NCBI GenBank assembly: GCA_026874595.1
Contig: CM049319.1
Span: forward strand, 67,793,917 to 67,857,916
Length of the DNA: 64,000 nucleotides
Direction of reading: 5' to 3'
Origin: Sipunculus nudus
Taxonomy: Eukaryota > Annelida > Sipuncula > Golfingiida > Sipunculidae
Positions within the stretch are counted from its first letter, which is position 1; each line of letters opens with the position of its first letter. Position numbers and translations under genes: made by a program. The notes under the pieces were generated by a model, which was not told the origin of the DNA, made no database searches, and worked only from the letters and a program-made list of their open reading frames with translations. Positions 1 through 64,000 of this stretch are shown one piece after another.

Positions 1-835
1 CCAGTAATATATGCTCCATCCAGTATACGGGTTACCCTAACCCTTCGGGCATAAAAACTCCAGTTAGCGTTTTTAACCTGTAATATATGCTCCATCCAGT
101 ATACGGGTTACCCTAACCCTTTGGGCATGAAATACTCCAGTGAGTGTTTGTAACAAGTAATATATGCTACATCCAGCATACGGGTTACCCTAACCCTTCG
201 GGCATGAAATACTCCAGTAAGGGTTTGTAACCTGTAATATATGCTCCATCCAGTATACGGGTTACCCTAACCCTTTGGGCATGAAATACTCCAGTAAGTG
301 TTTGTAACCTGTAATATATGTTCCATCCAGTATACGGGTTACCCTAACCCTTCGGGCATGAAATACTCCAGTGTTTGTAACCTGTAATATATGCTCCATC
401 CAGTATACGGGTTACCCTAACCCATCGGGCATGAAATACTCCAGTAAGTGTTTGTAACCTGTAATATATGCTCCATCCAGTATACGGGTTACCCTAACCC
501 TTCAGGCATAAAATACTCCAGTAAGCGTTTGTAACCTTTAATATATGCTCCATCCAGCATACGGGTTACCCTAACCCTTTGGGCATGAAATACTCCAGTT
601 AGTGTTTGTAACCTGTAATATATGTTCCATCCAGTATACGGGTTACCCTTACCCTTCGGGCATGAAATACTCCAGTGTTTGTACCCTGTAATATATGCTG
701 CACCCAGTATACGGGTTCCCGTAACCCATCGGGCATGAAATACTTTAGTTAGCGTTTGTAACCTGTAATATATGCTTCATCCAGTATATGGGTTACCCTA
801 ACCCTTCGGGCGTGAAATACTCCAGTAAGCGTTTG

Positions 836-945
836 AAAGTAGTAATATATAGTATAAACAGACTATTGGTTGCCCTAATCGTTCATAGAGGAAAAAGTGT
901 AGTGTTAATATATATATTATAATATATAAAATACTCCAGTTAGCG
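836..945. repeat. Divergent satellite module X (AT-rich spacer monomer)
   Basis: This variant monomer starts at GTTTGAAAGTAGTAATATAT, continues through CAGACTATTGGTTGCCCTAA, and ends in an AT-rich stretch (TTAATATATATATTATAATA) before the normal monomer resumes. It lacks the GGGTTACCCTAACCC palindrome. Further copies start near 2,586, 4,371, 7,011, 11,934, 15,728 and 19,928. Its regular recurrence marks higher-order repeat boundaries. Confidence 0.85.
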
Positions 946-1329
946 TTTGTAATCTGTAATATATATGCTCCATCCAGTATATGGGTTACCCTAAACCTTC
1001 GGGGATGAAATATTCCAGTAAGTGTTTGTAACCTGTAATATATGCTCCATCCAGTATACGGATTACACTAACCCTTCGGGCATGAAATACTCCTCTAAGT
1101 GTTTGGAACCTGTCATATATGCTCCATCCAGTTTACGGGTTACCCTAACCCTTCGGGCTTAAAATACTCCAGTGTTTGTAACCTGTAATATATGCTGCAC
1201 CCAGTATACGGGTTCCCGTAACCCATCGGGCATGAAATACTTTAGTTAGCGTTTGTAACCTGTAATATATGCTTCATCCAGTATATGGGTTACCCTAACC
1301 CTTCGGGCGTGAAATACTCCAGTAAGCTT

Positions 1330-1480
1330 TTGACAGTAGTAATATATAGTATAAACAGACTATTGGTTGCCCTAATCGTTCATACAGGAAAAAGTGATGT
1401 TAGTGTATGTCAGTATTAAATACTCCAGTAAGGGTTAGTCAGTATACATATATGCTATATCTGGGATACGGGTAACCCTA
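1330..1480. repeat. Divergent satellite module Y
   Basis: This module shares its left half with module X (AGTATAAACAGACTATTGG) but continues into GTGATGTTAGTGTATGTCAG and AAGGGTTAGTCAGTATACAT before GATACGGGTAACCCTAACCC. The last stretch has GGGTAACCC in place of GGGTTACCC. Further copies start near 5,697, 8,337, 9,054, 11,061, 13,648, 17,283, 19,061, 21,647, 22,600, 23,008, 23,948, 25,966 and 27,719. X and Y look like recombinants of one ancestral divergent monomer. Confidence 0.8.
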
Positions 1481-3300
1481 ACCCTTTGGGCATGAAATAC
1501 TCCAGTAAGTGTTTGTAACCTGTAATATACGCTCCTTCCAGTATACGGGTTACCCTAACCATTCGGGCATGAAATACTCCAGTTAGCGTTTGTAACCTGT
1601 AATATATATGCTCCATCCAGTATATGGGTTTCCCTAAACCTTCGGGGATGAAATACACCAGTAAGTGTTTGTAACCTGTAATATATGCTCCATCCAGTTT
1701 GCGGGTTACCCTAACCCTTCGGGCATAAAATACTCCAGTTAGCGTTTGTAACCAGTAATATATGCTCCATCCAGTATACGGGTTACCCTAACCCTTCGGG
1801 CATAAAAACTCCAGTTAGCGTTTTTAACCTGTAATATATGCTCCATCCAGTATACGGGTTACCCTAACCCTTTGGGCATGAAATACTCCAGTGAGTGTTT
1901 GTAACAAGTAATATATGCTACATCCAGCATACGGGTTACCCTAACCCTTCGGGCATGAAATACTCCAGTAAGGGTTTGTAACCTGTAATATATGCTCCAT
2001 CCAGTATACGGGTTACCCTAACCCTTTGGGCATGAAATACTCCAGTAAGTGTTTGTAACCTGTAATATATGTTCCATCCAGTATACGGGTTACCCTAACC
2101 CTTCGGGCATGAAATACTCCAGTGTTTGTAACCTGTAATATATGCTCCATCCAGTATACGGGTTACCCTAACCCATCGGGCATGAAATACTCCAGTAAGT
2201 GTTTGTAACCTGTAATATATGCTCCATCCAGTATACGGGTTACCCTAACCCTTCAGGCATAAAATACTCCAGTAAGCGTTTGTAACCTTTAATATATGCT
2301 CCATCCAGCATACGGGTTACCCTAACCCTTTGGGCATGAAATACTCCAGTTAGTGTTTGTAACCTGTAATATATGTTCCATCCAGTATACGGGTTACCCT
2401 TACCCTTCGGGCATGAAATACTCCAGTGTTTGTACCCTGTAATATATGCTGCACCCAGTATACGGGTTCCCCTAACCCATCGGGCATGAAATACTTTAGT
2501 TAGCGTTTGTAACCTGTAATATATGCTTCATCCAGTATATGGGTTACCCTAACCCTTCGGGCGTGAAATACTCCAGTAAGCGTTTGAAAGTAGTAATATA
2601 TAGTATAAACAGACTATTGGTTGCCCTAATCGTTCATAGAGGAAAAAGTGTAGTGTTAATATATATATTATAATATATAAAATACTCCAGTTAGCGTTTG
2701 TAATCTGTAATATATATGCTCCATCCAGTATATGGGTTACCCTAAACCTTCGGGGATGAAATATTCCAGTAAGTGTTTGTAACCTGTAATATATGCTCCA
2801 TCCAGTATACGGATTACCCTAACCCTTCGGGCATGAAATACTCCTCTAAGTGTTTGGAACCTGTCATATATGCTCCATCCAGTTTACGGGTTACCCTAAC
2901 CCTTCGGGCTTAAAATACTCCAGTTAGCGTTTGTAACCAGTAATTTATGCTCCATCCAGTATACGGGTTACCCTAACCCATCGGGCATAAAATACTCCAG
3001 TTAGCGTTTGAAACCTGTAATATATGCTCCATCAAGTATACGGGTTACCCTAACCCTTTGGGCATGAAATACTCCAGTTAGTGTTTGTTACCTGTAATAT
3101 ATGCTCCATCCAGTATACGGGTTACCCTAACCCTTCGGGCATGAAATACTCCAGTAAGTGTTTGTAACCTGTAATATATGCTCCATCCAGTATACGGGTT
3201 ACCCTAACCCTCCAGGCTTGAAATACTCCCGTAAGTGTTTGTAACCTGTAATATATGCTCCATCCAGTATACGGTAACCCTAAACCCTCAGGTATAAAAT

Positions 3301-3487
3301 ACTCTAGAAAGTGTTTCTCACTAGGGATATATGGTATATCTGAGATTTCTCTGCATGACATACTCCAGCAAATGTTTGTTTATGGTAATATATACTATAT
3401 CCGGGATAAGGGTTTCCCATATCCTTCATTCAGGAAATGCTAAATTTAATGTTTGTCACTATTGATATGTACTATATACGGTATACA
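3301..3487. repeat. Divergent satellite module Z (about 185 bp)
   Basis: This is a composite of two to three diverged monomers running from GTGTTTCTCACTAGGGATAT through GAGATTTCTCTGCATGACAT, GGATAAGGGTTTCCCATATC and CTTCATTCAGGAAATGCTAA to ATACGGTATACAGG. The telomere-like core is lost inside it. Further copies lie near 5,101, 6,641, 7,741, 10,081, 12,665, 14,673, 16,381, 18,221, 20,664, 23,501, 25,211, 26,294, 26,967 and 28,054. Two sequence subtypes exist: GGGATATATGG with AAATG, and GGAATATATGG with CAAGTG. A related module with GTTGGCCGCTATTGATATTT appears only in the right part, near 25,500, 27,258 and 28,342. Confidence 0.85.
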
Positions 3488-6400
3488 GGTTACCCTAACC
3501 CTTTGGGCATGAAATACTCCAGTAACTGTTTGTAACCTGTAAAATATGCTCCATCCAGTATACGGGTTACCCTAACCCTTCAGGCATAAAATACTCCAGT
3601 AAGCGTTTGTAACCTTTAATATATGCTCCATCCAGTATACGGGTCACCCTAACCCTTTGGGCATGAAATACTCCAGTTAGTGTTTGTAACCTGTAATATA
3701 TGTTCCATCCAGTATACGGGTTACCCTAACCCTTCGGGCATGAAATACTCCAGTAAGGGTTTGTAACCTGTAATATATGCTCCATCCAGTATACGGGTTA
3801 CCCTAACCCTTTGGGCATGAAATACTCCAGTAAGTGTTTGTAACCTGTAATATATGTTCCATCCAGTATACGGGTTACCCTAACCCTTCGGGCATGAAAT
3901 ACTCCAGTGTTTGTAACCTGTAATATATGCTCCATCCAGTATACGGGTTACCCTAACCCATCGGGCATGAAATACTCCAGTAAGTGTTTGTAACCTGTAA
4001 TATATGCTCCATCCAGTATACGGGTTACCCTAACCCTTCAGGCATAAAATACTCCAGTAAGCGTTTGTAACCTTTAATATATGCTCCATCCAGCATACGG
4101 GTTACCCTAACCCTTTGGGCATGAAATACTCCAGTTAGTGTTTGTAACCTGTAATATATGTTCCATCCAGTATACGGGTTACCCTTACCCTTCGGGCATG
4201 AAATACTCCAGTGTTTGTACCCTGTAATATATGCTGCACCCAGTATACGGGTTCCCCTAACCCATCGGGCATGAAATACTTTAGTTAGCGTTTGTAACCT
4301 GTAATATATGCTTCATCCAGTATATGGGTTACCCTAACCCTTCGGGCGTGAAATACTCCAGTAAGCGTTTGAAAGTAGTAATATATAGTATAAACAGACT
4401 ATTGGTTGCCCTAATCGTTCATACAGGAAAAAGTGTAGTGTTAATATATATATTATAATATATAAAATACTCCAGTTAGCGTTTGTAATCTGTAATATAT
4501 ATGCTCCATCCAGTATATGGGTTACCCTAAACCTTCGGGGATGAAATATTCCAGTAAGTGTTTGTAACCTGTAATATATGCTCCATCCAGTATACGGATT
4601 ACCCTAACCCTTCGGGCATGAAATACTCCTCTAAGTGTTTGGAACCTGTCATATATGCTCCATCCAGTTTACGGGTTACCCTAACCCTTCGGGCTTAAAA
4701 TACTCCAGTTAGCGTTTGTAACCAGTAATATATGCTCCATCCAGTATACGGGTTACCCTAACCCATCGGGCATAAAATACTCCAGTTAGCGTTTGAAACC
4801 TGTAATATATGCTCCATCAAGTATACGGGTTACCCTAACCCTTTGGGCATGAAATACTCCAGTTAGTGTTTGTTACCTGTAATATATGCTCCATCCAGTA
4901 TACGGGTTACCCTAACCCTTCGGGCATGAAATACTCCAGTAAGTGTTTGTAACCTGTAATATATGCTCCATCCAGTATACGGGTTACCCTAACCCTCCAG
5001 GCTTGAAATACTCCCGTAAGTGTTTGTAACCTGTAATATATGCTCCATCCAGTATGCGGTAACCCTAAACCCTCAGGTATAAAATACTCTAGAAAGTGTT
5101 TCTCACTAGGGATATATGGTATATCTGAGATTTCTCTGCATGACATACTCCAGCAAATGTTTGTTTATGGTAATATATACTATATCCGGGATAAGGGTTT
5201 CCCATATCCTTCATTCAGGAAATGCTAAATTTAATGTTTGTCACTATTGATATGTACTATATACGGTATACAGGTTACCCTAACCCTTTGGGCATGAAAT
5301 ACTCCGGTAACTGTTTGTAACCTGTAAAATATGCTCCATCCAGTATACGGGTTACCCTAACCCTTCAGGCATAAAATACTCCAGTAAGCGTTTGTAACCT
5401 TTAATATATGCTCCATCCAGTATACGGGTCACCCTAACCCTTTGGGCATGAAATACTCCAGTTAGTGTTTGTAACCTGTAATATATGTTCCATCCAGTAT
5501 ACGGGTTACCCTAACCCTTCGGGCATGAAATACTCCAGTGTTTGTAAACTGTAATATATGCTCCATCCAGTATACGGGTTCCCCTAACCAATCGGGCATG
5601 AAATACTTTAGTTAGCGTTTGTAACCTGTAATATATGCTTCATCCAGTATATGGGTTACCCTAACCCTTCGGGCGTGAAATACTCCAGTAAGCGTTTGAC
5701 AGTAGTAATATATAGTATAAACAGACTATTGGTTGCCCTAATCGTTCATACAGGAAAAAGTGAAGTTAGTGTATGTCAGTATTAAATACTCCAGTAAGGG
5801 TTAGTCAGTATACATATATGCTATATCTGAGATACGGGTAACCCTAACCCTTTGGGCATGAAAAACTCCAGTAAGTGTTTGTAACCTGTAATATACGCTC
5901 CTTCCAGTATACGGGTTACCCTAACCCTTCGGGCATAAAATACTCCAGTTAGCGTTTGTAACCAGTAACATATGCTCCATCCAGTATACGGGTTACCCTA
6001 ACCCTTCGGGCATAAAATACTCCAGTTAGCGTTTGTAACCAGTAATATATGCTCCATCCAGTATACGGGTTACCCTAACCCTTCGGGCATAAAAACTCCA
6101 GTTAGCGTTTTTAACCTGTAATATATGCTCCATCCAGTATACGGGTTACCCTAACCCTTTGGGCATGAAATACTCCAGTTAGTGTTTGTAACCTGTAATA
6201 TATGTTCCATATAGTATACGGGTTACCCTAACCCTTCGGGCATGAAATACTCCAGTGTTTGTAACCTGTAATATATGCTGCACCCAGTATACGGGTTCCC
6301 GTAACCCTTCGGGCATGAAATACTCCAGTGTTTGTAAACTGTAATATATGCTCCATCCAGTATACGGGTTCCCCTAACCAATCGGGCATGAAATACTTTA

Positions 6401-9400
6401 GTTAGCGTTTGTAACCTGTAATATATGCTCCATCCAGTATACTGGTTACCCTAACCCTTCGGGCATGAAATACTCCAGTAAGTATTTGTAAACTGTAATA
6501 TATGCTCCATCCAGTATGCGGGTTACCCTAACCGTTCCGGCATGAAATACTCCAGTTAGCGTTTGTAACCTGTAATATATGCTCCATCCAGTATACGGGT
6601 TACCCTAACCCTTCGGGCATGAAATACTCTAGTAAGTGTTTCTCACTAGGAATATATGGTATATCTGAGATTACTCTGCATGACATACTCCAGCAAGTGT
6701 TTGTGTATGGTAATATATGCTATATCCAGGATAAGGGATTCCCATATCCTTCATTCAGGAAATACTAAATTTAGTGTTTGTCACTATTAAAATGTACTTT
6801 ATACGGTATACGGGTTACCCTAACCCTTCGGGCGTGAAATACTCCAGTTAGCGTTTGTAACCAGTAATATATGCTCCATCCATTATACGGGTTACCCTAA
6901 CCCTTCGGGCATGAAATACTTTAGTTAGCGTTTGTAACCTGTAATATATGCTTCATCCAGTATATGGGTTACCCTAACCCTTCGGGCGTGAAATACTCCA
7001 GTAAGCGTTTGAAAGTAGTAATATATAGTATTAACAGACTATTGGTTGCCCTAATCGTTCATACAGGAAAAAGTGTAGTGTTAATATATATATTATAATA
7101 TATAAAATACTCCAGTTAGCGTTTGTAATCTGTAATATATAAGCTCCATCCAGTATATGGGTTACCCTAAACCTTCGGGGATGAAATATTCCAGTAAGTG
7201 TTTGTAACCTGTAATATATGCTCCATCCAGTATACGGATTACCCTAACCCTTCGGGCATGAAATACTCCTCTAAGTGTTTGTAACCTGTCATATATGCTC
7301 CATCCAGTTTACGGGTTACCCTTACCCTTCGGGCTTAAAATACTCCAGTTAGCGTTTGTAACCAGTAATATATGCTCCATCCAGTATACGGGTTACCCTA
7401 ACCCATCGGGCATAAAATACTCCAGTTAGCGTTTGAAACCTGTAATATATGCTCCATCAAGTATACGGGTTACCCTAACCCTTTGGGCATGAAATACTCC
7501 AGTTAGTGTTTGTTACCTGTAATATATGCTCCATCCAGTATACGGGTTACCCTAACCCTTCGGGCATGAAATACTCCAGTAAGTGTTTGTAACCTGTAAT
7601 ATATGCTCCATCCAGTATACGGGTTACCCTAACCCTCCAGGCTTGAAATACTCCCGTAAGTGTTTGTAACCTGTAATATATGCTCCATCCAGTATACGGT
7701 AACCCTAAACCCTCAGGTATAAAATACTCTAGAAAGTGTTTCTCACTAGGGATATATGGTATATCTGAGATTTCTCTGCATGACATACTCCAGCAAATGT
7801 TTGTTTATGGTAATATATGCTATATCCGGGATAAGGGTTTCCCATATCCTTCATTCAGGAAATGCTAAATTTAATGTTTGTCACTATTGATATGTACTAT
7901 ATACGGTATACAGGTTACCCTAACCCTTTGGGCATGAAATACTCCAGTAACTGTTTGTAACCTGTAAAATATGCTCCATCCAGTATACGGGTTACCCTAA
8001 CCCTTCAGGCATAAAATACTCCAGTAAGCGTTTGTAACCTTTAATATATGCTCCATCCAGTATACGGGTTACCCTAACTCTTTGGGCATGAAATACTCCA
8101 GTTAGTGTTTGTAACCTGTAATATATGTTCCATCCAGTATACGGGTTACCCTAACCCTTCGGGCATGAAATACTCCAGTGTTTGTAAACTGTAATATATG
8201 CTCCATCCAGTATACGGGTTCCCCTAACCCATCGGGCATGAAATACTTTAGTTAGCGTTTGTAACCTGTAATATATGCTTCATCCAGTATATGGGTTACC
8301 CTAACCCTTCGGGCGTGAAATACTCCAGTAAGCGTTTGACAGTAGTAATATATAGTATAAACAGACTATTGGTTGCCCTAATCGTTCATACAGGAAAAAG
8401 TGAAGTTAGTGTATGTCAGTATTAAATACTCCAGTAAGGGTTAGTCAGTATACATATATGCTATATCTGGGATACGGGTAACCCTAACCCTTTGGGCATG
8501 AAAAACTCCAGTAAGTGTTTGTAACCTGTAATATACGCTCCTTCCAGTATACGGGTTACCCTAACCCTTCGGGCATAAAATACTCCAGTTAGCGTTTGTA
8601 ACCAGTAACATATGCTCCATCCAGTATACGGGTTACCCTAACCCTTCGGGCATAAAATACTCCAGTTAGCGTTTGTAACCAGTAATATATGCTCCATCCA
8701 GTATACGGGTTACCCTAACCCTTCGGGCATAAAAACTCCAGTTAGCGTTTTTAACCTGTAATATATGCTCCATCCAGTATACGGGTTACCCTAACCCTTT
8801 GGGCATGAAATACTCCAGTTAGTGTTTGTAACCTGTAATATATGTTCCATCCAGTATACGGGTTACCCTAACCCTTCGGGCATGAAATACTCCAGTGTTT
8901 GTAACCTGTAATATATGCTGCACCCAGTATACGGGTTCCCGTAACCCATCGGGCATGAAATACTTTAGTTAGCGTTTGTAACCTGTAATATATGCTTCAT
9001 CCAGTATATGGGTTACCCTAACCCTTCGGGCGTGAAATACTCCAGTAAGCGTTTGAAAGTAGTAATATATAGTATAAACAGACTATTGGTTGCCCTAATC
9101 GTTCATACAGGAAAAAGTGAAGTTAGTGTATGTCAGTATTAAATACTTCAGTAAGGGTTAGTCAGTATACATATATGCTATATCTGGGATACGGGTAACC
9201 CTAACCCTTTGGGAATGAAATACACCAGTAAGTGTTTGTAACCTGTAATATACGCTCCTTCCAGTATACGGGTTACCCTAACCATTCGGGCATGAAATAC
9301 TCCAGTTAGCGTTTGTAACCTGTAATATATATGCTCCATCCAGTATATGGGTTTCCCTAAACCTTCGGGGATGAAATACACCAGTAAGTGTTTGTAACCT

Positions 9401-12400
9401 GTAATATATGCTCCATCCAGTTTACGGGTTACCCTAACCCTTCGGGCATAAAATACTCCAGTTAGCGTTTGTAACCAGTAATATATGCTCCATCCAGTAT
9501 ACGGGTTACCCTAACCCTTCGGGCATAAAAACTCCAGTTAGCGTTTTTAACCTGTAATATATGCTCCATCCAGTATACGGGTTACCCTAACCCTTTGGGC
9601 ATGAAATACTCCAGTGAGTGTTTGTAACAAGTAATATATGCTACATCCAGCATACGGGTTACCCTAACCCTTCGGGCATGAAATACTCCAGTAAGGGTTT
9701 GTAACCTGTAATATATGCTCCATCCAGTATACGGGTTACCCTAACCCTTTGGGCATGAAATACTCCAGTAAGTGTTTGTAACCTGTAATATATGTTCCAT
9801 CCAGTATACGGGTTACCCTAACCCTTCGGGCATGAAATACTCCAGTGTTTGTAACCTGTAATATATGCTCAATCCAGTATACTGGTTACCCTAACCCTTC
9901 GGGCATGATATACTCCAGTAAGTATTTGTAAACTGTAATATATGCTCCATCCAGTATGCGGGTTACCCTAACCGTTCCGGCATGAAATACTCCAGTTAGC
10001 GTTTGTAACCTGTAATATATGCTCCATCCAGTATACGGGTTACCCTAACCCTTCGGGCATGAAATACTCTAGTAAGTGTTTCTCACTAGGAATATATGGT
10101 ATATCTGAGATTACTCTGCATGACATACTCCAGCAAGTGTTTGTGTATGGTAATATATGCTATATCCAGGATAAGGGATTCCCATATCCTTCATTCAGGA
10201 AATACTAAATTTAGTGTTTGTCACTATTAAAATGTACTTTATACGGTATACGGGTTACCCTAACCCTTCGGGCGTGAAATACTCCAGTTAGCGTTTGTAA
10301 CCAGTAATATATGCTCCATCCATTATACGGGATACCCTAACCCTTCGGGCATAAAAACTCCAGTTAGCGTTTTTAACCTGCAATATATGCTCTATCCAGT
10401 ATACTGGTTACCCTAACCCTTTTGGCATAAAATACTCCAGTTAGCGTTTGTAACTTGTAATATATATGCTCCATCCAGTATATGGGTTTCCCTAAACCTT
10501 CGGGGATGAAATACACCAGTAAGTGTTTGTAACCTGTAATATATGCTCCATAAGTTTACGGGTTTCCCTAACCCTTCGGGCATAAAATACTCCAGTTAGC
10601 GTTTGTAACCAGTAACATATGCTCCATCCAGTATACGGGTTACCCTAACCCTTCGGGCATAAAATACTCCAGTTAGCGTTTGTAACCAGTAATATATGCT
10701 CCATCCAGTATACGGGTTACCCTAACCCTTCGGGCATAAAAACTCCAGTTAGCGTTTTTAACCTGTAATATATGCTCCATCCAGTATACGGGTTACCCTA
10801 ACCCTTTGGGCATGAAATACTCCAGTTAGTGTTTGTAACCTGTAATATATGTTCCATCCAGTATACGGGTTACCCTAACCCTTCGGGCATGAAATACTCC
10901 AGTGTTTGTAACCTGTAATATATGCTGCACCCAGTATACGGGTTCCCGTAACCCATCGGGCATGAAATTCTTTAGTTAGCGTTTGTAACCTGTAATATAT
11001 GCTTCATCCAGTATATGGGTTACCCTAACCCTTCGGGCGTGAAATACTCCAGTAAGCGTTTGAAAGTAGTAATATATAGTATAAACAGATTATTGGTTGC
11101 CCTAATCGTTCATACAGGAAAAAGTGAAGTTAGTGTATGTCAGTATTAAATACTCCAGTAAGGGTTAGTCAGTATACATATATGCTATATCTGGGATACG
11201 GGTAACCCTAACCCTTTGGGCATGAAATACTCCAGTAAGTGTTTGTAACCTGTAATATACGCTCCTTCCAGTATACGGGTTACCCTAACCATTCGGGCAT
11301 GAAATACTCCAGTTACCGTTTGTAACCTGTAATATATATGCTCCATCCAGTATATGGGTTTCCCTAAACCTTCGGGGATGAAATACACCAGTAAGTGTTT
11401 GTAACCTGTAATATATGCTCCATCCAGTTTACGGGTTTCCCTAACCGTTCGGGCATAAAATACTCCAGTTAGCGTTTGTAACCAGTAACATATGCTCCAT
11501 CCAGTATACGGGTTACCCTAACCCTTCGGGCATAAAATACTCCAGTTAGCGTTTGTAACCAGTAATATATGCTCCATCCAGTATACGGGTTACCCTAACC
11601 CTTCGGGAATAAAAACTCCAGTTAGCGTTTTTAACCTGTAATATATGCTCCATCCAGTATACGGGTTACCCTAACCCTTTGGGCATGAAATACTCCAGTT
11701 AGTGTTTGTAACCTGTAATATATGTTCCATCCAGTATACGGGTTACCATAACCCTTCGGGCATGAAATACTCCAGTGTTTGTAACCTGTAATATATGCTG
11801 CACCCAGTATACGGGTTCCCCTAACCCATCGGGCATTAAATACTTTAGTTAGCGTTTGTAACCTGTAATATATGCTTCATCCAGTATATGGGTTACCCTA
11901 ACCCTTCGGGCGTGAAATACTCCAGTAAGCGTTTGAAAGTAGTAATATATAGTATAAACAGACTATTGGTTGCCCTAATCGTTCATACAGGAAAAAGTGT
12001 AGAGTTAATATATATATATTATAATATATAAAATACTCCAGTTAGCGTTTGTAATCTGTAATATATATGCTCCATCCAGTATATGGGTTACCCTAAACCT
12101 TCGGGGATGAAATATTCCAGTAAGTGTTTGTAACCTGTAATATATGCTCCATCCAGTATACGGATTACCCTAACCCTTCGGGCATGAAATACTCCTCTAA
12201 GTGTTTGTAACCTGTCATATATGCTCCATCCAGTTTACGGGTTACCCTAACCCTTCGGGCTTAAAATACTCCAGTTAGCGTTTGTAACCAGTAATATATG
12301 CTCCATCCAGTATACGGGTTACCCTAACCCATCGGGCATAAAATACTTCAGTTACCGTTTGAAACCTGTAATATATGCTCCATCAAGTATACGGGTTACC

Positions 12401-15400
12401 CTAACCCTTTGGGCATGAAATACTCCAGTTAGTGTTTGTTACCTGTAATATATGCTCCATCCAGTATACGGGTTACCCTAACCCTTCGGGCATGAAATAC
12501 TCCAGTAAGTGTTTGTAACCTCTAATATATGCTCCATCCAGTATACGGGTTACCCTAACCCTCCAGGCATGAAATACTCCCGTAAGTGTTTGTAACCTGT
12601 AATATATGCTCCATCCAGTATACGGTAACCCTAACCCCTCAGGTATGAAATACTCTAGAAAGTGTTTCTCACTAGGGATATATGGTATATCTGAGATTTC
12701 TCTGCATGACATACTCCAGCAAATGTTTGTTTATGGTAATATATGCTATATCCGGGATAAGGGTTTCCCATATCCTTCATTCAGAAAATGCTAAATTTAA
12801 TGTTTGTCACTATTGATATGTACTATATACGGTATACAGGTTACCCTAACCCTTTGGGCATGAAATACTCCAGTAACTGTTTGTCACCTGTAATATATGC
12901 TCCATCCAGTATACGGGTTCCCCTAACCCATCGGGCATGAAATACTTTAGTTAGCGTTTGTAACCTGTAATATATGCTGCATCCAGTTTACGGGTTACCC
13001 TAACCCTTCGGGCATAAAATACTCCAGTTAGCGTTTGTAACCAGTAATATATGCTCCATCCAGTATACGGGTTACCCTAACCCTTCGGGCATAAAAACTC
13101 CAGTTAGCGTTTTTAACCTGTAATATATGCTCTATCCAGTTTACGGGTTACCCTAACCCTTTGGGCATGAAATTATCCAGTGAGTGTTTGTAACCTGTAA
13201 TGTATGCTCCATCCAGTATACGGGTTACCCTAACCCATCGGGCATGAAATACTCCAGTAAGTGTTTGTAACCTGTAATATATGCTCCATCCAGTATACGG
13301 GTTACCCTAACCCTTCAGGCATAAAATACTCCAGTAAGCGTTTGTAACCTTTAATAAATGCTCCATCCAGTATACGGGTTAACCTAACCCTTTGGGCATG
13401 AAATACTCCAGTTAGTGTTTGTAACCTGTAATATATGTTCCATCCAGTATACGGGTTACCCTTACCCTTCGGGCATGAAATACTCCAGTGTTTGTAACCT
13501 GTAATATATGCTCCATCCAGTATACGGGTTCCCCTAACCCATCGGGCATGAAATACTTTAGTTAGCGTTTGTAACCTGTAATATATGCTTCATCCAGTAT
13601 ATGGGTTACCCTAACCCTTCGGGCGTGAAATACTCCAGTAAGCGTTTGACAGTAGTAATATATAGTATAAACAGACTATTGGTTGCCCTAATCGTTCATA
13701 CAGGAAAAAGTGAAGTTAGTGTATGTCAGTATTAAATACTCCAGTAAGGGTTAGTCAGTATACATATATGCTATATCTGGGATACGGGTAACCCTAACCC
13801 TTTGGGCATGAAAAACTCCAGTAAGTGTTTGTAACCTGTAATATACGCTCCTTCCAGTATACGGGTTACCCTAACCATTCGGGCATGAAATACTCCAGTT
13901 AGCGTTTGTAACCTGTAATATATATGCTCCATCCAGTATATGGGTTTCCTAAACCTTCGGGGATGAAATACACCAGTAAGTGTTTGTAACCTGTAATATA
14001 TGCTCCATCCAGTTTACGGGTTTCCCTAAAACTTCGGGCATAAAATACTCCAGTTAGCGTTTGTAACCAGTAACATATGCTCCATCCAGTATACGGGTTA
14101 CCCTAACCCTTCGGGCATAAAATACTCCAGTTAGCGTTTGTAACCAGTAATATATGCTCCATCCAGTATACGGGTTACCCTAACCCATCGGGCATGAAAT
14201 ACTTTAGTTAGCGTTTGTAACCTGTAATATATGCTGCATCCAGTTTACGGGTTACCCTAACCCTTCGGGCATAAAATACTCCAGTTAGCGTTTGTAACCA
14301 GTAATATATGCTCCATCCAGTATACGGGTTACCCTAACCCTTCGGGCATAAAAACTCCAGTTAGCGTTTTTAACCTGTAATATATGCTCTATCCAGTATA
14401 CTGGTTACCCTAACCCTTTGGGCATGAAATACTCCAGTGTTTGTAACCTGTAATATATGCTCCATCCAGTATACTGGTTACCCTAACCCTTCGGGCATGA
14501 AATACTCCAGTAAGTATTTGTAAACTGTAATATATGCTCCATCCAGTATGCGGGTTACCCTAACCGTTCCGGCATGAAATACTCCAGTTAGCGTTTGTAA
14601 CCTGTAATATATGCTCCATCCAGTATACGGGTTACCCTAACCCTTCGGGCATGAAATACTCTAGTAAGTGTTTCTCACTAGGAATATATGGTATATCTGA
14701 GATTACTCTGCATGACATACTCCAGCAAGTGTTTGTGTATGGTAATATATGCTATATCCAGGATAAGGGATTCCCATATCCTTCATTCAGGAAATACTAA
14801 ATTTAGTGTTTGTCACTATTAATATGTACTTTATACGGTATACGGGTTACCCTAACCCTTCGGGCGTGAAATACTCCAGTTAGCGTTTGTAACCAGTAAT
14901 ATATGCTCCATCCATTATACGGGTTACCCTAACCCTTCGGGCATAAAAACTCCAGTTAGCGTTTTTAACCTGCAATATATGCTCTATCCAGTATACTGGT
15001 TACCCTAACCCTTTGGGCATGAAATACTCCAGTGAGTGTTTGTAACCTGTAATGTATGCTCCATCCAGTATACAGGTTACCCTAACCCATCGGGCATGAA
15101 ATACTCCAGTAAGTGTTTGTAACCTGTAATATATGCTCCATCCAGTATACGGGTTACCCTAACCCATCGGGCATGAAATACTCCAGTAAGTGTTTGTAAC
15201 CTGTAATATATGCTCCATCCAGTATACGGGTTACCCTAACCCTTCAGGCATAAAATACTCCAGTAAGCGTTTGTAACCTGTAATATATGCTCCATCCAGC
15301 ATACGGGTTACCCTAACCCTTTGGGCATGAAATACTCCAGTTAGTGTTTGTAACCTGTAATATATGTTCCATCCAGTATACGGGTTACCCTTACCCTTCG

Positions 15401-18400
15401 GGCATGAAATACTCTAGTGTTTGTAACCTGTAATATATGCTGCACCCAGTTTACGGGTTCCCCTAACCCATCGGGCATGAAATACTTTAGTTAGCGTTTG
15501 TAACCTTTAATATATGCTCCATCCAGCATACGGGTTACCCTAACCCTTTGGGCATGAAATACTCCAGTTAGTGTTTTTTAACCTGTAATATATGTTCCAT
15601 CCAGTATACGGGTTACCCTTACCCTTCGGGCATGAAATACTCCAGTGTTTGTAACCTGTAATATTTGCTGCACCCAGTATACGGGTTCCCCTAACCCTTC
15701 GGGCGTGAAATACTCCAGTAAGCGTTTGAAAGTAGTAATATATAGTATAAACAGACTATTGGTTGCCCTGATCGTTCATACAGGAAAAAGTGTAGTGTTA
15801 ATATATATATATTATAATATATAAAATACTCCAGTTAGCGTTTGTAATTTGTAATATATATGCTCCATCCAGTATATGGGTTACCCTAAACCTTCGGGGA
15901 TGAAATATTCCAGTAAGTGTTTGTAACCTGTAATATATGCTCGATCCAGTATACGGATAACCCTAACCCTTCGGGCATGAAATACTCCTCTAAGTGTTTG
16001 TAACCTGTCATATATGCTCCATCCAGTTTACGGGTTACCCTAACCCTTCGGGCTTAAAATACTCCAGTTAGCGTTTGTAACCAGTAATATATGCCCCATC
16101 AAGTATACGGGTAACCCTAACCCTTTGGGCATGAAATACTCCAGTTAGTGTTTGTTACCTGTAATATATGCTACATCCAGTATACGGGTTACCCTAACCC
16201 TTCGGGCATGAAATACTCCAGTAAGTGTTTGTAACCTGTAATATATGCTCCATCCAGTATACGGGTTACCCTAACCCTCCAGGCTTGAAATACTCCCGTT
16301 AGTGTTTGTAACCTGTAATATATGCTCCATCCAGTATACGGTAACCCTAAACCCTCAGGTATAAAATACTCTAGAAAGTGTTTCTCACTAGGGATATATG
16401 GTAAATCTGAGATTTCTCTGCATGACATACTCCAGCAAATGTTTGTTTATGGTAATATATGCTATATCCGGGATAAGGGTTTCCCATATCCTTCATTCAG
16501 GAAATGCTAAATTTAATGTTTGTCACTATTGATATGTACTATATACGGTATACAGGTTACCCTAACCCTTTGGGCATGAAATACTCCAGTAACTGTTTGT
16601 CACCTGTAATATATGCTCCATCCAGTATACGGGTTCCCCTAACCCATCGGGCATAAAATACTCCAGTAAGCGTTTGTAACCGTTAATATATGCTCCATCC
16701 AGTATACGGGTTACCCTAACCCTTTGGGCATGAAATACTCCAGTTAGAGTTTCTAACCTGTAATATATGTTCCATCCAGTATACGGGTTACCCTAACCCT
16801 TCGGGCATGAAATACTCCAGTGTTTGTAACCTGTAATGTATGCTCCATCCAGTATACGGGTTACCCTAACCCATCGGGCATGAAATACTCCAGTAAGTGT
16901 TTGTAACCTGTAAAATATGCTCCATCCAGTATACGGGTTACCCTAACTCTTCAGGCATAAAATACTCCAGTAAGCGTTTGTAACCTTTAATATATGCTCC
17001 ATCCAGTATACGGGTTACCCTAACCCTTTGGGCATGAAATACTCCAGTTAGTGTTTGTAACCTGTAATATATGTTCCATCCAGTATACGGGTTACCCTAA
17101 CCCTTCGGGCATGAAATACTCCAGTGTTTGTAAACTGTAATATATGCTCCATCCAGTATACGGGTTCCCCTAACCCATCGGGCATGAAATACTTTAGTTA
17201 GCGTTTGTAACCTGTAATATATGCTTCATCCAGTATATGGGTTACCCTAACCCTTCGGGCGTGAAATACTCCAGTAAGCGTTTGACAGTAGTAATATATA
17301 GTATAAACAGACTATTGGTTGCCCTACTCGTTCATACAGGAAAAAGTGAAGTTAGTGTATGTCAGTATTAAATACTCCAGTAAGGGTTAGTCAGTATACA
17401 TATATGCTATATCTGGGATACGGGTAACCCTAACCCTTTGGGCATGAAAAACTCCAGTAAGTGTTTGTAACCTGTAATATACGCTCCTTCCAGTATACGG
17501 GTTACCCTAACCATTCGGGCATGAAATACTCCAGTTAGCGTTTGTAACCTGTAATATATATGCTCCATCCAGTATATGGGTTTCCCTAAACCTTCGGGGA
17601 TGAAATACACCAGTAAGTGTTTGTAACCTGTAATATATGCTCCATAAGTTTACGGGTTACCCTAACCCTTCGGGCATAAAATACTCCAGTTAGCGTTTGT
17701 AAGCAGTAATATATGCTCCATCCAGTATACGGGTTACCCTAACCCTTCGGGCATAAAAACTCCAGTTAGCGTTTTTAACCTGTAATATATGCTCCATCCA
17801 GTATACGGGTTACCCTAACCCTTTGGGCATGAAATACTCCAGTGAGTGTTTGTAACAAGTAATATATGCTACATCCAGTATACGGGTTACCCTAACCCTT
17901 CGGGCATGAAATACTCCAGTAAGTGTTTGTAACCTGTAATATATGCTCCATCCAGTATACGGGTTACCCTAACCCTTTGGGCATGAAATACTCCAGTAAG
18001 TGTTTGTAACCTGTAATATATGTTCCATCCAGTATTCGGGTTACCCTAACCCTTCGGGCATGAAATACTCCAGTGTTTGTAACCTGTAATATATGCTCCA
18101 TCCAGTATACGGGTTACCCTAACCCTTCGGGCATGAAATACTCCAGTAAGTATTTGTAAACTGTAATATATGCTCCATCCAGTATACGGGTTACCCTAAC
18201 CCTTCGGGCATGAAATACTCTAGTAAGTGTTTCTCACTAGGAATATATGGTATATCTGAGATTACTCTGCATGACATACTCCAGCAAGTGTTTGTTTATG
18301 GTAATATATGCTATATCCAGGATAAGGGATTCCCATATCCTTCATTCAGGAAATACTAAATTTAGTGTTTGTCACTATTAATATGTACTTCATACGGTAT

Positions 18401-21400
18401 ACGGGTTACCCTAACCCTTCGGGCGTGAAATACTCCAGTTAGCGTTTGTAACCAGTAATATATGCTCCATCCAGTATACGGGTTACCCTAACCCTTCGGG
18501 CATAAAAACTCCAGTTAGCGTTTTTAACCTGTAATATATGCTCTATCCAGTTTACGGGTTACCCTAACCCTTTGGGCATGAAATACTCCAGTGAGTGTTT
18601 GTAACCTGTAATGTATGCTCCATCCAGTATACGGGTTACCCTAACCCATCGGGCATGAAATACTCCAGTAAGTGTTTGTAACCTGTAATATATGCTCCAT
18701 CCAGTATACGGGTTACCCTAACCCTTCAGGCATAAAATACTCCAGTAAGTGTTTGTAACCTTTAATATATGCTCCATCCAGTATACGGGTTACCCTAACC
18801 CTTTGGGCTTGAAATACTCCAGTAAGTGTTTGTAACCTGTAATATATGTTCCATCCAGTATACGGGTTACCCTAACCCTTCGGGCATGAAATACTCCAGT
18901 GTTTGTAACCTGTAATATATGTTCCATACAGTATACGGGTTCCCCTAACCCATCGGGCATGAAATACTTTAGTTAGCGTTTGTAACCTGTAATATATGCT
19001 TCATCCAGTATATGGGTTACCCTAACCCTTCGGGCGTGAAATACTCCAGTAAGCGTTTGACAGTAGTAATATATAGTATAAACAGACTATTGGTTGCCCT
19101 ACTCGTTCATACAGGAAAAAGTGAAGTTAGTGTATGTCAGTATTAAATACTCCAGTAAGGGTTAGTCAGTATACATATATGCTATATCTGGGATACGGGT
19201 AACCCTAACCCTTTGGGCATGAAAAACTCCAGTAAGTGTTTGTAACCTGTAATATACGCTCCTTCCAGTATACGGGTTACCCTAACCATTCGGGCATGAA
19301 ATACTCCAGTTAGCGTTTGTAACCTGTAATATATATGCTCCATCCAGTATATGGGTTTCCCTAAACCTTCGGGGATGAAATACACCAGTAAGTGTTTGTG
19401 ACCTGTAATATATGCTCCATCCAGTTTACGGGTTTCCCTAACCGTTCGGGCATAAAATACTCCAGTTAGCGTTTGTAACCAGTAACATATGCTCCATCCA
19501 GTATACGGGTTACCCTAACCCTTCGGGCATAAAATACTCCAGTTAGCGTTTGTAACCAGTAATATATGCTCCATCCAGTATACGGGTTACCCTAACCCTT
19601 CGGGCATAAAAAACTCCAGTTAGCGTTTTTAACCTGTAATATATGCTCCATCCAGTATACGGGTTACCCTAACCCTTTGGGCATGAAATACTCCAGTTAG
19701 TGTTTGTAACCTGTAATATATGTTCCATCCAGTATACGGGTTACCATAACCCTTCGGGCATGAAATACTCCAGTGTTTGTAACCTGTAATATATGCTGCA
19801 CCCAGTATACGGGTTCCCCTAACCCATCGGGCATTAAATACTTTAGTTAGCGTTTGTAACCTGTAATATATGCTTCATCCAGTATATGGGTTACCCTAAC
19901 CCTTCGGGCGTGAAATACTCCAGTAAGCGTTTGAAAGTAGTAATATATAGTATAAACAGACTATTGGTTGCCCTAATCGTTCATACAGGAAAAAGTGTAG
20001 AGTTAATATATATATATTATAATATATAAAATACTCCAGTTAGCGTTTGTAATCTGTAATATATATGCTCCATCCAGTATATGGGTTACCCTAAACCTTC
20101 GGGGATGAAATATTCCAGTAAGTGTTTGTAACCTGTTATATATGCTCCATCCAGTATACGGATTACCCTAACCCTTCGGGCATGAAATACTCCTCTAAGT
20201 GTTTGTAACCTGTCATATATGCTCCATCCAGTTTACGGGTTACCCTAAATCTTCGGGCTTAAAATACTCCAGTTAGCGTTTGTAACCAGTAATATATGCT
20301 CCATCCAGTATACGGGTTACCCTAACCCATCGGGCATAAAATACTCCAGTTAGCGTTTGAAACCTGTAATATATGCTCCATCAAGTATACGGGTTACCCT
20401 AACCCTTTGGGCATGAAATACTCCAGTTAGTGTTTGTTACCTGTAATATATGCTCCATCCAGTATACGGGTTACCCTAACCCTTCGGGCATGAAATACTC
20501 CAGTAAGTGTTTGTAACCTGTAATATATGCTCCATCCAGTATACGGGTTACCCTAACCCTCCAGGCATGAAATACTCCCGTAAGTGTTTGTAACCTGTAA
20601 TATATGCTCCATCCAGTATACGGTAACCCTAACCCCTCAGGTAGGAAATACTCTAGAAAGTGTTTCTCACTAGGGATATATGGTATATCTGAGATTTCTC
20701 TGCATGACATACTCCAGCAAATGTTTGTTTATGGTAATATATGCTATATCCGGGATAAGGGTTTCCCATATCCTTCATTCAGAAAATGCTAAATTTAATG
20801 TTTGTCACTATTGATATGTACTATATACGGTATACAGGTTACCCTAACCCTTTGGGCATGAAATACTCCAGTAACTGTTTGTCACCTGTAATATATGCTC
20901 CATCCAGTATACGGGTTCCCCTAACCCATCGGGCATGAAATACTTTAGTTAGCGTTTGTAACCTGTAATATATGCTGCATCCAGTTTACGGGTTACCCTA
21001 ACCCTTCGGGCATAAAATACTCCAGTTAGCGTTTGTAACCAGTAATATATGCTCCATCCAGTATACGGGTTACCCTAACCCTTCGGGCATAAAAACTCCA
21101 GTTAGCGTTTTTAACCTGTAATATATGCTCTATCCAGTATACTGGTTACCCTAACCCTTTGGGCATGAAATACTCCAGTGAGTGTTTGTAACCTGTAATG
21201 TATGCTCCATCCAGTATACGGGTTACCCTAACCCATCGGGCATGAAATACTCCAGTAAGTGTTTGTAACCTGTAATATATGCTCCATCCAGTATACGGGT
21301 TACCCTAACCCTTCAGGCATAAAATACTCCAGTAAGCGTTTGTAACCTTTAATATATGCTCCATCCAGTATACGGGTTAACCTAACCCTTTGGGCATGAA

Positions 21401-24400
21401 ATACTCCAGTTAGTGTTTGTAACCTGTAATATATGTTCCATCCAGTATACGGGTTACCCTTACCCTTCGGGCATGAAATACTCCAGTGTTTGTAACCTGT
21501 AATATATGCTCCATCCAGTATACGGGTTCCCCTAACCCATCGGGCATGAAATACTTTAGTTAGCGTTTGTAACCTGTAATATATGCTTCATCCAGTATAT
21601 GGGTTACCCTAACCCTTCGGGCGTGAAATACTCCAGTAAGCGTTTGACAGTATTAATATATAGTATAAACAGACTATTGGTTGCCCTAATCGTTCATACA
21701 GGAAAAAGTGAAGTTAGTGTATGTCAGTATTAAATACTCCAGTAAGGGTTAGTCAGTATACATATATGCTATATCTGGGATACGGGTAACCCTAACCCTT
21801 TGGGCATGAAAAACTCCAGTAAGTGTTTGTAACCTATAATATACGCTCCTTCCAGTATACGGGTTACCCTAACCATTCGGGCATGAAATACTCCAGTTAG
21901 CGTTTGTAACCTGTAATATATATGCTCCATCCGGTATATGGGTTTCCTAAACCTTCGGGGATGAAATACACCAGTAAGTGTTTGTAACCTGTAATATATG
22001 CTCCATCCAGTTTACGGGTTTCCCTAACCCTTCGGGCATAAAATACTCCAGTTAGCGTTTGTAACCAGTAACATATGCTCCATCCAGTATACGGGTTACC
22101 CTAACCCTTCGGGCATAAAATACTCCAGTTAGCGTTTGTAACCAGTAATATATGCTCCATCCAGTATACGGGTTACCCTAACCCATCGGGCATGAAATAC
22201 TTTAGTTAGCGTTTGTAACCTGTAATATACGCTCCTTCCAGTATACGGGTTACCCTAACCATTCGGGCATGAAATACTCCAGTTAGCGTTTGTAACCTGT
22301 AATATATATGCTCCATCCAGTATATTGGTTTCCCTAAACCTTCGGGGATGAAATACACCAGTAAGTGTTTGTAACCTGTAATATATGCTCCATCCAGTTT
22401 ACGGGTTTCCCTAACCCTTCGGGCATGAAATACTCCAGTTAGCGTTTGTAACCAGTAACATATGCTCCATCCAGTATACGGGTTACCCTAACCCATCGGG
22501 CATGAAATACTTTAGTTAGCGTTTGTAACCTGTAATATATGCTTCATCCAGTATATGGGTTACCCTAACCCTTCGGGCATGAAATACTCCAGTAAGCGTT
22601 TGACAGTAGTAATATATAGTATAACCAGACTATTGGTTGCCCTAATCCTTCATACAGGAAAAAGTGAAGTTAGTGTTTGTCAGTATTAAATACTCCAGTA
22701 AGGGTTATTCAGTATACATATATGCTATATCTGGGATACGGGTAACCCTAACCCTTCGGGCATGAAATACTCCTGTAAGTGTTTGTAACCTGTAATATAT
22801 GCTCCATCCAGTATACGGGTTACCCTAACCCTTCGGGCATAAAATACTCCAGTTAGCGTTTGTAACCAGTAACATATGCTCCATCCAGTATACGGGTTAC
22901 CCTAACCCTTCGGGCATAAAATACTCCAGTTAGCGTCTGTAACCAGTAATATATGCTCCATCCAGTATACGGGTTACCCTAACCCTTCGGGCGTGAAATA
23001 GTCCAGTAAGCGTTTGAAAGTAGTAATATATAGTATAAACAGCCTATTGGTTGCCCTATTCGTTCATACAGGAAAAAGTGAAGTTAGTGTATGTCAGTAT
23101 TAAATACTCCAGTAAGGGTTAGTCAGTATACATATATGCTATATCCAGTATACGGGTTACCCTAACCCTTTGGGCATGAAATAGTCAGTAAGTGTTTGTA
23201 ACCTGTAATATATGTTCCATGCAGTATACGGGTTACCCTAACCCTTCGGGCATGAAATACTCCAGTGTTTGTAACCTGTAATATATGCTCCATCCAGTAT
23301 ACGGGTTACCCTAACCCTTCGGGCATGAAATACTCCAGTAAGTATTTGTAAACTGTAATATATGCTCCAACCAGTATGCGGGTTACCCTAACCGTTCCGG
23401 CATGAAATACTCCAGTTAGCGTTTGTAACCTGTAATATATGCTCCATCCAGTATACGGGTTACCCTAACCCTTCGGGCATGAAATACTCTAGTAAGTGTT
23501 TCTCACTAGGAATATATGGTATATCTGAGATTACTCTGCATGACATACTCCAGCAAGTGTTTGTTTATGGTAATATATGCTATATCCAGGATAAGGGATT
23601 CCCATATCCTTCATTCAGGAAATACTAAATTTAGTGTTTGTCACTATAAATATGTACTTTATACGGTGTACGGGTTACCCTAACCCTTCGGGCGTGAAAT
23701 ACTCCAGTTAGCGTTTGTAACCAGTAATATATGATCCATCCAGTATACGGGTTACCCTAACCCTTCGGGCATAAAATACTCCAGTAAGCGTTTGTAACCT
23801 TTAATATAAGCTCGATCCAGTATACGGGTTACCCTACCCCATCGGGCATGAAATACTTTAGTTAGCGTTTGTAACCTGTAATATATGCTTCATCCAGTAT
23901 ATGGGTTACCCTAACCCTTCGGGCGTGAAATACTCCAGTAAGCGTTTGACAGTAGTAATATATAGTATAAACAGACTATTGGTTGCCCTAATCGTTCATA
24001 CAGGAAAAAGTGAAGTTAGTGTATGTCAGTATTAAATACTCCAGTAAGGGTTAGTCAGTATACATATATGCTATATCTGGGATACGGGTAACCCTAACCC
24101 TTTGGGCATGAAAAACTCCAGTAAGTGTTTGTAACCTGTAATATACGCTCCTTCCAGTATACGGGTTACCCTAACCATTCGGGCATGAAATACTCCAGTT
24201 AGCGTTTGTAACCTGTAATATATATGCTCCATCCAGTATATGGGTTTCCCTTAACCTTCGGGGATGAAATACACCAGTAAGTGTTTGTAACCTGTAATAT
24301 ATGCTCCATCCAGTTTACGGGTTTCCCTAACCCTTCGGGCATAAAATACTCCAGTTAGCGTTTGTAACCAGTAACATATGCTCCATCCAGTATACGGGTT

Positions 24401-27400
24401 ACCCTAACCCTTCGGGCATAAAATACTCCAGTTAGCGTTTGTAACCAGTAATATATGCTCCATCCAGTATACGGGTTACCCTAACCATTCGGGCATGAAA
24501 TACTCCAGTTAGCGTTTGTAACCTGTAATATATATGCTCCATCCAGTATATGGGTTTCCCTAAACCTTCGGGGATGAAATACACCAGTAAGTGTTTGTAA
24601 CCTGTAATATATGCTCCATCCAGTTTACGGGTTACCCTAACCCTTCGGGCATAAAATACTCCAGTTAGCGTTTGTAACCAGTAATTTATGCTCCATCCAG
24701 TATACGGGTTACCCTAACCCTTCGGGCATAAAAACTCCAGTTAGCGTTTTTAACCTGTAATATATGCTCCATCCAGTATACGGGTTACCCTAACCCTTTG
24801 GGCATGAAATACTCCAGTGAGTGTTTGTAACAAGTAATATATGCTACATCCAGTATACGGGTTACCCTAACCCTTCGGGCATGAAATACTCCTGTAAGTG
24901 TTTGTAACCTGTAATATATGCTCCATCCAGTATACGGGTTACCCTAACCCTTTGGGCATGAAATACTCCAGTAAGTGTTTGTAACCTGTAATATATGTTC
25001 CATCCAGTATACGGGTTACCCTAACCCTTCGGGCATGAAATACTCCAGTAAGTATTTGTAAACTGTAATATATGCTCCATCCAGTATGCGGGTTACCCTA
25101 ACCGTTCCGGCATGAAATACTCCAGTTAGCGTTTGTAACCTGTAATATATGCTCCATTCAGTATACGGGTTACCCTAACCTTTCGGGCATGAATTACTCT
25201 AGTAAGTGTTTCTCACTAGGAATATATGGTATATCTGAGATTACTCTGCATGACATACTCCAGCAAGTGTTTGTTTATGGTAATATATGCTATATCCAGG
25301 ATAAGGGATTCCCATATCCTTCATTCAGGAAATACTAAATTTAGTGTTTGTCACTATTAATATGTACTTTATACGGTATACGGGTTACCCTAACCCTTCG
25401 GGCGTGAAATACTCCAGTAAGTGTTTGTCACCTTTAATATATGCTCTATCCAGTATATGGGTTACCCTAACCCTTCGGGCATGTTATACTCCAGTAAGTG
25501 TTGGCCGCTATTGATATTTGGTATATCTGAGATTTGGGTTACCCTTACCCTTCTTGCATGAAATACTTCAGGAAGTGTGCTTCACTATAAATAATTGCTG
25601 TATCCTGGATACGGGTAACCCTAACCCTTCAGGCATAAAATACTCCATTTAGCGTTTGTAACCTGTAATATATGCTCCATCCAGTATACGGGTTACCCTA
25701 ACCCTTTGGGCATGAAATACTCCAGTTAGTGTTGTAACCTTTAATATATGTTCCATCCAGTATACGGGTTACCCTAACCCTTCATGCATGAAATACTCCA
25801 GTGTTTTTAACCTGTAATATATGCTCCATCCAGTATACGGCTTCCCCTTACCCATCGGGCATGAAATACTTTAGTTAGCGTTTGTAACCTGTAATATATG
25901 CTTCATCCAGTATATGGGTTACCCTAACCCTTCGGGCATGAAATACTCCAGTAAGCGTTTGACAGTAGTAATATATAGTATAACCAGACTATTGGTTGCC
26001 CTAATCCTTCATACAGGAAAAAGTGAAGTTAGTGTTTGTCAGTATTAAATACTCCAGTAAGGGTTATTCAGTATACATATATGCTATATCTGGGATACGG
26101 GTAACCCTAACCCTTCGGGCATGAAATACTCCTGTAAGTGTTTGTAACCTGTAATATATGCTCCATCCAGTATACGGGTTACCCTAACCCTTCAGGCATG
26201 AAATACTCCCGTAAGTGTTTGTAACCTGTAATATATGCTCCATCCAGTATACGGTAACCCTAACCCCTCAGGTATGAAATACTCTAGAAAGTGTTTCTCA
26301 CTAGATATATTGTATATCTGAGATTTCTCTGCATGACATACTCCAGCAAGTGTTTGTTTATGGTAATATATGCTATATCCGGGATAAGTGTTTCCCATAT
26401 CCTTCATTCAGGAAATACTAAATTTAATGTTTGTCACTATTAATATGTACTATATACGGTATACAGGTTACCCTAACCCTTTGGGCATGGAATACTCCAG
26501 TAACTGTTTGTCACCTTTAATATATGCTGTATCCAGTATATGGGTTACCCTAACCCTTCGGGCATGAAATACTCCAGTAAGTGTTTGTAACCTGTAATAT
26601 ATGCTCCAACCAGTTTACGGGTTACCCTAACCCTTCGGGCATGAAATACTCTAGCAAGTGGGTGTAACCTGTAATATATATGCTCCATCCAGTATATGGG
26701 TTTCCCTAACCATTCGGGCATGAAATACACCAGTAAGTGTTTGTAACCTGTAATATATGTTCCATCCAGTATACGGGTTACCCTAACCCTTCGGGCATGA
26801 AATACTCCAGTGTTTGTAACCTGTAATATATGCTCCATCCAGTATACGGGTTACCCTAACCCTTCGGGCATGAAATACTCCAGTAAGTATTTGTAACCTG
26901 TAATATATGCTCCATCCAGTATACGGGTTACCCTAACCCTTCGGGCATGAAATACTCTAGTAAGTGTTTCTCACTAGGAATATATGGTATATCTGAGATT
27001 ACTCTGCATGACATACTCCAGCAAGTGTTTGTTTATGGTAATATATGCTATATCCAGGATAAGGGATTCCCATATCCTTCATTCAGGAAATACTAAATTT
27101 AGTGTTTGTCACTATTAATATGTACTTTATACGGTATACGGGTTACCCTAACCCTTCGGGCGTGAAATACTCCAGTAAGTGTTTGTCACCTTTAATATAT
27201 GCTCTATCCAGTATATGGGTTACCCTAACCCTTCGGGCATGTTATACTCCAGTAAGTGTTGGCCGCTATTGATATTTGGTATATCTGAGATTTGGGTTAC
27301 CCTTACCCTTCTTGCATGAAATACTTCAGGAAGTGTGCTTCACTTTAAATAATTGCTATATCCTGGATACGGGTAACCCTAACCCTTCAGGCATAAAATA

Positions 27401-29215
27401 CTCCAGTTAGCGTTTGTAACCTGTAATATATGCTCCATCCAGTATACGGGTTACCCTAACCCTTTGGGCATGAAATACTCCAGTTAGTGTTGTAACCTTT
27501 AATATATGTTCCATCCAGTATACGGGTTACCCTAACCCTTCGGGCATGAAATACTCCATTGTTTTTAACCTGTAATATATGCTCCATCCAGTATACGGCT
27601 TCCCCTAACCCATCGGGCATGAAATACTTTAGTTAGCGTTTGTAACCTGTAATATATGCTTCATCCAGTATATGGGTTACCCTAACCCTTCGGGCATGAA
27701 ATACTCCAGTAAGCGTTTGACAGTAGTAATATATAGTATAACCAGACTATTGGTTGCCCTAATCCTTCATACAGGAAAAAGTGAAGTTAGTGTTTGTCAG
27801 TATTAAATACTCCAGTAAGGGTTATTCAGTATACATATATGCTATATCTGGGATACGGGTAACCCTAACCCTTCGGGCATGAAATACTCCAGTAAGTGTT
27901 TGTAACCTGTAATATATGCTCCATCCAGTATACGGGTTACCCTAACCCTTCAGGCATGAAATACTCCCGTAAGTGTTTGTAACCTGTAATATATGCTCCA
28001 TCCAGTATACGGTAACCCTAACCCCTCAGGTATGAAATACTCTAGAAAGTGTTTCTCACTAGGGATATATGGTATATCTGAGATTTCTCTGCATGACATA
28101 CTCCAGCAAGTGTTTGTTTATGGTAATATATGCTATATCCAGGATAAGGGTTTCCCATATCCTTCATTCAGGAAATACTAAATTTAATGTTTGTCACTAT
28201 TAATATGTACTATATACGGTATACAGGTTACCCTAACCCTTTGGGCATGGAATACTCCAGTAACTGTTTGTCACCTTTAATATATGCTCTATCCAGTATA
28301 TAGGTTACCCTAACCCTTCGGGCATGTTATACTCCAGTAAGTGTTGGCCGCTATTGATATTTGGTATATCTGAGATTTGGGTTACACTTACCCTTCTTGC
28401 ATGAAATACTTCAGGAAGTGTGCTTCACTATAAATAAATGCTATATCCTGGATACGGGTAACCCTAACCCTTTTGGCATGAAATACTCCAGTAAGTGTTT
28501 GTAACCTGTAATATATGCTCCATCTAGTATATGGGTTACCCTATCCCTTCGGGCATAAAATACTCCAGCAAGTGTGTGTAACCTGTAATATATGCTCCAT
28601 TCAGTATACGGGTTACCCTAACCCTACGGGCATAAAATCCTCCAGTTAGCGTCTGTAACCTGTAATATATGCTCCATCCAGTATACGGGTTACCCTAACC
28701 CTTTGGGCATGAAATACTCCAGTTAGTGTTTGTAACCTGTAATATATGCTCCATCCAGTATACGGGTTACCCTAACCCTTCGGGCATGAAATACTCCAGT
28801 AAGTGTTTGTAACCTGTAATATATGCTCCATCCATTATGCGGGTTACCCTAACCCTTCCGGCATGAAATACTCCAGTTAGCGTTTGTAACCTGTAATATA
28901 TGCTCCATCGAGTATATGGGTTACCCTAACCCTTCGGGCATGTAATACTCCAGTTAGTGTTTGTAACCTGTAATATATGCTCCATCCAGTATGCGGGTTA
29001 CCCTAACCCTTCGGGCATGAAATACTCCAGTAAGTGTTTGTAACCTGTAATATACGCTCCATCCATTATGCGGGTTACCCTAACCCTTCCGGCATGAAAT
29101 ACTCCAGTTAGCGTTTGTAACCTGAAATATATGCTTCATCGAGTATATGGGTTACCCTAACCCTTCGGGCATGAAATACTGTAATATACTGTAATATATG
29201 CTCTATCCAGTATAC

Positions 29216-29312
29216 GCCGGGCCCTATGCGAGGGGTTTCTGGGACAGGCGGGCTATATATATATATTTGTATGTATATATGAAATATATATATAAATATA
29301 GATATATACTTA

Positions 29313-29347
<35 letters not shown>

Positions 29348-29394
29348 GTATGTACATACATATGTATGTGTGTATATCGTTTGTTCTGTCTATC
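29216..29394. repeat. Satellite edge and TA-rich low-complexity DNA
   Basis: The satellite breaks off at CAGTATACGCCGGGCC. It is followed by AT-rich simple sequence including a TA run at about 29,317-29,344 and TGTATGTACATACATATGTA. No gene is seen. Short open frames here encode only IYIYIY-type residues. Confidence 0.8.
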
Positions 29395-29520
29395 TAGATT
29401 TCGGTGCCATCCCAAATAGACGGGTTTCAAGTAGACGGGTCAGATTTTTTCGATCCCATCCGGACGGGTTCCAGTCCGACGGGTCCCAGTTGGAGGGGTC
29501 CCAGTCAGACGCTCTATCAA
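29395..29520. repeat. Short degenerate tandem repeat of GACGGGT
   Basis: GACGGGT or a close variant (AGGGGT) recurs six to seven times at irregular 14-35 base spacing. Examples are AGACGGGTTTC, AGACGGGTCAG, GGACGGGTTCC and CGACGGGTCCC, with CCAGT or CAAGT between copies. It is GC-rich against AT-rich surroundings. No coding sense was found. Confidence 0.55.
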
Positions 29521-30045
29521 TTACGTATGGGTTTAAGAAATAAGGAAGGCTATAATATATGCATATATATTATATCAAGTATTCTGAATGTATACATGAA
29601 AATATCAGGCAGTTTGCAACGTCCTGAAGGATGAACGGCTCATTCGCATAGACCACCCGGCTGTTTGGCGACGCCAACATGATGTGCAAGCATTACATGG
29701 ACTCGTTATATAATCACTTACCTTGAAATATCAACTGTATTTTGCTGTCTTGTTGTCTTATATATATATATATATATAAAATTTTACTAGTATATATGAA
29801 AATATGGAACCATTTGCAACGGCATCAAGGAAGATCGGCTTGCTTGTGATATCAATTAAATCAGAATTGTCCCAATTTGAAAGCCGAGTTACGTGGTCAA
29901 TCAATAAAATTGGAGTCATTCATTTGAGATAAAATATGGCGTTTTCAGTAAATAAATATTTTCATGTTTCTCTGTGCACGGTTATGGTAATGTTATTCCC
30001 ATATGGAAAAGAAAGAAGAAACCAGGAAAGACCATGTCTGTAGTG

Positions 30046-30089
<44 letters not shown>

Positions 30090-30883
30090 ATAATAATGTA
30101 TATTTATTATCAGTTCTAAAGGTTTCTATTGACCTAAAGAAAAACTAGTTTTGTTGATTTGTTGAAATTTTGTGAAGAAAGAACAAAAGCTTAGCAAGAT
30201 ATTGTCTGTAATGTAAATGGAAAGAGTGTCAGACTTTGAAAATTTCTTAAATAAATCTGAACAGTGAAGAGATTATTTACATACCTATGATTGTACTGTA
30301 ACATAATGGTGCATGGCCAAAAACTGTTCAACAGTCCATGCAAGTTATTTGTACCTCAGGTCAGACTATCTTTATTTCTTTTTAACTCCAACTGGCTATA
30401 GTTCGAACTAAATTGCTGCAAAAATAATTTATCTACGAAAACCTATATTATGGAAATCATTATCAGTAGCTCTATATGAAAAATAGATGTAGTTCCCTTT
30501 GACAGATTCAGGGACATATAATAGTTAATCCATTTAAGTTCTTTTACTTTTTTAATCCTGACAATTAAGTTACAACGCTACACTTATTGATGCATGTTTT
30601 TCTTTGTTGTTCAATTAATGCATTTATAAAGATGAGGGTCCCACGGTTAACATAATAAACAATTTGAACTGGATACCTTACAAAATTACATATAATAATC
30701 ATAATAATTATGCACGAACTAACAATATTGGAAATGTTTAGTAGGAGACAATGTAACAGCCACGCAGTGTATTCAAACAAGTTTAGGCCTAAATATGCTT
30801 GCTTCCTACTGATAGGGCTTTATGGAATATCAATATAATTTAAAAAAAAATGATTTATTAATATATATGTAACAGTGTTGTTT

Positions 30884-30963
<80 letters not shown>

Positions 30964-31029
30964 GACGTCTAAAAGGCGCAGAACAGCCCCCTTTCCCGAC
31001 TTTAGGGCTGCGGCCCCTATATTTTCATA
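29521..31029. other. AT-rich intergenic DNA, no gene seen
   Basis: No exon-like or RNA-like feature was found. TA microsatellites occur at about 30,048-30,086 and 30,889-30,961. Two similar segments, each with 'ATATATGAAAATAT' followed by GCAACG and AAGGA, lie near 29,593-29,632 and 29,795-29,840 and suggest an old local duplication. Confidence 0.6.
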
Positions 31030-31730
31030 TCCTGCATACGCCACTGCATGTTCTACCAGTCCAAGCGCCGCCTAAATCGAGGCCCGGTCTGGTAACAATC
31101 CCGGCCCAAGCGGGAAATGTTGAAGTGTCTAGTCCCTGGGACATTTTCTGTGACATTTCGGTGGGCTCCACGGGATGGGGGATATGGGGGATATATATAT
31201 ATATAACATCTAAATATATAAATTTTAGATATAATTCTGTCATAATAATGTTGCAGACGACACATGCATTAAAAAAGTTCAATGTCATTCGTACAGTCCA
31301 AGATAGGCGTCCGTTTAGTAGGCTATACCATTCACAAGTAGAGGGCGGAAAGTGGAAATGTCTCAATAACTGGGACATTTTCTGCGACATTTCGAAGGCC
31401 TCGAGGGGGTAGGGGACGTGTCACGAGAGGTTATGTAAATATTTAAATATGTGGTACATTATTTTATAAATTAATAATATAATCCTTTAATAATAATATT
31501 TCGTACAATATATTGCTATTGAAAAGGTTTATTAATGTTCTTACAGTCCGAGCGCGGCATATCGGTGCTGCCTAGTAACCATCTCGACCGGAGCAGGAAA
31601 TATCGAAATGTCTAGTCACTGGGACTTTTTCAGTGACATTTTGGAGGGCTGCAGGAGTTGGGGGATGTACCACGTGAAGTTATCTATATATTAAAATATC
31701 TTTTTGATATTTAAATGCATAAGATATGTA

Positions 31731-31736
<6 letters not shown>

Positions 31737-31776
<40 letters not shown>
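31737..31776. repeat. TA microsatellite (representative of several in the core-repeat array)
   Basis: This is a pure TA run in a spacer of the core-repeat array. Equivalent TA runs occur at about 32,271-32,304, 33,152-33,205, 33,640-33,710, 34,036-34,062, 34,588-34,618 and 35,846-35,884. They sit at homologous spacer positions, so they were copied with the larger repeat and did not arise independently. Confidence 0.9.
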
Positions 31777-31780
<4 letters not shown>

Positions 31781-32269
31781 TTATTATTATTCCTCTGTTC
31801 CCTATTTCCATTGATAACTTCATATATGAATGACGTTCCCGTTTTATTCTTGCAATTAAATAAAACCCCTACAGGCGCTGATGTAATACCAAACTCGAAC
31901 CAGAGCGTCAAGTGTCGATATGTCTCTGGTACTACGACATTTTCCGCGACATCTGGAACGGTTATTAATATATGTAGTTCTTTATGTAAATACAGATATG
32001 CATTAAGTATATACCGATATAAATATTATATATAATCATTTATTAATTAATAGCTCATACGACACTTTGTTATAAATATGTCCACTGTTATTCTTATAGT
32101 CCAAGCGCCGCCTACCGGCACGCGGCTAGAACCAAGCTCGGCCCGTACAGGAAATGTCTAAATGTCTAGTGTCTGGGACATTATCTGCGACATTTCGGAG
32201 AGCTCCAGGTGGTGGGAGACGTATCATTGGAGGTTATATATAAATTTAGATATGTAGTACATCATGTAC

Positions 32270-32308
<39 letters not shown>

Positions 32309-33151
32309 ACTGTTATGTATAATCATTTCATGATAACATTTCATACGACATATTGTTATAAAAGCATTTCATTGTTATTTTTACCTTCGAAGCTCCGCCT
32401 ATCGGTGCCTGTTTAGTATCAATCTTGAGCAGAGGTCGAAAAGTCGAAATATCTAAGGTACTGGGACATCTTCTGGGACATATGGGGGGCCACAGGTGGT
32501 CGGGATTGTATCACGAGAAGTTATGTATATATTGATATATCTTGTTCCTTATATGCATACGGATGCATATATCCATATACATATATACATACATCAATAT
32601 TATATATAATCGACGTATAATAATATCTCATACGACACTTTTGTTATAAATATGTCCACTGTTATTCTTACAGTCCAAGCGCCGCCTAACGGTGCCCGAC
32701 TAGTACCAATCTCGGCCCTTTCAGGAAATGTCTAAATGTCTAGTCTCAGGGACATTATCTGCGACATTTCGGAGGGCGAACCAGAGCGTCAAGTGTCGAA
32801 TTATCTCTGGTACTATGACATTTTCCGCGACATCTGGAACGGTTATAAATATATGTTGTTCTTTATGTAAATACAGATATGCATATAAGTATATACCTAT
32901 ATAAATATTATATATAATCATTTATTAATTAATAGCTCATACGAGACTTTGTTATAAATATGTCCTCTGTAATTCTTATAGTCCAAGCTCCGCCTACCGG
33001 TATGCGACTAGTACCAAGCTCGGCCCGTACAGGAAATGTCTAAATGTCTAGTGTCTGGGACATTATCTGCGACATTTCGGAGAGCTCCAGGTGGTGGGAG
33101 ACGTATCATTGGACGTTATATATAAATTAAGATATGTAGTACATCATGTAC

Positions 33152-33202
<51 letters not shown>

Positions 33203-33646
33203 ACTGTTATGTATAATCATTTCATGATAACATTTCATACGACATATTGTTATAAAAGCTTGGGACATTATTTGCGACATTTCGGAGTCCTCGAGGGGGT
33301 AGGGGGTGTGTCACGAGAGGTTATGTAAATATTTATATATGTGGTACATTATTTTATAAATTAATGAGTAAATACATAATTATTAGATATAATCCTTTAA
33401 TAATAATATTTCGTACGACATATTGCTATTAAAAAGGTTTATTAATCTTCTTACAGTCCAAGCACGGCATATCGGTGCTGCCTAGTAACCATCTCGACCG
33501 GAGCAGGAAATATTGAAATGTTTAGTCACTGGGACATTTTCCGTGACATTTCGGAGGGCTGTAGGAGTTGGGGGATGTACCACGTGAAGTTATCTATATA
33601 TTAAAATATCTTTTTGATATTTAAATGCATAAGATATGTATATATG

Positions 33647-33710
<64 letters not shown>

Positions 33711-33711
<1 letters not shown>

Positions 33712-33976
33712 CTCTGGAGAAAAACAACACTGTTAATTCACAACAGTCTGTTTCATGGGGTGCGTCCGATCATCAGGTGAATGTGGTTAGAATGAAGCTA
33801 ACGGCGTGGTAACCACGCCTTTAAATTCATTCTAACAACAATCACCTGATGATCGGGTCGCACCCCGTGAAACAGACTGTTGTGAATTAACAGTGTTGTT
33901 GATTTTCTCCAGAGTTATACCGCTCTGGCCTAGTCTGTAGGCCATAGAGCACTTTACATCGGAGGGTAACACTACC
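33711..33976. mobile_element. Foldback (long inverted repeat) element inserted in a TA tract
   Basis: The left arm (33,711-33,795, ACTCTGGAGAAAAACAACAC to AGAATGAA) is the near-perfect reverse complement of the right arm (about 33,826-33,917, TTCATTCTAACA to TTTTCTCCAGAGTT). A short spacer between them contains the palindrome GGCGTGGTAACCACGCC (33,803-33,819). A non-palindromic tail then runs to the CT microsatellite. Homologous spacers near 31,740 and 35,150 lack the whole segment and go straight from TA repeats to ATAATTATTATTATT, so they act as empty sites. No coding capacity is seen, so it is non-autonomous. A MITE or Helitron-associated hairpin element are both possible. Confidence 0.8.
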
Positions 33977-33981
33977 TTCTC

Positions 33982-34062
<81 letters not shown>
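33977..34062. repeat. CT microsatellite followed by TA microsatellite
   Basis: A CT run of about 58 bases with one CG interruption is followed directly by a TA run (34,036-34,062). It borders the foldback insertion. A minus-strand frame reading ERERER here is only the translated microsatellite. Confidence 0.92.
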
Positions 34063-34067
<5 letters not shown>

Positions 34068-34581
34068 TTATTATTATTCCACTGTTCCCTATTTCCATTG
34101 ATAACTTCATATATGAATGACGTTCCCGTTTTATTCTTGCAATTAAATAAAACCCCTACAGGCGCTGGTGTAATACCAAACTCGAACCAGAGCGTCAAGT
34201 GTCGATATGTCTCTGGTATTACGACATTTTCGGCGACATCTGGGAGGGCCTTAGGCGGTAGGAGATGTATTACCAGAAGTAAACGGTTATTAATATATGT
34301 AGTTCTTTATGTAAATACAGATATGCATATAAGTATATACCTATATTAATGTTATATATAATCATTCATTAATTAATAGCTCATACGACACTCTGTTATG
34401 AATAGGTCCACTGTTATTCTTACCGTACAACGCCGCCTACCGGCATGCGACTAGAACCAAGCTCGGCCTGTACAGGAAATGTCTAGTGTCTGGGACATTA
34501 TCTGCGACATTTCGGAGAGCTCCATTGGGTGGGAGACGTATCATTGGAAGTTATATATAAATTTAGATATGTAGTACATCA

Positions 34582-34623
<42 letters not shown>

Positions 34624-35845
34624 TGTTATGTGTTATCATTTAATGGTAACATTTCATACGACATATTGTTATAAAAGCATTTCATTGTTATTTTTACCTT
34701 CGAAGCGCCACCTATCGGTGGCCGTTTAGTACCAATCTTGAGCATAGGTCAAAAAGTCGAAATGTCTAAGGTACTGGGACATCTTATGTTGCCTGAATTG
34801 ACAAGGTAATTTGCACCTTTTAACATATTTATATATGTGGTACATTATTTTTTAAATTAATGAGTAAATACATAATTATTAGATATAATCCTTTGATAAT
34901 AATATTTCGTACGACATATTGCTATTAAAAAGGTTTATTAAACTTCTTACGGTCCAAGCGCGGCATATCGGTGCTGCCTAGTAATCATCTCGACCGGAGC
35001 AGGAAATATCGAAATGTCTAGTCACTGGGACATTTTCTGTGACATTTCGGAGGGCTGCAGGAGTTGGGGGATGTACCACGTGAAGTAATCTATATATTAA
35101 GATATCTTTTTGATATTTAAATGCATAAGATATGTATATATGTATACATATATATGTATACATATATATAGACCTATATATAATTATTATTATTCCACTG
35201 TTCCCTATTTCCATTGTTAACCTCATATATGAATGACGTTCCGTTTTATTCTTGCAATTAAATAAAACCCCTACAGGCGCTGGTGTAATACCAAACTCGA
35301 ACCAGAGCGTCAAGTGTCGAAATGTCTCAGGTACTACGACATTTTCATATATATAATTATTATTATTATTCCACTGTCCCTATTTCCATTGATAACTTCA
35401 TATATGGATGACGTTCCGTTTTATTCTTGCAATTAAATAAAACCCCTACAGGCGCTGGTGTAATACCAAACTCGAACCTTAGCGTCAAGTGTCAAAATGT
35501 CTCTGGTACTACGACATTTTCGGCGACATCTGGAACGGTTATTAATAAATGTAGTTCTTTATGTAAATACAGATATGCATATAAGTATAAACTTATATAT
35601 ATTATATATAATCATTTATTAATTAATAGCTCATACGAGACTTTGTTATAGATATGTCCACTGTTATTCTTATAGGCCAAGCGCCGCCTACCGGCACGCG
35701 ACTAGTACCAAGCTCGGACCGTACAGGAAATGTCTAAATGTCTAGTGTCTGGGACATTATCTGCGACATTTCGGAGAGCTCCAGGTGGTGGGAGACGTAT
35801 CATTGGAGGTTATATATAAATTTAGATATGTAGTACATCATGTAC

Positions 35846-35888
<43 letters not shown>

Positions 35889-36610
35889 TGTTATGTATAA
35901 TCATTTAATGATAACATTTCATACGACATATTGTTTATAAAAGCATTTCATTGTTATTTTTACCTTCGAAGTGCCGCCTATCGGTGCCTGTTTAGTACCA
36001 ATCTTGAGCAGAGGTCGAAAAGTCGAAATGTTTAAGGTACTGGGACATCTTCTGGGACATAGGGGGGGGGCACAGGTGGTCGGGATTGTATCACGAGAAG
36101 TTATGTATATATTGATATATCTTGTACCTTATATGCATACAGATGCATATATCTATATACATATACATACATAAATATTATATATAATCGACGTATAATA
36201 ATTTCTCATACGACACTTTTGTTATAAATATGTCCACTGTTATTCCAAGCGCCGCCCATTGGTGCCTGTTTGGTACTTTTATCTATAATGTATGCATCTA
36301 TAAATACATTAATATTTTGTAAAGAAACATTAAAAATGACATATCATACGACCAAATGCTACAAATATAGTCTTATAGTCCAAGGGCCGCCAATCGGCGC
36401 TGGTCCAGTATGTGTAAATGTCTAGTCACTGGGTCATTACATGCGACATTATGAAGGGCTCCAGTGCGTGGGGGATGTAAGGATATGTCGAAATGTCTAG
36501 TCACTAGGACATTTTCTGCGACATTTCTAGAGGCTACATGTACGTTAGGGAGTATGAGCCCGAATATAGCGCCCCCTGTCGGCAACCGTTTCGTGCAGTT
36601 ATACAACACG

Positions 36611-38859
36611 TGTGGTGATGAGTGCTGAGGAGGTCTGCAGAGTGTTGGGGACATGGAGTAAGCCCCGGAACCATAACATGAGTTAGTTTTGTGTCAGACT
36701 AAACCATCTGGTTAAATTTTTTGTGCATCCAAGAGAAGGTCGTGCCATGCTGCCAGTAGGTTAGAAGTGGGATAGTTTATACAGCAGGTCACTCCTGGTC
36801 CTCCATCAGTCATTTTATACCTTGTGTTTTATATTACTGTGTGTAGCATAAGGCTATATATAGGTCATTTAGACATTTTTTAATAGTGATTTCAAGGGCC
36901 TGTGGTCCAGCCCCTGCTGTCTGAAATGCCGGCCATAGGTGTCACACAGCACCTTTACGTTCACATAATACCCCTGGAATACTTCTGGTACACAACGTAT
37001 GTTCCCAGCATTGATCATACGGTGTGCCATTTTTGCTTTGTTTTGATTGATCAAAATAATCCAACAGGTGATAATCCAACAGGAAATAATCAAACATTAT
37101 CCAAGAACAAGCACTTGACCGGTGACATGATGAGCACAAGAATGACACAATACTGGCAGGGTGCTACATTTTATAGGCTGATCTCATAAAATCATGTTTT
37201 TAATAAAACCATATATAGATCATTATGTCAGGAATTGTCCATTCTGGTCCTGTGCATTTGTGAGTTCTGTATAGCTGTCATCACGCATGCGCAGTGCCAT
37301 TCACTCACTGACCATGGAAGGGGACTAAACCTCCTACAGATATTGCTCTCAGCATGGAACTTTACGACCAGTACGGGCGCCTATTATCACGTAGCCTGCT
37401 CATTGTTTTAGGGCTTGGACGCCCTGTTTGGGGAGGATACAGGGGTGGGCTTAGTGTTTGCGCCCTTCACCAAATGCTACATTTGTGTAAATTTTTTTTC
37501 TAACGTCTTCTTCTTCTGATAGGAAGTAAAGACAGGCGGAGGAGAAGAAAAAGGGTCAGGCAAACTGGCTGATAATTTTATAATTATTGTTAAGGATGTT
37601 TTAAAGAAACACCCACACACAACACCCAAACAATCTTTTTAAAGACCACCCCCACATATTCCAGATCTTAGTTCATAGCATTCACACCAGAGGGCAGCGA
37701 AGGACAGGGCAAGTAATAAGAGAGGGAAGGATTCATAGTTTTATTTCTTACTAAACTCTCATTCATTCACTTTACTATTATTAATTATTATTTTATTACT
37801 CATTCATACACATACACAAAAGATCAAACCAAAAAGTCAGTGTAATATTATAATACAACAGGTTTTATTTACATGAATGTACAAATATCTTGACATTATA
37901 TACAATTTGTGAAATTTCGAGACACTTTCCTCTTTATAGATAACATTTTTGCGCTAATTCAATGAGTGTGTTTTAATTTTTTCTCTATTTCTCAATCGCT
38001 TCTTCCATTTTGTTATTGACCATCTCTATCTCATCTCTGGTCGGACGCTTCAAAGTAAATTCAGAGGTATAAGATTGTTTTCTGGAAACTCTTCAATCTG
38101 TAATTGTATCGATCTATATACTACAACCAATAAGATACAATTTTAATTCGATATTTCAATTCAATTTAATTCGATATTTTCATATTTAATTAAATACACG
38201 GTGCATTTAATTTTAACCCGCCTTTGTATTTGATTTTAAACTCGTGCAAAAATAGAAATTAAACACTGGCGTATTTCGGCTCTGGTTGTTGTTGTGGAGT
38301 ATCTTTAATTACTATCACCTCCGGCTCCTCCCCCTCTGCTACAAAAATGCCTGCCCATTAAATTACATAATTAGTAAGCATACAATTAAATATTATTAGT
38401 GGTGGGAGTCGGTTCCTTTTTTATAATCGATCATCGGTTTGAGCAAACCAACTGATGATCGATTATTAATCGGTTCAGACAAATATATGCAATTATCAAA
38501 GAAATATACAGTTATCTGTGAAACTGTACCTACGTTTCCCCGGCAGGTATTCTTCTCCCGCGCACGAGTGTAACGATCCACGTATAAAGACTAATTTTAA
38601 GGATCAAATTTAACGTTGGCATAACGTTTCATAATAGAATTTAAGAGCATCTTAGAATATTTGGCCTATAAAGGGGCTGTTTTTCTAGCACATGAAGGCA
38701 GATTTTACGGGCCCAGGTGCGTTTGGCCGGAGGCAGATCATACCAAAAAAATTGCAGACTAGTCAAAAAAAAAAAATTCCAGCTAAAATCGAAATACTCG
38801 ACCGGCCGGGTTAGCCCCAACAAAGAAACTTTTAAGGATGGCCTAAACAGCGGCACCTG
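36611..38859. other. Intergenic DNA, no gene recognised
   Basis: No convincing gene was found. Plus-strand 36,902-37,189 is open for 95 codons, but it has no recognised motif, and ordinary AT-rich sequence surrounds it. An inverted repeat at about 38,423-38,466 pairs ATAATCGATCATCGGTT with a near match of AACTGATGATCGATTAT, just inside TAGTGGTGGGAGTCGGTTCC (about 38,395-38,416). That layout resembles the end of a hAT-like non-autonomous element. The rest shows only short homopolymers. Confidence 0.5.
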
Positions 38860-38908
38860 ACGGAAGCGTATCACTGCCACCTGCTAAAAGAAAAATAAAT
38901 TATTTATC

Positions 38909-39075
38909 TCGTACGTACGACATAGTATCTCGTACGTACGACATACTATCTCGTACGTACGACATACTATCTCGTACGTACGACATATTATCTCGTACGT
39001 ACGACATATTATCTCGTACGTACGACATATTATCTCGTACGTACGACATACTATCTCGTACGTACGACATTAAAA
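38909..39075. repeat. 21-bp subterminal repeat array, about 8 units
   Basis: The unit TATCTCGTACGTACGACATA plus one base (C, T or G) is repeated about eight times without indels. Each unit contains the 12-bp perfect palindrome TCGTACGTACGA. Because 21 is a multiple of three, it translates as a 7-residue MSYVRDN/S repeat, which is a by-product. The position next to an element end suggests a protein-binding or end-recognition role, but that is inference. Confidence 0.93.
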
Positions 39076-40713
39076 ATCTCACGGATTTGATTCATAGACT
39101 AGATAACATGCAAATAGATATATGTATAAGCAATATGTATATGTTAAATAATGTATTTTTTCACAATTATCTATATATATACAACATCTCCAACTCCTTG
39201 CAAACAGCTGGACCACCATTGAAAAAAACACACAATAACATATATCTATTTATTTATAGTATATATTTAAATGCTATTCGATTCACATTTTTGTGTGTGT
39301 GCAGGTTTCTGTAATATTTCAAGCAAGCGAAATATACATCAAATCGTTGTCTGACAATCATATAAAGAACTCATTTTACGACAGTTGATTAAATAATGTT
39401 AGCAGTATATGATGTTATAATAGTGAGCCTGTCATAATGTTAATAAGAAAAAAATCTTGCCTTTGCCAAACTGAAACTACTTTTTTTAGAAAGAAGGGTT
39501 CGGACAAGAGGTACAGCTCCCAAATAGCCTGATTTAAAGTAACTGAGAATGATTATTTGTACGGCAGGTTTCTAATATTCTAAACTGACCTTTCTAAGAA
39601 CTAGATTTATACATAACACATCGTGTAGTTGACCTTTAAAACTATTTAATGCATATACAACCATTGATATGATTGTTGGGTAGCTGAATAGAAAACGATC
39701 CATTTAATGGGGTACGTATAAATTTTATTTTAAACTAAAATATAAAAAGAATATATTAAAAACTATCACTCCTGGGCGTGCGATTAATCTGTGACAGAAG
39801 AATACGAAATTAAAAAATAAGTCTTAATCTCATATGTCAGGCTGAAGTGTTGGTAAAATCTACACCTCAGATTTGTCTCATTCGCGGATTGGTATAAGAT
39901 CTTGTATGTGGTACATGTACGTGTAACTCGCCCTTCTGTAAACGGCATGAAGTTCAACTTATTGGATCACGCACTTCGTTTAATAAACATGAATCATGAA
40001 CCTCTCCTAATGGGCATAACGTGAGACAAAACATATATTATTACAAAAAGATATGAACCTTGAGTGTCAATATAGAGGTGTCTGTAATACAGAGATGCCC
40101 GTAAGGAGAGGTTCCTGATTCATGTATTATGAAACTAAGTGCTTGATCCCATCAGTTGAACTTCGTGCCTTTTACGGTAGGGCGAGAGACACTGTGCGTT
40201 ATGTCATAAATCTAGTTCTTATACAGGTCAATTTTGGAATATAAGAAACCTACCCCACATATATCCATTCTCAATTACTTACAATCAGGCTATTTGTTAG
40301 CTGTACCTCTTGTCCGAACCTCTTCCTTCACCAAAAGGTAGTTTCAATTTGGCAAAGGCAATAATTTTTTCTTATTAATATTACACTGCTAACAGAATTT
40401 AATTACCTATTTAAAAATGAAAGTTCTGTATATGACTGGCAGACAACGATTTGATCAATTTCTTTTCCTTGAAATATTTCCGAAACCTAAACACAAAGAA
40501 ACAACAAAAAATCAATAGCATTTTAATTTATAGTATAAATAAATAAATAAATAAATGCATTAATAAACATATGTATTTTTTTCTTTTCAAAGGTGTTCCG
40601 ACGGTTTTCTAGGTGAAGATGTTGTGTAGTTAGGGTAACATATATATAATGCTTATACATATATCAGTTGGCCTGTTGTGTATTCTGTGATTCAGATGCG
40701 GAAGATTAATTAT

Positions 40714-40793
40714 GTCGTACGTACGAGATAATATGTCGTACGTACGAGATATTATGTCGTACTTACGAGATACTATGTCGTTCGTACGAGATA
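40714..40793. repeat. 21-bp subterminal repeat array, inverted, 4 units
   Basis: This has the same repeat as the left end of copy A but in the opposite orientation (ATGTCGTACGTACGAGATA), about four units. Two have single-base changes that break the palindrome (GTACTTACG, GTTCGTACG). It sits just inside the right end of copy A. Confidence 0.92.
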
Positions 40794-40837
40794 AATAATT
40801 TATTTATCTTTTACTAGGTGGCAGCAATACGCTTCCG

Positions 40838-40840
<3 letters not shown>

Positions 40841-40893
<53 letters not shown>
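40841..40893. repeat. TA microsatellite at element junction
   Basis: A TA run of about 52 bases immediately follows the right end of copy A. After it comes a partial right-arm fragment of the same family (ATTACTTATACATATATCAC, then a CGTACG motif) before copy B begins. Confidence 0.9.
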
Positions 40894-40895
<2 letters not shown>

Positions 40896-41041
40896 CTTAT
40901 ACATATATCACTTGGCCTTTTGTGTATCTGTGAATCAGATCCATCAGATTAATTATGTCGTACGTACGATATTAAATGTCGTAAGTATGATATACTACGG
41001 AAGCGTATTGCTGCCACCTAGTTAAAGAAAAATAAATTATT

Positions 41042-41251
41042 TATCTCGTACGTACGACATAGTATCTCGTACGTACGACATAGTATCTCGTACGTACGAC
41101 ATACTATCTCGTACGTACGACATATTATCTCGTACGTACGATATACTATCTCGTACGTACGACATATTATCTCGTTCGTACGACATAGTATCTCGTACGT
41201 ACGACATATTATCTCGTACGTACGACATACTATCTCGTACGTATGACATAA
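41042..41251. repeat. 21-bp subterminal repeat array, 10 units
   Basis: About ten tandem 21-bp units (TATCTCGTACGTACGACATA plus C/T/G) lie just inside the left end of copy B. Single-base variants include CGTACGATATA, CGTTCGTACG and GTATGACAT. Indel-free phase keeps a minus-strand frame open for 70 residues, which has no meaning beyond the repeat. Confidence 0.93.
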
Positions 41252-42331
41252 TAAATCTTACGGATCTGTTTCACAGACTACAAAACAGACCAACTGATAT
41301 ATGTATAAGTAATATATATATATATATATGTTAAATAATGTATGTTCTCCACCTCCTAGCAAACAGTTTGAACACCGTTGAAACGAACGTATATATATTT
41401 ATTTATTTATTTATATATACTATATATTTAAATGCTATTCGATTATATCATTTTTCTGTGTCTGGGTTTCTAAAAATATTTCAAGGAAGCGAAATATATC
41501 AAGTCGTTGTCTGCAGGTCATATACAGAACTTTTATTTTTAGATAGATGATTAAATTCTGTTGGCAGCGTATGATGTTAAAATGATGGGCCTGTCATAGT
41601 ATTAATAAAAAATATTGCCTTTGCCAAATTGAAAACAAGAGGACAGCTACCAAATAGCCTAATTTTAAGTGTTTGAGTATTATACAGTTTTCTAATATTC
41701 ATAATTGATCAAGCACTCGTTTCATAATTAACATAGGAATCATTAACCTCTCCTTATTGCCATCTTTGTATTACAGACACCTCTATAAGTGACACTTAAG
41801 GTTGATATTCATTTGCAGTAATATGTGTATTGTTTCACGTTATTAACTCATTTTGGCTGAAAACTAAAGTTGTCCAGCAAATCCATGCCGACACATGAGC
41901 TTAATATCTCCTGGTTATATACGTTGTCATGGTTCTGTCTGTGAGTTAACACTGTCCTCGTGTGTCTGTTTACCATTACATGACCCCTTGACTAGAGGCA
42001 AGATCTTAGTTGAGCACAAGTGAAAATTATAAAAAAAAGAACAAACATGAAAAAAGAAACACCCGGAGAAGCTAGAAAACCTTGATTTGTAAAGTTGGGT
42101 TGTACATCCAACAGGTCGCGTGATCGCTGTTTGTTTTTCATCATTCATCGCACCCGTGGCAAGCCTTTTTCCACTTGCGTAACGGATTTAGCAAACGGTT
42201 TTAGAACGAAATATTGAAAGATACCGTAATATTTGAGGAGACTACACTGTATTTTATATATACTTAATATACCTGGTATGTGAAAGGTAAATAGGTTCAC
42301 TCTTCACGGATTTTAATCTAGTCTACAATCC

Positions 42332-42335
<4 letters not shown>

Positions 42336-42410
<75 letters not shown>

Positions 42411-42412
42411 AG
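42336..42412. repeat. CT then TA microsatellite
   Basis: A CT run (about 42,336-42,367) is followed by TA-rich repeats interrupted by TG. It lies at the inner end of the left arm of the internal inverted repeat, the same CT-to-TA arrangement seen beside the foldback element at 33,977. Confidence 0.88.
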
Positions 42413-42928
42413 TATGTATTTGTGTGTGTGTGAAAAGACTGAAAGCCTCGGGAGATATTAATGTCATTAGTAATACGTATAATGTCTGTCAGTTCTTGTT
42501 CTTGTTTGACAAGATAAAATATCCCACATGTGCAAGGGACACAGCTATGTTATTGTCACTTGCGAGGGACTCCTATGCTTAAATAGCAAATTGAATATGG
42601 AGATAGAATTTAGAAACGGGACTTTGCACAAGTGCCAATGTTCATCTGTTTCAAATGTGATGAAACAACTTTCCTTGATCTGATAGTAACTTCAAACATG
42701 AATACCTCTAGAAATAAACTCACTTTTATTAAAACACACATATATGTATATAGCCTTATTTTTAGCAATAGTCTGATTTATATACAATATGTATTGGTAG
42801 TGTGCCAATTAATCTGTTTAACCAATGATTGATCGCTACCTTTATAATCGATTAAATTCGTTACATATTTGTGTTCTTGTATATTTCCAACGGGATTAGA
42901 TTCTTTACATGTACACGCATAATCGTTT

Positions 42929-42929
<1 letters not shown>

Positions 42930-42984
<55 letters not shown>
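42930..42984. repeat. TA microsatellite
   Basis: A pure TA run of about 54 bases lies in the spacer of the internal inverted repeat. Confidence 0.9.
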
Positions 42985-42986
<2 letters not shown>

Positions 42987-43335
42987 ACAACAACCGCAAA
43001 GTTAATTGTTGAAAGGCCTCATGGCCCAAAGTACAAATAACTTAAGTAACATATAAATATACACAAGTTTGCCATCACTTTCTGCCAATATGTGCTTAAT
43101 CATGTTAAAAGATATATATGTTGTAGAAAAGAATTGCACTGATATACACAAATGAAAATATATATGTGTACAATTATCAATTATACATAAAATTACAGTA
43201 TTCAGTGAATTTAATGATTAAAGTACTACTTTATGGAATATTATTTTCTGAAATGTTTTCCTGTCTTACTCTGTTTACCTGAAATAAATATATTTATAAA
43301 ATATTGTTGTTGTTAAAACTATATATATATATATA

Positions 43336-43620
43336 CAGGGAAATCTTTCTAAAGTTGTGGCCTTGATGTTGTCCGGGGCGAGTGATCAATGTCCGCCGGA
43401 GATGGCTTATCTTGTCCGTATTTGTCAGGTTCATTTTCTCTTAGAATGTTCGTTTGAGTTGCAATCTGCTGTCCGTTGTCCGCAGTAGCGATCGAGGTGT
43501 CCGCCTTGTAGAGGTTCTGCTTATATACACAAATACGGAATTTCGAAGGGGCTCAATTCTCTTGTCCGTTATAGCCAGTCGTCCGCCTAAGTGAGGTGTC
43601 CGTTAGACCAGTTTTCACTG
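43336..43620. mobile_element. Pogo/Tc1-like MITE, about 285 bp
   Basis: The left end CAGGGAAATCTTTCTAA and the right end (reverse complement CAGTGAAAACTGGTCTAACG) are imperfect terminal inverted repeats, and both ends abut TA dinucleotides, the usual Tc1/mariner/pogo target. The interior is unusually rich in TGTCCG and GTCCGC motifs in the same orientation, ending with GAGGTGTCCGTTAGACC. There is no coding frame. Family assignment rests on the CAGT-type ends and TA flanks only, and the TA-rich surroundings make the target duplication ambiguous. Confidence 0.65.
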
Positions 43621-44545
43621 TATATATGAGTGAAAGAGCCGATTGTAGTAGAGAGTTTAAATCCACGAAAATTGGCTTCTAACGGGAACTATTTACATTT
43701 CACATACATGGTATATTAGGTATACATGAAATACAGTGTAGTCTTCTTAAAGTTTACCGTATCTGTCAATATTTCGTTCTAAAACCGATTGCTAAATCCG
43801 TTACACAAGTTGAAAAGAGCTTGCCCTGGGCGCAATCAACGACGAAAAACAAACACAGCGCTCACGCCACTTGGTGGTGGTACAGCCCAACTTCACAAAT
43901 CAAGGGTTTTCAAGTTTCTCGCGGTGTTTATACATTCATGTTTGTTCTCTTTTTCATAATTGACCCGACCAAGATCTTTCCTCTGATCACGAGGTCTTGT
44001 AATGGTAAACAGACACACCTTTACTGTATTTACTCACACACAAAACCATGACAACGTATAAAACTGGTTAACAGAAGATATTAAACCCGAAATATTTTTC
44101 TGTCACAAATTGATCGCATGTCCATGCGTGATAGTTTTTAATTATTTTTTTTTATCATTATTTATTTCAAAATGAAAATGGGTTGTTTACTGTTCAGCTA
44201 CCCACTAATCATGTATCAATGGCTGTATACGCATTCAATATTTTAAACGATCCACTGCACTGTGCGTTATATCATAAATCTAGTTCCTAGACAAATCGAT
44301 TAAGAATATTAGAAACCTGCCCCACAAATATCCTTTCTCAAACACTTACAGTCAGGCTGTTTGGTATCTGTAACTCTTGTCCGAACCTTTCTTCTCCAAA
44401 AAATAGTTTCAATTTGGCAAAGGCAATATTTCTTTTATCATCATTATGACAGGTTCCCTATTATAACACCATACGCAACAAAATTTAATCACCTATCTAA
44501 AAATGAGAGTTCTGTGTATGACTGGTAGACAATGTAGATTATATG

Positions 44546-44645
44546 TCGTACGTACGAGATAATATGTCATACGTACGAGATACTATGTCGTACGTACGAG
44601 ATAAAATGTCGTACGTACGAGATACTATGTCGTACGTACGAGATA
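44546..44645. repeat. 21-bp repeat array, right arm of copy B
   Basis: About five units of ATGTCGTACGTACGAGATA with one or two extra bases sit in the inverted orientation. They are followed by the conserved TTATTTTTCTTTTACTAGG and the element end at 44,690. Confidence 0.92.
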
Positions 44646-44696
44646 AATCATTTATTTTTCTTTTACTAGGTGGCAGCAATACGCTTCCGTAATATA

Positions 44697-44875
44697 CTAT
44701 GTTGTACGTAGGAGATATAATGTCGTACGAACGAGATAGGATGTCGTACGAACGAGATAGTACTATTTCGTACGTACGAGTTAGTATGTCGTACGTGCGA
44801 GATAATATATGTCGTACATACGAGATACTATGTCAATTTATTTATCTTTTACCAGGTGGCAGCAATACGCTTCCG

Positions 44876-44876
<1 letters not shown>
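44697..44876. repeat. Second right-end module with diverged 21-bp units
   Basis: This is a repeat of the right-end architecture: about six diverged CGTACG units (including CGTACGAACGAG and CGTACGTGCGAG), then TTTATCTTTTACCAGGTGG and the element end. It lies directly after the end at 44,690, so it looks like a tandemly duplicated or nested element terminus. Confidence 0.8.

Positions 44877-44877
<1 letters not shown>

Positions 44878-44921
<44 letters not shown>
44878..44921. repeat. TA microsatellite at element junction
   Basis: A TA run separates the second and third right-end modules. It stands in the same relation to the element end as the TA run at 40,841. Confidence 0.9.
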
Positions 44922-44925
<4 letters not shown>

Positions 44926-45241
44926 CTTATACATATATCAGTTGGCCTTTTGTGCATCTGTGAATCAGATCCATGATATTAATTATGTCGTACGTACGAT
45001 ATTAAATGTCGTACGTACGATATACTTTGTTGTACGTACGAGATATTATGTCGTACGAACGAGATATAATGTCGTACGAACGAGATAGGATGTCCTACGA
45101 ACGAGATAGTATTTCGTACGTACGAGTTAGTATGTCGTACGTACGAGATAATATATGTCGTACGTACGAGATAATATGTCGTATACGTACGAGATAAATA
45201 ATTTATTTTTCTTTTACCAGGTGGCAGCAATACGCTTCCGT
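44922..45241. repeat. Third right-end module with 21-bp units
   Basis: This module starts with TTACTTATACATATATCAGT and GATCCATGATATTAATTATG, then about nine CGTACG-type units in the inverted orientation, then TTTTACCAGGTGGCAGCAAT and the element end at 45,241. It closely resembles the fragment at 40,894-40,996 in its first half. Confidence 0.8.
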
Positions 45242-45648
45242 AAGTTTGTGTGATTTGGTTAAAAAAAATATTGGCTCATCTGTGAGCACTCAGCCCGGCA
45301 GTGACATAAACCAAGAGGAAAACGCCTGTCGGTAAAAATTCGTTCTCATCAAAATCTTAGTATTTTTCACACTGTCGGCCCCTATTCTCAGGAATTAATG
45401 AAAACAACATGTATGTCTAGATTTAAGTCTTTCCTAAATTTTGCCTTTGACGTCACACGTTTCCACCAGCCGATCACATAGCGGCCCAGCCTCTGTTCTA
45501 GATACAAACCCACGTTCTCTAACGTTAACCTAACCTTAATAAAAAGGAGGATAAAATAGATGAAGACTGAATACTAGCAAGCCAAAATAGAATAATGTTA
45601 AATGATAACACCTGCTAATATCATATTGTTAAAAAAGAACTGGAAGGT
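45242..45648. other. Intergenic DNA, nothing recognised
   Basis: Ordinary AT-rich sequence between the foldback element and a MITE-like element. I see no open frame of note and no RNA-like structure. Confidence 0.5.
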
Positions 45649-45930
45649 AAAAAAAGGTATGTTCTCAGGCACCGCCCGAGTAATTTTTAACCCCCTGCAT
45701 CAAAAATGTTTATTTTGATTTTCATCTTTATGAAGATTGAATAATACAATTTTGATAAGGTTTCCTTTGTTATGTAGTGCTTTTACCTGTTTAGCAAAAA
45801 AAAATCTGTTATTATCATACCTTTCCCAGATCATATGACATATTTAAATAAAAATACAAAAGAGGTAAAAAAAAAACGCCCGCCCGCAATGATATCTGAA
45901 TAAAACTGCCTGAGAACCATACCTTTTTTT
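45649..45930. mobile_element. MITE-like element with 23-bp terminal inverted repeats
   Basis: AAAAAAAGGTATGTTCTCAG followed by GCA at the left (45,649-45,671) matches, with a one-base indel, the reverse complement of the right end (TGCCTGAGAACCATACCTTT at 45,907-45,930). GCCCGCC-type blocks lie inside both ends. It is about 282 bp with no coding frame. No clear target-site duplication is visible, because both flanks are A- or T-rich. Confidence 0.6.
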
Positions 45931-46931
45931 GGCCTACTTAGGATATATATTCTTTTATTTTAGTTGATATATTTAAAAAAAATGGGGGAAAAAACGGGCA
46001 TCTCATCAATATTGTGTCCAAATTTGTTAAATATGGTATAGTTTTACTTTCATGGTGATTTGTGTCACAGGAACCGGCAAGAATTTCTTACATGCGAAAA
46101 TTTAACATCTGGGGTGTCATAATGTTGGGTGTGTTTACGGTAAGACTAGACTGTGTTTAAATTTACACATCTCCCAGACATACGAGTACAATTAAACATT
46201 TTTTGAAAGAGATCTGAGTATAAAGTATAATTATATTTATCCAAAATGGTTTATAAGGAGTCTTGTCACAATTTAAATTTTATATTTATATTTATATTTT
46301 ATATATTAAGACATATTTATATATTAAAAATCGTGATGATTGCTTGTTTCAGAGATCTATTTATTTATCAGGTGTATCTAATAAATTGTTATATATTAAA
46401 AGTAAAATAACCTTACTATGTTACTGTGAAAGATATGTAAAACATAACCCTATCGTTTTGTTTAAATTTATTTTGAGGCGTTTTTGCCCTGGCCTTTGCA
46501 AAGACACTACTCTCCGGCAATTATCCCTGCAGCTAAAACTTCATTTAACCTCGGCATCATCTCTGTGATAACCTGATAAAAAAAGGAGTACTGTCCGACT
46601 CCCCTGCTTTTCTCATCACAACGATGCCAACAATTCTGTAGGAATGCAAAGAGGAGAGCTTATCATTGAGATACTTCTACAAAAGAAACTGCATCAAGAT
46701 GTGTTGTTGTGGTGAAAGTACATTTATGTAATTGACTCTGAGATCAAATGACTCATGAGAGAGTGTTTGCTAAATATATTACATATATATATATATACAA
46801 TTGTTCTTTCTAGTCTGTTTGCAATGCACTGATGGAAAAGTGCTCGATGGTATAACCAGAGCGTATAAATATATATATCATGTGTAAGGAACCAAAAGAT
46901 TGAAATTGATATATATATATTTATATATATA

Positions 46932-46987
<56 letters not shown>

Positions 46988-47230
46988 AGATTGTCTTTAT
47001 GGGCACATGAAATATGGTAAACATTTATTTCATTAATTGTAATAATTTTGTTCGGTCATTATATGAAAGTGTGATATATTATTTATTTTGGTAAAATATA
47101 AAGAATTAACAAAATTTACTTTCGGTTTAGCAAATATTGAAAAATAACATATGTTATAACAACTTCGATTCAGCGACGGTACATATACATATACATTTGG
47201 GATCAGGTTGGTCCACATTTAATAAGAGAG
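45931..47230. other. Intergenic DNA upstream of the odd-skipped family gene
   Basis: No gene is recognised. A plus-strand frame at 46,263-46,568 (101 codons) has no known motif. TA microsatellites are present at about 46,945-46,985. Regulatory sequence for the downstream gene could lie here but cannot be read directly. Confidence 0.45.
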
Positions 47231-47235
47231 AGCGA

Positions 47236-47480
47236 TGACGTCATGATATGTACATGCCGTGTAATGCACGGATATGTCCGGTTCCTGTCCATCTCAAGGT
47301 CACATGATCAAGGGGCGTGGCTCAGGAAAAGCTGGTTGTCAGTTTACACAGGTAACCAATCGGATTGCCGCAATCAGTCATACCTTAGATATAACCTTTA
47401 ACGTCTTATCTCTGTGGGGGTGCTTATTGATAAATGCTTTATAAATGCTTATAAAGTGGCGTTTAGCATACCTGGCTGAA
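47236..47480 (+). promoter_or_regulatory. osr: Candidate promoter of the odd-skipped family gene
   Basis: In order it holds a consensus CRE TGACGTCA (47,236-47,243), an NR5A/ERR-type site TCAAGGTCA (47,294-47,302), a GC/CACCC-type box GGGGCGTGG (47,312-47,320), and two TATA-like boxes, TATAAAT (47,440) and TATAAAG (47,450). These are followed within 45 bases by a good 5' splice site. The arrangement fits a TATA promoter with a start near 47,475-47,485. The sites are seen. Their use is inferred. Confidence 0.5.
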
Positions 47481-47572
47481 GTCATTTGGCGAGGTAAGCG
47501 TTGCTATTCGTCCCGTTGAAGATCCTGGTGTGCGAGACAGTTATCAAGTTTACACCAACCGTGTAATCTGAG
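47480..47572 (+). other. osr: Candidate 5' untranslated exon 1
   Basis: The first coding exon begins at an acceptor only three bases upstream of its ATG, so an upstream non-coding exon is needed. Two donors fit: GAG|GTAAGC at 47,494 and GAG|GTTAGT at 47,573, both shortly downstream of the TATA boxes. The exact start site and donor cannot be decided from sequence. Confidence 0.4.
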
Positions 47573-48219
47573 GTTAGTATTTTATCAGACAGTTTGGACG
47601 GGTTATCACATAAAAGAAAACCATGTATAAATAAATTTGGTATCTCTAATAGACAAAGTTTATACCGAACTGTAGTTATCGATTATCATTATCATGGACA
47701 CGCATCATATAGGTTACTTTTGAATGATATTATTGTATAATTTATCTATAAGTTGTTAATGACATGAGTTTTCAGGAGCAAATAGCAGTATTACCCGTAA
47801 ATTTTATCATGCCATACTGGGGAATAGTGATACATTCTATAGTCATAATAAGAAATGATGTATTGATAATAATTCACACTCAGAAACTTTTAAAACTAAA
47901 CAAATGAACGAGTTTTTTTACTACACCACGACACGGATAAATATCATTCAAAATTAAATTTCGAATGCATAATGAAATTCTTCTTTAAATGTGAATGAAA
48001 ACTTCTTTTCTTGTATGGTCTAAAATTTATCCTTTTGATGTGTGTTTAGCCAGAATAAAATCAATATGTATATATGAGAATTTGTGCAATAGTGGACATA
48101 TAAATGCAGTATTAAGTCCAGTCTAAAAAACAACAGGAGGTACATGAAAAATACAGACTTGAATTTGGACCAGAGGAAATTTAAGAAACATACAAGTGTT
48201 TTATCTTTTCCTTCAGGAA

Positions 48220-48614
48220 ATGTCTGCTCCCTTTACGGACTATCTCTACTACCCCGCGCAGGATCCGGCATCCTATGCGTATTTGCGCTCATTGACCCAG
48301 CCGGTTGTAGATAGCTGGATCTTTTTTTCTCGATATGGATCTTATCATAATCAGATATATACGACTTTGTTGGCGGAAAAGCGACACAATGCGGACAGAG
48401 TGAAAACTAAAGAACTTAGCAGCAGTGTAAGCAGGCCGTATAGCGGCCAGTCTGTAAAACACGGAGAAACTCATCCCACCGATGATCCAGTCACGACGAG
48501 GCCGAAGTGTGAAGAACAAAATATTAACAAGTTTGACTTCCACCATCTTGCCGAATCAATACTTGCAGAACAAGAAGAAAAAAGACAAGAAAAGCAAAAG
48601 GAAGGAACAGAGAG
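48220..48614 (+). CDS. osr: osr coding exon 1 (N-terminal region)
   Basis: The exon opens after a strong acceptor (TTTTATCTTTTCCTTCAG, ending 48,216). The ATG at 48,220 has G at -3. It codes for residues 1-131 plus two bases of codon 132. The N-terminus is tyrosine-rich (DYLYYP), the middle is serine/threonine-rich, and the end is a charged helix-like [12 protein letters not shown]. The donor is GAGAG|GTGAGA at 48,615. Reading through it would hit TGA at 48,616. The last ~14 exon bases and the donor are the seed of the 62-bp array that follows. Confidence 0.9.
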
Positions 48615-51600
48615 GTGAGAAGCAAAGTCTCCGCCTTCACACACTTAAAGGGTTTAGGATATAAAGAAACAGAGAGGTGAGAAGCAAAGTCTCCGCCTTC
48701 ACACACTTTAAGTGGTTAGGATATAAAGAAACAGAGAGGTAAGAAGCAAAGTCTCCGCCTTCACACACTTTAAGGGGTTAGGATATAAAGAAACAGAGAG
48801 GTGAGAAGCAAAGTCTCCGCCTTCACACACTTTAAGGGGTTAGGATATAAAGAAACAGAGAGGTGAGAAGCAAAGTCTCCGCCTTCACACACTTTAAGTG
48901 GTTAGGATATAAAGAAACAGAGAGATAAGAAGCAAAGTCTCCGCCTTCACACACTTTAAGGGGTTAGGATATAAAGAAACAGAGAGGTGAGAAGCAAAGT
49001 CTCCGCCTTCACACACTTTAAGGGGTTAGGATATAAAGAAACAGAGAGGTGAGAAGCAAAGTCTCCGCCTTCACACACTTTAAGGGGTTAGGATATAAAG
49101 AAACAGAGATGTAAGAAGCAAAGTCTCCGCCTTCACACACTTAAAGGGTTTAGGATATAAAGAAACAGAGAGGTGAGAAGCAAAGTCTCCGCCTTCACAC
49201 ACTTTAAGTGGTTAGGATATAAAGAAACAGAGAGGTAAGAAGCAAAGTCTCCGCCTTCACACACTTTAAGGGGTTAGGATATAAAGAAACAGAGAGGTGA
49301 GAAGCAAAGTCTCCGCCTTCACACACTTTAAGGGGTTAGGATATAAAGAAACAGAGAGGTGAGAAGCAAAGTCTCCGCCTTCACACACTTTAAGTGGTTA
49401 GGATATAAAGAAACAGAGAGATAAGAAGCAAAGTCTCCGCCTTCACACACTTTAAGGGGTTAGGATATAAAGAAACAGAGAGGTGAGAAGCAAAGTCTCC
49501 GCCTTCACACACTTTAAGGGGTTAGGATATAAAGAAACAGAGAGGTGAGAAGCAAAGTCTCCGCCTTCACACACTTTAAGGGGTTAGGATATAAAGAAAC
49601 AGAGAGGTGAGAAGCAAAGTCTCCGCCTTCACTCACTTTAAGGGGTTAGGATATAAAGAAACAGAGAGGTGAGAAGCAAAGTCTCCGCCTTCACACACTT
49701 TAAGGGGTTAGGATATAAAGAAACAGAGAGGTGAGAAGCAAAGTCTCCGCCTTCACACACTTTAAGGGGTTAGGATATAAAGAAACAGAGAGGTGAGAAG
49801 CAAAGTCTCCGCCCTCACACACTTTAAGGGGTTAGGATATAAAGAAACAGAGAGGTGAGAAGCAAAGTCTCCGCCTTCACACACTTTAAGGGGTTAGGAT
49901 ATAAAGAAACAGAGAGGTGAGAAGCAAAGTCTCCGCCCTCACACACTTTAAGGGGTTAGGATATAAAGAAACAGAGAGGTGAGAAGCAAAGTCTCCGCCC
50001 TCACACACTTTAAGGGTTTAGGATATAAAGAAACAGAGAGGTGAGAAGCAAAGTCTCCGCCTTCACACACTTTAAGGGGTTAGGATATAAAGAAACAGAG
50101 AGGTAAGAAGCAAAGTCTCCGCCTTCACATACTTTAAGGGGTTAGGATATAAAGAAACAGAGAGGTGAGAAGCAAAGTCTCCGCCTTCACACACTTTAAG
50201 GGGTTAGGATATAAAGAAACAGAGAGGTGAGAAGCAAAGTCTCCGCCCTTACACACTTTAAGGGGTTAGGATATAAAGAAACAGAGAGGTGAGAAGCAAA
50301 GTCTCCGCCCTTACATACTTTAAGGGGTTAGGATATAAAGAAACAGAGAGGTGAGAAGCAAAGTCTCCGCCTTCACACACTTTAAGGGGTTAGGATATAA
50401 AGAAACAGAGAGGTGAGAAGCAAAGTCTCCGCCTTCACACACATTAAGGGGTTAGATTATAAAGAAACAGAGAGGTGAGAAGCAAAGTCTCCGCCTTCAC
50501 ACACTTTAAGGGGTTAGGATATAAAGAAACAGAGAGGTGAGAAGCAAAGTCTCCGCCTTCACACACTTTAAGGGGTTAGGATATAAAGAAACAGAGAGGT
50601 GAGAAGCAAAGTCTCCGCCTTCACACACTTTAAGGGGTTTGGATATAAAGAAACAGAGAGGTGAGAAGCAAAGTCTCCGCCTTCACACACTTTAAGGGGT
50701 TAGGATATAAAGAAACAGAGAGGTGAGAAGCAAAGTCTCCGCCCTCACACACTTTAAGGGGTTAGGATATAAAGAAACAGAGAGGTGAGAAGCAAAGTCT
50801 CCGCCTTCACACACTTTAAGGGGTTAGGATATAAAGAAACAGAGAGGTGAGAAGCAAAGTCTCCGCCCTCACACACTTTAAGGGGTTAGGATATAAAGAA
50901 ACAGAGAGGTGAGAAGCAAAGTCTCCGCCCTCACACACTTTAAGGGTTTAGGATATAAAGAAACAGAGAGGTGAGAAGCAAAGTCTCCGCCTTCACACAC
51001 TTTAAGGGGTTAGGATATAAAGAAACAGAGAGGTAAGAAGCAAAGTCTCCGCCTTCACATACTTTAAGGGGTTAGGATATAAAGAAACAGAGAGGTGAGA
51101 AGCAAAGTCTCCGCCTTCACACACTTTAAGGGGTTAGGATATAAAGAAACAGAGAGGTGAGAAGCAAAGTCTCCGCCCTTACACACTTTAAGGGGTTAGG
51201 ATATAAAGAAACAGAGAGGTGAGAAGCAAAGTCTCCGCCCTTACACACTTTAAGGGGTTAGGATATAAAGAAACAGAGAGGTGAGAAGCAAAGTCTCCGC
51301 CTTCACACACTTTAAGGGGTTAGGATATAAAGAAACAGAAAGGTGAGAAGCAAAGTCTCCGCCTTCACACACATTAAGGGGTTAGATTATAAAGAAACAG
51401 AGAGGTGAGAAGCAAAGTCTCCGCCTTCACACACTTTAAGGGGTTAGGATATAAAGAAACAGAGAGGCGAGAAGCAAAGTCTCCGCCTTCACACACTTTA
51501 AGGGTTTTTTGTTTTTCTTATTTAGGATATTTGTATTTAACCTGTGATTACATATGTGAGTGTATATGCGTGAAAATAATCTCACATTTGACTACACATA

Positions 51601-54251
51601 TTGTTCCAATGTGTCCGTCAGCGTATATGCGTATGTCCTTACACTCGAAAAAATCGCCACAGGAATGAATTTTACGCATAGGGTCTGGCATGGCATTACG
51701 CAGGTAATCCCGGTAAAATTTTTTTTGAAGATCTGCCTAATACACTTTAACACTGCATACTTCTAAATTCAAGTAAGCTGTAAAATTTAGAAAGGTATAT
51801 TAATTATAGATTTCTTCCTGGCTACATGATGGTTCCATGGCACTTCAAAGATGAAGCTACTGTTTGCCATTGTGACTTAACTTTGTTACTTTTACTTATT
51901 GTCTATGGAAATATTTCTCTGTTGTTGTTTGGGAGATGTAATACAACACATTTTACAATATATCAATACATTACTTCTACTGGTGTTCTTCTATAGTGTT
52001 TCATGATTATAATATATGTGAAAGAATAAATGAGAAAATTATGAATAATGTTGATAAAAGTGACGGACTTTTAAAAGGAGTGAAACGACAGCATTTATTT
52101 TAAGCTTAAATGAAATTGTTTACATGAACCTCTTCCGTACAGATAGCAACCGACGGTCTGTTGCGTCGCCGGCTCACCAAAGGGTTAATAGGGATTATAG
52201 CACGAAACGACCTGTTACTCTAAGAAACTAAATTTAATTAAATTAAATTAATTTAATTAAGTATTTCCTGTGGTTGTAACATACCGATGGTCACATTACG
52301 TTGTATTTTGAAAGGTGTGTAATAAATTCTGGACAGCATAAAGCACCTGTAGAGCATCAATAACTGATTTATTTGTTCAAGAGAGGAATGAAGTATATAC
52401 AGCCCGGTAGCCATCTTATATTTGACGGCGAAGCTGTATAATACATCAGGTCTGTGTACATTATGTACATATTTTAACTTCCTTGTTGCAAAATAGTGCT
52501 GCGAATCTGACTGTAATGTTTTTCAATGGTCAAATATCCAGTACCAGACATGTACTGACCATTAATCAATGTAAATATGTTAAATCGCACAGTTGTATAG
52601 GGAGTGTTATAATCATAGGGAACTGCAGGTGCCATCTATGGACTCCACATTGCGCCAGGCACTAAAAAAAGCAATAGAGGAGTCCATTCTTTTAGCCTAC
52701 TTTAATGACTGCTATCACTTTTATCTGTGCAGTAAGAAAAATATCCGACCAAGTGGCTCGGAGCATCAATCACACGAGATTAATACCATCAAAACCATCC
52801 TCAAGTAAGACCATTTCTGAATATGGAATTATCTAATTAATATGGGCTGCTACAGTCTTTATTAGAATATAGCAAGAAAGAATCAACGTATTCATTGAAT
52901 TGTATGGAGTTATATTCACACAAGCGAGATAGACGGTGATGTAACTATGTAGTGTCGTATTGTTTGTTCCTTATTTACATAATCATCAATATATCAAGAA
53001 AAACAGGACGGGAGGAATATTGAATACAAGTGATTTATATTTCAGGTTTTAACCACTTAATCTAGATATAACTGGATATGTTAAAAGATATAGTGACATT
53101 GTGTATACATTAAGGAGTGACATTTCCAACAAATCAATAGCAGAAAATGATATATAACCTTTCATATGTAGTAACTGTCACTTGATATTTTATCCTTTAT
53201 CTGTGTTCAAGTACAGACACTGGTGTCACGTAATAAGTACAAATAATTAACAACAAAATGCCCGTACCACGCCAGCAGATTACTTTAGATTTATTAAGTT
53301 ACTTTCATTAAGGTGTATTTATTTTCATATTAAGATCTAAATTGAAGTGGCGTTACACTTGTCGACACTGCCAGCGAGACTTCAGTAAATCTTACAACCT
53401 GTTAATACACGAGAGGACCCACACTGACGAGCGCCCGTTCTCGTGTGATATCTGTGGTAAAGCCTTCCGACGACGAGATCATCTCCGAGATCACAGGTAA
53501 TCACCGGATGTGACGTCATACATTCACCCAAATACCACCTCTAGTGGCAGGAATCGGTTGTAAAATCATATTCGATGACTGAAAGATAAAAAAAGAGCGA
53601 TGATCGATAATTAATTTGGTATTTTATGTACCACCTATATAACCGTGAAATCAGCTGTATTGAATTAGACCAAAAATATTGACCGAGTTAATTCAGTCAG
53701 TAGTACATCACGCTAAATAGTCATGGTAATGGCCAGTTTGTTGACACTTATTCAATGCACAAGGTTAAGTAATTATGTTGTTCGCTGTTTTTTTCCTGTG
53801 GTTGTTATATATCTCTGACAGAATCAGAATATTTTATCGGGATGATAAGATTTCTTCCCGTCTGCATACATAATCGATTGTAATCGATTATGCAAATGCA
53901 ATTGATCTAATCGAGTATGAAAGAAAACGACCAATCATTGATGTAATCGAACATTACATTGGCCCACCACTAGTTGCCTCCCTTTTCCCTAATATTTTGT
54001 ATGATTTAATTCAGGTTTTTCTTAGGAGGTGATTTTCTGTGACCGCCACCCTTTAACTGCCTTATTTTCTATTTTATCCGTCTTCGTTTTTTTTCCAAAA
54101 TTTTGACATATATCGTATAAATGGTTCCTCATTTGATTTAACATATTTCTATGATAAAAACCTATTCAGTTATATTTGTTACCATACACGAAATATCAAT
54201 TTATTCTGTAGGTCTTTCTGTCTGTCTTTCTGTCTGCCTGCCTGTCTATCA

Positions 54252-54299
<48 letters not shown>

Positions 54300-55727
54300 G
54301 ACTGAGATAATTGACTTGTAAATCTTAGATATTTTATCTGTTTATCTTAAGCGTAAGGAAAATTTTGACTGATCAAATATACAACAAAATTCTGTTAACA
54401 ATTACTCGCATGGTTCATGCATACCCCACGTGGTATATCGGCATGCCCGCTTATATTAAAAATACAAATTCGCTTGATTTTTAGATTCATTAAGTCATGC
54501 CCACCTATATTAATGTAATGGTTTCAATTGAGATACAGTAAGTTATGCCTACCTACATCGGTGTAATGATTACATTATAGATAAATTAATTCATGTATAC
54601 CTATAGCTCTATAATACTTATATTTTAGATATATTCACGCTGAGCAGAAACCGTTTACGTGTGACGTGTGTGGAAAGGGATTCTGTCAATCACGAACCCT
54701 GACAGTACACAAGGCTACCCACGAGCAGGTGAGTGTGCTAACACACAAACACACACACCATCGCACACACATACACACTCAGCAGCCGCTGTACGTGAGA
54801 ACAGGTGAGAATATGACAAACTAAGAAAGCACACAAAAGTTCACATACATACACAAATACACACATTAAGCTGCCGCTGTCTGAGAGAACAGGTGTAAAT
54901 GTGACATCGTAAAAAAGGCCCACACACATACGTGCACCCACACCAACACGCACGCAAGTACATACACGCTGTCCATGGTGGTGCTTTTGCAATACTTAAG
55001 TATTTGCTGTGGGAATGCCTCTTCAAGAACAGTCAACTTTGTCTATAACCAAGAAAGGGAGCGAATAAAATATGTAATTGCCAATTAGGGTGGACCACGA
55101 TATATTTATTTAAGAAAGGTCTTCACCAGCAATCTGTTTATTCCTATTTGTGGTTGTGTTTTTGTCGATTGACGGGCTTTATGTAAAGCGTGTATTACTT
55201 AAAAGGTGTCCAAACCCTTTTTTTCCTTTGCTCTGTTTGTATTATTCCCATTTACTCCTACAATTATAATCAAGGATTCAAGCGACTGTGTTTAGCGTTA
55301 TATTCAAATTCATGTAACCGACACCAATAAAAAGAGAGTTTGACTGTACATTTCTGTAAAAGACCTGTCTACATATTTTGAAGCCTATGACCAATCCTTC
55401 CAATTAAACAGATTAAAGTTTGAGTGCGTATTTTAAAAGTATGGTAAGGTTCGCATGGCCTATTTCTGGCCAAGATCACCAAACTCCTCATATACCTACA
55501 ATATAGGTTGTATATATTATACGTTTTCATTGACCCATGGTATATTTTAAAGAACTTTTAAAATTTGTAACCCAGCGTTACTAGTCTTTATAACATTAAG
55601 TCTACACAGATATAAATGGACCACGTGTGAAGCGGTTAAAACCAAGAGACCAGGTGCATGAGAGACAGAAGCATTTTAATGTCACGGTTGATTCCTTACC
55701 ATGCAGTTGATCTGTGTTATATTGCAG

Positions 55728-55788
<61 letters not shown>

Positions 55789-56239
55789 GTATAATTTGAA
55801 TAATTATGAAAAGGATATTGAATAAAAATATGTAAAAGATCATAAATATCACAGAAATGAAAATCGTTTGCAAACTTATACCGGGGCAAATAATATGACA
55901 TTTAAGTAAATTCAATATTTTGATTGGTATTCATTGGTATTAAAGTGTTGTGTTTTTCGGTCTGTGATCGGTACAACATTTTAGAAAATATGAACTTCAA
56001 CAGTCTCCATATAAAATGCAAAACTGGGGATCAGCTAAGAGACGATAACTATTGCATTGATATATATATATTATAAATGTTACTTGATTTTTTTATAATT
56101 TCAGGGTCCGCCACATGAGTGTTCCCACTGCGGAAAAAAGTTTATCCAGAAATGTAGTCTGAAAGCCCATCTGAAAACACACGATATGAACTCCTTATTG
56201 GGACACAAGGACAGACCGGAAGTATCGAGGGCTTCCTGA
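48220..56239 (+). CDS. osr: Odd-skipped family (Odd/Osr) C2H2 zinc-finger transcription factor, spliced
   Basis: This is a nuclear DNA-binding regulator of the Odd-skipped/Osr family, which controls segmentation, gut, limb-joint and kidney-type development in animals. Join 48,220-48,614, 53,335-53,496, 54,629-54,728 and 56,105-56,239. All junctions are GT-AG and in phase, giving 263 residues. Residues 1-131 include the [11 protein letters not shown] motif (105-115), resembling the FDFANLA motif of Osr proteins, and a basic/acidic tail. Four fingers follow with exact C-X2-C-X12-H-X3-H spacing: C141/C144/H157/H161, C169/C172/H185/H189, C197/C200/H213/H217 and C225/C228/H241/H245. The stretches [16 protein letters not shown] and [18 protein letters not shown] are family diagnostic, although Osr/Odd usually have RRQDHL in finger 2. 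Four fingers match Drosophila Odd (vertebrate Osr1 has three). The C-terminus is short (18 residues after the last His). Confidence 0.95.
48601..51503 (+). repeat. 62-bp minisatellite of 47 units, each repeating the exon's 5' splice site
   Basis: The unit is AACAGAGAGGTGAGAAGCAA, AGTCTCCGCCTTCACACACT, TTAAGGGGTTAGGATATAAA, GA. The donor GTGAGA recurs exactly every 62 bases from 48,615 to 51,467 (46 intervals, no indels). Nearly all units keep GT. By eye, two have AT (48,925 and 49,421) and the last has GC. A few read GTAAGA. Higher-order copying is visible: an 8-unit (496-bp) block at the left (marker AAAGGGTTTAGG at 48,643 and 49,139) and a 15-unit (930-bp) block at the right (marker TTCACATACTTT near 50,125 and 51,055). 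The array begins inside the exon and lies in the 4.7-kb intron. Confidence 0.97.
51504..52592. other. Intron sequence after the minisatellite
   Basis: Immediately after the array, TTTTTTGTTTTTCTTATTTAG (51,505-51,525) looks like an acceptor, and the following GGATAT matches the array unit's own TTAGGATAT, so it probably preserves the ancestral right junction. Otherwise no exon is supported. Plus-strand frames at 51,405-51,766 have no recognised motif. Confidence 0.5.
52638..52804 (+). CDS. Possible alternative first coding exon of osr
   Basis: An ATG at 52,638 opens 55 codons ([19 protein letters not shown], then [16 protein letters not shown] and a polar tail) that end at a good donor, AA|GTAAGA (52,805), in phase 2. 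That is exactly the phase needed to join the zinc-finger exon at 53,335 (AA+A = Lys), which would give a 187-residue isoform with all four fingers and a different N-terminus. Joining from the upstream exon is only in frame through a weak acceptor at 52,600. No known domain is seen. It may be a chance open frame. Confidence 0.35.
53335..53496 (+). CDS. osr: osr coding exon 2 (zinc fingers 1 and most of 2)
   Basis: The acceptor ATTTTCATATTAAG ends at 53,334. The first base completes the codon AG|A (Arg132). It encodes residues 133-185, i.e. finger 1 and finger 2 up to its first zinc-binding His, ending CAC AG|GTAATC. Frame and phase agree with exon 1 without needing any intermediate exon. Confidence 0.95.
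53541..53973. mobile_element. hAT-like non-autonomous element in an osr intron
   Basis: The left end CTAGTGGCAGGAATCGGTTG and the right end (reverse complement CTAGTGGTGGGCCAATGTAA) share a CTAGTGG start. The interior has several ATCGATTA-type palindromic blocks near both ends (e.g. CATAATCGATTGTAATCGAT at 53,869). A similar end (TAGTGGTGGGAGTCGGTTCC) occurs at about 38,397. The 8-bp flanks do not match well, so the target duplication is doubtful. No coding frame. Confidence 0.5.
54211..54300. repeat. TCTG tetranucleotide microsatellite
   Basis: Tandem TCTG/TTCTG/CCTG repeats become a pure TCTG run and end in TCTCTCTC. It lies in the intron before coding exon 3. Tetranucleotide runs of this type accompany some mollusc mobile elements, but no element core is evident here. 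Confidence 0.9.
54629..54728 (+). CDS. osr: osr coding exon 3 (end of finger 2, finger 3)
   Basis: The acceptor TACTTATATTTTAG ends at 54,628. The first base completes AG|A (Arg186). It encodes residues 187-219: YIHAEQKPF, finger 3 ([21 protein letters not shown]) up to H217, and EQ. It ends in phase 0 at a consensus donor [17 protein letters not shown] is a signature of finger 3 in Odd/Osr proteins. Confidence 0.95.
54735..54965. repeat. CA-rich intronic sequence with an internal duplication
   Basis: Two related segments of about 110 bases, each CACACA-rich followed by GCCGCTGT, GAGAACAGGTG and TGTGACA-like sequence (about 54,782-54,812 and 54,871-54,905). The donor-like CAGGTGAG motif of the preceding exon is echoed near 54,803. 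Minus-strand cysteine/valine-rich frames here are translated CA repeats. Confidence 0.6.
55730..55779. repeat. TA microsatellite
   Basis: A TA run of about 50 bases in the last intron of the osr gene. Confidence 0.9.
56105..56239 (+). CDS. osr: osr last coding exon (finger 4 and C-terminus)
   Basis: The acceptor TTTTTTATAATTTCAG ends at 56,104. It encodes residues 220-263: GPPHE, finger 4 (C225, C228, H241, H245; [18 protein letters not shown]) and an 18-residue tail ending in SRAS before TGA at 56,237. Confidence 0.95.
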   Translation, partial: GPPHECSHCGKKFIQKCSLKAHLKTHDMNSLLGHKDRPEVSRAS

Positions 56240-56580
56240 GAGATCATTGGCTTCTTCGGAGATCACGTGACTTCAAGCAAGACCTTTTTATATCATTACA
56301 ATAGTTTTTTTTTTTGCGAACCGACAGAGAACATGAGACTGACGTTTCTGTATGTGTATGCCCTCCTACATTTTGGCGTTTTATGCCGACATACCTCCGA
56401 GTAACAACTTTGAAACTAATATTAGAGCTATCTGTTTAAAAAAATGGCTGACGTCTTATATATGAACTGTTTGTTATTCATTATGGAATGAGAACAATAT
56501 AACGCAATTCATTGAAAGCTATTTTGATAATATATCAAATTTTGTATGTTTTCACAATAAAGTATTCATATACTCGTATA
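56240..56580 (+). terminator. osr: osr 3' untranslated region with polyadenylation signal
   Basis: A canonical AATAAA lies at 56,556-56,561, about 320 bases after the stop codon, so cleavage is expected around 56,575-56,590. There is a run of ten T residues near 56,306. No other AATAAA lies between the stop and this one. Confidence 0.75.
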
Positions 56581-58842
56581 TTCATATGACTGCTTTATTT
56601 ATTTCAATATAATTTAATGACGTAATGAATGGATTTTGCATATATACCTCCGTATATCTGATAAATATCCAAGTTAGTGGACTACGTCTTTTCTCAGTTC
56701 GGTTTTTTTTTTATATAATCATACAATTAAACGTGTTCATTTTCATTTCCACCCTTACCCAAGGAATCAGATATTTAATCTTACCTAAAAAAATATACAT
56801 ATATGGCATATAGTAAAGATTGTGTTGTACAAATGATCATATATACACTTGTCATGTATATGAATAAACTAAAATAGACTACGGATGGTTGCATCATTTT
56901 TTTTTTTTTTTTTTGCTGTGAAGAAATGAAAGCATGTAAACATGGTATATCTGCATAATTTTTTAGTGCACAAGTAAAATTACATTCTAAAAGAGTGTGT
57001 ACTGATATCAGAGTGAACATAGGAGCAGACACGCTGAATACCTCTGTAACAACATTAACCATCTATTTCTACCGGTAGCTTGATATATACAGGTGTTTGC
57101 TCCCGGATTACTACAGAGAGGTCCACATACAAATCAGCAGTTTATGAACTAATGAGATTTACTGGGTGTCCAGCCGAGCCGGCCAAACGAAGGCCACTTG
57201 GATGAGATCTGGAAAAGATTTATGGTATTGATCCACAGACCCTGACAGCAAGGCACTCCATGTAAACAATAGTGGGTTATAAAGCTGTAGGGGGACTTAA
57301 TTTATTAGTCATATTCAATAAGCTGGACGCTGGGCAGTAAATATGAAAGCAAGATATCATTGTTTAATTTACAGACTTCCGGACTCTCTGGCCTGACCGG
57401 TATCACGTCTTTTATTGCCGGAAATTTGTAAATTTAAATATTAAGCTTTTTCTCAGAATACGTAAATCTTTATGCCACAAACACGATTGCTCTGTTGGCT
57501 TCCAGCATTCTTTACTCAAAGGAAATGTCCACTTTAACCAATATAGAACAACCCACTTTGTCCAGCAATAAAGATGCCAAATAGAAATTCAATAAATCAC
57601 AAATAAAAATGGTCGACAAAGATAACATAGCCAAACATTAACAAATGTTGGAATACTTTAGCCAAACATTAACAAATTTTGGAATACTTTACTTCTTTTT
57701 ATTTAAAGTACGTCAGTAATCTGTCGAAAAATCTAATGATACAAAAGAGCCATAGCTTGCAAATATAACAGTCAAAACTCCGATTCAGTAATTTTGTGGT
57801 TTCGCCTGTATTAGTTTCAAGTTACTCCTACAGAGTCTAACATTTTCGGGGTTTTTTTCCTGCTACTTTTGATTATATTTATATATGTGTTATGGTCCTC
57901 TAGAACATGTCCACTAAAGTAAAGTCAGTTAGTACTGAGTATTTGTGTTCTGTAAATCGAAATGTAGGTTCTTTAATTATAAATGTGAAAATTCATACTA
58001 AACTCCAACCTCCTGCCGGAGCCCAGGCTTATGTCTGATTCCACGTCACAAGGCCAGCTCATATGACCAGATCACATGATCACATGACCAGATCAATACA
58101 GACTATCATTATACGAATAATCAAATTTCTAGTGAAAAAAAAATCTGATTCTCTTCCATGTTAAACTGTTAACAGATCTGTTTCTCGGAAGTAATGCCCC
58201 GCCAAAATTTGCAGGTGATTGTTTCGAATGGCATCGTTGTTTCAAACCAATATATTCATATTTATGTGAAGAAAATTATAGCGAATATAAATTTGACTGT
58301 TCCATTGAGAAACCTAGTCAGGGGTTAACCACTAGTACGCTGTTGTAAGAGTTAATATATCAAAAGCTACTCAGCGTCATTCCGGAGACACGTGACCGTG
58401 TAAGCTGGAGTCTGCCGTTTGAGAACGATCAGTAAATATTGCAGGTAGTTATAACTCAGGGGATGCTTCTGGAAGACTAAATCTGATTCTTAGGAACAAA
58501 GGCAGCAGTTAATAAACCTGTAGTAGTAAGTTTGGCGGGGATCGTAGAGATTATTGTGGGAGCACCACCCCATGTCACCTGACTGTAGAGCTCAGCCCGC
58601 GGCTTATATACCCCCCCCCCCTGTATTGACGCCACTGCCATTGGCTCTTTTGTTGGCCTTTTGTCTTAGGAACATGTCTTCGTTGATAGGAGTAGCCAGT
58701 GATTTATAAATAGGCGTTCACCTTTAGTGTTGGCATTTCAACGTGTGTTTTTATTGAAATACTTTTCACTTTTAATTTCGAAAGATTGGTCCATAACCTT
58801 GTCCTGCTCTGCAACTAAAAAAGTGGTAGAGTTTTTCTAAAA
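56581..58842. other. Intergenic DNA, no gene recognised
   Basis: AT-rich single-copy-looking sequence. Open frames at 56,625-57,062 have no motif. Small features are a poly-T run near 56,897, a C-run near 58,611, and GATCACATGATCACATGACC near 58,070. No promoter, exon or RNA could be supported. Confidence 0.5.
57629..57690. repeat. 31-bp tandem duplication
   Basis: AGCCAAACATTAACAAATGT followed by TGGAATACTTT occurs twice head to tail, differing by one base (ATGTT/ATTTT). Confidence 0.95.
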
Positions 58843-61800
58843 GACCCTGTAAGACGAACCCTGTATGACATACCCTGTATGACATACCCTGTATGACATA
58901 CCCTGTATGACATACCCCGTATGACATACCCTGTATGACATACCCTGTAAGACGAACCCTGTATGACATACCCTGTTTGACATACCCTGTATGACAGATC
59001 CTGTAAGATGAAACCTGTATGACAGATCCTGTAAGACGAACCCTGTATGACATACCCTGTATGACATACCCTGTATGACAGATCCTGTAAGACGAACCCT
59101 GTATGACATAACCCGTATGACATACCCTGTATGACAGATCCTGTAAGACGAACCCTATATGACATACCCTGTAAGACGAACCCTGTATGACATACCCCGT
59201 ATGACATACCCTGTATGACAGATCCTGTAAGACGAACCCTGTATGACATACCCTGTAAGACAAACCCTGTATGACATACCCTGTATGACATACCCTGTAT
59301 GACAGATCCTGTAAGACGAACCCTGTATGACATACCCTGTAAGATGAACCCTGTATGACATACCCTGTATGACATACCCTGTATGACAGATCCTGTAAGA
59401 CGAACCCTGTATGACATACCCTGTAAGACGAACCCTGTATGACATACCCTGTATGACATACCCTGTATGACAGATCCTGTAAGACGAACCCTGTATGACA
59501 TACCCTGTAAGACGAACCCTGTATGACATACCCCGTATGACATACCCTGTATGACAGATCCTGTAAGACGAACCCTGTATGACATACCCTGTAAGACGAA
59601 CCCTGTATGACATACCCTGTATGACATACCCTGTATGACAGATCCTGTAAGACGAACCCTGTATGACATACCCTGTAAGACGAACCCTGTATGACATACC
59701 CTGTATGACATACCCTGTATGACAGATCCTGTAAGACGAACCCTGTATGACATACCCTGTAAGACGAACCCTGTATGACATACCCCGTATGACATACCCT
59801 GTATGACAGATCCTGTAAGACGAACCCTGTATGACATACCCTGTATGACATACCCTGTATGACAGATCCTGTAAGACGAACCCTGTATGACATACCCTGT
59901 AAGACGAACCCTGTATGACATACCCTGGATGACATACCCTGTATGACAGATCCTGTAAGACGAACCCTGTATGACATACCCTGTATGACATACCCTGTAT
60001 GACATACCCTGTATGACTGATCGTGTAAGACGAACCCTGTATGACATACCCTGTAAGACGAACCCTGTATGACATACCACGTATGACATACCCTGTATGA
60101 CAGATCCTGTAAGACGAACCCTGTATGACATACCCTGTATGGCAGATCCTGTAAGACGAACCCTGTATGACATATCCTGTATGACATACCCTGTATGACA
60201 GATCCTGTAAGACGAACCCTGTATGACATACCCTGTATGACATACCCTGTATGACAGATCCTGTAAGACGAACCCTGTATGACATACCCTGTAAGACGAA
60301 CCCTGTATGACATACCCTGTATGACAGATCCTGTAAGACGAACTCTGTATGACATACCCTGTATGACAAACCCTGTATGACAGATCCTGTAAGACGAACC
60401 CTGTATGACATACCCTGTATGACATACCCTGTATGACAGAACCTGTAAGACGATTCCTGTATGACATATCCTGTATGACATACCCTGTATGACAGATCCT
60501 GTAAGACGAACCCTGTATGACATACCCTGTATGACAGATCCTGTAAGACGAACCCTGTATGACATACCCTGTATGACATACCCTGTATGACAGATCCTGT
60601 AAGACGAACCCTGTATGACATACCCTGTATGACATACCCTGTATGACAGATCCTGTAAGACGAACCCTGTATGACATACCCTGTATGATATACCCTGGAT
60701 GACAGATCCTGTAAGACGAACCCTGTATGACATACCCTGTATGACATACCCTGTATGACAGATCCTGTAAGACGAACCCTGTATGACAAACCCTGTATGA
60801 CATACCCTGTATGACAGATCCTGTAAGACGAACCCTGTATGACATACCCTGTATGACATACCCTGTATGACAGATCCTGTAAGACGAACCCTGTATGACA
60901 TACCCTGTATGACATACCCTGTATGACAGATCCTGTAAGACGAACCCTGTATGACATATCCTGTATGACATATCCTGTAAGACGAACCCTGTATGACATA
61001 CCCTGTATGACATACCCTGTATGACAGATCCTGTAAGACGAACCCTGTATGACAGACCCTGTATGACAGACCCTGTAAGACGAACCCTGTATGACAGACC
61101 CTGTGTGACAGACCCTGTAAGACGAACCCTGTATGACAGACCCTGTATGACCGACCCTGTAAGACGGACCCTGTATGACAGACCCTGTATGACAGACCCT
61201 GTTAGACAGACCCTGTATTACGGACCCTGTGTGACAGACACTGTATGACCGACCCTGTATGACAGACCCTGTTAGACAGACCCTGTAAGACGGACCCTGT
61301 GTGACAGACCCTGTGTGACCGACCCTGTATGACAGACCCTGTAAGACAGACCCTGTATGACTGACCCCGTATGACGGACCCTGTATGACATATCCTGTTT
61401 GACGGACCCTGTATTACGGAAATTTGTAGGACACACCCTGTTTGACAGACCCTGTATTACGGACCCTGTAAGACATATCCTGTTAAACAGACCCTGTATG
61501 ACAGACCCTGTATGACAGACCCTGTATGACAGACCCTGTATCACGGACCCTGTATGACATACCCTGTATGACCGACCCTGTATGACAGACCCTGTATGAC
61601 AGAACCTGTATGACAGACCCTGTATGACATACCCTGTATGACAGACCCTGTATGACAGACCCTGGGTGACCGACTCTGTATGACAGACCCTGTATGAGAG
61701 ACCCTGTTTGACAGACCCTGTATAACGGACCCTGTAAGACATATCCTGTTAAACAGATCCTGTATGCCAGACCCTGTATTACGGACCCTGTAAGACATAT

Positions 61801-64000
61801 CCTGTTTGACAGACCCTATATGACAGACCCTGTATTACGGACCTTGTATGACGTATCCTGTATGACCGACACTGTTTGACAGACCCTGTATTACGGATCC
61901 TGTTTGACATATCCTGTTTGAGAGACCCTGTATGACAGACCCTGTTTGACAGACCCTGTAATACGGACCCTGTAAGACATATCATGTTAAACAGACCCTG
62001 TATGACAGACCCTGTATTACTGACCCTGTAAGACATATCCTGTTTGACAGACCCTATATGACAGACCCTGTATTACGGACCTTGTATGACGTATCCTGTA
62101 TGACCGACACTGTTTGACAGACCCTGTATTACCGATCCTGTTTGACATATCCTGTTTGAGAGACAATGTATGACAGACCCTGTTTGACAGACCCTGTATT
62201 ACGGACCCTGTAAGACATATCCTGTTTGACAGACCCTTTATGACAGACCCTGTATTACGGACCTTGTATGACGTATCCTGTATGACGGACACTGTATGAC
62301 ATACCCTGTTAGACATACCCTGTAAGACATACCCTGTATGACAGACCCTGTAAGACATACCCTGTAAGACAAACCCTGTATGACCGACACTGTATGACAT
62401 ACCCTGTAAGACATACCCTGTAAGACATACCCTGTAAGACATATCCTGTATGACCGACACTGTATGACATACCCTGTATGACAGATCCTGTAAGACGAAC
62501 CCTGTATGACATACCCTGTATGACATACCCTGTATGACAGATCCTGTAAGACGAACCCTGTATGACATACCCTGTATGACATACCCTGTATGACAGATCC
62601 TGTAAGACGAACCCTGTATGACATACCCTGTATGACATACCCTGGATGACAGATCCTGTAAGACGAACCCTGTATGACATACCCTGTATGACATACCCTG
62701 TATGACAGATCCTGTAAGACGAACCCTGTATGACAAACCCTGTATGACATACCCTGTATGACAGATCCTGTAAGACGAACCCTGTATGACATACCCTGTA
62801 TGACATACCCTGTATGACAGATCCTGTAAGACGAACCCTGTATGACATACCCTGTATGACATACCCTGTATGACAGATCCTGTAAGACGAACCCTGTATG
62901 ACATATCCTGTATGACAGATCCTGTAAGACGAACCCTGTATGACATACCCTGTATGACATACCCTGTATGACAGATCCTGTAAGACGAACCCTGTATGAC
63001 AGACCCTGTATGACAGACCCTGTAAGACGAACCCTGTATGACAGACCCTGTATGACAGACCCTGTAAGACGAACCCTGTATGACAGACCCTGTATGACCG
63101 ACCCTGTAAGACGGACCCTGTATGACAGACCCTGTATGACAGACCCTGTTAGACAGACCCTGTATTACGGACCCTGTGTGACAGACACTGTATGACCGAC
63201 CCTGTATGACAGACCCTGTTAGACAGACCCTGTAAGACGGACCCTGTGTGACAGACCCTGTGTGACCGACCCTGTATGACAGACCCTGTAAGACAGACCC
63301 TGTATGACTGACCCCGTATGACGGACCCTGTATGACATATCCTGTTTGACGGACCCTGTATTACGGAAATTTGTAGGACACACCCTGTTTGACAGACCCT
63401 GTAATACGGACCCTGTAAGACATATCATGTTAAACAGACCCTGTATGACAGACCCTGGGTGACCGACTCTGTATGACAGACCCTGTATGAGAGACCCTGT
63501 TTGACAGACCCTGTATAACGGACCCTGTAAGACATATCCTGTTAAACAGATCCTGTATGCCAGACCCTGTATTACGGACCCTGTAAGACATATCCTGTTT
63601 GACAGACCCTATATGACAGACCCTGTATTACGGACCTTGTATGACGTATCCTGTATGACCGACACTGTTTGACAGACCCTGTATTACGGATCCTGTTTGA
63701 CATATCCTGTTTGAGAGACCCTGTATGACAGACCCTGTTTGACAGACCCTGTAATACGGACCCTGTAAGACATATCATGTTAAACAGACCCTGTATGACA
63801 GACCCTGTATTACTGACCCTGTAAGACATATCCTGTTTGACAGACCCTATATGACAGACCCTGTATTACGGACCTTGTATGACGTATCCTGTATGACCGA
63901 CACTGTTTGACAGACCCTGTATTACCGATCCTGTTTGACATATCCTGTTTGAGAGACAATGTATGACAGACCCTGTTTGACAGACCCTGTATTACGGACC
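58843..64000. repeat. 14-bp satellite array with higher-order organisation, runs off the window
   Basis: The basic unit is CCTGTATGACATAC (14 bp) with recurrent variants CCTGTATGACAGAT, CCTGTAAGACGAAC, CCTGTATGACAGAC and CCTGTATTACGGAC, more than 360 copies. Three domains can be told apart: 58,843-61,020 and 62,455-62,985 (ATAC/AGAT/CGAAC variants in blocks of 3-6 units), and 61,021-62,455 and 62,968-64,000 (AGAC/GGAC variants). Because no unit frame contains a stop, open frames of up to 732 codons appear in all three minus-strand frames. They repeat a 14-residue MSYRVCHTGYVIQG motif and are by-products. Confidence 0.97.
61021..62967. repeat. About 1.95-kb higher-order unit of the 14-bp array
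   Basis: The sequence from 61,021 recurs from 62,968 (offset 1,947), including rare markers such as ACGGAAATTTGTAGGACACA (61,425 and 63,362). The second copy lacks 11 units (154 bp) around 61,470-61,640, so later markers are offset by 1,793. A nested duplication of about 238 bp (17 units) is seen at about 61,790-62,030 and 62,030-62,265. Confidence 0.85.

Follow-up and report, generated by a model that had tools for sequence, protein, structure and literature searches.

Analysis of a 64,000-nucleotide window of the Sipunculus nudus genome revealed that the end of the first coding exon of an odd-skipped-related (osr) zinc-finger gene, together with its 5' splice site, forms the first unit of a tandem array of 62-bp units that continues into the following intron and carries 47 copies of the donor position. 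We consider it probable (roughly 0.78) that this array is a young minisatellite of the 'mirage' type, most likely tolerated and near-neutral, with splicing kept at the first donor. The gene comprises the following parts:

48220..48614, plus strand: coding part of the first coding exon of the odd-skipped-related zinc-finger gene, an open frame that joins in phase to the finger exons
53335..53496, plus strand: coding exon 2, zinc fingers 1-2
54629..54728, plus strand: coding exon 3, zinc finger 3
56105..56239, plus strand: coding exon 4, zinc finger 4 (C2H2) plus the stop codon

The first coding exon ends in phase 2 at AACAGAGAG, with its donor at 48614/48615, and joining these four stretches gave a frame of 263 aa with C2H2 fingers; the original prediction had correctly placed both the start of the finger exon at 53335 and the phase-2 join. 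The finger exon itself ends at a donor at 53497 (CAGGTAATC, score 7.37; donor and acceptor scores here come from simple frequency tables, not from MaxEntScan). What was first called 'coding exon 1' is indeed the first coding exon, but it is probably internal and preceded by a non-coding exon, because a strong-scoring acceptor has its AG ending at 48216, 3 bases upstream of the ATG. The finger block aligned with PDB 2ee8 (odd-skipped-related 2) in one stretch covering residues 1-87 of 87 (141.5 bits), and a second query did so over 1-59 of 60 (105.5 bits). Zinc-finger sequences that ranked above 2ee8, five for the 87-residue query and six for the 60-residue query, did so through sums over many repeated stretches, the best single stretch of these many-finger proteins reaching 49.1 bits among the five alignments shown. 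Pfam returned generic C2H2 models only for the block, which is of the odd-skipped type found in odd-skipped-related transcription factors.

The array and its splice sites span the end of this exon and the start of the intron behind it:

48602..48614, plus strand: 13-base exon tail matching the unit consensus at 12 of 13 bases
48606..51504, plus strand: tandem array of a 62-bp unit, 46 full copies and 1 partial copy (Tandem Repeats Finder and unit-by-unit layout)
48615..48620, plus strand: donor 1, GTGAGA, the sole donor of the 47 that leaves the frame intact
48677..51472, plus strand: 46 later donor positions (units 2-47), with GT in 43

Tandem Repeats Finder reported 48602-51504 with a period of 62, 46.8 copies, 97% matches and 0% indels, and a unit-by-unit layout gave 46 complete copies starting at 48606, without any indel, followed by a 47th whose first 50 bases match with two changes before it diverges. 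Both agree with the claim that had drawn attention to this intron, of 47 copies every 62 bases without an indel; the location also stood, except that the last unit, with its GGG, extends to 51504 rather than to 51503. Across the full copies identity to the consensus is 98.4%: their 2852 bases hold 46 variants, and of the 15 unit types that can be told apart the consensus itself accounts for 20 of the 46 units. The motif TTAG, predicted for each unit, is retained in 45 of the 46. A coding repeat on either strand was considered and rejected, because no frame stays open across the array for more than 58 codons and at least 44 stops fall in every one of the six.

Unit 1 is the end of the osr coding exon plus its 5' splice site, and each further unit is homologous to this real exon-donor junction. 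The original prediction that exon tail and donor are repeated together was borne out by the 12 of 13 exon bases present in the unit consensus, compared with at most 9 of 13 at any other place in the coding exon. The unit was absent from the rest of the window, where the best ungapped match outside the array was 30 of 62 bases, and its 23-base core had no match in viral_contigs or genome_contigs, as expected for animal sequence. Since the unit contains the exon tail and is not found elsewhere in the window, the array and the exon end are homologous, and it is plausible from the sequence that the exon seeded the array. The reverse direction, in which an independent satellite landed here and supplied the donor, so that the exon end derives from the repeat, seems highly improbable: the best outside match noted above gives no source for it within the window, and the unit straddles a splice junction whose exon continues in phase into the finger exons. 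In its favor, a single genome does not reveal direction, and 1 of the 13 common bases differs between exon and units.

Self-comparison of the array revealed how it has grown. A shift of 8 units gave 492 identical bp, and a shift of 15 units gave 4 differences in 1010 bp. Block copies are near-identical; unit 1 departs from the consensus at 2 of its 62 positions, both differences being common to unit 9, and unit 47 is partial. Such block duplications are the pattern that slippage or unequal exchange would produce in a young minisatellite, and length polymorphism is therefore predicted. The many phased variants speak against a simple assembly artefact, as far as can be judged from a single sequence. 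Variants are also distributed in a polar manner over 48606-51504, those of the first 16 units being largely different from those of later units; the common ones are A at position 12 and T at position 48.

Other repeats lie in the same window. A 77-bp satellite of about 29 kb (4-29180), with longer periods of 154, 231 and 304 bp as well, lies upstream of the osr gene, and a 14-bp unit, AGACCCTGTATGAC, forms an array at 58842-64000 with a 56-bp period. The latter leaves open a minus-strand frame of 809 codons (58772-61201), which is probably not a gene. A 21-bp near-palindromic unit, TATCTCGTACGTACGACATAC, forms five arrays:

38905-39070, 40711-40794, 41042-41250, 44536-44834 and 44984-45197, both orientations: arrays of the 21-bp unit

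Four of the five lie within frames sharing an adjacent KRKIN- or RKIN-like stretch, and these arrays are perhaps part of a dispersed element.

GT is present in 44 of the 47 copies, in keeping with the figure of about 44 first proposed, and has been lost in three. The donor 9-mer GAGGTGAGA occurs in 38 copies (donor 1 and 37 others) and GAGGTAAGA, a strong GTAAG donor, in four (units 3, 11, 25 and 40); single copies carry AAGGTGAGA (unit 45), the weaker GATGTAAGA (unit 9) and GAGGCGAGA (unit 47), and the dead 9-mer GAGATAAGA is found in two (units 6 and 14). Donor 1 scores 10.85. The background for GTs and AGs was taken from 29400-48000 and 51530-58800, which lie outside the large satellites of the window yet still include small repeats, and among its 1568 plus-strand GTs just 4 reached that score. 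Most copied donors score high, so that their predicted good context was confirmed, and donors as strong as donor 1 occur at 13.1 per kb in the array versus 0.11 per kb on the plus strand of 29400-48000. On neither strand did the 77-bp and 14-bp satellites contain a GT that reached the score of donor 1, and a search inside the exon for a substitute for donor 1 found none close, the best scoring 5.6 at 48427. Duplex energies with U1 are -9.6 to -9.7 kcal/mol in 43 of the 47 copies.

Donor 1 alone is productive, as had been proposed: joined to the finger exons, all 46 of the later donors yield a 132-aa product without zinc fingers, which ends in KEGTER in the six later-donor products printed. Variable positions make up 4 of 9 in the donor and 11 of 53 in the remainder of the unit (Fisher p = 0.20), giving no sign of constraint on the copied donors in a test of low power in which inherited variants are not independent.

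Analysis of acceptors directed attention to the sequence immediately behind the array:

51505..51525, plus strand: T-rich tract closing with TTTAG, which as an acceptor scores highest among the 510 AGs from 48620 to 53340
51526..51555, plus strand: hypothetical 30-nt poison exon, followed by GTGAGT, with an in-frame TGA and a 138-aa product

The acceptor at 51525 scores 6.6, the AGs of the array being included among the 510, and lies 21 bases beyond the array end. Its T-rich stretch is missing from the array units: the partial last unit continues as GGG-TTTTTTGTTTTTCTTAT-TTAGGATAT, where array units instead have GGG-TTTAGGATAT or GGGGTTAGGATAT, and from 51505 the T-rich tract replaces the sequence of the partial copy. 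Possibly the founder unit contained a T-rich tract that the array later lost; alternatively, the flank may have acquired one. Among the same 510 AGs the true finger acceptor comes 69th, with a score of -4.0, an indication that the simple acceptor score decides little.

The unit also failed to provide credible acceptors of its own. The original prediction of a potential micro-exon bracketed by AG and GT found no support, since as acceptors the TTAGs of the units score between -9.9 and -4.8 and lack a polypyrimidine tract, and the best of them is equaled or beaten by 32% of 1201 background AGs (29400-48000, 51530-58800). Inclusion of one, two or three such micro-exons between a TTAG and the next donor would moreover end the frame in ERI-stop, with GTERI as the last residues, and we rejected them on grounds of both weak acceptors and frame. 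Recursive-splicing (ratchet) sites were likewise rejected, as AG|GT is not preceded by a polypyrimidine tract: GAGAG ends occur 44 times in the array (41 followed by GT), the sequence upstream of the AG is purine-rich, and the best acceptor score is -20.6.

RNA folding suggested that many copied donors could be hidden by pairing. In the predicted fold of a single unit, GAGGUGAGA pairs with UCUC.CGCCUU inside the unit, and in the consensus array the donor 9-mer was predicted to be the most paired of the 62 9-mers (0.91). Dinucleotide-shuffled units gave a donor pairing of 0.62 ± 0.15, with 3 of 200 as high as 0.91, and 0 of 150 mononucleotide shuffles matched the consensus array, in a test that was selected after the hairpin had been seen. 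In a fold of 1500 nt that took in the first 17 of the 47 donors, donor 1 was paired at 0.67 and 11 of the 16 later donors at 0.85-0.91; the donor of unit 14 stood at 0.73, and those of units 3, 6, 9 and 11, at 0.40-0.60, were more open than donor 1. With windows of 300 nt, donor 1 came out at 0.62, the same as the median of 60 random GTs, versus a median of 0.86 for 11 sampled array donors. The GTAAG variant placed in the consensus context lowered predicted donor pairing to 0.54, and units 3, 11, 25 and 40 would for this reason be the decoys most likely to be used.

Selection for this structure was considered and rejected. Folding energy was ordinary both for a single unit (z 0.68, with 153 of 200 shuffles folding at least as well) and for an 8-unit array (128 of 150 shuffles at least as stable), and no compensatory changes in the stem were found among the array units. 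In 7 units a variant at position 12 breaks a stem pair, as does one at position 31 in 10 units, the latter reducing donor pairing only to 0.87. Masking of donors by pairing is a possible reason why the array would be tolerated rather than a selected feature.

We propose that a 62-bp segment consisting of the last ~13 bases of the osr coding exon, the donor and the first ~49 intron bases, with the exon as its likely seed, expanded to 47 copies via the tandem and block duplication seen in the array. Splicing would most likely stay with donor 1, because only this donor adjoins the long exon defined from the acceptor at 48216. The copied donors would then be passive decoys, whose rare use would truncate the reading frame and probably lead to degradation of the transcript, and pairing of GAGGUGAGA with UCUC.CGCCUU of the same or a neighboring unit may hide them further. 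An array of this kind would be near-neutral and should vary in length between individuals. Tolerance was among the possibilities raised in the original prediction, and it is the one that the evidence favors, donor 1 probably being picked by exon context. Against it, nothing within the site accounts for a preference for donor 1, because the same 9-mer is found in 37 other copies and the bases behind it are nearly the same; the later donors that were more open in the 1500-nt fold also include two strong GTAAG sites (units 3 and 11). In duplicated-donor experiments, by Eperon in 1993 and later, the donor nearest the acceptor can reportedly be favored.

If the copied donors and the acceptor behind the array drew splicing away from the productive junction, the resulting truncated or degraded transcripts could tie osr dosage to array length; 38 donors with the same 9-mer, GT in 44 of 47 copies, truncation by all 46 later donors and an acceptor at 51525 that outranks the real one (69th) would fit such a decoy array. 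We nevertheless consider this unlikely, as constraint on donor positions was not seen (with low power), the acceptor scores depend on a simple frequency table and mirages are described in their published accounts as yielding no aberrant mRNAs (PMC3087553; PMC3902484). A particular form of the idea, which we regard as quite unlikely, is a length-tunable control of osr dosage in which copy number sets the share of truncated, degraded transcripts. Dozens of copied donors, most of them (outside units 3, 11, 25 and 40) hidden by pairing within their own unit, would then vie with donor 1 for splicing to the finger exon or to the acceptor behind the array.

Alternatively, the array could be a platform for U1 snRNP, its many U1 sites near the start of the intron preventing premature polyadenylation of the transcript, or increasing its transcription or nuclear retention, as a local effect; or it could serve the cell as a U1 sink. 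The density of strong donors (13.1 versus 0.11 per kb) and the duplex energies in 43 of 47 copies would fit a platform, but predicted pairing hides most of the donors examined and the donors are without visible constraint, leaving this reading very improbable. As a cellular sink it is implausible, because U1 is present at about a million copies per cell and 44 sites in the transcript of one regulatory gene cannot titrate it. The suggestion in the original prediction of a U1 sink or an evolved decoy gained no positive evidence, variation being no less frequent at donor positions than in the rest of the unit.

Comparison with known systems places the osr array closest to the mirage minisatellites of amphioxus, which have been described in Adh3, the globins BflGb6 and BflGb9, TnC and PGBD5, span exon-intron boundaries and consist of near-identical units with AG/GT in many, not all, of them (PMC3087553; PMC3902484). 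Their units measure 10-72 bp in Adh3, 60 and 108 bp in PGBD5 and 150-160 bp in the globins, and their length is variable, reportedly without interference in splicing (PMC3087553; PMC3902484). They have also been suggested to supply material from which new introns may arise (PMC3087553). The osr array shares several of the sequence traits, with a 62-bp unit within the reported range of about 10-160 bp, units that span the exon-intron boundary (exon bases, donor and intron), near-identity among units and splice signals in many, not all, of them. It repeats the donor side, as in BflGb9, whereas BflGb6 repeats the acceptor side, and its 47 copies contrast with 6 and 3 in two BflGb6 haplotypes. Judged by its sequence, the osr array is a long addition to the mirage class.

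The human IFI6/6-16 minisatellite, studied by Turri et al. in 1995, is said to have a 12-bp unit. Its repeat units act as splice donors, the downstream ones being used to give three mRNA species (PMC4526556), whereas use of a later donor in the osr array would cut the protein short. New introns can also arise when AGGT segments are duplicated in tandem, a multi-copy 24-bp example from fission yeast being cited (PMC4974935), and for human genes variable tandem repeats located at exon-intron boundaries have been reported as an intron source (PMC2812944). The segment duplicated in osr also contains AG|GT; in contrast to those duplications it spans a junction already present and sits within an existing intron, and no new intron is predicted. 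Several further literature searches gave no other precedent.

In sum, the origin of the osr array looks ordinary, and its setting is a developmental regulator in which any wrong choice of donor removes the DNA-binding domain. The array offers a natural experiment in how a cell selects one 5' splice site from dozens that are identical apart from their position.
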